From Amphibalanus amphitrite (taxonomy: Eukaryota > Arthropoda > Thecostraca > Balanomorpha > Balanidae), in contig NW_024883070.1 of the NCBI RefSeq assembly GCF_019059575.1, positions 62,001 to 126,000 on the forward strand: 64,000 bases of DNA, written 5' to 3'. The notes beneath the pieces are model-generated. The model did no database searches and was not told the origin of the DNA. It saw only the letters and a program-made list of their open reading frames with translations. Below are positions 1 through 64,000 of the stretch, one piece after another. How positions within the stretch are numbered: the stretch's first letter is position 1; each line of letters begins with the position of its first letter. A program made the position numbers and the translations under genes.

Positions 1-170
1 CAAGCACTCACCGCACCCGGCTACGGGCGAGCTCGGCTTACGGGCAATCCCAAATGGGAGATAAAGTTTCCCGTCCAGTCCGGATCAGGGGGTGGCGGCG
101 TGGAGGAAGATTTGAGTTTCCTGAGGATATTTTGAATACAGAAGCTCTTTATGAAACATGAAACATGTAT
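1..170. other. No recognised feature
   Basis: This should be intron 5 of the CYP4 gene. On the minus strand a donor-like GTGAGT occurs near base 8, but the sequence upstream of it does not read as a CYP4 exon. I see no gene here. Confidence 0.4.
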
Positions 171-194
171 TTTATATTATTTTAACGGTCAAAA

Positions 195-432
195 CAGCGG
201 CCGATGTCGGTCCGACGTCGCCCCGACGTCGGCCCGACGTCGGCTGGACCTCAGCAATTGATCTCGGTCCGACGTCGGCCCGACGTCGGCTGGACCTCGG
301 CTGGACGTCGGAACATGCGGGCATATCCGACATCCAGCCGACGTCGAGCCGAGGTTGGACCGACGTCGGCATGCCGATGCCGAGTTGCCGACGTCACCCC
401 GACGTCGGCCGACGTCGGGCCGACGTCGGCAT
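195..432. repeat. Tandem repeat of GACGTCGG palindromes
   Basis: About 240 bp made of CCGACGTCGG and diverged units CCGACGTCGGC / TGGACCTCGG with period near 10-12, in larger blocks of about 50 bp. Every unit contains or once contained the palindrome GACGTC. It lies in intron 5, downstream of the exon 5 donor. It reads open in several frames because it has few A/T-rich codons, not because it codes. Confidence 0.85.
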
Positions 433-454
433 GTTTACTGGGTACTCTCTCGTA

Positions 455-570
455 GCCGTGTTATATGACGTCACTACTCACCTGCAGACGGCCTGCGCAG
501 TGCACGTGTTATACGACGTCATTAATCATTTCTGTCTCTATATTATCAGACGTCACTAGTCACTACTCAC
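455..570 (-). repeat. Partial tandem copies of CYP4 exon 5 end plus donor
   Basis: On the minus strand the true junction reads GCAGGCCGTCTACGA|GTGAGT. A second version, GCAGGCCGTCTGCAG then GTGAGTAGTGACG, lies at about 466-500. The intronic stretch GTGTTATAYGACGTC also occurs twice (about 458-472 and 507-521). The arrangement is a short tandem duplication of the exon-intron junction, about 84-90 bp apart, diverged from the real exon. Confidence 0.7.
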
Positions 571-640
571 TCGTAGACGGCCTGCACATAGTCTGTACGA
601 GCTCCATCCTGAGCCTTGATCTGAACGCCCATCGTGGCTT
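571..640 (-). CDS. CYP4 exon 5
   Basis: A 70-bp exon too short for an ORF scan. It starts TTTCAG|AAGCC at 640, so exon 4's final G plus AA makes Glu. It then reads ATMGVQIKAQDGARTDYVQA and VY, ending GA|GTGAGT at 571 (phase 2). CYP4 proteins have C-E-x-A-M-G-x-x-V-x-A-Q followed by YVxAVYE, so the exon fits residue for residue. A partial second copy of its 3' end plus donor lies downstream at about 466-500. The next exon is not found in bases 1-570 and presumably lies outside the window. Confidence 0.9.
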
Positions 641-1018
641 CTGAAACATAAACGAAATAAATAACTTCAGTGCTATTTAATTGTGAGACTAGAAATACAA
701 CGTCATCGTTTTATTGCCTGTCTCCCTGCTGAAAATGCGATGTATTAGGTACATGCATAAACAAAGTAAGTAAAACATGATCTTGCTTCATGTCTCAGTA
801 CATATCAGGCATCATATCGCATAGTAGAATATCCAGTGCAAAATACACACAATATCTCTGTACATTTACGTGAATTTATGCATCAGTAGGTAATGCATAA
901 CGGATGTGAAATAGCATGCCGCTAGTCATTCATAACCTCATGGAGCCCTCATTGCCCTAGTGCTACGCTAGTCACTAGCATGACCGCTGACCCAAACGTT
1001 CCGTTGTCCACGCCGTAC
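641..1018. other. CYP4 intron 4, no other feature seen
   Basis: AT-rich intron sequence between exon 5 and exon 4. I recognise no transposon or RNA gene. Confidence 0.6.
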
Positions 1019-1201
1019 CGCATATGATATCGAGTGTCGCCTTGGTGATGAATGGGAACACGTTCACGCGCTGGCCGCCAGTGTCCTTCAGCTTTGCCAC
1101 CAGAACCTGCGACTGCTCGTTGAACACGTCCATGAACTGGTCCAGAATGGTGAAGTGGAACGCCGGCGTCAGCATCTTGCGCCGCTTGTGCCACTTGGTG
1201 C
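1019..1201 (-). CDS. CYP4 exon 4: helix C (WxxRR) region
   Basis: A 183-bp exon encoding TKWHKRRKMLTPAFHFTILD, QFMDVFNEQSQVLVAKL and FITKATLDIIC. WxxRR contacts a heme propionate in P450s, and R-K-x-L-T-P-x-F-H-F is a CYP4 hallmark. Acceptor TTTCAG|GCACC at 1201; donor TGCG|GTACGG at 1019. Unlike the other exons present, I saw no tandem copy of its junctions. Intron 3, between this exon and exon 3, is about 5.8 kb, nearly all of it a MITE with a Ty3/gypsy element inside. Confidence 0.93.
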
Positions 1202-1480
1202 CTGAAACCGGATCATTGAGGAGGCTGACATAGCGTCGTATTTTACTATGGTTTTCTTTTGACGTTTTGAGGTATCTAAATGTTTCAATAATCAATGAGT
1301 TGTTAAGCACTGCTTTTTAAAGTGTCTGTCTGTTATTTCGACACCTTTTTTTAAACCCCACATTTGTTCTCCGGTGAATTTCGGACAAGTTGGTTAGAGA
1401 CCTTCAAAAAGGGTACAATCACTCGATTTTTCTCAAGTTTGTCTGTCTTGGCAGATAAAGCAATACCAGAACAGGCCTAC

Positions 1481-1664
1481 TGTGAGACGCGGTAGTAACG
1501 TTCCGGCGTATATTGGTGCTCCGCTCCAACTGACCACCAAGGGACCAGGAACCCAGCCGGCCGGCCGACTGCCGGAGGGCAGGGCACGGCAGTGGCGTCT
1601 CCAGGGACTCAACTCGGGCACACACTGGCACACCACGCGCAATGGAGGCGGGGACACCAGCACA
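1481..1664 (-). repeat. 3' LTR of Ty3/gypsy element 1
   Basis: 184 bp, downstream in the element's orientation and preceded by a G/A-rich polypurine tract. Confidence 0.93.
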
Positions 1665-1816
1665 TCTCCCCTCCCCTCAGGGGTCCCACCTGAGCTCATA
1701 TTACAGCCGTAAGTACCAGCATAACGTAACAACGAAAACAACTTGACAACAAAACAACAACAAAATAACTTAACAAGTGAAAAGAAACATCACGCTGCGC
1801 ACACGCAAGCCTATCA

Positions 1817-4800
1817 TTACATCTCCTCTATCAGACGCCGCGGCCGTCTCCTCGTCCGCGTCGACCGTCGGAGCGGCGGTTCCTCGGCGAGACGGGACGT
1901 CCCCTGAAGCGGCTGTCGGCCTCCGCTGGGCACCTCGGCGCGACGCTGCCCGGTCGGACCTGAGTTGTCCGATGCACCGCTCCTCTCCGCTAGACACGGT
2001 TCAACAACAGCATACCTCCGGCGAAGGTGGCACCGGTTGCGGTCTACACTGCCGCCATCGTCAAACCGCACACGATACCTCCGGAACGGTAGGACGTCAG
2101 TCACTGTGCCGCACCTCTCCCACCGGCGGGTGAGGACGTCTTGCACCCGTACATGGGTTCCGACTGGGAACTCGGGGAGATCCCGTGCTCGGCTGTCGTA
2201 GCGCTCCTTAGTTTTACGACGGCACTCCTCCCGTCGGTCAGCGAACTCCTCAGGGGGCTGCCGTTTGTAGAGATCAGGGTGTGATGGCAGAGTGTCTCTG
2301 ATCGGTCGTCCGTACACGAGCTGAGCTGGCGACACTCCGCAGCTACCGGGCGTGTTCCAGTGTTGGAGGATCCCTCTCGTCCAGGCGTCCTCGTCCAGTC
2401 TGCACCTGCGAAAGTCCCAGCACCTTCTCAATAGCTTTTTAGCAGCCTTCACTCCAGACTCGGCGAGCCCATTAGATTGTGGATAGTGGGGAGATGATGT
2501 GTGGTGACTGATGCCCCACTTTCTGAGAAAACTTCGGAACTGATATGATGTGAATTCAGTGCCCCCGTCACTCCACAGTGCCTCGGGAACCCCGATTTGT
2601 CGGAAGACATTTAGCAATGCAGACATGACTTTGGTTGTGCCCGAGTGTAAGCCGAGGTATGCTACATGACGCCATCCAGAAAACCCATCCACAACAACAA
2701 GATATTTACCTCCAGCGTGACTTCCAATGTCGACAGTCAGATGCTGAAAGGGTCGTCCTGGAAGCTCGTGCTGGATCAGCGTCTCCCGCTGTTGGGAGGG
2801 GAGCTCACTCTGACAGCGGTCGCACGACTTTGTGACGTGATCGACGTCAGCATTCATTCCTGGCCAGTAGACGATCTGTCTTGCTCTGGAAATTGTCCTT
2901 TCTCTCCCCAGGTGCCCCGCGTGGAGTGTCGCGAGCGTTCTCTTCCGCAGGGATGGGGGTATAACGACCCTGCATCCACAAAGAACGATTCCATCGTCCA
3001 CTGTCAGGCGATCTCGAACTGGCCAGTACCTTTTGACGGCTTCTGGAACCTCTGATTTACTGTCAGGGAAGCCGTTCCGAATGACTTCTGCCAGTAGCTG
3101 GAACTCGTGGTCCGCAGCAGCAGCCTCCCGGACCTCTTTGAGACTGATGTCGACGTCATGGGCCTGGAGTTCACTGATGACGATAGACTGGATGCAGGAA
3201 GTCGTTGCATCCTCTCCACACTCGTCGTCTTCGTTTGGGTGCTCGATCGGGTTCCTAGACAGGGCGTCTGCAGCGCTGTGCTGGGAGGCCGGTACCCATC
3301 TTGCTGAGATTGTCCCAAACTCGCTCATCCGTAACTTGAGACGCTGCAGCCTTGGATTTTCAATTTCGTCTAGCGTCTTGCTATTGAGGATTGGTACGAG
3401 AGGACGATGATCCGTGATTACTTCGATGCTCGGAAGTCCTCCGATGAACAGGCGGCACTTCTGTAGGCCCCAGCATACAGCGAGCGCCTCAAGCTCGATG
3501 GTCGCGTACCGCGTTTCGGCATCACTGAGGAAGCGTGATCCAGCTTGGATGACGTGCCATCGCCCATCCTTGTCAGCTTGTCGCAGAACAAAGCCCAGAC
3601 CCTTCTTGCGACTCGCGTCGGTTGCGAGCATCGTCGGCCTGGTGGGGTCGAAGAAGCCGAGAGTCGGCACCGAAGCAAGGTGTTCCTTCGCTCTCTCGAA
3701 CGCCCGCTGATGGTGCTCTTCCCACAGGAAGGTGGTTCTTGGACTCAGAAGAGAACGAAGCGGCTCCATTAGCTCTGCTACACTGTCGGTAAATGGGGAC
3801 AGCTGGTTGATGAGTCCGAAGAATCCGCGTAAGTCAGAGATGTTACGCGGAGTCGGGAACGCAGATAGAGCTTGAGTCAGTTGCGGGTTTGGCTTGTACC
3901 CCTCTTGTGTCACAATGAAGCCGGCGAACTTTGCGGAGCGTTGAGCCAGTTGGAGCTTCCCCAGGTTGAGGGAAATGCCTCGTTCCTCGCATCGAGACAG
4001 AAACCCCCGAACGTGCTGGATGTGCTCTTCCAGTGTGCTGCTGAAGATGATGACGTCATCTACCACTTTCCGGTAGTTATCGGGCATTCCCTGCAGTGCC
4101 TCGTCCATCCTCCGGTTGTAATGCTCGGAGATCGACGAGACACCATACGGGGCGCGTTTGAAGGCAAATCTCCCGAACGGTGTGATGAAAGTTGTCAGTA
4201 ACCTGCTTTCTTCCGCAAGCGGGCACTGGTGGTATCCCTTGGCAGCATCAACCACTGTGAACCATTTGGCCCTCTTTCCGACAATGGATGCTACTTCTTC
4301 TGCTGGAGTCGGTGATTGATAGCGTTCTCGACGGATGTGTTTGTTCAGCATCGAAAGATCCACGCAAAGCCGGATGCCGCCTCCCTTTTTAGCGCTGACA
4401 ACGATCGGTGCGCACCAGTCAGTCGGAGTCGTCACCGGGAAGATGATGTCTTGGTCCTCAAGCCGTTTCAGCTCCTCTTTCAGTGGGTCACGATACGACA
4501 GTGGTACCCGTCGTGGCGCGGTGACGCAGAATGGCACCGCATCTTCACGGAGATGGATCTTGTACTCCTCTCCTGGCATGCACCGAATGTTGCCATCAAA
4601 CACAGTGGGGAATTCCTGCACGAGGTCTGGGATCTTCGTGGCACATTGCTCCTCTCGGTGCTCAGGAGCGGCTATCTGACCGTTGGTCGTACAGTGAGTG
4701 CTCGGAGTTAGTGTCTCTTCCCTGACCTGGGATGTAGATGGCGGTGCAGCTTGGCGACAGCGCGGTGCGGATTCCGTCCGCACAGATGTCGCCACAAAGC

Positions 4801-6481
4801 GGTCGGGTTGCGTTGTAGATGGCGCTGGCGTGGCCGTGCCGCGCGGCCCTCCGGTCGAGCTTGCTTGATCTTCAAAGACCGGGGTAGCAGTCGTACTGCT
4901 GTCGTCTGGAGCTGCCGGGTGTCTCGAACCAGCGCTGTTAACGTAGGGCGTCGAGGTCGCGCTGTTCATTTGACGCGGGTAGTCCTTTGGAATAATGTTT
5001 AACCGGCGGGTGGTCCTCCATGACATCAGCAGACCCGTGACGCGCGGAAGAATGTGTATGTCGTCATCAACCGTGACGTCACCCAGGGTGATACGAACGG
5101 GAAGAACGCCGATAGACTTGACGGTGGCTCCGTCAGCTGCTTTCGGGTGTTCGTTGGGCGGTTGAAGGTTCTCAGGGAACTCATTCATGTCGTCCAGGAA
5201 CTGGATACCTCCAACACTGATGTCCGCTCCGGTGTCGGGCAGCGCGTCCACATCAGCAGAGTAGTACGCCTCTACGCGTACCCGCACCCTCGGGGCACCC
5301 TGTACCGATGCAGACGCGATGATAGCCGATGTGCTGGGGCTTCGGCGGTCCACGTGATTCGCCGTTTCATCATCCCGCCGGAAACGGACTCGGCCGTACC
5401 CGTCTGGAGACTGCCGTTGGCGACTACGAGAGGCGCGACGATCCCCTGTCGTTGCACGGTGCCGATCGCGGGGAGATGGTGACCGGTACACCTCTCGGGG
5501 CGGCGACGACATGTGCCGACCTCTCGGAGACTGAGGCCGGTCTCGCGGCGGAGATGACAGGCACCGATCACGGAGCGGTGGGGACCGATACCGATCCCGG
5601 GCCGGCGGGGATCGGTACCGTCCGTACGACCCCTCGCGGCTCCGCCGGCCGTCGGTCCTCGACCGGCACACAGCTGCGAAGTGGTCCGGTCCCCGGCAGG
5701 CCCGACACCGCAGCCCGCGGGCGGGGTACTGCTGGCCGGGTCGGTGCGTCCGCCGACCGCAGCCAGTGCAGGCGGCCGGACCGCCACCGGTCCGGGGCGA
5801 CCACACCTGCAGGGCCGACGGGCCGTCCGCAGTGCCGCCGTGCAGCTCCCGTGCGTCGCGAGATGCCGCCTCCTGCGCCCTGCAAACAGTAACAGTGGCC
5901 GACAGAGACAGGTCCGGTGTTGCACACAGACATCGAACGGTCTCTGCAGACCTCAGACCCATAATGATTCTATCCCTTATAAGCGAATCGCGACATTCAG
6001 TGCAAAAATTGCAGCTGCGGGCGAGTTCTCTAAGGGACGTTAAAAAGTCATCAAAGGATTCGCCCTGTTCCTGTACACGTTCGTTGAACTTTTTGCGCTC
6101 AACGACCTCATTGATTTGGCCGTTCGCGTATTTCTCTAGAGCCTCGATGGACTTTCTCACGTCAGTACGATCGGGTCCACTTAGCTCCAGGTTCCGAAGC
6201 ACTCTGATTGTGTCGTCCGTGAGGCAGTCTCGGAGAGCGGCTATCTGGATGCGGGGCTCTGCCCGCTCCAGACCAGACAACAGCACATAATCTTCCCATC
6301 GCTCTCGCCAGACGTGAAATAACTCGCCTCGGTCGCTGGCGATGTCCAGCCTGTCCGGTCGCGCGTGCCGGCCGGCCCACGTCGGGCCAGCTCCTGCAGC
6401 TGGAGCCACGACACCACTCCGCGAAACGTCCACAGTCTCACCGTTATGAGACATCGCCGTCACTCGTCGGTTCCGCAACAC
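1817..6481 (-). CDS. Gag-Pol polyprotein of Ty3/gypsy element 1
   Basis: A single frame of about 1,550 codons. The Gag part has a capsid-like helical region followed by an arginine-rich region and cysteine/histidine clusters of the nucleocapsid type. Then come an aspartic protease with the DTGA signature, a reverse transcriptase, an RNase H, and an integrase with the HHCC zinc region and catalytic core, followed by a basic tail. Gag and Pol appear fused in one frame, as in several animal Ty3/gypsy lineages. The internal methionine before SHNGETV is a likely start. No envelope gene is seen. Confidence 0.92.
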   Translation of the reverse strand: MLRNRRVTAMSHNGETVDVSRSGVVAPAAGAGPTWAGRHARPDRLDIASDRGELFHVWRERWEDYVLLSGLERAEPRIQIAALRDCLTDDTIRVLRNLELSGPDRTDVRKSIEALEKYANGQINEVVERKKFNERVQEQGESFDDFLTSLRELARSCNFCTECRDSLIRDRIIMGLRSAETVRCLCATPDLSLSATVTVCRAQEAASRDARELHGGTADGPSALQVWSPRTGGGPAACTGCGRRTHRPGQQYPARGLRCRACRGPDHFAAVCRSRTDGRRSREGSYGRYRSPPARDRYRSPPLRDRCLSSPPRDRPQSPRGRHMSSPPREVYRSPSPRDRHRATTGDRRASRSRQRQSPDGYGRVRFRRDDETANHVDRRSPSTSAIIASASVQGAPRVRVRVEAYYSADVDALPDTGADISVGGIQFLDDMNEFPENLQPPNEHPKAADGATVKSIGVLPVRITLGDVTVDDDIHILPRVTGLLMSWRTTRRLNIIPKDYPRQMNSATSTPYVNSAGSRHPAAPDDSSTTATPVFEDQASSTGGPRGTATPAPSTTQPDRFVATSVRTESAPRCRQAAPPSTSQVREETLTPSTHCTTNGQIAAPEHREEQCATKIPDLVQEFPTVFDGNIRCMPGEEYKIHLREDAVPFCVTAPRRVPLSYRDPLKEELKRLEDQDIIFPVTTPTDWCAPIVVSAKKGGGIRLCVDLSMLNKHIRRERYQSPTPAEEVASIVGKRAKWFTVVDAAKGYHQCPLAEESRLLTTFITPFGRFAFKRAPYGVSSISEHYNRRMDEALQGMPDNYRKVVDDVIIFSSTLEEHIQHVRGFLSRCEERGISLNLGKLQLAQRSAKFAGFIVTQEGYKPNPQLTQALSAFPTPRNISDLRGFFGLINQLSPFTDSVAELMEPLRSLLSPRTTFLWEEHHQRAFERAKEHLASVPTLGFFDPTRPTMLATDASRKKGLGFVLRQADKDGRWHVIQAGSRFLSDAETRYATIELEALAVCWGLQKCRLFIGGLPSIEVITDHRPLVPILNSKTLDEIENPRLQRLKLRMSEFGTISARWVPASQHSAADALSRNPIEHPNEDDECGEDATTSCIQSIVISELQAHDVDISLKEVREAAAADHEFQLLAEVIRNGFPDSKSEVPEAVKRYWPVRDRLTVDDGIVLCGCRVVIPPSLRKRTLATLHAGHLGRERTISRARQIVYWPGMNADVDHVTKSCDRCQSELPSQQRETLIQHELPGRPFQHLTVDIGSHAGGKYLVVVDGFSGWRHVAYLGLHSGTTKVMSALLNVFRQIGVPEALWSDGGTEFTSYQFRSFLRKWGISHHTSSPHYPQSNGLAESGVKAAKKLLRRCWDFRRCRLDEDAWTRGILQHWNTPGSCGVSPAQLVYGRPIRDTLPSHPDLYKRQPPEEFADRREECRRKTKERYDSRARDLPEFPVGTHVRVQDVLTRRWERCGTVTDVLPFRRYRVRFDDGGSVDRNRCHLRRRYAVVEPCLAERSGASDNSGPTGQRRAEVPSGGRQPLQGTSRLAEEPPLRRSTRTRRRPRRLIEEM

Positions 6482-6524
6482 TTATCACTTAACACCGCGG
6501 TTCACTACCCTGCCGGCTGCGCCA

Positions 6525-6708
6525 TGTGAGACGCGGTAGTAACGTTCCGGCGTATATTGGTGCTCCGCTCCAACTGACCACCAAGGGACCAGGAACCCAG
6601 CCGGCCGGCCGACTGCCGGAGGGCAGGGCACGGCAGTGGCGTCTCCAGGGACTCAACTCGGGCACACACTGGCACACCACGCGCAATGGAGGCGGGGACA
6701 CCAGCACA
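6525..6708 (-). repeat. 5' LTR of Ty3/gypsy element 1
   Basis: 184 bp, matching 1481-1664 by eye over the full length, with TG...CA ends. It is upstream in the element's own orientation. Confidence 0.93.
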
Positions 6709-6842
6709 CTACGAACACACATATTTGATCAGGATCGGACGATTGGACACTTTTAAAAGAAGATCTTTCGTGCCTCCCGGAAATTCACGGGAGAGCAGAT
6801 GTGGGGTTTAAAAAAGGTGTCGATTTATCGGTATCGGTTGCC

Positions 6843-6998
6843 TATGTATCGGTTGTCATAGTTACCCGTGCTGGTGACCAGTCCGGAGTATATATTGCAC
6901 AGTTTGTTTATCGGTTGCCATAGTTACCAGTGCTGGTGGGCAGACCGGAGTCTATATTGCACAGTTTGTTGATTGGTTGCCATAGTTATTAGTTACCG
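6843..6998 (-). repeat. Tandem copies of CYP4 exon 3 end plus donor
   Basis: Three versions of one junction follow each other at a spacing of 62-69 bp. The real one ends CTCACCAGCACCG|GTAACT at 6997. The copies are CCCACCAGCACTGGTAACTA (around 6930) and GTCACCAGCACGGGTAACTA (around 6868). Each is followed by the intronic TATGGCAACCRAT. So both the last exon bases and the donor are repeated inside intron 3. Confidence 0.85.
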
Positions 6999-7087
6999 GT
7001 GCTGGTGAGCAGGCCGGTGCCCAGCCACGGCTCCAGTGACTCGTACTCCTCTCCTTTCTGGATATGCTGGTTACTGCTGAAAATCAC
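6997..7087 (-). CDS. CYP4 exon 3
   Basis: A 91-bp exon with 30 codons plus one base, reading [20 protein letters not shown] then [13 protein letters not shown]4 proteins have S-x-x-x-I-x-K followed by the highly conserved PWLGxGLLxSxGxKW. Acceptor TTTGCAG|GTG at 7087; donor ACCG|GTAACT at 6997. The split glycine codon (G|GC) is completed by exon 4, rebuilding TSTGTKWHKRR exactly as the family requires. The last part of the exon and its donor recur twice just downstream (6843-6998). Confidence 0.92.
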
Positions 7088-7273
7088 CTGCAAATCGAGC
7101 AATATGATACGAGCCTGTTAGTAAGTAAACTGTTACAGCGCCATATGAACAGCAACCCCGGTTCACTAATCACAGCTTCAGTGGGTGCTGACTGACAGGC
7201 CGTAGCCTCTTGAACACGTTTCTTGAGCTTGGCATGATGCTTCAGCAAGCTTGTGATTCATGTTTCATTATAG
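7088..7273. other. CYP4 intron 2, 3' end
   Basis: Unique-looking sequence leading to the exon 3 acceptor. No other feature is seen. Confidence 0.5.
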
Positions 7274-8447
7274 CCCGCGCCCCACTGGGGGGGGGGCTAT
7301 TTATAGCCCCCCTCCCGTTTCTCTGCAATAACTTCCAAACCGCTTGACGTATCGACGCCAAACTTTCAGTACCTTCGGCTGCATCAATTTGACACCTTGT
7401 GTCAAAATTTGAACTTCGTACCTACCATAGGTCGGCCGGAAATGACTTCAGAGTGACGTCATGTTCGGCCGATTTCGACGCAAAACATTGAACCACGGCA
7501 ATCGCTCCCAAGAGCTCAGTTTTTAAGCTAGCTCCAATTTCTTTGCATGAGAGGACTCAGAATAGACCGCGCTATCAAACTGCTATCTCGGATTTTCGAA
7601 ATTTTGAAAATTTCGAAAATGTTATATAATAAAATTCAAAATTTATATTTTTATTTTTTTTGACTTTTCGAAAAAAAAAAACAGGAAAATATATATGTGA
7701 TAGAACGCATTATTATGACTAACTCTAGTAAGTTTTAGCTAAATATCTTGAAAAATGGCCAAGTTATACGCATTATTGCAAAAAATTAACAATTATTAAT
7801 TTTTCAAATCAATTTTCAGCACGAATTTGACATCGTACGCCAATATAAATAGCACCATCGTGCTCCTGAGCTCAAACTGCATCCAATAGACACCTTTTTT
7901 GTTGAAACATTTTTACTTCAAAATTTGACCTTTTTTAGGTGAAAGTGACCTGACCTAAGCTAAATTTGACTCAAAATGACCTCGAATGACACCGACGACA
8001 TCAAATTCGAAATTTTTGGCCTAAATGGACCATAAAACATGTGTCACGTGACCGACGGATGATATAATATTTTCGTGACCTGTGATGACCTGACCTTGAC
8101 CTGAACATCAAAGTACAAGTTTGGTACCCTCAGAGTATCTAGAGCATCTGTTCACGAGTGTGTGAACCAAAAATGAACCTGATCTGACTTGTAAGACGGC
8201 GGCCAGAGCCCAAAACGTGAAGAAGCCAAAATGCTAATAATTTTTACTTTGACCTGACCTGTAACGTCATCGGTGACCTCGAGGTCACTGAAATTAGGTT
8301 TCGCTTGACAGTTTTTCCGGGGCTATCAGACGCCGTTTGAATTTTGACGATCGGCCCAGTAGTTTCGGAGTTAGGAGGGGGGCTATGAATAGCCCCCCCC
8401 CCCCCCCCAGTAGGGCGTGTTATACGCAGACCCCAGTGGGGCGCGGG
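7274..8447. mobile_element. TTAA-type MITE, copy A
   Basis: Termini CCCGCGCCCCACTGGGG (7274) and its exact inverse (ends 8447). G-run/C-run hairpins lie just inside both ends: GGGGGGGGGCTATT with TAGCCCCCC on the left and GGGGGGCTATGAATAGCCC on the right. The right end carries the terminus twice (CCCAGTAGGGCGTG, then CCCCAGTGGGGCGCGGG). The interior has many TGACCTGACC-type motifs and no coding capacity. The flanks (ATAG and GATT) do not show a clean TTAA. Confidence 0.8.
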
Positions 8448-8581
8448 GATTAGTGCTTAGCGGCATTATTATTTTGGATTACATCTGCCTAGAAGTGAAA
8501 ATGATGTGTGAGTTTCACAAATCTCCATTACTTAAACTTAAGCATTGCCTTCATGTTGTGCTTTATCTGTTCGATCCTTAA

Positions 8582-9501
8582 CCCGGCAGTTGCTGGGGTA
8601 TTTCGCCACCCACCGTTTGCTGGGGGGGGGGGGGCGTTAAACGCCCCCAGCCGATAACTCGAGAACCAATAGGCGCAGCGAAACGCACGAGGCGGCAAAC
8701 GAAAGAGCGCGACGAGACACTTCAGATGAGTACTTTAAAGTTGAATTTTGAGGTCACAGGTCGGGTCAAGGTCAGGTCAAACACCTGAAATCGGGCTTTC
8801 AGTAGCATGGACTTCAGGACTTTGCAATGGGCGCCTCTCGTCATAAACTCTGTCAAAACGGTGCACAATCCATCATATAAGGCCTACAAGAGTGTCAGCT
8901 CCATGTAGGGGTCAGTCAATCATAGGTCAGGGTCAAGGTCAGGTCAACCGGGTAGGCACATATCCCCGAAAATCGAAACTGATATTCGCAGCCTGTGACA
9001 CATGTTTTATGTGTAATTTGGGGCGTAGAACACGATGGTGACATTCATTTTATCATATGTGTACGTGTTTGGCTCAAAAAGTTCAATTTAAGAAATGCAT
9101 GAATCATGGTCGTGAAGTAGTCACGAAAAATTGCCAAGATTCAGTTCAAGATTATGGAAAATGCGAAACGATAATCAATAATCGAAGATAGCCATTTGAT
9201 TGATCATGGTATTGGCAGTCTAATGGCGTTTACGGCATGTCTGTATCTCTATTCTGTGATTTTATATGATTTTTTGAACATATGCCGTTTTTGGTCGAAA
9301 ACTCAGAAATCATGACGTCACTAAAACCTCGATATCTCAAAAAATTTCCGACCGATTTTTTTGAAACTTTGTCACGATAAATTTCAATCAATTCCCTACA
9401 GGTACCCAAAATTTGGTGCGCCTGCGGCGCGCCGTTTTTATGCTATGGCCCGGCGAAAAAAGTGGGGGCGTTTAACGCCCCCCCCCCCAGCAACTCGCGG
9501 G
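8582..9501. mobile_element. TTAA-type MITE, copy B
   Basis: Flanked by TTAA on both sides (8578-8581 and 9502-9505). Left terminus CCCGGCAGTTGCTGGGG; right terminus, inverted, CCCGCGAGTTGCTGGGG. The left end carries the terminus twice. Subterminal hairpins GGGGGCGTTAAACGCCCCC and GGGGGCGTTTAACGCCCCC lie at either end. It shares its right TTAA with copy C, so one inserted at the edge of the other. Confidence 0.85.
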
Positions 9502-9505
9502 TTAA

Positions 9506-10398
9506 CCCTCGCCGGCACAGGGGGGGGTTGATGCAACCCCCCCCCCCTAAGGGTTTTCGCGAATAACTCGCGTAAAAAGCGGCCGATCGCAACGAAACTT
9601 TCAGTACCCTCGCATTGATCAATTTTACATCTATCCTGAAAATTTCGTGACCCTGACCCCAATGACCTTTGACCTGTGACCTCTTTTCTGTGACCATGTT
9701 TGGCCGAAATCGCGGTTCGGCGCATGTCGGCTCGCATTAGCCGCGCGTTTGCAAGCTTTTCGTGGTTTCAAACATTCAAACATGTGATTTGATGTTGCTC
9801 CCATGCATTTGGGTGGGTGTCAAGGTCACCTGAAGGTCAGGTCAGGTCATTGACCTTTGGTGACCTCGGGTGACCTCGGTTCACTTTTTCGAGTTTTACA
9901 TGTTTTTAGGCTAATTTTGGAGCTGAATTCGAATTTAGCAACCATTTGAACATTTACGAAGTAGTTTTGGTGCCTTCGTAACATGTTACGAAGCTGTCCG
10001 AGGCGGTTGACACGTATTACGAATACCCGTCACAACCCCTACCGGTTGACCTGACTTGACCTGACTCGACCTGGTCTAAATGCTTAAAGACATCATCTCT
10101 GATCAAAACTAAGACGATATTCGTGATCAGCACCCCGGAAAACCTCATAGCAGTCACACTTTACGACTTTCTAACAGGTCCCGATTTTCCCGGTTTTCGG
10201 GTCATTGACCTGACCTGGAAGGTCACCCGATGACCTAGGACCTTAAAATTGGGTATCATTGGCTTCCTCTCGTGACGGGCAACACGCTCGTTTTTTTTTC
10301 CGCTAGCTCGATCAGGGGCCAAACGCGAGGGGGGGTCGTACCAACCCCCCCCCCCCTTGTGCCGTCGAAGGACTCAAAATGGCCTGTGCCGGCGAGGG
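9506..10398. mobile_element. TTAA-type MITE, copy C (best-preserved example)
   Basis: 893 bp flanked by TTAA (9502-9505 and 10399-10402). The termini CCCTCGCCGGCACAGG and CCTGTGCCGGCGAGGG are exact inverses. TTAA target duplication together with CCC...GGG ends is the pattern known from the piggyBac superfamily, so I take this to be a non-autonomous piggyBac-like family; that assignment is inference. Inside the left end is GGGGGGGTTGATGCAACCCC, a perfect hairpin, with a matching one at the right end. The right end repeats the terminus after about 25 bp. It contains a DR1-type TGACCTTTGACCT at 9663-9675. No transposase is encoded. Copy G (25171-26066) has nearly the same interior but other termini. 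Confidence 0.88.
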
Positions 10399-10402
10399 TT
10401 AA

Positions 10403-11456
10403 GTGCAAATAGATATTTTAATTGATCATAAGCAGCTCAAGTCACTCCGGAAACTCCAATCATAGGTCCGATCATAAAACCTCATAGTCCAACGGCCGGT
10501 CATAAAGAGGCCTGACTGCAGGCCTGGTTCGGCCATTGAGCCCATGATCGGGCCCATCCCATCAATAACGCCGCAGCAGCCCCCCCCCCCTCCTCCCCCC
10601 CCCCGCAGACGGACAGTCGAGGTCACGCTAAGGTCGTACTGATTTCCCGTGCGGCGGTCGCCCCCCTCCCCCTCCCTCAGCTGGTGATTCTGAAAGTCAT
10701 GCCTGACAAACAGTCATGGGGCCATGAGACGCAGCCCAGGCTCCGAGCTCTGATATAACCCAGAGCTTCGAGGTGACCATGAGCCCTGCTCCGTACATTG
10801 GCAAACATAGCGTAAAAATAGCATGTTACGCCAGAACTGTAGCTTCTTAGATAAAGATTACCTAATTCTGTTTTGGCTAACGATTCAAGTTTTCATTTTT
10901 ATGCTGCTGAGACATACAAACAAGCATCGTTTTAGTGGACGTACCTAATTACCTCTTCACTTCCCTGTCCCGAGTCTTTTTATGTTACTCAATGAACTGT
11001 TCATTTGTCTTATTGTTCGCACTATTATGTTAAATCTGATCTAACCTACAGAAAGGTTACGACAAGATGCCTCTGTTTACTGTTTACCCAGCCGTCGGGT
11101 TCAACAGTTGTTTTCTCGGTCACCATTGTTACTTCTGTTATGACTAGCGACCTTATGTTTTTTTTTTTTTTGCCTTTGAGCCTCCAGAAGTCTCGGAATT
11201 CAAGAAATAGTAGTGTTTTTCTCACATAGAAAGAAAACCGACAACGTTTATCTTATAGCTAGCAGTGAATACTGAATAGCAGCACATGAAGAAGTGTAAT
11301 CCGATAAATAAGAAGATTGGCCTTCCTTATGGGAGCGCAATTTGAGGATAACAACCTTTTTCGGGATAACGTCCCTAACCGGGGCATTCCAAAACCACCA
11401 TTCTGCATCCGTCATAATGACTTATAAACCACGGCCTTACCTCTGCTGCCTCGGGA
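10403..11456. other. CYP4 intron 2 sequence without recognised gene
   Basis: Contains a C-rich run near 10575-10605 and a T-run near 11158-11171. I see no gene, transposon end or RNA. Confidence 0.5.
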
Positions 11457-11660
11457 GTGTTGATAAGCACGTATAATAGCCCCACGCCGAGTTGGAGGTG
11501 GAAAGCGGAAGCCACCCTTACCTCTGCCGCCTGGAGACTATATATAGTCCACGCCGAGTTGGAGGTGGAATACCCTCATCTCGGCAGCCTGGGTACTATA
11601 TATAGTCCACGCAGGGTTGGAGGTGGAAGCAGAGGTGGAACTTTTTGTTTTTCATTGGGG
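11457..11660 (-). repeat. Dispersed copies of the CYP4 exon 2 junction unit
   Basis: Three diverged copies of the unit found next to exon 2: CACGCCGAGTTGGAGGTGGAA followed by CTCTGCCGCCTGGAGACTATATATAG, and similar. On the minus strand each reads like the end of exon 2 (a F-x-L-Q-x-G then PEAAE relic) with a GTRAGG donor. They lie 5 kb downstream of exon 2, still inside intron 2. Confidence 0.7.
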
Positions 11661-11837
11661 TTGTAGTTTGCCGGAGCCCAGGGTATACCCCCACCAAAAC
11701 CCGAAAAGTCCCCGGATTCGGCCCACTATTTTTCGGGAGGGGCCCACATTTTCAGTTACAAAAAAAAAAATAAAAAAAATAAAAGTGGTCCATCTCCAGG
11801 GAGAGACGGCTGACCCTGTCGTCCCTCCATTGGCTAT

Positions 11838-11946
11838 GCTCGGGGTTACATGAGCAGAGTTAATACGTGCATTACAAACGGACTACAATGGTGAGCGAAT
11901 AGGAAAATCCGTTCCTGATACGCATTTACTTGCTCATGTAACCCCG
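11838..11946. repeat. Short foldback element
   Basis: Imperfect inverted arms of about 43 bp. The left begins CTCGGGGTTACATGAGCAG; the right, inverted, begins TACCGGGGTTACATGAGCAA. Little sequence lies between the arms. Probably a tiny MITE. Confidence 0.6.
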
Positions 11947-12007
11947 GTATATGTGCCTGGTTGTAGGTACTCGGGTATCGCCAGTCGCCACCATGGTCGT
12001 GGCCATA

Positions 12008-12145
12008 GGCGGCGGAACGGGGAGGGCACCGGGGAACCGTGCCCCCTTTGATTTTGGCATTTAAACATTAGCCCTATGGGCGTTGCATGGAAAGAATGGG
12101 ATCAAAAGTCGACAGTGCCCCCCTTAATTGAGGGTGTTCCGCCGC
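12008..12145. mobile_element. Small MITE with GGCGGCGGAAC ends
   Basis: Ends GGCGGCGGAACGGGGAGGG and, inverted, GCGGCGGAACACCCTC, flanked by TA on both sides (12006-12007 and 12146-12147). 138 bp, non-coding. TA duplication suits Tc1/mariner-like MITEs, but the superfamily is uncertain. Confidence 0.55.
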
Positions 12146-12719
12146 TAGGTACTGGTCGTGGCGATTCGGAAACGGTAGGTAAACGCCCAAAATCACAGTC
12201 CCTATGAATACTCGTTTCTTTCCACATTTGACACAAACATTACTCAGTATTGGAGCAGGGCTGTTTCCCTACGAGTAACAATTTAATCCACTCGTGGCAA
12301 TTGAAAACGAAGACCTAAACAGGAATACGTTATTTTTAGACTAAAAAACTTAAAACGGGTCCATCTTTGTATATTAATGCCACTGTCGTCTGGAATACGT
12401 CTATTACGGAAACGGGTAGTATAAACCGGAATAGTGACTGATCAGACATGAGATATTTTGCAAACGAGGACAACATACCGAACACAATGCCGCAAAGGAA
12501 CATAACACTGGATCTAAATTATCTCAACCTGAGGAAACTAAATAATAAATGCCACAGCCTTTTCATATCACCGAATACTTCAATTAACTAGATGATCTTC
12601 TTTTTTTTCAACGAGCAAATGTATTATGCATTGTTTGGCGAATCGTAAACAAAACGCATACTCTTCACAGTCACGATGGCTAGGAACACATAGCGGCTTG
12701 TTTGTCTGCCCCTGAGACA
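12146..12719. other. CYP4 intron 2 sequence without recognised gene
   Basis: AT-rich, with no ORF of interest and no repeat seen. Confidence 0.5.
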
Positions 12720-13436
12720 CTGAACGTACACCGATTTTCAGCTAAATCGAAAGACCCCGCCGTTTACCGTTAAAATGTTAGTTGGCCGTTAATTCGTTAA
12801 CGGTGCAAAATACCACCCCAAAGAGGCACATTTTCGGAATAAGCGCATCGAGGAGGCCCTGTACACCGATTTTCAGCCAAATCGAAAGACCCCGTCGTTT
12901 CCCGTTAAAATGTTGATTGGCCGTTTACTCGTTAACGGTGCAAAATATCACCCCAAAGAGGCACATTTTCGGAATCAGCGCATCGAGGAGGCCCTGTATA
13001 CCGATTTTCAGCTAAATCGAAAGACCCCGCCGTTTCCCATTAAAATGTTAATTGGTCGTTAACTCGTTAACGGTGCAAAATACCACCACAAAGAGGTACT
13101 TTTTCGGAATCAGCGCATCGAGGAGGCCCTGTATACCGATTTTCAGCCAAATCGAAAGAACCGGCCGTTTCCCATTAAATGTTAATTGGTCGTTAAATCG
13201 GTTACGGTGCAAAATACCACCCCAAAAAGGTACATTTTCGGAATCAGCACATCGAGGAGGCCCTGTACACCGATTTTCAGCTAAATCGAAAGACCCCGCC
13301 GTTTCCCGCTAAAATGTTAATTGGTCATTAACTCGTTAACGGTGCAAAATACCACCCCAAAGAGGCATATTTTCGGAATCAGCGCATCGAGGAGGCTCTG
13401 GATACCGATTTTCAGCCAAATTGAAAGACCCCGAAT
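12720..13436. repeat. 135-bp minisatellite, about 5.3 copies
   Basis: The mark CCGATTTTCAG recurs at 12731, 12866, 13001, 13136, 13270 and 13405, so the period is 135 bp (once 134). Each unit carries CCCCGCCGTTTCCCGTTAAA and CATCGAGGAGGCCCTG. Units are roughly 90% alike by eye. It lies in CYP4 intron 2 and I see no coding signal. Confidence 0.93.
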
Positions 13437-13536
13437 ATGCTGCTGTGAGGCTGATATTCGTTGCTGCTGATTTGACAGACGTCGCCAAAACCTTGCATTT
13501 GTATCAAATGCGTCATGCTGGCTTACATGTGACTTA

Positions 13537-13990
13537 GGGCCTGTTCCAGCGCCTCCAGAAACCTCCAGAAAGCTCCAGAAAGCTCTAGAATCCTCCAGAG
13601 AGCGTTCCAGCGCCTCCAGAAAGCTCCAGAAAGCTCTCGCCAAAGCTCCAGAAACCTCCAGTAGCCTCCAGAGAGTTGAGAGGTCCAAATTTCTCTGGAG
13701 GCTCTGGTCTACAATTATGGCGCACATGTGACAATCACGAATGTAAACAAAGGACATTTGACTGATTATTTTACAACTCGATTGTAAAGAAAATTACATT
13801 GCTATAATTTTATTTATCTTTTTAACTAAAATTGAAAACAAATTATGCGTTTCAAGAGAGAACAATCGTCATTCTTTTGGTATCTATGACGCCAATCTCC
13901 AGAAATCTCCAGATTGCGTTCCAGCCTCCAGTAAAACCTCTGGTAGAGCCTCCAGTCAAGAATTTCTTCTGGAGGCGCTGGAACAGGCCC
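13537..13990. mobile_element. PIF/Harbinger-like MITE
   Basis: 454 bp with inverted ends GGGCCTGTTCCAGCGCCTCC / GGAGGCGCTGGAACAGGCCC and a 3-bp TTA duplication (13534-13536 and 13991-13993). GGGCCTGTT ends with TTA duplication are typical of PIF/Harbinger. Near both ends it carries runs of CTCCAGAAA-type subrepeats in opposite orientations. No transposase. Confidence 0.75.
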
Positions 13991-14367
13991 TTAGTTTGCA
14001 TCGTTTGCATTCTGTTCGCGAACCTGTCAGTAAGATTATCAGCACTAATTATCGCACAGGATTGGTTTTTACTTTTTATGGTCGTCAACGCTGATTTCAA
14101 GTGTCGTCATTTTAGCCAAATATTCGTGCTGATTGGTGGTATTGTGCCAACTGACAAAATTGCGAACAGAGTGATATTTCACTTAAGAAATGTATTTGAT
14201 ATTATGATTATGGTGATTGAATGCTACATAGGGTGAAGGCTTAGGTTAGGTTAATTTATTTCTGAAGCTTGCTGTTTGTGTCAAACTTTTCATCTATGCT
14301 TATCTCTTTGATAAGCACAGCCAGGTATGAAATATTTAGTGAGAAAACCCAAAAGTAGGTACAGTCA

Positions 14368-14528
14368 CAGTGGCGGATCAGGATCCAGGGGGGGGGGGGG
14401 CAAAATGGGCATTTGCCCCTCACAAACGGCATAATATTAATATTACGCCTATGGACGAGGCATGGAAAGAATCGATAAATTGTTATGGTTTGCCCCCCCC
14501 CCCAAACTCTGAGCTGGATTTGCCACTG
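14368..14528. mobile_element. 161-bp MITE with CAGTGGCGGATC ends
   Basis: Ends CAGTGGCGGATCAGGATCCA and, inverted, CAGTGGCAAATCCAGC, with G-run and C-run next to them. Non-coding. A target duplication is not clear, so the superfamily is left open. Confidence 0.6.
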
Positions 14529-14935
14529 CAAAAGTATGATGAATGTTATGATTTGTTTTGCTTCACACTTCAATGTTACATGTTAAGATTTTTTGGAACA
14601 CTTTCAAATTTCAATATGATTCACTTAGTATGCTTAAGAAGTGTGAAGTGATTGACTTTCATATCATGCTCTGCTCACTGTCTCAGCGGAATATGTTCTT
14701 AACAGAGCACTTTCAATGTTTTTAGCATCTGGAATTTAAAAAAAAGTCCTAATTTTTTGATATCTTCACTTTCTTGATATATCTCAATTATCTGCTTCTG
14801 AAGGGATACATATTTTGTTCATTTTCATGTGTTTCAGGCTTATTCTTAATTTTCCAATGTTGGGGTTGTAGTTTTGCCATTGGGGTTGTACTTTTAAAAA
14901 TTGGGGTTGTAGCTACACCCCCCACAGTATAAAGT
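14529..14935. other. CYP4 intron 2 sequence without recognised gene
   Basis: AT-rich. Near the end TTGGGGTTGTAG is repeated three times (about 14860-14910). Confidence 0.5.
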
Positions 14936-14988
14936 TCCGCATGTGGGTGGAAGCCACCCTTAACTCGGCGGCCTGAGGACTGTTACTA

Positions 14989-15265
14989 GCCATTTTCACG
15001 ACTTGCTATCCGGCGAGTGCACCTAATTTGACCAAATCTGCACCTAATCTCTTTAACAGCAAATATCTTCATTTTATGAATTTATTTCAGTGTTTTAATC
15101 GATTATGCTCTCTGATAATATGACTAAGCAGGCATATAAGCAATTAGTCAGCAGCCCTAGCTGATAGCTACGAAGAGACACACTGAACCTGATTTGACCA
15201 AATCTGCACCTTATCTGTACCAGATGTGCACCAAATGTGTACCAGATGGCCGTCGTGCAAACGGC
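14989..15265. mobile_element. 277-bp MITE inserted into an exon-2-derived repeat unit
   Basis: Imperfect inverted ends GCCATTTTCACGACTTGC and, inverted, GCCGTTTGCACGACGGCC. Inside each end is ACCTAATTTGACCAAATCTG or its near copy. Units of the exon 2 array flank it on both sides (14936-14988 and from 15266), so it landed inside the array. Related pieces lie at 61486-61607 and 63358-63519. Confidence 0.75.
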
Positions 15266-16890
15266 CTGTATACCTATAGCCCCACGCCGAGTTGGAGGTG
15301 GAAGCCACCCTTACCGCGGCGGCCTGGGGCTGTATATAGTCCGGTGGAAGCCCCCCCTCACCTCGGTGGCCCCGGGGCTGTATATAGTCCGGTGGACCTC
15401 ACCCTCACCTCGGCGGCCTCGGGGCTGTATACTGTATACCTATAGCCCACGCCGAGTTGGAGGTGGAAGTCACCCTCACCTCGGCGGCCTCGGGACTGTA
15501 TATAGTCCGGTGGGAGCCACCCTCACCTCGGGGCTGTATATAGTCCGGTGGAAGCCCCCCCCACCTCGGCGGCCTCGGGGCTGTATATAGTCCGGTGGTA
15601 GCCACTCTCACCTCGGCGGCCTGAGGACTGTATACTGTATACCTATAGCCCACGCCGAATTGGAGATAGAAGCTACCCTTACCTCGGCGGCCTGGGGGCT
15701 GTATATAGTCCGGTGGACCTCGGCGGCCTCGGGACTGTATAGTCCGGTGGAAGCCCCCCTCACCTCGGGGCTGTATATAGTCCGTGGAAGTCACCCTTAC
15801 CTCGGCGGCCTGAGGGCTGTATATAGTCCGGTGGAAGCCACCCTTACCTCGGCGGCCTGAGGGCTGTATATAGTCCGGTGGACCTCGGCGGCCTCGGGGC
15901 TGTATATAGTCCGGTGAAAGTGACCCTTACCTCGGCGGCCTGAGGGCTGTATATAGTCCGGTGGACCTCGGCGGCCTCGGGGCTGTATATAGTCCGGTGA
16001 AAGTGACCCTTACCTCGGCGGCCTGAGGGCTGTATATAGTCCGGTGGACCTCGGCGGCCTCGGGGCTGTATATAGTCCGGTGAAAGTGACCCTTACCTCG
16101 GCGGCCTGAGGGCTGTATATAGTCCGGTGGACCTCGGCGGCCTCGGGGCTGTATATAGTCCGGTGAAAGTGACCCTTACCTCGGCGGCCTGAGGGCTGTA
16201 TATAGTCCGGTGGACCTCGGCGGCCTCGGGGCTGTATATAGTCCGGTGAAAGTGACCCTTACCTCGGCGGCCTGAGGGCTGTATATAGTCCGGTGGACCT
16301 CGGCGGCCTCGGGGCTGTATATAGTCCGGTGAAAGTGACCCTTACCTCGGCGGCCTGAGGGCTGTATATAGTCCGGTGGACCTCGGCGGCCTCGGGGCTG
16401 TATATAGTCCGGTGAAAGTGACCCTTACCTCGGCGGCCTGAGGGCTGTATATAGTCCGGTGGACCTCGGCGGCCTCGGGGCTGTATATAGTCCGGTGAAA
16501 GTGACCCTTACCTCGGCGGCCTGAGGGCTGTATATAGTCCGGTGGACCTCGGCGGCCTCGGGGCTGTATATAGTCCGGTGAAAGTGACCCTTACCTCGGC
16601 GGCCTGAGGGCTGTATATAGTCCGGTGGACCTCGGCGGCCTCGGGGCTGTATATAGTCCGGTGAAAGTGACCCTTACCTCGGCGGCCTGAGGGCTGTATA
16701 TAGTCCGGTGAAAGTGACCCTTACCTCGGCGGCCTGAGGGCTGTATATAGTCCGGTGGAAGCCACCCTCACCTCGGCGGCCTGAGGGCTGTATATAGTCC
16801 GGTGGACCTCACCCTCACCTCGGCGGCCTGAGGGCTGTATACTGTATACCTATAGCCCACGCCGAATTGGAGATAGAAGCTACCCTCACC
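15266..16890 (-). repeat. Donor array: tandem copies of the CYP4 exon 2 / intron 2 junction
   Basis: In gene orientation each unit reads roughly CTATATACAGYCC, then GAGGCCGCCGAG|GTRAGGGT. That is the last codons of exon 2 (SPEAAE) and its donor. Longer units keep the upstream exon part as well (a TTCGGCGTGGGCTATAGG-like stretch that parallels QLGVDY). From about 15881 to 16700 there is an 83-bp higher-order period made of a 34- and a 49-bp subunit, roughly ten copies. I count over twenty good donors before the real exon is reached at 16890. The ORFs seen here are relics of this structure. Confidence 0.9.
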
Positions 16891-16993
16891 TCGGCGGCCT
16901 CGGGACTGTTGATGACCACGTAGTCCACACCGAGCTGCAGGTGGAAAAAGCCGCGGTACTGACGCACGTAGTGCATCAGCATGTCCAGCAGGT
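16890..16993 (-). CDS. CYP4 exon 2
   Basis: A 104-bp exon that contributes two bases plus 34 codons, including DLLDMLMHYVRQYRG, FFHLQLGVDYVVIN and SPEAAE. This matches the helix A / beta-1 region of CYP4 proteins, which ends in a P-E-x-A/V-E motif. The acceptor is TTCTCAG|ACCTG at 16993 and the donor is GCCGAG|GTGAGG at 16890. The exon lies between two tandem arrays made from its own ends: acceptor-like units on the upstream side (16989-17825) and donor-bearing units on the downstream side (15266-16890). Confidence 0.88.
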
Positions 16994-17825
16994 CTGAGAA
17001 CACGGAAAAAACAGGAGGTCTGAGAACACGGAAAAACAGGGGTGAGAAGACGGAAAAACAGGTTTGAAAACAAGGAAAAAGTGGGCCTGCCAAAACAGAG
17101 AAACAGGGGGTAGGGAAATACGGAAAACAGGAATTCTGCAAAAACGGAAAAAACGGATCAAAGAACACGAGAATACAGGTGTGTGAGCACGGGAAAACAG
17201 GTCTGAGAACACGGGAAAACAGGTCTGAGAATACGGGAAAACAGGTGTGTGAGCACGGGAAAACAGGTCTGAGAACAAGGGAAACAGGGATGAGAAAACG
17301 GGAAAACAGGTCTGAGAACACGGAAAAAACAGGGGTGAGAACACAGGAAAATAGGTCTGAAAACACGGAAAAACAGGAAGACTGCCAAAACAGAGAAACA
17401 GGAGGGAGGGAAACATGAAAAAACAGGAATTCTGCCAAAAGGAAAAAACGGGTCTGAGAACATGAGAAAACAGGTGTGTGAGCACGGGAAAACAGGTCTG
17501 AGAACACGCGAAAACAGGTCTGAAAACACGGAAAAACAGGAGGAAGGCAAGCACGGAAATACAGAAGGTCTGCTAATTCGGAACTACAGGAGGTCTGAGA
17601 ATATGGAAATACAGTATGTCTGCGAACAGAGGAACGGGTCTTCGAACACGGAACACGGCAGGTCTAAGAAAACGAGAAAACAGGAGGTCTGCAAACACGG
17701 AAATACAGGTCTGAGAGCACGGAAATGCCTACAGGTGTGAGAACACGGAAAAGCAAGAAGTCTTCAAACACCGGAAAACACGAGGTTGGCAAACACGGAA
17801 AACAGGAGGGCTGCCGACACGGGAA
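16989..17825 (-). repeat. Acceptor array: tandem copies of the CYP4 intron 1 / exon 2 junction
   Basis: The real exon 2 acceptor reads TTTTTTCCGTGTTCTCAG|ACCTG. Upstream in gene orientation the same 20-25-bp string, TTTTCCCGTGTTCTCAGACC and variants, is repeated over about 840 bp, roughly thirty degenerate units of which about ten keep GTTCTCAGACC. Each intact unit therefore holds a pyrimidine tract, a CAG and the first exon bases. The Phe/Cys-rich frames it yields are not genes. Confidence 0.9.
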
Positions 17826-17839
17826 ACATAATGTCTGCT

Positions 17840-18048
17840 AGGCACGTAGCCAGGATTTGCTCAGGGAGGGACCACAAGTCGCGGCCTAGTGTAGTCTCGC
17901 GGCCTCCCTCCAAAAACGGAAAACTCCTCGGATTGGCCACTATTTTTGGAGCTGTGGTGCAGCCGTTTTTATATTTTCTATCAAAATTTGTTTTATTTTT
18001 CGCCTTCTGGGGGGGGCTGCCCCCTGCCCTTCTTGACTACGTCCCTGA
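17840..18048. mobile_element. Probable small MITE with CACGTAGCCAGGAT ends
   Basis: Left end AGGCACGTAGCCAGGATTTG; right end, inverted, AGGGACGTAGTCAAGAAGG, an imperfect terminal repeat. A GGGGGGGCTGCCCCC hairpin lies inside the right end. Non-coding; target duplication not resolved. Confidence 0.45.
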
Positions 18049-19301
18049 GGTTGGCAGACACGGAAAGACAACATCGATGGGAAATATCTGCTCTATGTTA
18101 CTCGATGCTACCGTATATCAAATTGGAGCATGTCACAACAAAGTATTCATCTCATATGTATGTGTCTGCCAACAGCCGTGGAGAATTACGTTTATGTTGT
18201 TGTAAATATTTACGCTTTGTCACGACCTGAATTGTCGTACGTCTGTCTGTTTTCGTGTCATCATAGAATATCTAACCTTAAGTTTCGTCATGTAGGTATT
18301 GCATTTTCGTATTAATCAGAACGAAAACAAGTTACGCTAATTGCTGTCTATGATTGCAAAAAAAAAACGTAAGTCAAACTACCTACAGAAACTTTCAAAA
18401 CCAATGCGTGCACATTATAAAACATTCATTAGCAAAGTAATTTACACTTCATAGCACCTAATAACACATAGTGTTTTGTGTTCGCCTTTCCAGCCAGTCA
18501 CGACCTTTGACCTTGGCCGTGACCTTTAGCGACGCTCGTATTGACCGTCTGCAGTCTGGCCGGCCGGTCGACAGTGTAGACCCATCGCGCGGACCGATAG
18601 ACCCGCCGGCGTGGTCCAGCCCCATGGCACTCCTATCGTCGGCACGGGGGCACGGTAACAAACCCATCGCGTGGACCTGTCCCTATAATACACCGCACCG
18701 TCGGCCTCCGGGGGGTGGGGTGGAGGGGGGGGGGGCAGAGAGCGACAGAGGAAATCGATGAGAGCGAAACCCAAGGCCGGCACGGCGTCATGACGTGGGA
18801 TCTGACCACATGGTGAACACTGGTGAGAAGTAAACCAGTTCAGGAAGACTAGTAATCCCGGATGGCTAAATGAACTGTGACTTGATGAGATGAAGAGACT
18901 GAAACACTAATGCACAGTAGATATGCAAACGCACCGACAAATGAACCATTATGCAGGAGAATGGCGATTTTAGCACGGGTGGGGAGGGCCGTGGTCACTA
19001 AAAGACGATACCCTGACCGCTGACAGATTGACCGGTGACCTGCTGGAACTTCAATAAAACCGACACATGACCAGTCGACCTCTGGCCTGTGACTGACATG
19101 ACCAGTCGACCTCTGAACTGTGACCTGACAGACCCGACTGTGCCATCACCTGAGCGCCACTGACATTCGATACTTTCTGACCTGCGTTTCCTGACTCTTA
19201 CCTTTTCAACCCTCATTGACTTGTGACATCCCGACTTTTCATTGACCTTTGACCTTATACGAGCATGTCTCATTCATTGGCCGGCAGCCTTATTTGACCT
19301 T
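18049..19301. other. CYP4 intron 1, mostly without recognised features
   Basis: No gene or clear transposon. A G-run lies at about 18719-18735. From about 19020 to 19320 the sequence is rich in TGACCTGTGACC and TGACCTTTGACC motifs, like the interiors of the TTAA MITEs, but I found no element ends. Confidence 0.5.
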
Positions 19302-19456
19302 TCACTGACCTGTGACCTGCCAGGGGACCAGCAGCGTGTGTCCCAGCACCGGGTACACGGGTTTGGGTCCGGGCAGGTGTCACTGACCTGTGACCTGCCA
19401 GGGGACCAGCAGCGTGTGTCCCAGCACGGGTAGACGGGTTTGGGTCCGGGCAGGTT
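19302..19456 (-). repeat. 78-bp tandem duplication of CYP4 exon 1 end plus donor
   Basis: Two adjacent units, 19302-19379 and 19380-19456, each contain the hinge codons from PGPKPV to QVT and the donor ACAG|GTCAGTG. They differ at only a few positions; one is the missing G near 19428 that breaks the frame of the upstream unit. The gene therefore offers two donors for exon 1. Confidence 0.9.
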
Positions 19457-19602
19457 TTTGATCTGCTGTGGTGGACGGAGAGCCCGCGTGACCAGCAGCG
19501 CCACGGGCAGCAGCAGCGCCAGCAGCAGCAGCACGGGCGGCGTCAGCAGCGACCAGCAGCGGCCAGCAGCCGGCCCAGCAGGCCAGCAGACACCTCCAGC
19601 AT
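19310..19602 (-). CDS. CYP4 exon 1: membrane anchor and proline hinge
   Basis: This exon encodes the ER signal anchor, with a run like LLTPPVLLLLALLLPVALLV, followed by basic TRALRPPQQIK, then the hinge NLPGPKPVYP and VLGHTLLVPWQVT. The ATG at 19602-19600 sits in a strong Kozak context (GCCGCCATGC), so I chose it. Read from that ATG, the frame is not continuous: the anchor is in a different frame from the ATG, and VLGHTLLVPW is offset again. The second offset comes from one missing G near 19428, in the upstream copy of a 78-bp tandem duplication (19302-19456); the downstream copy reads PGPKPVYPVLGH intact. The breaks may be assembly indels in GC-rich sequence or real decay. Donor: ACAG|GTCAGTG at 19310, repeated at 19388. 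Splicing to exon 2 restores an Asp codon (G|AC). Confidence 0.75.
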
Positions 19603-20063
19603 GGCGGCCGCCGCCGCTGCTCCTCACTAACGCTGAAATGGAGGAACACGATTAGACGAAATTGGTAGAAGATAGGGAGACAGGAGAGCAGCTGAGGAGG
19701 TGCTGGAAAGCTAACTGCTGATGAGGTGATCCTACACTCATTTGGCTGTGCGAGATGCGGTGTTTGTCTGTTTTTTGTTTGTTTTTATGATGATCAGTAT
19801 CTGGGAGTTTTAGTACTCGAAATTTTCGGCATCAACTTACGCATCTGCTACACAGAACAAATCATTGCGCTGGGTACTTCAACATTTTATTTGGCTTTGG
19901 AGTGATCAACGAGGTGAAAATGAGGGTAATACCGTCTCTGCATACTATTCACTGCAAGGGTAATTCATTCGCCTTTACACGCTTGTCACTATGTCGATGT
20001 AAGCGTGTAAGAGGATAGCGTCTTCTTATCGAGCGGGAATAAAATGCGGTCGTCGTAAAGGCG
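19603..20063. other. Presumed CYP4 promoter side, no motif assigned
   Basis: Upstream of the exon 1 ATG. I see no TATA box or initiator I would stand behind. The 5' UTR and transcription start are not determined. Confidence 0.4.
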
Positions 20064-20222
20064 GTATCGCCATATTAGCCAAGGCCGTGCAGACACGGAT
20101 AATATGCCTACAGTGCGGCATCTTCGTGGCGGTCGGTAATTAACCAAGGCCGGCAGGACACGGATAATATGTACAGTGCGGCAATGTTCGTGGTCAGATC
20201 GGCAATGATTAACCAAGACCGT
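20064..20222. repeat. About 65-bp tandem repeat, 2.3 copies
   Basis: The string GACACGGATAATATG, then ACAGTGCGGCA, occurs twice about 65 bp apart, each preceded by CCAAGGCCG; a third partial start lies near 20213. Function unknown. Confidence 0.75.
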
Positions 20223-20419
20223 ATAAGAGTGATTCCTCCCACAGTCCTGTAAACAAGGCCATGTAAAAAGGTGAGCAGCCTCGGTGACACGCCTCTGGAA
20301 ATGAGCCGCGGTATTGAGCGCCAGCTCGATGGGGATCAAGTCCTTACGCTGTAACCTGTCAGCTATAGATGTACCGCCAAGAGGATGAACGGTCTGTGGC
20401 GGCCGAATCTCACACTCTC

Positions 20420-20428
20420 CCTCTGTCC

Positions 20429-20494
<66 letters not shown>
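20420..20494. repeat. (CT)n microsatellite
   Basis: CT dinucleotides with small interruptions (CGCTA). The serine/leucine frame across it is not a gene. Confidence 0.97.
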
Positions 20495-20497
<3 letters not shown>

Positions 20498-20499
20498 GT

Positions 20500-21030
20500 C
20501 AACCCCTAAAACCTTTCTCCATCCTTCTGAGCACACCACATACACCACGCATCTTCAGACAGGCAAAGCTGCCCAGTCCCCCCACCCCCACCCCGAGTAC
20601 GCCCGCAGACTCTCTAAAGACGTCTCCCCCTCCCCCTCCCCTCTAACACACCCCTCGTGTCGGTTGGTGTGTCCTTGGCTGTAGTACACACACAGGCGTC
20701 GGTCTGCGCAAAACCAATGATAGTTCGCAGGGACAGGGGCGCGCCTTGCTGCTGAGGTTAACACTTGACACACCCGTATACTGAACGCAGCTATTCGTTG
20801 TTTCTCATTTCTATCATAGGTTTTCAATGCAGCAGTTAGTTAAACCACGAGAACACCATGCTGGGTCTGAGTAGCGGCATAGTCAGTAGGCCCGGGAAAA
20901 TGTAGATTTAACGCCCAATAGGTGTCGTAAAACACATAGTTCCATACCAGAGTACACGTGAGCCCTGTGTGCGCTCGCTTCATGTCATGGCGTATTGGCT
21001 TAACAGGTTAACGATGGTAACAACAAACCA
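20500..21030. other. No recognised feature
   Basis: C-rich stretch near 20580-20650, otherwise ordinary sequence. No gene seen. Confidence 0.5.
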
Positions 21031-21039
21031 CGCCAATGA

Positions 21040-21145
21040 ATCACACTTCACTCTCACTCGCACTTACTCATTCTTTCACTCTCACTCTCATCTCTCACTC
21101 TTACTCCTTCCTCTCTCACACCCTCCCTCTCTCTCTCTCTCTCTG

Positions 21146-21191
<46 letters not shown>

Positions 21192-21240
21192 GTTTCTCTC
21201 TCTCTCACTCTCTCTCTCTCTCCCCTTTCGTTCCTCTCCT
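21040..21240. repeat. (CT)n / CACTCT microsatellite
   Basis: Long CT run with CACTCT and TCTG interruptions. Confidence 0.95.
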
Positions 21241-21913
21241 CTTAGGAAACACGTCAATACACGTTCTTCTGGTTATCCCGCATACAGATAATATGACCGT
21301 GAAAATACGGGGTTTCGGGCCCTGAATTTGCATCACGGGATCCTGACTGACTGCTGCATAATTACTATTCACTATTCAGCATTCTGCACTGCGAATGCTG
21401 TGGAAGTGCGTAAGTAGACAGCATTCTGTCTACTTACGTGTAGCGTATGTAGACTTGAATGGCGAGAGTGCGCCGCAGTCGCCAATGTACAGCCCACCGC
21501 TAAAGTAATGTAGGGTTTTACCAATCTCAACGGTTGGCTTTGACTGGCGGTGTTTAATGCGGAGTGATCGAAAAGAAGATGTCAATAGCTAAAGTTGCAG
21601 CTGCAAGGGTGACGATACATATAAGCTACATTCAAAGTTTCATTGTAGTCTGGCTAATCGTTCCTAAGCTTCAGAAGCAGAACATACCCATGACTGAAAC
21701 CCCACATTACTTTTGCTGTGGACTGTAGTACGTACAATGTCTCATCTCAGCCGATGTGCCAGGATAAACGAGAGAGTTAAGTAGGACTTCTATTGATAGA
21801 GTAGGTACTGTGGACAGCGTATAAATATAACCGTGCGGTAACACTGCATGTAATCATAGACTCGAAGTACTTGCAAACAATAAAACATAGTACACCTGAA
21901 GTATATGTACATA
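21241..21913. other. No recognised feature
   Basis: A short perfect palindrome CGTAAGTAGACAGCATTC / CTGTCTACTTACG lies at about 21409-21440. No gene is supported. Confidence 0.45.
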
Positions 21914-22169
21914 TCGACACCTTTTTTTAAACCCCACATCTGCTCTCCCGTGAATTTCCGGGAGACACGAAAGATCTCCTTTTAAAAGTGTCCAATCGTC
22001 CGATCCTGATCATATATGTGTGTTCGTAGGCCTGTTCTGGTATTGCTTTATCTGCCAAGACAGACAAACTTGAGAAAAATCGAGTGATTGTACCTTTTTT
22101 GAAGGTCTCTAACCAACTTGTCTGAAATTCACCGGAGAACAAATGTGGGGTTTAAAAAAAAGGTGTCGA
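21914..22169. mobile_element. 256-bp MITE, copy 2, uninterrupted
   Basis: Perfect-looking terminal inverted repeats TCGACACCTTTTTTTAAACC / its inverse, about 28 bp, flanked by TA. It is the empty-site counterpart of the copy in CYP4 intron 3: GTTCGTAGGCCTG is continuous here where the Ty3/gypsy element sits in the other copy. Short and non-coding. Confidence 0.9.
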
Positions 22170-22586
22170 TATGTGTTACGACCGACAGAGTAGTTGACTA
22201 CCTCCATCGCCCATCAGTATCTAGGTACAGGTATCGGTCTGGATAAATATTTTCTTGGCTGAAAAAGCAGATGCTGAAGAATAAAGTCGCAATGCGTCAC
22301 TTGCTTTTCTAATTTAGTCTATGCCTATTTAACATAAGCAAATGATTGTAGGTATTACCAATTGAATCTTATTAACGTTCATGATCAGTGTTTAAAAAGT
22401 CTCCTATCTCAATAAACATGCATACCTAACCGCTACTTCGACTGTCGAATTGCCACTTCCTACATCCAAACGACGGGGATAAGTCAAGGTGTGGAACTGA
22501 GGCCAAATGGAAAGCTGTATTTATGCGATTCCAGCAGTACATCTTTTGCTACTCATTTTATTATGCGTTGATTGCTCAACTTCCCA
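22170..22586. other. No recognised feature
   Basis: AT-rich sequence with no gene or repeat seen. Confidence 0.5.
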
Positions 22587-22590
22587 TTAA

Positions 22591-23184
22591 CCCAGCGGCC
22601 GCTGGGCCTCCGCGCCACCCGCCGGCCGCTGGGGGGGGGGCATATAGTTGCCCCCCCCCTTTACTTCTGCGACGATATCGTCGCAACGCGAAGAGATAGA
22701 GAAGCGAAACTTTGCACACATCTTTCTGAATACCTAGCCGAGGTTGTGTCCAACTTTGGTGTCGATCCCATTTGAAATGACGTCACAGTGACGTCATAAG
22801 TGAAATTATAGATTTGCGACTCTCATATTCCTCACGATGCATCAGACATATGGGACCGAATATAAAGGGTCGATAATTGGTCAGAAACTAGATGGAAGTG
22901 TAGTTAGATGTTTTAGGATGACAGCAGGTGCTGTCTAGTTCATTTACAGTTGAGTTTCATGCTCAGCGTCATCAGAAACGGTCCATATCGGAAAACGACA
23001 AAACTTATGACGTCACTGTGACGTCATCTTAGGTGCTACAACCACCAAACTTTCCTCAAACATTGCCTAGGTATTCATTTGAAGCTATGCCAAGTTTCAC
23101 GTTCGTAGCTCATCAGGTTTCGGAGATATTTCACAAAACGTAGAGGGGGGGCAACTTTATGCCCCCCCCCCAGCGGCTCGTGGG
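22591..23184. mobile_element. TTAA-type MITE, copy D
   Basis: 594 bp, TTAA at 22587-22590 and 23185-23188. Left end CCCAGCGGCCGCTGGG, repeated inward as GCCGGCCGCTGGGG; right end, inverted, CCCACGAGCCGCTGGGG. Hairpins GGGGGGGCATATAGTTGCCC and GGGGCAACTTTATGCCCC. It contains TGACGTCACTGTGACGTCAT at about 23008. Shares a TTAA with copy E. Confidence 0.85.
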
Positions 23185-23188
23185 TTAA

Positions 23189-24138
23189 CCCTAGAACGCC
23201 TAGGGGGGGGGGGGGGTTGTATCAACCCCCCCCCCTGAGGTTTTTTCGAAGTGCACGCTAAACGGCTTGTCGTAGCGGGCTGAAATTTTCAATACCCTCT
23301 GGGGCAACCTTTGCGCATCTTTTGCCGAAAAAAAATTGATCGGGTCATGTCAGGTCACGGAGTTATGACGTCATAAGAGGTACAGCCTCCGGCCGACAGT
23401 TACCAAACGTGTGCGCCGAATCCCTAGGTTTTCTGCCGGTGATACCCACATTGTTTGATGGATCATGATGAAACTTCCCATGCATGTTGGGGCAAGCATT
23501 GGCTATCAGTATGGTGCAAGAAAATTTGACCGGGTCAGGTCAGGTCACGGAGCTATGACGTCACAAGAGGAACAGCGTCCGGTACTATTTTTGAAAAGCG
23601 CCCGAACCACTATTTTGCTAATTCTTGTCACCTCAATGGGAATATGCAGCAATATTAGCTTCTATAGGGAGCAAATGGACCTCCCAAATCCAAAAATACA
23701 ATCAGATTTCAAAAATTTAAATTTTGATTTTTCGAATTTCTGCCGCCGACTGTGACCTTGCCGACTTCCGGCGCTCCCAACGCGCCATTTTTAGAGCTAG
23801 GGAAACGAAATACATACCAAACGATAGAGAATTGATCAAGGAACACGATAGTGAAGGTTTCAAGTCGATATCTCCCACCGTTTTGCCGCAATCGCCGCGG
23901 AAAGTTGAAAAAGTTTGATTTTTTCGGAAAATTTGACCTTTGACCGGTCATAAGTAGGTCAAATGTTGACCTAGGACCAAAAAATATACCACCAATCGCG
24001 AGATCTCGTTGAGAGCAATCCGTTGGTTTTTTCCGCTAAGCTCTACGACCTTCCGTTTCGAAACGTCAGAGGGGGGGTCGTAACAACCCCTCCCCCCTGG
24101 TCGTTCGTGTTATGAGAAATGGCCTGGTCGTGCGAGGG
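23189..24138. mobile_element. TTAA-type MITE, copy E
   Basis: 950 bp, TTAA at 23185-23188 and 24139-24142. Left end CCCTAGAACGCCTAGGGG; right end, inverted, CCCTCGCACGACCAGG. The interior is nearly the same as copy I2 (31312-32254), including the AACAGCGTCCGGTACTATTT stretch and the AAATTTGACCTTTGACCGGT stretch. The short open frames in both copies coincide but have no recognisable product. Confidence 0.85.
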
Positions 24139-24153
24139 TTAATCGTGGGTTAA

Positions 24154-25010
24154 TAATGCGTGCAGTGGAAGGGGGGGGCGGATTTCGCCCACCCCTCCTG
24201 TTTTTCGCCAGTAACTCGCGCCGCAAACATGATATTAATGTGAAATTTTGGCTACCTGTCCAGAATTGAACTGCGGATCTTCTCGTGCAAGAAATAAAAA
24301 AAATCGGATCACAACTTTTCTAGTAATAGCGGTGTAAAGTCAAACATCCTGCCGCCGCGGCGGCGCGGCGGCGCGGCGGCCGGCGCTAGCCGTTACGCGC
24401 CGCCTGAATTGTAGACTGTGCCGGGGCGGGACGGTTCCGTCTTTACATCGCGCTCCTTACCGCTGATTATATTCGATTCGCGTCAAATTTTGTGAGAAGA
24501 CTAAGAAATGTACAGGCAATCTTATGGTTAAAGAATTTTGAAAATCGGCCGGTAACAACTTGAGTTATGAGTGTGTAAACACAAAATTGTGATTGCCGCG
24601 TTTCCCGCGTCCGCCGATCCCGCTTCAGCCGGCGACATCTTACGCTTAGCAGGCTTCTAACTGCCATATTTATTGTTGGATTAACAAGAAATTCACTATA
24701 CATACTCACAAATGTACGTTCTTTCGTATAGTGAAAGAAAAAAGAAAATCGGCCGGTAACTTTTTGAGTTATTGGCGTAAAAACGCAAAAAAGTCGCTAA
24801 TATGGCAGATTTGACCACTTTTGACCTCATTTGACCTTGAAGATATTGACCTAGGGTCATGAAATTCACACACAACAGAGTTCCCCTGGGCCGCCACCTA
24901 CCCTCTAAATTTCGTCTTTCTAGCTCCAGTGGGAGCTGAGATCTTAGGGGGGGCAACATCCGCCCCCCCTTCCACTGGGCGTAGTACTCGCAACCCTTCC
25001 ACTGCGCGTG
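24154..25010. mobile_element. TTAA-type MITE, copy F
   Basis: TTAA at 24150-24153 and 25011-25014. Ends TAATGCGTGCAGTGGAAGG and, inverted, CACGCGCAGTGGAAGG; the right end repeats CTTCCACTG twice. Inner hairpin sides GGGGGGGCGGATTTCGCCC and GGGGGGGCAACATCCGCCCC. GC-rich (GGC)n-like patch near 24350-24385. Confidence 0.8.
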
Positions 25011-25170
25011 TTAAAATGTTACATTCCGAAACGATTTATCTGCCTGATTAAAACTCTATGATGAGAGTTTTGATGACTCCGGCTCACAACATAATCAAAC
25101 GCTTCCCTTATGATGCATTGCTCCACGTAATGTGTAAAAGATATGACACATTCAGCAGTGTGTATTATAT

Positions 25171-26066
25171 CCCTCGCATGTGTAGGGGGGGGGGTCGGAT
25201 GGACCCCCCCATGTTTTTTTCGCGAATAACTCGCGTAAAAAAGCGGCCGATCACGACGAAACTTTCAGTACCCTCACATTGATCAATTTTACACCTACTC
25301 TGAAAATTTCATGACCCTGACCCAAATGACCTTTGACCTGTGACCTCTTTTCCGAGACCATGTTTGGCCGGAATCGCGATTCTGCGTATGTCGGCTCGCA
25401 TTAGCCGCGCGTTTGCAAGCTTTTCGTGGTTTCAAACGTTCCAACATGTGATTTGATGTTGCTTCCATGCATTAGGGTGGGTGTCAAGGTCACCTGAAGG
25501 TCAGGTCAGGTCATTGACCTTTGGTGACCTCGGGTGACCTCGGTTCACTTTTTCGAGCTGTACATGTTTTTAGGCTAGTTTTTGGAGCTGAATTCGAATT
25601 TAGCAACCATTTGAACATTTACGAAGTAGTTTTGGTGCCTTCGTAACATGTTACGAAGCTGTCAGAGGCGGTTGACACGTACTACGAATACCCGTCACGA
25701 CGCCTACTGGTTGACCTGACCTGACCTGACCCGACCTGGTCTAAATGCTTAAAGACATCATCTGTGATCAAAACTAACATGATATTCGTGATCAGCACCC
25801 CGAAAAACCCCTTAGCAGCCACACTTTACGACTTTCTAACAGGTCCCGATTTTCCCGACTTTGGGTCATTGACCTGACCTGGAAGGTCAACCAATGACCT
25901 AGGACCTTAAAATTGGGTATCATCGGCTTCCTCTCGTCACGGGCAACACGCTCGTTTTTTCCGCGAAGCTCTAGCTCAATCAGGGGCCAAACAGCAAGGG
26001 GGGGGTCCAACCGACCCCCCCCCCCCTACACACTAGAAGCTGGCAAACGCCGCACACATGCGAGGG
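25171..26066. mobile_element. TTAA-family MITE, copy G (flanked by ATAT)
   Basis: 896 bp. Ends CCCTCGCATGTGTAGG and, at the right, CACATGCGAGGG preceded by an inner CCTACACA. The duplication is ATAT (25167-25170 and 26067-26070), so the target differs from TTAA. The interior follows copy C almost base for base, including TGACCTTTGACCTGTGACC at about 25330, yet its termini differ from those of C. Confidence 0.85.
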
Positions 26067-26070
26067 ATAT

Positions 26071-27050
26071 ATTTCTATAATTGCACCACAGTTGACATTT
26101 GATAACCTTGGGTGGCACTTGCAACAGACACCCTCGTCTAGACCTAAGTCAGACATCTCTGGCATCACCCACTCCAAAATCTGGCAACACCCACTCTTCA
26201 GTCTGGCATCCCGCACTCTGCGGTCTGAGTGCCCTGAACCCACCGCGAGGGTGCACGTCCCGCCACACCTCCTCAACTGTACAGACAGAGGCTTTTGTTT
26301 GCCATCGATGTGATAACACCGCTTCAATTGACGAGTTTTACGTCACACATCATGCTCATAATCTGTTGGCTTACTACGCACTTGAAAGCCTGCGTCAACC
26401 TGCACAAAAACAAGGTAAGACGCGTATCTTGATGTGCAGAGTGCAGACATGATGTGTCATTCAAACTGTCAATGCAGACGCACGTGGCCTCTTTCCGATT
26501 TGTCCTTCGAGGTGGTAAATTCAGACGATAAGACACACCCACAGCAGTTCAGTGTGTTTGTCTGTCTATCAGCTGTGTTATCGGGTATATCAGGGAGCCT
26601 CTCTCTCTCTCTCTGTCCCCAAAATACCTACCTGAGCAGTGGGGCGGCGACCCTCTCAGGTGATATCTCACGCCAGGTCGTTCAGGTCAAGTGGTGACCT
26701 CAGGCGACAGACGGAAACTCCCAGGGAACGGGGAGAACTCAGATTGTGTTTGTTTGCACTGGTCGAAACGGGTTGTCATATATTTGTCGAGCTGTATATG
26801 CAGTTCGAGGCTAAAGATGTCTAGCAATGGGATCATTCGAGTCATCGTAAGTGGGTGTGGTAGAACATTATCGTTCCATAAAACTGTTTCTAAATCCATA
26901 CAGTACAGATGACATAGGCATAACGACACATGCATTCGGTTCAACAGCAAAGGACACCGGCATGGCGCTAAAATGCATAAGGCGATGGAAACAGAAATAA
27001 TAGTGAAGACTAGGGAAGGGGGAGACCTCCGACTATGTGTATTTGTACTG
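26071..27050. other. No recognised gene
   Basis: Ordinary sequence with a short CT run at about 26600. Several short open frames overlap on both strands without recognisable domains or splice structure. Confidence 0.5.
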
Positions 27051-27259
27051 CGATAGGCGTTATCACAAGTGTATTCACGGCCATTGGGGCGACGTAAGAA
27101 AAGAAGAAAACAACTGGCCCCAAGAACTTTAAATTATCAGTTAGCATGCACCTTTTCCTTGATGTGTAGATAATTTACCATTAATTGTTAGAAAAAATTG
27201 CATTTAAAATCTTCCATTTATGCTTTTTTCATCGTTTGCACAATACGTTCTTTTACTAA

Positions 27260-28953
27260 CCCTCGCCCCGTTGGGGGGGGCCATTTTGCCCCCCCCCCTG
27301 TGGTTTTTCCTGAATAGCAAGAAAACGGCGGCGCGCAGCGCCGCCAAATTTTCAGTACCTCCCCGGGCATCAATTTGACACCTTCACACCAAATTTCAAG
27401 CCTTAGGTCACCTTAGGTCAGGAGTTATTGAGGTCAAACTGAGGTCATGTTCATGCAAAAATGGGCAAAAAACATACAATCTTGAAACGCTCACCAAATC
27501 TACAGTTATCAAGCAATTTCAAAGTTCTTTATATGGTCTAGTAGAAAAAAAAGCGGCGCTACAAAACTGCTATCTCGGATTTTCAAAATTTTGAGTTTTG
27601 ACCCAAAACAATTCAAAAAATTGATTTTTTTTGGAAAAACTAAAAAAAAATCCAAAACTTTTCCGAATTTCGAAAAAACGGAATATATGTGATAGTCTCT
27701 GCGCTCTTCTATATACATACCAGATTTCAGATCGATATCTCGTTTTTTGGCCAAGTTATAGCGAAAAAACTGTTCAAAAATGATGACGTCAAATTTTTGA
27801 ACTCAACTTTTAACGATTCTAGACCACGTACGGCAAAACAAAGACCACCATTGAACTCCCCGTGACGAGCTGCATCGATTCGATACCCATTTTATGCAAA
27901 AAATTCAACTTTGAAATTTGACCTAATTTGACCTGACCTTGACCTGACCTTGACCTGACCTTGACCTGACCTTGACCTGACCTTGACCAAAACGTGACCT
28001 AAGCTTGCCCGAAAGGCTGCCTGACCCACCGTTAGGCGGTACGGGCGGACATCGATAGCAGCGCCTCTAGCGGTCATTAGGGAAAGCTGGGCTGTAGGCG
28101 ACGAAATACCGGCTGAGTTGTCACACGTTGAATAGGTTTATAGACATCCGTCTTGTGAAAAAGGTGAACTTTTGCCTTCAATATTTCTACAGGCAATTTT
28201 AGAAGTGATCTTCACATCTTACAAAACCGTTTAGATAGTTGTATTCACTTCAAGCCGTCCTTATTGTTCTGGACGATGATGCTGGAACTATTTATAATAA
28301 GTGTTTCTAGCTTAGTAAAAGAATATATTGTTCAAACGATGAAAAAAAAAACATGATAGGAAAATTTTAAATGCAATTTTCTCTATTAATTATTTGTAGA
28401 TTCTCTACACATCAAGGAAAATTTGCATGCTAACTGATGATTCAAAGTTCTTGGGGCCAGATGTTTTCTTCTTTTCTTACGTCGCCCCAATGGCCGCGAA
28501 TACACTTGTGATAACGCCTATCGCATAATCGCATTTTTCATGTAAAATGGGCCATAAAACATGTATCACACGACACTTTCATATTGTGACCCCCCAGTGA
28601 CCTGACCTCTGTGACCTGACCTGGTATCAGTGACCTCAAATAGCGAAATATGTGTTTGAAGAACATTTCCTCATCAATGATTTTCAATGAAATGCATTTT
28701 ACTCGATTTTTCAACGCATTTCTTGAAATGCCTGTAAACGGTGAAAATTGGACCTTTGACCTGACCTGTGACGTCATCGGTTTGACCTGGGTCAATAAAA
28801 TTGGGTCACAAGGTAGTTCCCTGATAGGGCTATCCAACACCGTTTGCCGCTTGTCGCTAGGTTGCGTGGTTCTCGAGATCTTAGGGGGGGGGCAAAATGC
28901 CCCCCCCCCCAACCCTGCCGAGCGTTGCTCGGCAGAGCCCAACGGGGCGCGGG
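27260..28953. mobile_element. TTAA-type MITE, copy H, with MITE X inside
   Basis: Ends CCCTCGCCCCGTTGGGG and, inverted, CCCGCGCCCCGTTGGG, flanked by CTAA and CTTA. Apart from the 495-bp X insertion (28030-28524) it parallels copy J (32259-33421). It holds an 11-bp-period array of TTGACCTGACC at 27927-27986. At the right end there is an extra hairpin CTGCCGAGCGTTGCTCGGCAG-like stem. Confidence 0.85.
28030..28524. mobile_element. MITE 'X', copy 1
   Basis: Where copy J reads CTGACCCACATAATCGC, copy H has this 495-bp block between CCCAC and ATAATCGC, so the borders are set by the empty site. Ends CGTTAGGCGGTACGGGCGG and, inverted, GCGATAGGCGTTATCAC. Non-coding. Confidence 0.8.
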
Positions 28954-28965
28954 CTTATATATTCC

Positions 28966-29098
28966 CGACCGGGGCTGGGAAAATGCGTTTTATTCACCGA
29001 GGTTTTTGTGCGGAGGACCGAGTGCCGGTAGGCACGAGGTCCGTAGCAAAAAACCGAGGTGAATAAAACTGCATTTACACAGCCCAAGGTTGGGAAGA
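28966..29098. repeat. Foldback repeat with GTTTTATTCACC arms
   Basis: Arms of about 50 bp: GGGAAAATGCGTTTTATTCACC on the left, with GGTGAATAAAACTGCATTT on the right as its partner. The centre GGACCGAGTGCC / GGCACGAGGTCC is itself partly self-complementary. Confidence 0.7.
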
Positions 29099-29653
29099 GA
29101 TTTAGGTACCACATGCCGTACCGGCGCAACAGTTAATATAATATTCATTTGATATTTTACACTTTAATCTTAATATTGTGTTAATATTATATTAATACTA
29201 TGTTCATATTTATAGTCACCGTGATTATTTGTTTTTGTTTTTCATTATTAGGCTGCGTTGAGTATGAAAGATGAAATTCCTACTTCCCCCTTATTTAGGG
29301 TTTGAAAAAGCTGAGGATGAAGATGGTGAAACGCCAGAAGTTAGAATAAAGATATGGAGTCCAGCAGGAGTGAGGAAACCGTGAGGAAAACTAAAAATTG
29401 GGTGAAACGCTGAATCAAACGCGTCTTGGATCCCAGCTGGAACAATATCAAATGTTTCATTGTGGCACGTTAAGATGCTTCACGCATTTAAATTGTTCGT
29501 TTTTTGCGTGCATTATGTAGAAATAATGATTATTCCGACCATGTTCTGCAGCAATAAATACATTGGCATTGGAACGATAACCTTGTTTAGTTGAATTACG
29601 TTGACATCAAAAGTATGTAAACACGCAGTCACTTACTTTTGCTGTTGCTGTTA
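29099..29653. other. No recognised feature
   Basis: AT-rich with ATTAATATT-type repeats near 29150-29210. No gene seen. Confidence 0.5.
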
Positions 29654-30816
29654 GTGAACACCACTGAACTCTATAATGTGGAATGCGCATCGGCCGCCAG
29701 ATGGTGTCCAACGGTGCCGCCATGTTGCGCAGACCAGGAAGCGGCCGCCGCCTGTGTTGGGGAATAGGGAATTCGGGACCTCGATTTACGTTTGCGGTCG
29801 CTGCATCCGTTACGTTCAAGCTATGTGGACACGGAACCCGGCATCTTACGCAGAATTGAGTGGAGAATAAGATGAAATCCTAAAAAATTCTCAGATAGAA
29901 GGAACTAATACGTTAAGCCCTTATAAGTCAATGGGGAAATATGAAAATTGCTATTTTGGCGCCGAGAATGATCTGAAACTATCTCAAGCATATAAAATCA
30001 GGATTTCATGCACTCCTTGCAAGGTTCTATGCTTCATATTTGCATTGTTGCCCTTGCGTGACGTCATTTGTGACGTCACAAGGGTCACAGTTTTTCTTCA
30101 ATAACTCCCGATCAAATTGAGCTAGCGAGTCGGGAAAGCCACCAATGGACTCAGGAAGACCTGCCGAATCGAATGATATGCGACATGACCTCTTTCGACC
30201 AACTTCGTGACCTGGGGGTGCTGACCTGACCGTGACCTGAGGTCAACACCCTAAGTTGACCTGACCCGAACAAAAAGTATATCACTCGATGCGCCTGAGC
30301 TAGCTGAACACGATGATGCCAAAATCGCGGCTCTACGGCCATTTTTGGCGAAGTTATTTACCAAAAACCGAACCCGTGCCTTAGATCACTTGACCTGACC
30401 TCAGAGGTCACCGGTTGACCCGGGACCTGTACAGTGGGTTCCTACCAGTCACTCTGCATTATCCTTTGTCGCAAACGACCAATTTACCGCTTAATTCTAG
30501 TTTAATTAGCGGCGCATTAGCGAGGTGGGTTCAATCAACCCCCTCGGCCGGGGCAAATGTAGGTCCGGCGAGTGAATTTGAGGAATTCTGAAGATACGAT
30601 CGTGTTCCCCACTCAATTCTGCGTAAGATGCCGGGTTCCGTATCTACGTAACTTGAACGTAACGGATGCGGCGGCCGCAAACGTAAATCGAGGTCCCGAA
30701 TTCCCTATTCCTCAACACAGGCGGCAGCCGTTTCTTGGTCTGCGCAATATGGCCGCCACCGTTAGACACTACGGCCAATAGGGTTCAAGCGGCATTGCTC
30801 CCCTGTGGTGAACACA
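29654..30816. mobile_element. Large inverted-repeat unit enclosing a TTAA-MITE remnant
   Basis: Arms 29654-29870 and about 30603-30816 are inverted copies of each other, roughly 90% alike. They share, for example, GGGAATTCGGGACCTCGATT and its complement. The 730 bp between them (about 29893-30570) resemble the interior and right end of copy K (52470-53508), in decayed form. Either a foldback transposon that captured or was entered by a TTAA MITE, or two inverted insertions around it. Confidence 0.7.
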
Positions 30817-31311
30817 CAATCCGCAAATATCTTCTTTGAAATTGGTTCTTCCGCTCAGAATATTCAGCAAAACTTTGTCTGGGAAAATCAAAAAGCCCTA
30901 GGGCCGAATCGTTTCCCAAATACCTTCAACATTAGCCGAGGCGGGCCGAAGCCATTTCCCAAATGCACGTGCTAATGTTAAAGGGATATCTCGGCATGTG
31001 GTAAAAGCTAGAAACACTAATTAGAAATAGTTCCCGCATCATCGTCAAGGACAATAGGGAAGGCTTGAAGTAAATACAATAATCTAAACGGTTTTGTAAT
31101 CGATGTGATGACATTTCTAAAATTGCCTGTAGAAATATTGAAGGCAAAAGTTCAACTTTTTCACAAGACTGATGTCTATTAACCTATTCAACGTGTGACA
31201 ACTCAGCCGGTATTTCGTCGCCTACAGCCCAGCTTTCCCTAGTGACCGATAGAGGCGCTGCTATCGATGTCCGCCCGTGCCACCTAACGGTAGATTATGT
31301 TTATTTGTTAA

Positions 31312-32254
31312 CCCTCGCCCATGTAGGGGGGGTTGGTGCAACCCCCCCCCTGAGGTTTTTCGGAAATAGTGCAAAAACGGCGGCGCGCAGCGCCGCCAAA
31401 TTTTGGGTACCTTATGGGGCAAACCTTGCGCATCTTTTGATAAAAAAAAATTGACCGGGTCATGTCAGGTCACGGAGTTATGACGTCACAAAGGGAACAG
31501 CCTCCGGCCGGATTTTCACAAACTGAGTGCCAACGCCCGAGGTTTCCTGCCGGTGGTACGGACATCGGTTGATGGATCGTGATGAAACTTCCCATGCATG
31601 TTGGGGCAAGTATTGGCTATCATATGGTATAAGAAACTTGACCGGGTCAGGTCAGGTAACGGAGCTATGACGTCACAAGAGGAACAGCGTCCGGTACTAT
31701 TTTTGAAAAGCGCCCGAACCACTATTTTGCTAATTCTTGTCAACTCAATGGGAATATGCAGCAATATTAGCTTCTATAGGGAGCAAATGGACCTTCCAAA
31801 TCCAAAAATACAATCAGATTTCAAAAATTTAAATTTTGATTTTTCAAATTTCTGCCGCCGACTGTGACCTTGCCGACTTCCGGCGCTCCCAACGCGCCAT
31901 TTTTAGAGCTAGGGAAACGAAATACATACCAAACGATAGAGAATTGATCAAGGAACACGATAGTGAAGGTTTCAAGTCGATATCTCCCACCGGTTTGCCG
32001 CAATCGCCGCGGAAAGTTGAAAAAAAAAGTCTATTTTTCCGAAAATTTGACCTTTGACCGGTCAAAAGTAGGTCAAATGTTGACCTAGGACCAAAAAATC
32101 TACCACCAATCGCGAGATCTCGGCGAGAGCAATCCGTTGGTCTTTTCCGCTAAGCTCTACGACGCTCCGTTTTCAAACGCCAAGGGGGGGGGTCGCACCA
32201 ACCCCCCCCCCCCTGCATGGGCGAAGGTGGCAGATCGCCGTTTACGGGCGAGGG
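31312..32254. mobile_element. TTAA-type MITE, copy I2
   Basis: 943 bp, TTAA at 31308-31311 and 32255-32258. Ends CCCTCGCCCATGTAGGGG and, inverted, CCCTCGCCCGTAAACGG; the right end also carries the inner terminus CCCATGCAGGGG inverted. Near twin of copy E by interior sequence. It shares a TTAA with copy J. Confidence 0.86.
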
Positions 32255-32258
32255 TTAA

Positions 32259-33421
32259 CCCTCGCCCCGTTGGGGGGGGGGCCATTTTGGCCCCCCCCTG
32301 TGGTTTTTCCTGAATAGCAAGAAAACGGCGGCGCGCAGCGCCACCAAATTTTCAGTACCTTTCCGGGCATCAATTTGACACCTTCACACCAAATTTCAAG
32401 TCTTAGGTCACCTTAGGTCAGGAGTTATTGAGGTCAAACTGAGGTCATGTTCGAGCAAAAATGAGCAAAAAACATGCAATCTTGAAACGCTCACCAAATC
32501 TACAGTTATCAAGCAATTTCAAAGTTCTTTATATGGTCTGATAGACAAAAAGCGGCGCTACAAAACTGCTACCTCGGATTTTCAAAATTTTGGGTTTTTG
32601 GCCCAAAAAAAATCAAAAATTGATTTTTTTAGAAAAACTAAAAAAAAATCCAAAATTTTTCCGAATTTCGAAAAAAACCGGAATATATGTGATAGTCCCT
32701 GCGCTTTTCTATATACATACCAAATTTCAGATCGATATCTCGTTTTTTGGCCAAGTTATAGCGAAAAAACTGTTCAAAAATGATGACGTCAAATTTTTGA
32801 ACTCAATTTGTAGCGATTCTAGACCTCGTACGGCAAAACAAAGACCACCATTGAACTCCCCGTGACAAGCTGCATCGATTCGATACCCATTTTTGGCAAA
32901 AATATCAACTTTGAAATTTGACCTTATTTGACCTGACCTTGACCTGACCTTGACCTGACCTTGACCAAAACGTGACCTAAGCTGGCCCCAAAGGCTGCCT
33001 GACCCACATAATCGCATTTGTCATGTAAAATGGACCATAAAACATGTATCACACGACACTTTCATATTGTGACCCCCCAGTGACCTGACCTCAGTGACCT
33101 GACCTGGTATCAGTGACCTCAACTAGCAAAATATGTGTTTGAAGAACATTTCCCCATCGATGATTTTCAATGAAATGCATTTTACTCGATTTTACAACGC
33201 ATTTCTTGAAATGCCTGTAAACGGTGAAAATTGGACCTTTGACCTGACCTGTGACGTCATCGGTTTGACCTAGGTCAATAAAATTGGGTCACAAGGTAGT
33301 TCCCTGATAGGGCTATCCAACACCGTTTGCCGCTTGTCGCTACGTTGCGTGGTTCTCGAGATCTTAGGGGGGGGGCAAAATGACCCCCCCCCCAACTCGG
33401 CAGAGCCCAACGGGGCGCGGG
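32259..33421. mobile_element. TTAA-type MITE, copy J
   Basis: 1,163 bp, TTAA at 32255-32258 and 33422-33425. Ends CCCTCGCCCCGTTGGGG and, inverted, CCCGCGCCCCGTTGGG. Carries a shorter TTGACCTGACC array (about 32934-32966) than copy H. It is the empty-site reference for MITE X. Confidence 0.87.
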
Positions 33422-33425
33422 TTAA

Positions 33426-33641
33426 TTTCATCTGTTTCTAAATCTTTCTTGGCTATCGAAGTACTAGCGGCGAAAAGCATATGCACAGAAAAGATTGAAA
33501 CGAACGTGGCATTGGTTAGTTAAATAACAGTTGTAATCGTTATTCGCATAATTAGGCACAAGAACAGCAGGCGACTGCTGACATGGAGGCTGTATCAACA
33601 CACGGCGTCATATTTCCGACACCACCCGGACCTACCCTGGC
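33426..33641. other. No recognised feature
   Basis: Short spacer before the satellite. No gene. Confidence 0.5.
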
Positions 33642-33664
33642 CGTACACAGAACACAGTACACAC

Positions 33665-33927
33665 CAGAGATGTCAATCGGATACCAACTTTTTGGTATAC
33701 CGATACCAAACCGATACCAATTTGGTATTTGGTATCTTTATCATGATGCGTTTGGTATTTTGTTGGTATTTTGAGCCCTTACTAATGTATAAGAGGCTGA
33801 AAAGTTGGTATAATGTTGGTATTTTCCTCGTTTTTTCCAAGTTGGTTCGGTTTCGGTATTTTGTCACAGTTTTGATTGGTATTTGGTTTGGTATCGGTAT
33901 TCCAATTTTCTGTAATTGACATCACTG
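33665..33927. mobile_element. hAT-type MITE inside the first satellite monomer
   Basis: 263 bp with ends CAGAGATGTCAAT and, inverted, CAGTGATGTCAAT, flanked by a perfect 8-bp duplication GTACACAC (33657-33664 and 33928-33935). 8-bp duplication and CAGNGNTG ends are hAT hallmarks. The interior is a GATACCAA / TTGGTATC repeat in both orientations. The duplication is satellite sequence, so the array was there first. Confidence 0.9.
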
Positions 33928-36900
33928 GTACACACCCCTCTGAGACCGCACAGACACCGCCATAACTCGGCGACACGCGGTACACAGTACACAGTACACA
34001 GTACACACCCCTCTGAGACAGCGCAGACGCCGCCATAACTCGGCGACACGCGGTACACAGTACACAGTACACAGTACACACCCCTCTGAGACAGCGCAGA
34101 CGCCACCATAACTCGGCGACACGCGGTACACAGTACACAGTACACAGTACACACCCCTCTGAGACAGCGCAGACGCCGCCATAACTCGGCGACACGCGGT
34201 ACACAGTACACAGTACACAGTACACACCCCTCTGAGACAGCGCAGACGCCACCATAACTCGGCGACACGCGGTACACAGTACACAGTACACACCCCTCTG
34301 AGACCGCACAGACACCGCCATAACTCGGCGACACGCGGTACACAGTACACAGTACACATCCCTCTGAGACCGCACAGACACCGCCATAACTCGGCGACAC
34401 GCGGTACACAGTACACAGTACACACCCCTCTGAGACCGCACAGACACCGCAATAACTCGGCGCCACGCGGTACACAGTACACAGTACACACTCCTCTGAG
34501 AGAGCACAGACGCCGCCATAACTCGGCGACACGCGGTACACAGTACACAGTACACACCCCTCTGAGACCGCACAGACACCGCCATAACTCGGCGACACGC
34601 GGTACACAGTACACCTTACACACCCCTCTGAGACCGCACAGACGCCGCCATAACTCGGCGACACGCGGTACACAGTACACAGTACACAGTACACACCCCT
34701 CTGAGACAGCGCAGACGCCACCATAACTCGGCGACACGCGGTACACAGTACACAGTACACAGTACACACCCCTCTGAGACCGCGCAGACGCCGCCATAAC
34801 TCGGCGACACGCGGTACACAGTACACAGTACACACCCCTCTGAGACCGCACAGACGCCGCCATAACTCGGCGCCACGCGGTACACAGTACACAGTACACA
34901 CCCCTCTGAGACCGCACAGACGCCGCCATAACTCGGCGACACGCGGTACACAGTACACAGTACACACCCCTCTGAGACCGCACAGACACCGCCATAACTC
35001 GGCGCCACGCGGTACACAGTACACAGTACACACCCCTCTGAGACCGCACAGACGCCGCCATAACTCGGCGCCACGCGGTACACAGTACACAGTACACACC
35101 CCTCTGAGACCGCACAGACGCCGCCATAACTCGGCGACACGTGGTACACAGTACACAGTACACACCCCTCTGAGACCGCACAGACACCGCCATAACTCGG
35201 CGACACGCGGTACACAGTACACAGTACACACCCCTCTGAGACCGCACAGACACCGCCATAACTCGGCGACACGCGGTACACAGTACACAGTACACACCCC
35301 TCTGAGACCGCACAGACACCGCCATAACTCGGCGCCACGCGGTACACAGTACACAGTACACACCCCTCTGAGACCGCACAGACACCGCCATAACTCGGCG
35401 CCACGCGGTACACAGTACACAGTACACACCCCTCTGAGACCGCACAGACGCCGCCATAACTCGGCGCCACGCGGTACACAGTACACAGTACACACCCCTC
35501 TGAGACCGCACAGACGCCGCCATAACTCGGCGACACGTGGTACACAGTACACAGTACACACCCCTCTGAGACCGCACAGACGCCGCCATAACTCGGCGAC
35601 ACGCGGTACACAGTACACAGTACACAGTACACACCCCTCTGAGACCGCCCAGACACCGCCATAACTCGGCGCCACGCGGTACACAGTACACAGTACACAC
35701 CCCTCTGAGACCGCACAGACGCCGCCATAACTCGGCGACACGCGGTACACAGTACACAGTACACACCCCTCTGAGACAGCACAGACACCGCCATAACTCG
35801 GCGACACGCGGTACACAGTACACAGTACACACCCCTCTGAGACCGCACAGACACCGCCATAACTCGGCGACACGCGGTACACAGTACACAGTACACACCC
35901 CTCTGAGACCGCACAGACACCGCCATAACTCGGCGACACGCGGTACACACAGTACACAGTACACACTCCTCTGAGACCGCACAGACACCGCCATAACTCG
36001 GCGCCACGCGGTACACAGTACACAGTACACACCCCTCTGAGACCGCACAGACACCGCCATAACTCGGCGACACGCGGTACACAGTACACAGTACACACCC
36101 CTCTGAGACCGCACAGACACCGCCATAACTCGGCGACACGCGGTACACAGTACACAGTACACACCCCTCTGAGACCGCACAGACACCGCCATAACTCGGC
36201 GACACGTGGTACACAGTACACAGTACACACCCCTCTGAGACCGCACAGACACCGCCATAACTCGGCGACACGCGGTACACAGTACACAGTACACACCCCT
36301 CTGAGACCGCACAGACGCCGCCATAACTCGGCGCCACGCGGTACACAGTACACAGTACACACCCCTCTGAGACCGCACAGACGCCGCCATAACTCGGCGA
36401 CACGCGGTACACAGTACACAGTACACACCCCTCTGAGACCGCACAGACGCCGCCATAACTCGGCGACACGCGGTACACAGTACACAGTACACACCCCTCT
36501 GAGACCGCACAGACACCGCCATAACTCGGCGACACGCGGTACACAGTACACAGTACACACCCCTCTGAGACCGCACGGACACCGCCATAACTCGGCGACA
36601 CGTGGTACACAGTACACAGTACACACCCCTCTGAGACCGCACAGACGCCGCCATAACTCGGCGACACGCGGTACACAGTACACAGTACACACCCCTCTGA
36701 GACAGCACAGACACCGCCATAACTCGGCGCCACGCGGTACACAGTACACAGTACACACCCCTCTGAGACCGCACAGACACCGCCATAACTCGGCGACACG
36801 TGGTACACAGTACACAGTACACACCCCTCTGAGACCGCACAGACACCGCCATAACTCGGCGACACGCGGTACACAGTACACAGTACACACCCCTCTGAGA

Positions 36901-37789
36901 CCGCACAGACGCCGCCATAACTCGGCGACACGCGGTACACAGTACACAGTACACACCCCTCTGAGACCGCACAGACACCGCCATAACTCGGCGCCACGCG
37001 GTACACAGTACACAGTACACACCCCTCTGAGACAGCACAGACACCGCCATAACTCGGCGACACGCGGTACACAGTCCACAGTACACACCCCTCTGAGACC
37101 GCACAGACGCCGCCATAACTCGGCGACACGCGGTACACAGTACACAGTACACACCCCTCTGAGACCGCACAGACGCCGCCATAACTCGGCGACACGCGGT
37201 ACACAGTACACAGTACACACTCCTCTGAGACCGCACAGACACCGCCATAACTCGGCGACACGCGGTACACAGTACACAGGACACACCCCTCTGAGACCGC
37301 ACAGACGCCGCAATAACTCGGCGCCACGCGGTACACAGTACACAGTACACACCCCTCTGAGACCGCACAGACGCCGCCATAACTCGGCGACACGCGGTAC
37401 ACAGTACACAGTACACACCCCTCTGAGACCGCACAGACGCCGCCATAACTCGGCGACACGCGGTACACAGTACACAGTACACACCCCTCTGAGACCGCAC
37501 AGACGCCGCCATAACTCGGCGACACGCGGTACACAGTACACAGTACACACTCCTCTGAGAGAGCACAGACGCCGCCATAACTCGGCGACACGCGGTACAC
37601 AGTACACAGGACACACCCCTCTGAGACCGCACAGACGCCGCCATAACTCGGCGACACGCGGTACACAGTACACAGTACACACCCCTCTGAGACAGCACAG
37701 ACGCCGCCATAACTCGGCGACACGCGGTACACAGTACACAGTACACACTCCTCTGAGACCGCACAGACGCCGCCATAACTCGGCGACAC

Positions 37790-40700
37790 GCGGTACACAG
37801 TACACAGTACACACCCCTCTGAGACCGCACAGACACCGCCATAACTCGGCGCCACGCGGTACACAGTACACAGTACACAGTACACACCCCTCTGAGACCG
37901 CACAGACGCCGCCATAACTCGGCGTCACGCGGTACACAGAACACAGTACACAGTACACACCCCTCTAAGACCGCACAGACGCCGCCATAACTCGGCGCCA
38001 CGCGGTACACAGTACACAGTACACACCCCTCTGAGACCGCACAGACACCGCCATAACTCGGCGACACGCGGTACACAGTACACAGTACACACCCCTCTGA
38101 GACAGCACAGACGCCGCCATAACGCGGCGACACGCGGTACACAGTACACAGTACACACCCCTCTAAGACCGCACAGACACCGCCATAACTCGGCGACACG
38201 CGGTACACAGTACACAGTACACACCCCTCTGAGACCGCACAGACGCCGCCATAACTCGGCGACACGCGGTACACAGTACACAGTACACACCCCTCTGAGA
38301 CCGCACAGACACCGCAATAACTCGGCGCCACGCGGTACACAGTACACAGTACACACCCCTCTGAGACCGCACAGACGCCGCCATAACTCGGCGACACGCG
38401 GTACACAGTACACAGTACACAGTACACACTCCTCTGAGACCGCACAGACGCCGCCATAACTCGGCGACACGCGGTACACAGTACACAGTACACACCCCTC
38501 TGAGACCGCACAGACGCCGCCATAACTCGGCGACACGCGGTACACAGTACACAGTACACATCCCTCTGAGACCGCACAGACACCGCCATAACTCGGCGAC
38601 ACGCGGTACACAGTACACAGTACACAGTACACACCCCTCTGAGACAGCACAGACGCCGCCATAACTCGGCGACACGCGGTACACAGTACACAGTACACAC
38701 CCCTCTGAGACAGCACAGACGCCGCCATAACTCGGCGACACGCGGTACACAGTACACAGTACACACCCCTCTGAGACCGCACAGACGTCGCCATAACTCG
38801 GCGACACGCGGTACACAGTACACAGTACACAGTACACACCCCTCTGAGACCGCATAGACGCCGCCATAACTCGGCGACACGCGGTACACAGTACACAGTA
38901 CACACTCCTCTGAGACCGCACAGACACCGCCATAACTCGGCGACACGCGGTACACAGTACACAGTACACACCCCTCTGAGACCACACAGACACCGCCATA
39001 ACTCGGCGACACAGTACACAGTACACAGTACACACCCCTCTGAGACCGCACAGACGCCGCCATAACTCGGCGACACGCGGTACACAGTACACAGTACACA
39101 GTACACACCCCTCTGAGACAGCACAGACGCCGCCATAACTCGGCGACACGCGGTACACAGTACATAGTACACACCCCTCTGAGACAGCACAGACGCCGCC
39201 ATAACTCGGCGACACGCAGTACACAGTACACAGTACACACCCCTCTGAGACCGCACAGACACCACCATAACTCGGCGCCACGCGGTACACAGTACACAGT
39301 ACACACCCCTCTGAGACCGCACAGACACCGCCATAACTCGGCGACACGCGGTACACAGTACACAGTACACAGTACACACCCCTCTGAGACAGCACAGACG
39401 CCGCCATAACTCGGCGACACGCGGTACACAGTACACAGTACACACCCCTCTGAGACCGCACAGACGCCGCCATAACTCGGCGACACGCGGTACACAGTAC
39501 ACAGTACACAGTACACACCCCTCTGAGACAGCACAGACGCCGCCATAACTCGGCGACACGCGGTACACACAGTACATAGTACACACCCCTCTGAGACAGC
39601 ACAGACGCCGCCATAACGCGGCGACACGCGGTACACAGTACACAGTACACACCCCTCTGAGACCGCACAGACGCCGCCATAACTCGGCGACACGCGGTAC
39701 ACAGTACATAGTACACACCCCTCTGAGACAGCACAGACACCGCCATAACTCGGCGACACGCGGTACACAGTACACAGTACACAGTACACACCCCTCTGAG
39801 ACAGCACAGACGCCGCCATAACTCGACGCCACGCGGTACACAGTACACAGTACACACCCCTCTGAGACCGCACAGACACCGCCATAACTCGGCGACACGC
39901 GGTACACAGTACACAGTACACATCCCTCTGAGACCGCACAGACACCGCCATAACTCGGCGACACGCGGTACACAGTACACAGTACACAGTACACACCCCT
40001 CTGAGACAGCACAGACGCCGCCATAACTCGGCGCCACGCGGTACACAGTACACAGTACACACCCCTCTGAGACCGCACAGACGCCGCCATAACTCGGCGA
40101 CACGCGGTACACAGTACACAGTACACACCCCTCTGAGACAGCACAGACGCCGCCATAACTCGGCGACACGCGGTACACAGTACACAGTACACACCCCTCT
40201 GAGACCGCACAGACGTCGCCATAACTCGGCGACACGCGGTACACAGTACACAGTACACAGTACACACCCCTCTGAGACCGCATAGACGCCGCCATAACTC
40301 GGCGACACGCGGTACACAGTACACAGTACACACCCCTCTGAGACCGCACAGACGCCGCCATAACTCGGCGACACGCGGTACACAGTACACAGTACACAGT
40401 ACACACCCCTCTGAGACAGCACAGACGCCACCATAACTCGGCGACACGCAGTACACAGTACACAGTACACACCCCTCGGAGACCGCACAGACACCGCCAT
40501 AACTCGGCGACACGCGGTACACAGTACACAGTACACACCCCTCTGAGACCGCACAGACACCGCCATAACTCGGCGACACGCGGTACACAGTACACAGTAC
40601 ACACCCCTCTGAGACCGCACAGACGCCGCCATAACTCGGCGACACGCGGTACACAGTACACAGTACACACCCCTCTGAGAGACAGCACAGACACCGCCAT

Positions 40701-43700
40701 AACTCGGCGACACGCGGTACACAGTACACAGTACACACTCCTCTGAGACAGCACAGACACCGCCATAACTCGGCGACACGCGGTACACAGTACACAGTAC
40801 ACACCCCTCTGAGACCGCACAGACACCGCCATAACTCGGCGCCACGCGGTACACAGTACACAGTACACACCCCTCTGAGACAGCACAGACGCCGCCATAA
40901 CTCGGCGACACGCGGTACACAGTACACAGTACACACCCCTCTGAGACCGCACAGACGCCGCCATAACTCGGCGACACGCGGTACACAGTACACAGTACAC
41001 ACCCCTCTGAGACAGCACAGACGCCGCCATAACTCGGCGACACGCGGTACACAGTACACAGTACACACCCCTCTGAGACCGCACAGACGCCGCCATAACT
41101 CGGCGACACGCGGTACACAGTACACAGTACACAGTACACACCCCTCTGAGACCGCCCAGACGCCGCCATAACTCGGCGACACGCGGTACACAGTACACAG
41201 TACACACCCCTCTGAGACCGCACAGACACCGCCATAACTCGGCGCCACGCGGTACACAGTACACAGTACACACCCCTCTGAGACCGCACAGACGCCGCCA
41301 TAACTCGGCGACACGCGGTACACAGTACATACACACCCCTCTGAGACCGCACAGACGCCGCCATAACTCGGCGACACGCGGTACACAGTACACAGTACAC
41401 AGTACACACCCCTCTGAGACCGCACAGACACCGCCATAACTCGGCGTCACGCGGTACACAGTACACAGTACACAGTACACACCCCTCTGAGACCGCACAG
41501 ACGCCGCCATAACTCGGCGACACGTGGTACACAGTACACAGTACACACCCCTCTGAGACCGCACAGACGCCGCCATAGCTCGGCGTCACGCGGTACACAG
41601 TACACAGTACACAGTACACACCCCTCTGAGACCGCACAGACGCCGCGCATAACTCGGCGACACACAGTACACAGTACACAGTACACACCCCTCTGAGACC
41701 GCACAGACACCGCCATAACTCGGCGACACGTGGTACACAGTACACAGTACACACCCCTCTGAGACCGCACAGACACCGCCATAACTCGGCGCCACGCGGT
41801 ACACAGTACACAGTACACAGTACACACCCCTCTGAGACCGCACAGACGCCGCCATAACTCGGCGTCACGCGGTACACAGAACACAGTACACAGTACACAC
41901 CCCTCTAAGACCGCACAGACGCCGCCATAACTCGGCGCCACGCGGTACACAGTACACAGTACACACCCCTCTGAGACCGCACAGACACCGCCATAACTCG
42001 GCGACACGCGGTACACAGTACACAGTACACACCCCTCTGAGACAGCACAGACGCCGCCATAACGCGGCGACACGCGGTACACAGTACACAGTACACACCC
42101 CTCTAAGACCGCACAGACACCGCCATAACTCGGCGACACGCGGTACACAGTACACAGTACACACCCCTCTGAGACCGCACAGACGCCGCCATAACTCGGC
42201 GACACGCGGTACACAGTACACAGTACACACCCCTCTGAGACCGCACAGACACCGCAATAACTCGGCGCCACGCGGTACACAGTACACAGTACACACCCCT
42301 CTGAGACCGCACAGACGCCGCCATAACTCGGCGACACGCGGTACACAGTACACAGTACACAGTACACACTCCTCTGAGACCGCACAGACGCCGCCATAAC
42401 TCGGCGACACGCGGTACACAGTACACAGTACACACCCCTCTGAGACCGCACAGACGCCGCCATAACTCGGCGACACGCGGTACACAGTACACAGTACACA
42501 TCCCTCTGAGACCGCACAGACACCGCCATAACTCGGCGACACGCGGTACACAGTACACAGTACACAGTACACACCCCTCTGAGACAGCACAGACGCCGCC
42601 ATAACTCGGCGACACGCGGTACACAGTACACAGTACACACCCCTCTGAGACAGCACAGACGCCGCCATAACTCGGCGACACGCGGTACACAGTACACAGT
42701 ACACACCCCTCTGAGACCGCACAGACGTCGCCATAACTCGGCGACACGCGGTACACAGTACACAGTACACAGTACACACCCCTCTGAGACCGCATAGACG
42801 CCGCCATAACTCGGCGACACGCGGTACACAGTACACAGTACACACTCCTCTGAGACCGCACAGACACCGCCATAACTCGGCGACACGCGGTACACAGTAC
42901 ACAGTACACACCCCTCTGAGACCACACAGACACCGCCATAACTCGGCGACACAGTACACAGTACACAGTACACACCCCTCTGAGACCGCACAGACGCCGC
43001 CATAACTCGGCGACACGCGGTACACAGTACACAGTACACAGTACACACCCCTCTGAGACAGCACAGACGCCGCCATAACTCGGCGACACGCGGTACACAG
43101 TACATAGTACACACCCCTCTGAGACAGCACAGACGCCGCCATAACTCGGCGACACGCAGTACACAGTACACAGTACACACCCCTCTGAGACCGCACAGAC
43201 ACCACCATAACTCGGCGCCACGCGGTACACAGTACACAGTACACACCCCTCTGAGACCGCACAGACACCGCCATAACTCGGCGACACGCGGTACACAGTA
43301 CACAGTACACAGTACACACCCCTCTGAGACAGCACAGACGCCGCCATAACTCGGCGACACGCGGTACACAGTACACAGTACACACCCCTCTGAGACCGCA
43401 CAGACGCCGCCATAACTCGGCGACACGCGGTACACAGTACACAGTACACAGTACACACCCCTCTGAGACAGCACAGACGCCGCCATAACTCGGCGACACG
43501 CGGTACACACAGTACATAGTACACACCCCTCTGAGACAGCACAGACGCCGCCATAACGCGGCGACACGCGGTACACAGTACACAGTACACACCCCTCTGA
43601 GACCGCACAGACGCCGCCATAACTCGGCGACACGCGGTACACAGTACATAGTACACACCCCTCTGAGACAGCACAGACACCGCCATAACTCGGCGACACG

Positions 43701-45670
43701 CGGTACACAGTACACAGTACACAGTACACACCCCTCTGAGACAGCACAGACGCCGCCATAACTCGACGCCACGCGGTACACAGTACACAGTACACACCCC
43801 TCTGAGACCGCACAGACACCGCCATAACTCGGCGACACGCGGTACACAGTACACAGTACACATCCCTCTGAGACCGCACAGACACCGCCATAACTCGGCG
43901 ACACGCGGTACACAGTACACAGTACACAGTACACACCCCTCTGAGACAGCACAGACGCCGCCATAACTCGGCGCCACGCGGTACACAGTACACAGTACAC
44001 ACCCCTCTGAGACCGCACAGACGCCGCCATAACTCGGCGACACGCGGTACACAGTACACAGTACACACCCCTCTGAGACAGCACAGACGCCGCCATAACT
44101 CGGCGACACGCGGTACACAGTACACAGTACACACCCCTCTGAGACCGCACAGACGTCGCCATAACTCGGCGACACGCGGTACACAGTACACAGTACACAG
44201 TACACACCCCTCTGAGACCGCATAGACGCCGCCATAACTCGGCGACACGCGGTACACAGTACACAGTACACACCCCTCTGAGACCGCACAGACGCCGCCA
44301 TAACTCGGCGACACGCGGTACACAGTACACAGTACACAGTACACACCCCTCTGAGACAGCACAGACGCCACCATAACTCGGCGACACGCAGTACACAGTA
44401 CACAGTACACACCCCTCGGAGACCGCACAGACACCGCCATAACTCGGCGACACGCGGTACACAGTACACAGTACACACCCCTCTGAGACCGCACAGACAC
44501 CGCCATAACTCGGCGACACGCGGTACACAGTACACAGTACACACCCCTCTGAGACCGCACAGACGCCGCCATAACTCGGCGACACGCGGTACACAGTACA
44601 CAGTACACACCCCTCTGAGAGACAGCACAGACACCGCCATAACTCGGCGACACGCGGTACACAGTACACAGTACACACTCCTCTGAGACAGCACAGACAC
44701 CGCCATAACTCGGCGACACGCGGTACACAGTACACAGTACACACCCCTCTGAGACCGCACAGACACCGCCATAACTCGGCGCCACGCGGTACACAGTACA
44801 CAGTACACACCCCTCTGAGACAGCACAGACGCCGCCATAACTCGGCGACACGCGGTACACAGTACACAGTACACACCCCTCTGAGACCGCACAGACGCCG
44901 CCATAACTCGGCGACACGCGGTACACAGTACACAGTACACACCCCTCTGAGACAGCACAGACGCCGCCATAACTCGGCGACACGCGGTACACAGTACACA
45001 GTACACACCCCTCTGAGACCGCACAGACGCCGCCATAACTCGGCGACACGCGGTACACAGTACACAGTACACAGTACACACCCCTCTGAGACCGCCCAGA
45101 CGCCGCCATAACTCGGCGACACGCGGTACACAGTACACAGTACACACCCCTCTGAGACCGCACAGACACCGCCATAACTCGGCGCCACGCGGTACACAGT
45201 ACACAGTACACACCCCTCTGAGACCGCACAGACGCCGCCATAACTCGGCGACACGCGGTACACAGTACATACACACCCCTCTGAGACCGCACAGACGCCG
45301 CCATAACTCGGCGACACGCGGTATACAGTACACAGTACACAGTACACACCCCTCTGAGACCGCACAGACACCGCCATAACTCGGCGTCACGCGGTACACA
45401 GTACACAGTACACAGTACACACCCCTCTGAGACCGCACAGACGCCGCCATAACTCGGCGACACGTGGTACACAGTACACAGTACACACCCCTCTGAGACC
45501 GCACAGACGCCGCCATAGCTCGGCGTCACGCGGTACACAGTACACAGTACACAGTACACACCCCTCTGAGACCGCACAGACGCCGCGCATAACTCGGCGA
45601 CACACAGTACACAGTACACAGTACACACCCCTCTGAGACCGCACAGACACCGCCATAACTCGGCGACACG
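37790..45670. repeat. 3,940-bp higher-order tandem duplication in the satellite
   Basis: About 37790-41730 and 41730-45670 carry the same order of about 58 variant monomers. Shared private marks include ACACAGAACACAG at 37935 and 41875, ATAACGCGGCGACACGC at 38121 and 42061, and CCATAGCTCGGCGTCACG at 41574 and 45514. By eye the copies differ at very few places, for example GTACACAGTAC at 41383 against GTATACAGTAC at 45323. Shorter echoes: about 45445-45885 against 46981-47421 (offset 1,536), and 50388-50600 against 51110-51322 (offset 722). Confidence 0.9.
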
Positions 45671-48600
45671 TGGTACACAGTACACAGTACACCCCTCTGA
45701 GACCGCACAGACGCCGCCATAACTCGGCGACACGCGGTACACAGTACACAGTACACACCCCTCTGAGACCGCACAGACGCCGCCATAACTCGGCGACACG
45801 CGGTACACAGTACACAGCACACACCCCTCTGAGACCGCACAGACGCCGCCATAACTCGGCGACACGCGGTACACAGTACACAGTACACACCCCTCTGAGA
45901 CCGCACAGACGCCGCCATAACTCGGCGACACGCGGTACACAGTACACAGTACACACCCCTCTGAGACCGCACAGACGCCGCCATAACTCGGCGACACGCG
46001 GTACACAGTACACAGTACACACCCCTCTGAGACTGCACAGACGCCGCCATAACTCGGCGACACGCGGTACACAGTACACAGTACACACCCCTCTGAGACC
46101 GCACAGACGCCGCCATAACTCGGCGTCACGCGGTACACAGTACACAGTACACACCCCTCTGAGACCGCACCCGCCATAACTCGGCGACACGCGGTACACA
46201 GTACACAGTACACACCCCTCTGAGACCGCGCAGACGCCGCCATAACTCGGCGACACGCGGTACACAGTACACAGTACACAGTACACACCCCTCTGAGACC
46301 GCACAGACACCGCCATAACTCGGCGGTACACAGTACACAGTACACAGTACACACCCCTCTGACACAGCACAGACACCGCCATAACTCGGCGACACGCGGT
46401 ACACAGTACACAGTACACACCCCTCTGAGACCGCACAGACACCGCCATAACTCGGCGACACGCGGTACACAGTACACACCCCTCTGAGACCGCACAGACG
46501 CCGCCATAACTCGGCGCCACGCGGTACACAGTACACAGAACACAGTACACACCCCTCTGAGACCGCACAGACGCCGCCATAACTCGGCGACACGCGGTAC
46601 ACAGTACACAGTACACACCCCTCTGAGACCGCACAGACACCGCCATAACTCGGCGACACGCGGTACACAGTACACAGTACACACCCCTCTGAGACAGCAC
46701 AGACGCCGCCATAGCTCGGCGTCACGCGGTACACAGTACACAGTACACAGTACACACCCCTCTGAGACCGCACAGACACCGCCATAACTCGGCGTCACGC
46801 GGTACACAGTACACAGTACACAGTACACACCCCTCTGAGACCGCACAGACGCCGCCATATAAACTCGGCGACACGCGGTACACAGTACACAGTACACACT
46901 CCTCTGAGACCGCACAGACGCCGCCATAACTCGGCGACACACAGTACACAGTACACACCCCTCTGAGACCGCACAGACACCGCCATAACTCGGCGACACG
47001 TGGTACACAGTACACAGTACACACCCCTCTGAGACCGCACAGACGCCGCCATAGCTCGGCGTCACGCGGTACACAGTACACAGTACACAGTACACACCCC
47101 TCTGAGACCGCACAGACGCCGCGCATAACTCGGCGACACACAGTACACAGTACACAGTACACACCCCTCTGAGACCGCACAGACACCGCCATAACTCGGC
47201 GACACGTGGTACACAGTACACAGTACACCCCTCTGAGACCGCACAGACGCCGCCATAACTCGGCGACACGCGGTACACAGTACACAGTACACACCCCTCT
47301 GAGACCGCACAGACGCCGCCATAACTCGGCGACACGCGGTACACAGTACACAGCACACACCCCTCTGAGACCGCACAGACGCCGCCATAACTCGGCGACA
47401 CGCGGTACACAGTACACAGTACACAGTACACACCCCTCTGAGACCGCACAGACACCGCCATAACTCGGCGACACGCGGTACACAGTACACAGTACACACC
47501 CCTCTGAGACCGCACAGACACCGCCATAACTCGGCGACACGCGGTACACAGTACACAGTACACACTCCTCTGAGACCGCACAGACGCCGCCATAACTCGG
47601 CGACACGCGGTACACAGTACACAGTACACACCCCTCTGAGACAGCACAGACACCGCCATAACTCGGCGACACGCGGTACACAGTACACAGTACACACCCC
47701 TCTGAGACAGCACAGACGCCGCCATAACTCGGCGTCACGCGGTACACAGTACACAGTACACACCCCTCTGAGACCGCACAGACGCCGCCATAACTCGGCG
47801 CCACGCGGTACACAGTACACAGTACACACCCCTCTGAGACAGCACAGACACCGCCATAACTCGGCGACACACAGTACACAGTACACACCCCTCTGAGACC
47901 GCACAGACGCCGCCATAACTCGGCGACACGCGGTACACACAGTACACAGTACACACCCCTCTGAGACCGCACAGACGCCGCCATAACTCGGCGACACGCG
48001 GTACACAGTACACAGTACACACCCCTCTGAGACCGCACAGACGCCGCCATAACTCGGCGACACGCGGTACACAGCACACAGTACACAGTACACACCCCTC
48101 TGAGACCGCACAGACACCGCCATAACTCGGCGACACGCGGTACACAGTACACAGTACACACCCCTCTGAGACCGCACAGACACCGCCATAACTCGGCGAC
48201 ACGCGGTACACAGAACACAGTACACAGTACACACCCCTCTGAGACCGCACAGACACCGCCATAACTCGGCGACACGCGGTACACAGAACACAGTACACAC
48301 CCCTCTGAGACCGCACAGACACCGCCATAACTCGGCGACACGCGGTACACAGAACACAGTACACAGTACACACCCCTCTGAGACCGCACAGACACCGCCA
48401 TAACTCGGCGACACGCGGTACACAGAACACAGTACACAGTACACACCCCTCTGAGACCGCACAGACACCGCCATAACTCGGCGACACGCGGTACACAGAA
48501 CACAGTACACAGTACACACCCCTCTGAGACCGCACAGACACCGCCATAACTCGGCGACACGCGGTACACAGTACACAGTACACCCCCCTCTGAGACCGCA

Positions 48601-51589
48601 CAGACGCCGCCATAACTCGGCGACACGCGGTACACGGTACACAGTACACACCCCTCTGAGACCGCACAGACACCGCCATAACTCGGCGACACGCGGTACA
48701 CAGTACACAGTACACACCCCTCTGAGACCGCACAGACACCGCCATAACTCGGCGACACGCGGTACACAGTACACAGTACACACCCCTCTGAGACCGCACA
48801 GACACCGCCATAACTCGGCGACACGCGGTACACAGAACACAGTACACAGTACACACCCCTCTGAGACCGCACAGACACCGCCATAACTCGGCGACACGCG
48901 GTACACAGTACACAGTACACCCCCCTCTGAGACCGCACAGACGCCGCCATAACTCGGCGACACGCGGTACACGGTACACAGTACACACCCCTCTGAGACC
49001 GCACAGACACCGCCATAACTCGGCGACACGCGGTACACAGTACACAGTACACACCCCTCTGAGACCGCACAGACACCGCCATAACTCGGCGACACGCGGT
49101 ACACAGTACATAGTACACACCCCTCTGAGACCGCACAGACACCGCCATAACTCGGCGCCACGCGGTACACAGTACACAGTACACAGTACACACCCCTCTG
49201 AGACCGCACAGACGCCGCCATAACTCGGCGACACGCGGTACACAGTACACAGTACACAGTATACACCCCTCTGAGACCGCACAGACACCGCCATAACTCG
49301 GCTCCACGCGGTACACAGTACACAGTACACAGTACACACCCCTCTGAGACCGCACAGACGCCGCCATAACTCGGCGACACGCGGTACACAGTACACAGTA
49401 CACACCCCTCTGAGACAGCACAGACGCCGCCATAACACGGCGACACGCGGTACACAGTACACAGTACACCCCCCTCTGAGACCGCACAGACGCCGCCATA
49501 ACTCGGCGACACGCGGTACACAGTACATAGTACACAACCCTCTGAGACCGCACAGACACCGCCATAACTCGGCGACACGCGGTACACAGCACACAGTACA
49601 CAGTACACACCCCTCTGAGACCGCACAGACACCGCCATAACTCGGCGACAAGCGGTACACAGTACACAGTACACACCCCTCGGAGACCGCACAGACGCCG
49701 CCATAACTCGGCGACAAGCGGTACACAGTACACAGTACACACCCCTCTGAGACCGCACAGACGCCGCCATAACTCGGCGACACGCGGTACACAGCACACA
49801 GTACACAGTACACACCCCTCTGAGACCGCACAGACACCGCCATAACTCGGCGACACGCGGTACACAGCACACAGTACACAGTACACACCCCTCTGAGACC
49901 GCACAGACACCGCCATAACTCGGCGACAAGCGGTACACAGTACACAGTACACACCCCTCTGAGACCGCACAGACGCCGCCATAACTCGGCGACACGCGGT
50001 ACACAGCACACAGTACACAGTACACACCCCTCTGAGACCGCACAGACGCCGCCATAACTCGGCGACACGCGGTACACAGTACACAGTACACACCTTTCTG
50101 AGACCGCACAGACACCGCCATAACTCGGCGACACGCGGTACACAGTACACAGTACACACCCCTCTGAGACCGCACAGACGCCGCCATAACTCGGCGACAC
50201 GCAGTACACAGTACACAGTACACACCCCTCTGAGACCGCACAGACGCCGCCATAACTCGGCGACACGCAGTACACAGTACACAGTACACACCCCTCTGAG
50301 ACCGCACAGACGCCGCCATAACTCGGCGACACGCAGTACACAGTACACAGTACACACCCCTCTGAGACCGCACAGACGCCACCATAACTCGGCGACACGC
50401 AGTACACAGTACACAGTACAACACCCCCCTCTGAGACCGCACAGACACCGCCATAACTCGGCGACACGCGGTACACAGTACACAGTACACACCCCTCTGA
50501 GACCGCACAGACACCGCCATAACTCGGCGACACGCGGTACACAGTACACAGTACACACCCCTCTGAGACAGCACAGACGCCGCCATAAATCGGCGACACG
50601 CGGTACACAGTACACAGTACACACCCCTCTGAGACCGCACAGACACCGCCATAACTCGGCGACACGCGGTACACAGTACACAGTACTCACCCCTCTGAGA
50701 CCGCACAGACACCGCCATAACTCGGCGACACGCGGTACACAGTACACAGTACACACCCCTCTGAGACCGCACAGACGCCGCCATAACTCGGCGCCACGCG
50801 GTACACAGTACACAGTACACACCCCTCTGAGACAGCACAGACACCGCCATAACTCGGCGACACGCGGTACACAGTACACAGTACACACCCCTCTGAGACC
50901 GCACAGACACCGCCATAACTCGGCGACACGCGGTACACAGTACACAGTACACACCCCTCTGAGACCGCACAGACGCCGCCATAACTCGGCGACACGCGGT
51001 ACACAGTACACAGTACACACCCCTCTGAGACCGCACAGACGCCGCCATAACTCGGCGACACGCGGTACACAGTACACACCCCTCTGAGACCGCACAGACG
51101 CCACCATAACTCGGCGACACGCAGTACACAGTACACAGTACAACACCCCCCTCTGAGACCGCACAGACACCGCCATAACTCGGCGACACGCGGTACACAG
51201 TACACAGTACACACCCCTCTGAGACCGCACAGACACCGCCATAACTCGGCGACACGCGGTACACAGTACACAGTACACACCCCTCTGAGACAGCACAGAC
51301 GCCGCCATAAATCGGCGACACGCGGTACACAGTACACAGTACACACCCCTCTGAGACCGCACAGACGCCGCCATAACTCGGCGACACGCGGTACACAGTA
51401 CACAGTACACACCCCTCTGAGACCGCACAGACGCCGCCATAACTCGGCGACACGCGGTACACAGTACACAGTACACACCCCTCTGAGACCGCACAGACAC
51501 CGCCATAAATCGGCGCCACGCGGTACACAGTACACAGTACACACCCCTCTGAGACCGCACAGACACCGCCATAACTCGGCGACACGCGA

Positions 51590-52465
51590 CGGCGACACGA
51601 CCCAGGCGGGCCGTCCGGTCAAAGGTCGCCGCTCGCCGGCCCCCGCCGCGCCCCCCATACACCAGTACACGGTGTACTGGTGTTACACCACCCTGGGCGT
51701 CTGTGTTTAGCAATTAGCGCCGCTGGGGGCCAGATGCTGCCCCTGGATCCGGGTGTAATCCATCACACTGCGGTCTGTCCAGCGTCTGCTGATCATCCAT
51801 CTGGGGTTAGGCGGTCTGTGTTAGTTATGTTATCAGTGTGATGACTGGCCAGTCTGGGTTGTGTTGAACAGCTCATGTAGTGTGAGATCGTATTACAGCG
51901 ATAAGAGGTGATGGCGGATGTTGGCAAAATAATGAAATACCTACTTTCGAAATTTTCATGTTGCAGAAATTTTGAAATACACAGCAAAAGAGTTATCCCG
52001 AAAGGCACAGTCTATGTAGATGACATCACAAAACTGAAAATCATTTCGTCTTCGATTGATTGCATTTCAAGGGACCCTCCAACCTTCAAAAATTTAATGA
52101 ATTGGCATGAAAGTGATGTCGCTCTTTTCAGAAAGAGCGAAAACGAATATCAACCAAATTTCACCGAAATATATTCACCGGTTTTCATGATATTAGACTT
52201 TTACTTTTGTTTACTTTTTGGAATCTCCGCTCTTCCTAGTGACTTTATTTGGAAGCAATAGTTTTGGCAGCTGTAAGTGCGGCACTTGTCGCGCGCAAAG
52301 CAGCATATACCACCGCGTGCTACAAAACGTTTTAGTAAAATATTTAAAATCGTTAGATCTGCGCTGACGTCACACATTCAGAAGGGCATTCAAATGCTGC
52401 ATACTTGAAACGGATAAAGCTGATTTGCAGCTTGGCACTAACTTTCTACTGCAGTCAGGCACTGT
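51590..52465. other. Satellite edge and spacer without recognised gene
   Basis: A GC-rich 70 bp follows the array, then the 25-nt palindrome at 51659-51683 (ACACCAGTACAC, one base, then its inverse). The rest, to 52465, is unique-looking. A 117-codon open frame at 51908-52261 has no family I recognise. Confidence 0.5.
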
Positions 52466-52469
52466 TTAA

Positions 52470-53508
52470 CCCTCGCCGGCCGAGGGGGGGGGGGCGGGTG
52501 CCGCCCCCCCCCATAGGGTTTTTTCGCGATAGCTCCGAACACGCTGGCGATAGAGAGCTGAAACTTGGCATACCTGACCTTTGATCCAAGCCGCATCTTT
52601 TGACACCAACCGCATTTTTGGGTCAGGTCAGGTCACTGACCTATGACGTCATAAGTGAACCTCTGCACGGTCTTCAGATGTCGCAACTTCGCAACGCCCT
52701 CACTGCCAGAGGAGATGTCACAGGGAAATGAAACTTGCAGGATCTAGTATCCATTATGAGTCCCACAACTTGTATATCTCGGATTTTTCCTAAAGGTCAT
52801 ATGAGGTCAGGTCATTTTCGTGACCTCACCATTATAAGTCAATGGGGAAAATGAAAACTGCTATTCTGGCGCCGGGAACGATCTCCAACTATCTCAAGCA
52901 CACAGAATCGTGATTTGATGCACTCCTTGCAAGGTTAGATGCGTCACTTTTGCAATGTTGACCTTGCGTGACGTCATTTATGACGTCATCAAGGTCATAT
53001 TCGTTTTTCGTCAATAACTCTTGATCAAATTGAGCTAGCGAGTCGGAAAAGCCACCAATGGACTCAGGAAGACCTGCCGAATCGAATGATATGCGACATG
53101 ACCTCTTTCGACCAACTTCGTAACCTGGGGGTGCTGACCTGACCTTGACCTGAGGTCAACACCCCAAGTTGACCTGACCCGGACAAAAAGTATACCATTC
53201 GACGCGTTGAGCGAGACGAACACGATGCTGCCAAAATCGGCGCTCTGCGGCCGTTTTTTTGCGAAGTTATTCACCAAAAACTGAACCGTACCTTGGGGCA
53301 CTTGACCTGACCTCAGAGGTCACCGGTTGACCTAGGACCTTAAAATCGGGTACCAATCTCTGCGTCTCGTAACGGCGCACACGCTCGTTTTTTCCGCGAC
53401 GCGCTAGCTCCACCAGGGGCGAAACGGCGAGGGGGGGGGGGGGGGTCGTACCCGCCCCCCCCCCCCTCGGCCGGCGCGTATGTAGAAAACCAATAGGTCC
53501 GGCGAGGG
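52470..53508. mobile_element. TTAA-type MITE, copy K
   Basis: 1,039 bp, TTAA at 52466-52469 and 53509-53512. Ends CCCTCGCCGGCCGAGGGG and, inverted, CCCTCGCCGGACCTATTGG; the inner copy of the terminus lies about 25 bp further in. Hairpins GGGGGCGGGTGCCGCCCCC and GGGGGGTCGTACCCGCCCC. It holds GTGACGTCATTTATGACGTC at about 52969. Its inverted partner L starts immediately after it. Confidence 0.88.
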
Positions 53509-53512
53509 TTAA

Positions 53513-54558
53513 TCCCTCACCGGGCCTATTGGTTTTCTACATACGCGCTGGCCGAGGAGGAGGGGCGGGTACGACCCCCCCTCGCCGTTTCGCCCCTAAT
53601 GGAGCTAGCGCGTCGCGGAAAAAACGAGCGTGTGCGTTGTTAAAAGATGCTGCGATCGCTGCTCGATTTGAAGGTCTAAGGTCAAACGGTGACCTCTGAG
53701 GTCAGGTCAAGTGACCCAAGGTGCAGGTTCGGTTTTCGGCAAATAACTTCGCAACAAAAATGATCCCATAGCCGCGATTTTGCCAGCATTGTGTTCGCCC
53801 TGATCATGTGCGTCGAATGGTATACTTTTTGTTTCGGTGAGGTCAACTTTAGGTGTTGACCTCGGTTCACGATCAGGTCAGAGCCCCCAAGGTCACGAAC
53901 TAGGTCGAAGGAGGTCATGTCGCATATCATTCAATTTGGCAGGCCTTCCTGAGTCCATTGGTGGCTTCCGCGACTCGCTAGCTCAATTAGATTAGGAGTT
54001 ATTGACGAAAAACTCTTATGACCCTAGTGACATCAGAAATGACGTCACGCAAGGTCAGCATGGCAAAAGTGAGGCATCGAAGCTGGCAAGGATTGCATGA
54101 AATCACGATTTCGTGTGATTCAGATCGTTTGAGATCGTTCCGGGCTCCAAAAATTCCGGGCTTCAATTTTTCCCCATTGACTTATAATGGTGAGGTCACG
54201 AAAATGACCTTACCTCATTTGATGATTAGGAAAAAATCCGAGATATAGGTACAAGTTGTGAGACTCCTAATGGATATTAGGTCCTGAGAGTTTCATCTCC
54301 CTGTGAAAGCTCCTCTGGCAGTGAGGGTGTTGGGAAGCTGCGCCATATCTGAAGACCTTGCAGAGGTTCACTTATGACGCCAAAGGTCAGTGACCTGACC
54401 TGACTCGAAAATGAGGTTGGTATCAGAAGATACGGCTTGAATCAAAGGTCAGGTATGCTAAGCTTCAGCTATCCATCGCCAGCGTGTCGGAGCATTCGCG
54501 AAAAAAAAACTATAGGGGAGGGGCGGCACCCTCCCCCCTCCCCCTCGGCCGTCGATAG
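53513..54558. mobile_element. TTAA-type MITE, copy L, inverted relative to K
   Basis: 1,046 bp, TTAA at 53509-53512 and 54559-54562. The sequence is that of K read backwards: CCTATTGGTTTTCTACATAC lies at its left end, the mirror of the K right end. The outer ends are somewhat decayed. It shares a TTAA with K and another with M. Confidence 0.86.
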
Positions 54559-54562
54559 TTAA

Positions 54563-56119
54563 CCCGCGCCCCGCTGGGCTATTCAGCCATACGCGCCCTG
54601 CTGGGGGGGCAGATTCTGCCCCCCCTGTCTAACTTCCGAACCGATGGTCGTAGAAAGACGGGGAAAACGGCAATCGAAAGCTCTCAACAAGGCGGATCTT
54701 AAGAGCCCAAATTTTTTTCCTTAAGTAGGTCAGAGGTCAGGTCAAGGTCAGGTCAAGGGTACAAAATGCAAGTTTCTATAGTATCGGCCTTGCACCGTAG
54801 TTGCCGAAGAATGGACTGAGACTGATTGCCCAAAAGGTGTTCTTAGACTACCAAGACAATGTTCGTTGCATATAATGTCATTCAAAGATCAAGGTCAAGG
54901 TCAGGTCAGGTCAGGTCAGGTCACCAAAAACAAAATATAGAAAAGGGCATGTGCGACACATGTTTTATGGGTCATTTTACTCATGGAATTCAATAGGCAC
55001 ACTCAATAAGTGATATGGACCACCTCTGGATGAATTTCAGGTCGAGGTCAGGTCAAGGTCAGGTCAAGTGAGGTCAAATTTTGAAGTTGGTTGTTAAGGC
55101 CGGTTGGTTGTTAAGCCGGTCCCGTAGCTCAGTTGGTAGAGCGTTGGACTCCGCGTGGTGAGAGCACGCGTTCCCGGTTACAACAGTCCGGGTTCGAAGC
55201 GCGACGGGCGCTTGACATTTATGGGCCTCCTGACAGGTATGGTTGCGGTTGGTGGCAGGCCGTAGCCAGGTGAAGTCAGTGAGGGGACCGGCCGTGCGCG
55301 GCTATGTGCGCACGTTAAACTTTGGACTCTAAATTCTGCCATAGAACTGGAATTGCGCGATCGGAGGGTAGAGGGCAGGGTCACCGCAACAAGCTTCGCT
55401 TAGCGGTGGCTCTGTCCTTGTGAATCCTTCCCATCAAAAGGTTCGGACTAAATTTATAAAAAAAAAAAAAAAAAAAAAAAAGGCCTAAAAAGGTGTCTAT
55501 CCGATGCAGTTTTTCACGGCAAATCGAATGGTGCTATTTTTGTTTCCGTACGAGGTCTAGAACTTCCAAAAAAATCATTTTTTCAAAAATTTTGTTTGTC
55601 GTGACGTCATAAAATTTTGAATAACTCCCACATTTTTGAACCGATTCTTCTAAAAATTGGTATGTAGGTGCACATAGACCACTTCTTTGACATATATTCC
55701 GGTTTTTTCGATAAACTCAAAATTTTGGATTTTATAAATATTTTCCCCAAAAAATCAGTTTTTTGGAAAAAATTTGGCCAAAATCCAAAATTTTCAAAAA
55801 ATCGAGATAGCCATTTGATAGACAAAGTAGAATCACGTATAACTTTTTTGTTACGTCTTGATTCCTTTAAAAATGAAGATGTTAGCGGTGTTTGAAATTT
55901 TGCCGTTTTTGAGGCGAAAATGGCGAACATGACGTCACTAAAACGTCAATTTCTCAAAAAAAATTCCGACGGATTTCGCTCAAATTTTCAGGGAACATGT
56001 CAAATTGATGTATGATAAGGTACTGAAAGTTTGACGTCGCTGGCGTAACGCGTTTAGAAGTTATTGGCGAAAAACGGGAGGGGGGCAGATTCTGCCCCCC
56101 CCCCCCAGCGGGGCGCGGG
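54563..56119. mobile_element. TTAA-type MITE, copy M, carrying a SINE
   Basis: Ends CCCGCGCCCCGCTGGG and its exact inverse, with TTAA at 54559-54562 and 56120-56123. The left end carries the terminus twice (second copy CGCGCCCTGCTGGGG). Hairpins GGGGGGCAGATTCTGCCCCC at both ends. A 5-bp-period AGGTC run lies at about 54895-54920. A SINE interrupts it at 55118-55481. Confidence 0.87.
55118..55481 (+). mobile_element. tRNA-derived SINE with poly-A tail
   Basis: About 364 bp. It starts with a tRNA-like head: GGTCCCGTAGCTCAGTTGG (box A, TAGCTCAGTTGG) and GGGTTCGAAGC (box B), the internal RNA polymerase III promoter. A non-tRNA body follows, then a run of about 24 A at 55458-55481. The acceptor stem does not close cleanly, so it is not a working tRNA gene. 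The target duplication is unclear because GGTTGGTTGTTAAG is repeated just upstream. Confidence 0.85.
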
Positions 56120-56123
56120 TTAA

Positions 56124-56559
56124 CGTTTGGAAACCTCAGGCTTCTGGAAAAGGTGCAGCGCTCCGCGTCCCACTTTGGACAGTATGCAGCTGTGCTTCGC
56201 TGAACGGAGGGCGGTCACATTAGTTGCGTCACTGACCAGTGACGCAGTATGTGCATACTTCTGTGTGCTGGAGTTCACGTGACCTAGCTACGTCTGCGTC
56301 TCTGCCCAAAATATCCTCTGGACGGCCTTCGACGCACCATTCTCTGCGCAATGACATGACATATCGGTGCCCGGTTTCAAAACCTGTTCGGGCGTATTCA
56401 CGGTAAATGCCTTTTTTGTTATATGTACAATAATTGATGGATCGCATTTTCTGCGCATTTTCCAATGTTGAATTCAAAATTCAAAGAAAAAGTAAGAATC
56501 CGTCCAGACGCTCATGCAATGCGCATTCATCAGATTCTCATAATCATTTAGCAGTCTTT
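56124..56559. other. No recognised feature
   Basis: Spacer before the second LTR element. No gene seen. Confidence 0.5.
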
Positions 56560-56564
56560 ATTAG

Positions 56565-56760
56565 TGTGGTGTCGTAATGTCACGTGAGGTCGGGTCTCAG
56601 GACCAGTGCTGCCGCCTGGTGGTGACATGACCCGTGTACGACCGGCTCGCGGAGCGGGAGTCGCCCGCTGACGCTTGAGCCGCGCAGAGCTGCGCTTACG
56701 TTATTATTTTGTATCGTTGTTCTTTGCTTATGTTAAATATAGGTACTGCGAGACAGTACA
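56565..56760 (+). repeat. 5' LTR of Ty3/gypsy element 2
   Basis: 196 bp, TG...CA ends, matching 61066-61261 by eye. Confidence 0.94.
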
Positions 56761-56802
56761 TAATTCTGGCGACGAGGATCAGTGATCAGTGATCAGTGAT
56801 CA

Positions 56803-59800
56803 GTGAACAGTGAGAGAAGATCTGGCACCAGCAGCAAGATGGAAGGGATTCGTCCACCGGGACCATTTCTGGCCACGGCAGCGACTGCAAGCATCCCTTG
56901 GTCGGCCTGGTATGCAGACTTCGAACTGTACGCGACAGCCATCGGCTGGTCGCAGTGGGATCCAGCTCGGCAGCAAGCGCTCCTGTTACACTGCCTGGGG
57001 CAGGAGGGTCGGCGTCGGTACCGGGTGGCGGCCGAGGCGGCCACTGCGGCACAACATCGGGTCACGGCGTGCCCTCCGGCGACAACAGAGGTCAGCGGGA
57101 CGAGCGAACCGGGAGCTAGCGGGACGGAGACAGCACCGCAGGTGAAGCATGAGTCACAAGGTAATGTGATGTCAGATTGTCTCTCGCTACTCCAGCAACT
57201 GTTTGAAAAGCCTAGAGATGTCATGTCTGAGAGGATAAAGTTTCGTAGATGCCGTCAGAAGCCGGGTGAAACAGTCACTGTATTTTTGACGAATCTGAGG
57301 GAACAGAGCAGACATTGTGCTTTCGGGGCTTTAGAAGATGAAATGATCCGTGATCAGTTTGTTGAAGGATGTGTGTCTGGTCGCCTGCGTGATCGCTTGT
57401 GTGTGGAGGACCAGCTGACGCTACAGCGCCTTGAGTCCATAGCTCTGGCGGAGGACCGGGCCGTGGACAGACAGCGTCTGTTCGGAGAGGGAGGTGGAGC
57501 CAGGCGGCGTGACCACCCCGCCTCAGCAGCCTCAGCGCCGGTCGAGGTGGCTCTCGCGACTCGGAAGACGTCATCGGCGCCGGTGGGTCAGCACACAAAA
57601 GGCAAGTCATGCTATGCATGTGGGCGACTGGGACACGTATCCACTGATGATGACTGTCCTGCTAAGGGGAAGAAGTGCAGGAAATGTGGTGCAGTTGGGC
57701 ACTTTGCAGTGAGATGTCGCTCAAAAGTAACACCCGTGCGATCTGTTGATGAAAATGATGCCGTGCACATTCTCGCTGTGACTCAGAATGACTGCGCTCT
57801 GAAAATGAAGGTGAAGATAGCTGGGTGTTGGATGAACATGCTGGTAGACACGGGAGCAGCAGTGTCGATCGTACCCAGACAAGTGTATGAGCAGCAACTG
57901 ACTCACGTTCCTCTGCAGCCAACCACCTCCCGACTGCAGGCGTTTGGAGGCAGCCGGCTGGCGGTGGCAGGCGTGATTGCGGTGACGATGGAGACCGAGG
58001 ACGGCCGGAGCTGTCAGAGCTCTCTGTACGTGGCGGACGGCAGCACAGCGCTGCTCGGACGCGATCTTCAGAGGAGTCTTCACATCTCCGTGAAGGACGG
58101 CTCAGTCGTCTGTGCGGTAGCCGACGCCGCACCGAGGTCAGTTAATGAGACGACGAACGTGCTGCCGCCCATCAGAGGGTTTGTTCACAGGGTTCAGCTG
58201 CGAGGTGACGCCGTTCCGGTCCAGCAGAAGCTGAGGCCGCTACCGTTCGCCATCCGGGAGGAGGTGAAGCGACATCTGCAGGAACTGGAAGAGCAGCAAA
58301 TCATCGAGAGAGTAGACGGATCACCCTGGATCTCGCCGATCGTCGTTTCTCGCCGCAGGTCAGGTCAGATCAGATTGTGTGTGGATCTGCGAGTCGTCAA
58401 TGAGGCAGTCTCCACCAGTGGGTATCCGTTACCGGACATGCAGGAGATGCTTGATCAGTTGGTGGGGGCTACTGTGTTCTCGACGCTAGACATGAAAGCC
58501 GCCTATCACCAACTGATGCTGCACGAGGACTCGCGGAACCTGACGGCGTTCGTGACGCACGAGGGCGTGTTCCGGTATCGCAGATGCTGCTACGGTATGC
58601 GGTCGTTACCCAGCTGTTTTCAGAAGCTGATGGAGACGATCCTGCGAGGCCTGCCCGGTACCCAGGTGTATCTGGATGACGTCATCGTGGCTGGTCGTAC
58701 CAGGGAGGAGCACGACGCGAGACTGAAGACGGTGATGGAGAAGCTGGAGGATTACCAGGTGACGCTGAACGCAGATAAGTGTCACTTTGGAGTTGAGCGG
58801 ATCGGTTTCCTGGGCTTCTCTGTCTCGAAAGACGGTATCGAGATCAACCCCAGTCGAGTTCAGGGTCTGCAGGAGCTGAAGGCACCGAGTACGGTGAAGG
58901 ATCTGCAAGCCATGCTGGGGCTGCTCGGGTTTTACAGCCGTTTCGTTCCAGGGTACAGCTCTCGAGTCGAGGAGCTACGGCGGCCGCTGAGGAAGGGCGC
59001 ACCACCCTTCAAGTGGACGGCCGAGATGCAGTCTGCCTTCGAGGACGTGAAGGAAGCGATCCTGACGAGCTCAGCACTGGCGATGTTCGACCCGAGTCTG
59101 CCAACGACGGTGACAACGGACGCCAGTGACGTCGGTATCGGTGCGGTACTCACTCAGACGCACCCTGAAGGTGAGCGCGTGGTCGCTTTTGCGTCCAGCA
59201 CACTGTCACAGGCCCAGCGTCAGTACAGCGTCACTGAGCGGGAGGCACTGGCTTGTGTCTGGTCAGTGGAGAAGTGGCACAAATACCTGTGGGGCAGGAA
59301 ATTTGTACTCAGAACGGATCACCAGGCTCTCAAAACACTGATGACGTCACGTGGTGTTGGCCGAGCGGGGATGCGGATTTCTCGCTGGGCGTGCCGTCTG
59401 ATGGAGTATTCTTTTTCGGTACAGCACGTCAAGGGCAGCATCAACCCAGCAGACGGCCTGTCGCGTCTGCCGGCACCGGTGGAGGTGGTGTCCGAGGACG
59501 AGCAGCTGGTGGTCGCCGCTCTCAGTGAGGAGACAGCGGCGGTGAGCGCTGACGAGCTGAAGGCGGAGTCGCGAGCTGACCCCGTGCTCGGTAAGCTGAG
59601 GGATCAGATACCCCGTGTGTGGCCCCGACGCTTCAGTCAGTGCGTGCCAGAGCTGCAACCGTTCTTTCGCTGCAGGGACGAGCTCGCCGTCGTCGGCGAC
59701 ATCATCCTGCGAGGAGGGCGAGTGCTGGTACCGACTGCTCTCCGTACCAGGCTGGTGGAGCTGGCCCACGAGGGGCACCAGGGTATGGTACGGACGAAAC

Positions 59801-60957
59801 AGAGGCTACGAGACCTCTACTGGTGGCCAGGGATGGACAGGGCGGTGGAAGAACAGGTGAGAAACTGCAGTGTCTGCTCGCTAGCAGACAAGACAGCGTC
59901 ACCGAGGTGCGCGCCGCTGCAGCCTGTACCGTTCCCTGACGAGCCATGGGCAAAGCTGGGTCTCGATTTTATTGGTCCCATGGCGGGTGGCCGAATTGGA
60001 CAGCGATTTGCGATTGTGGCCATTGACTATCACTCAAAATGGATAGAAGTAGGGTTTTGTGAGCACCCCACGTCTGAAGTTGTTGTTCAGTTTCTCGAGA
60101 AGTTGGCATGTCGTGAGGGCTATCCCAAGGAGGTCGTATCTGACTGTGGATCAGCGTTCACGTCTGATCGATTTGCATCGTACCTGCGAAGTGTGGGCGT
60201 CACTCATGTGCTGATCTCACCGTATCATCCGCAGTCATCCGGCCTGGTGGAGAGAGCAAACAAGTCCATCAAGGCTGCACTTCAGACGGCTGACCTGCAG
60301 AAGGCTGACAGAGCGGAATGTCTGCAGGCGTTCCTGTTCGCGTACCGGAGCACGGTGCAGGCGACGACCGGACGCACACCGGCAGAGCTGCTTCACGGCA
60401 GGCCGATGAGAGGCAAGCTCAGCGCGGCGGTGGACGTCGGTGGACGGCTTCCCGAGAGACCCGGAGAGCTGCACAGTCGGGTGGAGAAGAAGCAGGCGTA
60501 TCAGAAGAGGTACTTCGACAAAACGCATCGAGTGAAGAAGCCGGACTTCGAGATCGGAGACCGGGTACGGCATCGTCTTCCGCCTCAGTCGCGCAAGGGC
60601 AGGCCCCGCTTCTCGCGCGTGAAGAAGGTGCTCGAGCGACGGGGACCAGCGAGCTACGTGCTCGACGACGGAACGAGGGTGCACGCGGATCGGTTGACCA
60701 GCGGCGGCGGAGCGGTCACCGACAGCCGTGACGAGCAGCCGCAGCAGCGGATCGACAGCCAGCCGGAGCAGCAGGCAGCTGGCGAGACTGCGGCCGATGG
60801 CAGGCAGACTGAGCGCGACCATGCTGAGACGAACAGCGAGCTGCCGCAGCCCGAGCAGCCGGCCGCACCTGACGCCGATCAGCCGCTGTCGCCGACGCTG
60901 AGAACCCGGTACGGACGCGAGGTGCGACGTCCGGTTCGTTACGGATTTGATGAGTGA
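56803..60957 (+). CDS. Gag-Pol polyprotein of Ty3/gypsy element 2
   Basis: One frame of 1,384 codons. In order: a Gag capsid-like region (about residues 20-210), two CCHC zinc knuckles (about 267-305), an aspartic protease with VDTGA (about 348), reverse transcriptase (about 460-640) with the YLDD region, RNase H (about 760-880), then integrase with an HHCC zinc domain (about 990-1030), the catalytic core and a basic C-terminal region. The order defines Ty3/gypsy. Gag and Pol share one frame. The first methionine at 56803 lies 42 bp after the 5' LTR; the methionine of MEGIRPPGPF at 56839 is an alternative start. No envelope gene. Confidence 0.94.
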   Translation: MNSERRSGTSSKMEGIRPPGPFLATAATASIPWSAWYADFELYATAIGWSQWDPARQQALLLHCLGQEGRRRYRVAAEAATAAQHRVTACPPATTEVSGTSEPGASGTETAPQVKHESQGNVMSDCLSLLQQLFEKPRDVMSERIKFRRCRQKPGETVTVFLTNLREQSRHCAFGALEDEMIRDQFVEGCVSGRLRDRLCVEDQLTLQRLESIALAEDRAVDRQRLFGEGGGARRRDHPASAASAPVEVALATRKTSSAPVGQHTKGKSCYACGRLGHVSTDDDCPAKGKKCRKCGAVGHFAVRCRSKVTPVRSVDENDAVHILAVTQNDCALKMKVKIAGCWMNMLVDTGAAVSIVPRQVYEQQLTHVPLQPTTSRLQAFGGSRLAVAGVIAVTMETEDGRSCQSSLYVADGSTALLGRDLQRSLHISVKDGSVVCAVADAAPRSVNETTNVLPPIRGFVHRVQLRGDAVPVQQKLRPLPFAIREEVKRHLQELEEQQIIERVDGSPWISPIVVSRRRSGQIRLCVDLRVVNEAVSTSGYPLPDMQEMLDQLVGATVFSTLDMKAAYHQLMLHEDSRNLTAFVTHEGVFRYRRCCYGMRSLPSCFQKLMETILRGLPGTQVYLDDVIVAGRTREEHDARLKTVMEKLEDYQVTLNADKCHFGVERIGFLGFSVSKDGIEINPSRVQGLQELKAPSTVKDLQAMLGLLGFYSRFVPGYSSRVEELRRPLRKGAPPFKWTAEMQSAFEDVKEAILTSSALAMFDPSLPTTVTTDASDVGIGAVLTQTHPEGERVVAFASSTLSQAQRQYSVTEREALACVWSVEKWHKYLWGRKFVLRTDHQALKTLMTSRGVGRAGMRISRWACRLMEYSFSVQHVKGSINPADGLSRLPAPVEVVSEDEQLVVAALSEETAAVSADELKAESRADPVLGKLRDQIPRVWPRRFSQCVPELQPFFRCRDELAVVGDIILRGGRVLVPTALRTRLVELAHEGHQGMVRTKQRLRDLYWWPGMDRAVEEQVRNCSVCSLADKTASPRCAPLQPVPFPDEPWAKLGLDFIGPMAGGRIGQRFAIVAIDYHSKWIEVGFCEHPTSEVVVQFLEKLACREGYPKEVVSDCGSAFTSDRFASYLRSVGVTHVLISPYHPQSSGLVERANKSIKAALQTADLQKADRAECLQAFLFAYRSTVQATTGRTPAELLHGRPMRGKLSAAVDVGGRLPERPGELHSRVEKKQAYQKRYFDKTHRVKKPDFEIGDRVRHRLPPQSRKGRPRFSRVKKVLERRGPASYVLDDGTRVHADRLTSGGGAVTDSRDEQPQQRIDSQPEQQAAGETAADGRQTERDHAETNSELPQPEQPAAPDADQPLSPTLRTRYGREVRRPVRYGFDE

Positions 60958-61065
60958 GCGTGAGTGATGAGTGTAGAGGACTATCGTTCAGTGAGACGTG
61001 TTGAGGACTATCGTTAGTGAGGCGTACAGAGGACTATCGGTTCTGTCCTGTTAAGGGGAGGAGAA

Positions 61066-61261
61066 TGTGGTGTCGTAATGTCACGTGAGGTCGGGTCTCA
61101 GGACCAGTGCTGCCGCCTGGTGGTGACATGACCCGTGTACGACCGGCTCGCGGAGCGGGAGTCGCCCGCTGACGCTTGAGCCGCGCAGAGCTGCGCTTAC
61201 GTTATTATTTTGTATCGTTGTTCTTTGCTTATGTTAAATATAGGTACTGCGAGACAGTACA
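61066..61261 (+). repeat. 3' LTR of Ty3/gypsy element 2
   Basis: 196 bp, preceded by the polypurine tract and followed by the ATTAG target duplication. Confidence 0.94.
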
Positions 61262-61485
61262 ATTAGTAATGTCAATTGCATACAATTGAGAAACAGATAC
61301 ATTACCAAATACCAAATAGTGAATATCTACTTTACCAAAACTTTTAAAAAAAGTTAGATCAACTTGGGAAATGGAGAGAAGTATCAACGGCTTACCAAAT
61401 GATGAGCATCTACTTCTTATATAGTATGGACTTCCAAATTCCAATAGCAACAAAACATCACATAGATTGAGACTGAAATTGAAAT
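61262..61485. other. Flank of LTR element 2, no clear feature
   Basis: AT-rich sequence with ACCAAAT-type short repeats near 61301-61320. Possibly the older part of the MITE whose end is at 61607. Confidence 0.4.
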
Positions 61486-61607
61486 ACAGTAGAATTCGCT
61501 TAAAACATTGAAATAAATTCACAAAATAAACATATTTGCTGTAAAAGAGATTAGGTGCAGATTTGGTCAAATTAGGTGCATTCGCTGGATAGCCCGTCGT
61601 AAAAACG
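61486..61607. mobile_element. End fragment of the ACCTAATTTGACC MITE family
   Basis: Matches, inverted, the left half of the element at 14989-15265: AAATAAATTCACAAAATAAA, AGATTAGGTGCAGATTTGG, then the terminus ending GTCGTAAAAACGGC. The other half is absent or too diverged to see. Confidence 0.6.
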
Positions 61608-62653
61608 GCTCATACGAGTATTGAACAAACTGCTGGGCGTTCAGCCAGCGAAGACATCCGATATATGGTCGTATTTGTGTCGGCCAGACTTTTGTATTTG
61701 CGTCCCCACCAATACGGGCGAGGGGACACAAATACCCGTAGGTGGTACACCAGAGTGGCACCAAATATAACGGCAAATAAGGCACACCTCGTCCAAAACG
61801 TCGGCAGTCAGCAGTCATGAGGCGTGAACTACATATGAGCGACCACCAATTACAACTGATTTGTATGTGTCATGGCAATTCAGCACATTTGCGGATTTGA
61901 TAAACTACTACGCAGAAAAAACGCCACTCCACAGCCAACATAAGCTCCAGAACTATCCGTTACTCACCAGCTGACCGTGATATAACACAAATGGCTGTCT
62001 ACACAAATGATTATACTAACTTTGGAGCCGATCGTAATTTCGTAACTACTCGCAACTGCAAAACTGATTCTAGTCCCATAACTGATGGTACCTAGCAACT
62101 GATCGTACATATATCATTGATAATAACACTGATAGTAACTGATTAGTAACTATCAGTTGCCATCAAAACTCAAAACTTACTGGCCGTAACGCTGGAACTG
62201 ATTATAACCGCACTTATGACCCTATGTTTATCACGCCAAAGATCTCGATCACAGGCTCGACTCCGCATCTCTGACTGTATCACACATGAATAAACGTGAA
62301 TCAACAATCAACATGCATACCAATTGCTGCACCATTGGATGTTTGCCCAAAAGCCGGCGAGAAATGGAGACCACTGTCTCCATTTCTGTTTGCCGAACAG
62401 TGTTTGTAAGTACCTACCTATCTCCGAGCCCGTGGGCAGCCTTAGCCCGGCGGGCCCTCGACTTTTTATCAGACTATGTAGTTAGGTGGTTTATGGTACG
62501 ATAGTGTTTATGGTACGTCCTATATTTGGACTGCGAGACGAGCCTTTAATCTACACGATATTTTACAAAAACTGTGTGTGACGCGAGCAAAACAGGTAAA
62601 TAAGAACGCATGCGGGGTACATGCGGTGTATATGTGTATATGTGTATGGGTAG
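61608..62653. other. No recognised gene
   Basis: Ordinary AT-rich sequence with a run of AACTGATNNTA-type motifs at about 61995-62200 that looks like a decayed short repeat. No domain-bearing ORF. Confidence 0.5.
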
Positions 62654-63355
62654 CCCTCGCCAGCCGAGCGGCAGGGGTGTCGCGCCCTGTACGTTTTTTT
62701 TTCTCGCAAAACTCTCTCATGATAGAGAGCACGTCTCTGACCTTTGACTCAAGCCGGATCTTGTCACAACAACCGTATTTTCAGGTCAGAACAGGTCACT
62801 GACCTATAACGTCATAAGTGAGCCTCTTTACAGTCCTAAAATGACGTAGCGTCGCAACGGCCTTAGTGCTACAGGAGCTTTTACAACGACAATTACTTTG
62901 TCAGCATCGTGCTCCCCCATCAAGACGCATCGAATGAACTATAAATTGACCTTGAAAGGTCAACTTGAAAATTTGACCTCAGGTCAAGGTCATAACCTGA
63001 CCGGAAAGGGTCATGTTGCATATTAGTCGATTCGCATCGTCCAGCTGAACACATCTGAGGTGTTTTCATTGCTCTAGCTTGTCTCTAGCAAAAGTTACTG
63101 TCCAAAACTGCTGGAGACCTTTTATGACCTGATATGACCTCAGGGACATAAAAAGAGGTTACGGGTGCTATTTTCGATTCAGCTTGTCAATTTACCTGTA
63201 AATCGATGTTAGAGAGTGTTTGGAATGGCGTTCGTCCAAAACAGGCTCTTTTCAATATTCTCCCATTGGCTTATAGGTAATGGAGAGGTCGCAAAATTGA
63301 CCTGACCTTAGGTCAACGATATCGCAATTCCGAGATAAACATTTTGTACATACTT
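62654..63355. mobile_element. TTAA-type MITE remnant, copy N
   Basis: Left end CCCTCGCCAGCCGAGCGG, then an interior like copy K (CTGACCTTTGACTCAAGCCG, AGGTCACTGACCTATAACGT). No right terminus is seen; the sequence ends in another MITE. Diverged, so probably older than K. Confidence 0.65.
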
Positions 63356-63357
63356 GC

Positions 63358-63519
63358 CGTTTTCACGACGGCCATCTGGTACACATTTGGTGCACATCTG
63401 GTGCAGACAGGTGCAGCTTTGGTCAAATCAGGTTCAGTGTGTCTCTTAGTAGCTATCAGCTAGGGTTGCACTATTTGCTTATATGCCTGCTTTATCATAT
63501 TATCAGAGAGTATCATCAA
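63358..63519. mobile_element. Half of an ACCTAATTTGACC-family MITE, cut by copy O
   Basis: Starts GCCGTTTTCACGACGGCC and runs through GTGCAGCTTTGGTCAAATCA to ATCAGAGAGTATCATCAAT, matching 15110-15265 in reverse. At TTAA (63520-63523) the next element begins. Confidence 0.7.
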
Positions 63520-63523
63520 TTAA

Positions 63524-63565
63524 CCCACGCCCTGTTGGGGGGGGGGTGTTTGAACGGGTTCCGGA
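63524..63565. mobile_element. TTAA-type MITE, start of copy O
   Basis: TTAA at 63520-63523 followed by CCCACGCCCTGTTGGGG and a G-run, as in the other copies. What follows is a short-period repeat rather than a known interior, so its extent is unknown. Confidence 0.5.
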
Positions 63566-64000
63566 CAAAAAGTCAAATGATAAAAGGTAAAAGGATGATT
63601 AGTCAACAGATATTACGTCAAAAGCAAGAAGTCAAAAATCTTAAAAGTCAACAGGTAAAAGGTCAACAAAGAGGAAAGTCCAAAGGCAAAAAGTCAAAAA
63701 GGATAAAACGTCAAAAGATAAAAGGTGAAACTGCCAAAAAGTCAATGAACAAAAAGTCAACTAGCATAGAAGTCAAAAGACAAAAAGTCAAATGGACATA
63801 AGGTCAAAAGACAAAAGTAAAAACGGCAAAAAGTCAAATTACCAAAAAGTAAAAAGGACAAAAGTCGAACGACAAAAAGTGAACGGGACATAAAGTCAAA
63901 ATCCAAGAAACCAAAAGGACAGAAAGTCAAAAGGACAAAAAGTCAAAAAACAACAAGTCAACCGGGCATGAAGTCAAAATAAAAAGTCAAAAGGTCAAAA
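63566..64000. repeat. Degenerate AAAAAGTCAA tandem repeat, runs off the window
   Basis: Over 430 bp of GACAAAAAGTCAAA-like units with an irregular period of about 10-18 bp. The lysine/serine-rich frame across part of it is a by-product. Confidence 0.9.

Follow-up and report, generated by a model that had tools for sequence, protein, structure and literature searches.

The window analysed in this study, a 64,000-nucleotide stretch of Amphibalanus amphitrite contig NW_024883070.1, carries on its minus strand the 5' part of a CYP4V-like P450 gene. Exon 1 (19388..19602) runs from a candidate ATG to a phase-1 donor (CACAG|GTCAGTGA) and is followed on the same strand by the 104-bp exon 2 (16890..16993; DLLDMLMHYVRQYRGFFHLQLGVDYVVINSPEAAE), exon 3 (6997..7087), exon 4 (1019..1201) and exon 5 (571..640), with exons 3 and 4 matching human CYP4V2 by tblastn (57% and 56%, respectively). 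Exons were called from intron phases, splice sites and tblastn with a CYP4V2 probe. When joined, exons 2-5 matched the Pfam p450 family (E 3.1e-22), with CYP4B1 as the best solved structures; their frames are open, their phases consistent and their splice sites canonical, and the match to CYP4 extends over about 150 residues. The gene is accordingly predicted to be a cytochrome P450 nearest to CYP4 members, whereas placement in the CYP4V subfamily is a lead only.

The donor phase of exon 1 agrees with the exon 2 acceptor. When exon 1, its frame breaks disregarded, was joined to exon 2 and a portion of exon 3, Pfam returned no match; support for exon 1 therefore comes from weak tblastn similarity, position and intron phase. 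As sequenced, the exon 1 frame is broken, apparently by two single-base shifts, at the second of which a downstream tandem copy (19302-19380) has a G that is missing from the first copy. A decaying pseudogene, in which the tandem arrays described below grew once splicing had escaped selection, would explain the broken frame and the duplicated copy that keeps the missing base. This reading is very improbable given the intact frames, phases, splice sites and CYP4 similarity of exons 2-5, and the exon 1 shifts may themselves be sequencing or assembly errors.

Elsewhere in the window, a 1554-codon open frame lies in P450 intron 3 (1817-6481, minus strand), and the similarity of a 300-aa piece of it to reverse transcriptase and RNase H domains would fit a Ty3/gypsy-like retrotransposon. 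A 1385-codon open frame at 56800-60957 (plus strand), a 300-aa piece of which matches RNase H and integrase zinc-binding domains, could be a second retrotransposon. At 33987-51588, a 66-bp unit forms a 17.6-kb satellite (261 copies by TRF, 92% matches) with GTACACA runs and strong strand asymmetry. An Rfam scan of the whole window returned no match.

Arrays flanking exon 2

Upstream of exon 2, an array at approximately 16989..17826 (minus strand) is composed of 22-25-bp units, each made up of a polypyrimidine tract, an AG and 5-8 bases from the start of exon 2. TRF resolved it as a 22-bp unit repeated 33 times (16989-17752) and a 25-bp unit (17494-17822). The 27-bp segment comprising the real acceptor and five exon bases (CCTGTTTTTTCCGTGTTCTCAG|ACCTG) has an exact second copy at 17333-17307, with a score of 54 where the best of 300 dinucleotide shuffles reached 32. 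These repeats and the exact junction copy bear out the original prediction of an acceptor array at this place. Its count of "dozens" of acceptors was generous: strong sites are numerous, but they account for about 18 of the 28 AGs in the array. Under a simple weight matrix, nine of the 28, counting the real acceptor itself, match or surpass its score, leaving eight array acceptors of equal or greater strength. Array acceptors at 17086 and 17135 outscore the real site, with a margin of roughly 1-2 bits, and exon 2 would gain a stop-free in-frame extension from several upstream acceptors; for these two reasons alternative acceptor use may occur. The exon 2 frame is open across most of the array. 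As evidence of coding this was rejected, since long open stretches occur in all three frames, which points to the pyrimidine-rich composition as their explanation.

Downstream of exon 2, the donor-side array (15265..16889, minus strand) contains units of 71, 47 and 36 bp, lengths that were obtained by splitting 15250-16889 at every donor-like site. The full 71-bp unit consists of 8 bp of intron and a copy of the last ~63 bp of exon 2, and the 47- and 36-bp units are deletion derivatives of it. A period of 83 bp (13.6 copies at 15675-16810) was found by TRF, together with periods of 47 and 94 bp. Ten successive 83-bp higher-order copies (47+36) at 15848-16677 are identical and show a recently expanded, homogenised core. 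Twenty-two donors equal or exceed the real donor in score, 21 of them array copies, and the density of strong donors is ~13 per kb in the array vs. 0.14 per kb elsewhere. An open in-frame extension was sought for each of the 21 extra strong donors and found for none, every one being frameshifted or stopped; a coding role for them was rejected, and the result fits their being normally unused.

The exonic origin of the donor-side units was examined by matching them to exon 2 outside the shared last 21 bases, with 1000 shuffles for each unit. The units at 15479, near 11570 and near 11628, and the distal unit, scored 36, 40, 32 and 38 against shuffle maxima of 22, 28, 24 and 33, respectively, whereas the units at 16889 and 15682 match the exon more weakly (24 against maxima of 22 and 24). 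BLAST gave E values of 4.6e-10 and 1.6e-9. The full donor-side unit is thereby shown to derive from exon 2.

Two relics lie beyond the array on the same strand: an isolated one at 14956..14984 (86% over 29 bp, E 1.2e-4) and a group of three units at 11433..11640 (76% over 70 bp, E 1.6e-9). The most distal unit (11433-11508) retains exon sequence that is absent from the core (FHLQLGV...YVLINTPEAAE|GTAAGG). Its CYP4-like translation made it a candidate for a second real exon, which was rejected: it has no usable acceptor directly upstream and aligns as the array's edge unit. Most simply read, the donor array formerly extended to about 11.4 kb before insertions broke it up. Between the relics, a 135-bp unit is repeated 5.3 times (91%) at 12726-13433. 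The donor array had thus been correctly located and correctly described as holding more than twenty donors, as the TRF periods and the 21 array donors attest; its extent had been drawn too short, given the relics, and its units, said to copy the last exon codons and the donor, do copy the donor but take in far more of the exon, together with eight intron bases.

With 21 donors and eight acceptors as strong as the real sites under the simple weight matrix, the arrays could be thought to regulate exon 2 splicing, the competing sites slowing or redirecting it towards alternative exon ends or decoy pairing and lowering mRNA output. The open frame through most of the acceptor array, in which some upstream acceptors would add in-frame residues, also speaks for regulation. 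We nevertheless consider it improbable: none of the extra donors has an open extension, composition accounts for the open acceptor-array frame, the ten exact 83-bp copies resemble recent turnover more than a maintained arrangement, and published lancelet repeats of this kind apparently leave splicing undisturbed (PMC3087553, PMC3902484). The decoy and alternative-end roles offered in the original prediction gain no support here, the extra donors all being closed in frame, though some upstream acceptors would be open.

Junction-spanning copies elsewhere in the gene

Only exon 2 had been named as carrying arrays, yet the donors of exons 1, 3 and 5 also carry junction-spanning copies, all on the minus strand. 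At the exon 1 donor (19302..19455), two 78-bp copies contain the end of exon 1 and 8 bp of intron (TRF, 97% matches) and are identical at 48 of 48 positions across the junction. The exon 3 donor (6847..7017) is covered by about three units of 62-69 bp, each with ~21 bp of exon and ~41-48 bp of intron (TRF, 62 bp repeated 2.3 times, 90%; score 41 vs. a shuffle maximum of 27). At the exon 5 donor (470..588), two copies 89 bp apart contain ~18 bp of exon and ~71 bp of intron (score 40 vs. a shuffle maximum of 23). Just downstream of this last repeat, an 11-bp repeat (CCGACGTCGGC; ~10 and ~8 copies) occupies 201-429.

A copy was counted as junction-spanning when it covered 5 or more bases both of exon and of intron and outscored all 300 shuffles. 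Five of the nine junctions in the window carry such copies (the exon 2 acceptor and the donors of exons 1, 2, 3 and 5), and the repeat units differ among the five, being unrelated. The same 300-shuffle search found no junction-spanning copy at the exon 3 acceptor, the exon 4 acceptor or the exon 4 donor, and the highest-scoring match at the exon 5 acceptor (score 21, p 0.013) fails to cross the junction. Among control positions elsewhere in the window, 2.6% passed when the arrays were left out and 7.3% when they were kept; inside the gene's own introns the figure was 4.4%. Binomial probabilities for five of nine against these rates (1.5e-6, 2e-4 and 1.7e-5, respectively) overstate the evidence, as do those at lower score thresholds (2.1e-5 or less), because positions are non-independent, the junctions all come from one gene and the search started from two positives. 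Additionally, a detection bias operates: at a junction the retained exon copy helps to reveal an old duplication, whereas one within an intron is harder to spot.

The window is rich in other tandem arrays, including the 17.6-kb satellite and several intronic minisatellites, and the arrays of the P450 gene could be ordinary intronic minisatellites that adjoin exon edges by chance, with no tie to splice junctions. This possibility is already disfavoured and we regard it as quite improbable, since the units hold exon sequence and span five of nine junctions vs. a few percent of positions elsewhere, and since ~63 bp of exon 2 recur in the full donor-side unit.

Relation to lancelet mirages

Tandem repeats across exon-intron boundaries, at both 5' and 3' boundaries, have been described as "mirages" in a few lancelet genes (Adh3, globins, PGBD5 and troponin C), where splicing was reported or inferred to be normal (PMC3087553, PMC3902484). 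Length polymorphism, germline or somatic, is a further trait of mirages. The view that the structure at exon 2 is without precedent has accordingly to be given up, as these repeats already show boundary-spanning tandem duplications at both edge types (PMC3087553, PMC3902484). The same features occur in the P450 gene: repeat units span the exon-intron boundary at five junctions, both boundary types are affected (the exon 2 acceptor and the exon 2 donor), and a homogenised core of ten identical 83-bp copies is accompanied by the exon-like distal unit at 11433-11508. By analogy we infer membership in the lancelet mirage phenomenon, and the P450 arrays are probably best described as a further case of these known repeats, unusually abundant here.

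The closest parallels are the globin mirages of BflGb6 and BflGb9 (PMC3087553), which likewise consist of boundary-spanning units with splice-site copies and have a homogenised core and divergent edges. BflGb6 is affected at the acceptor boundary and BflGb9 at the donor boundary, both types being found here too, and the distal unit at 11433-11508 resembles the "exclusion of cluster boundaries" of BflGb6 (PMC3087553). The globin mirages differ in having 150-160-bp units in few copies, with the two boundaries coming from different genes (PMC3087553), whereas the P450 arrays have 22-89-bp units in up to ~30 copies and, within a single gene, affect five junctions, among them both edges of one exon. 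Adh3 mirages, as summarised from Canestro et al. 2002 in PMC3087553, share short boundary-spanning units (10-72 bp) and a reported length instability. In PGBD5, imperfect tandem repeats of 60 bp and 108 bp take in splice sites belonging to two exons of that gene; they differ in copy number (2-7) and in involving two exons, and the gene model there is based on predicted splice sites (PMC3902484). Since the published 5' and 3' cases fall in different globin genes (PMC3087553) or in different exons of PGBD5 (PMC3902484), the involvement of both edges of one exon may be a new detail. A search of the open-licence literature for the same structure outside lancelets found none; besides the lancelet papers it returned only broader studies of repeats or of how introns are gained. 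The comparison with related species was drawn from published work.

A likeness also exists to the tandem genomic duplications around AGGT through which introns are gained, in that there too the duplication carries an AG|GT site (e.g. PMC4974935); the idea is credited to Rogers 1989 in PMC3087553. The P450 case differs in that its introns pre-exist and are lengthened by the copies, with no new intron indicated.

Origin and wider meaning of the arrays

Most probably the arrays arose passively, as DNA was duplicated, and are not a splicing device. We hold with good confidence that they are selectively tolerated minisatellites of the mirage kind, seeded at junctions and neutral in their effect, a reading that agrees with the third option of the original prediction and is supported by the exon-derived, junction-spanning units. 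A short tandem duplication would first copy an exon edge together with its splice site. The exon-proximal site is retained at every array and all extra sites lie on the intron side; such a duplication would be tolerated because intron-side copies leave transcripts that still use the proximal site unchanged. Exon definition should favour an exon as short as the 104-bp exon 2, and the spliceosome would presumably keep pairing its exon-proximal acceptor and donor. Added copies would then be removed with the intron and be near neutral, with drift in array length to follow as unequal exchange or slippage lengthens or shortens the array. Loss of internal segments could have reduced the donor-side units from 71 to 47 to 36 bp, and homogenisation of the core would leave exon-like units surviving at the array edges. 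We infer this neutral mode of growth, under which no regulation takes place and the array survives because splicing shields it from selection acting on the protein.

Of these results, it is the junction excess that merits attention at the scale of the genome. Five junctions of this one gene are affected, two of them the ends of a single exon, which makes it a clear test case for whether junctions attract duplication, for how splicing passes over tens of sites of equal strength and for whether such arrays seed new introns. It is conceivable, though on balance unlikely, that splice junctions are hot spots of tandem duplication throughout this genome, through a process tied to transcription, splicing or the base composition of exon edges; many genes would then carry junction-spanning arrays, and their introns would grow outward from the exon edges.
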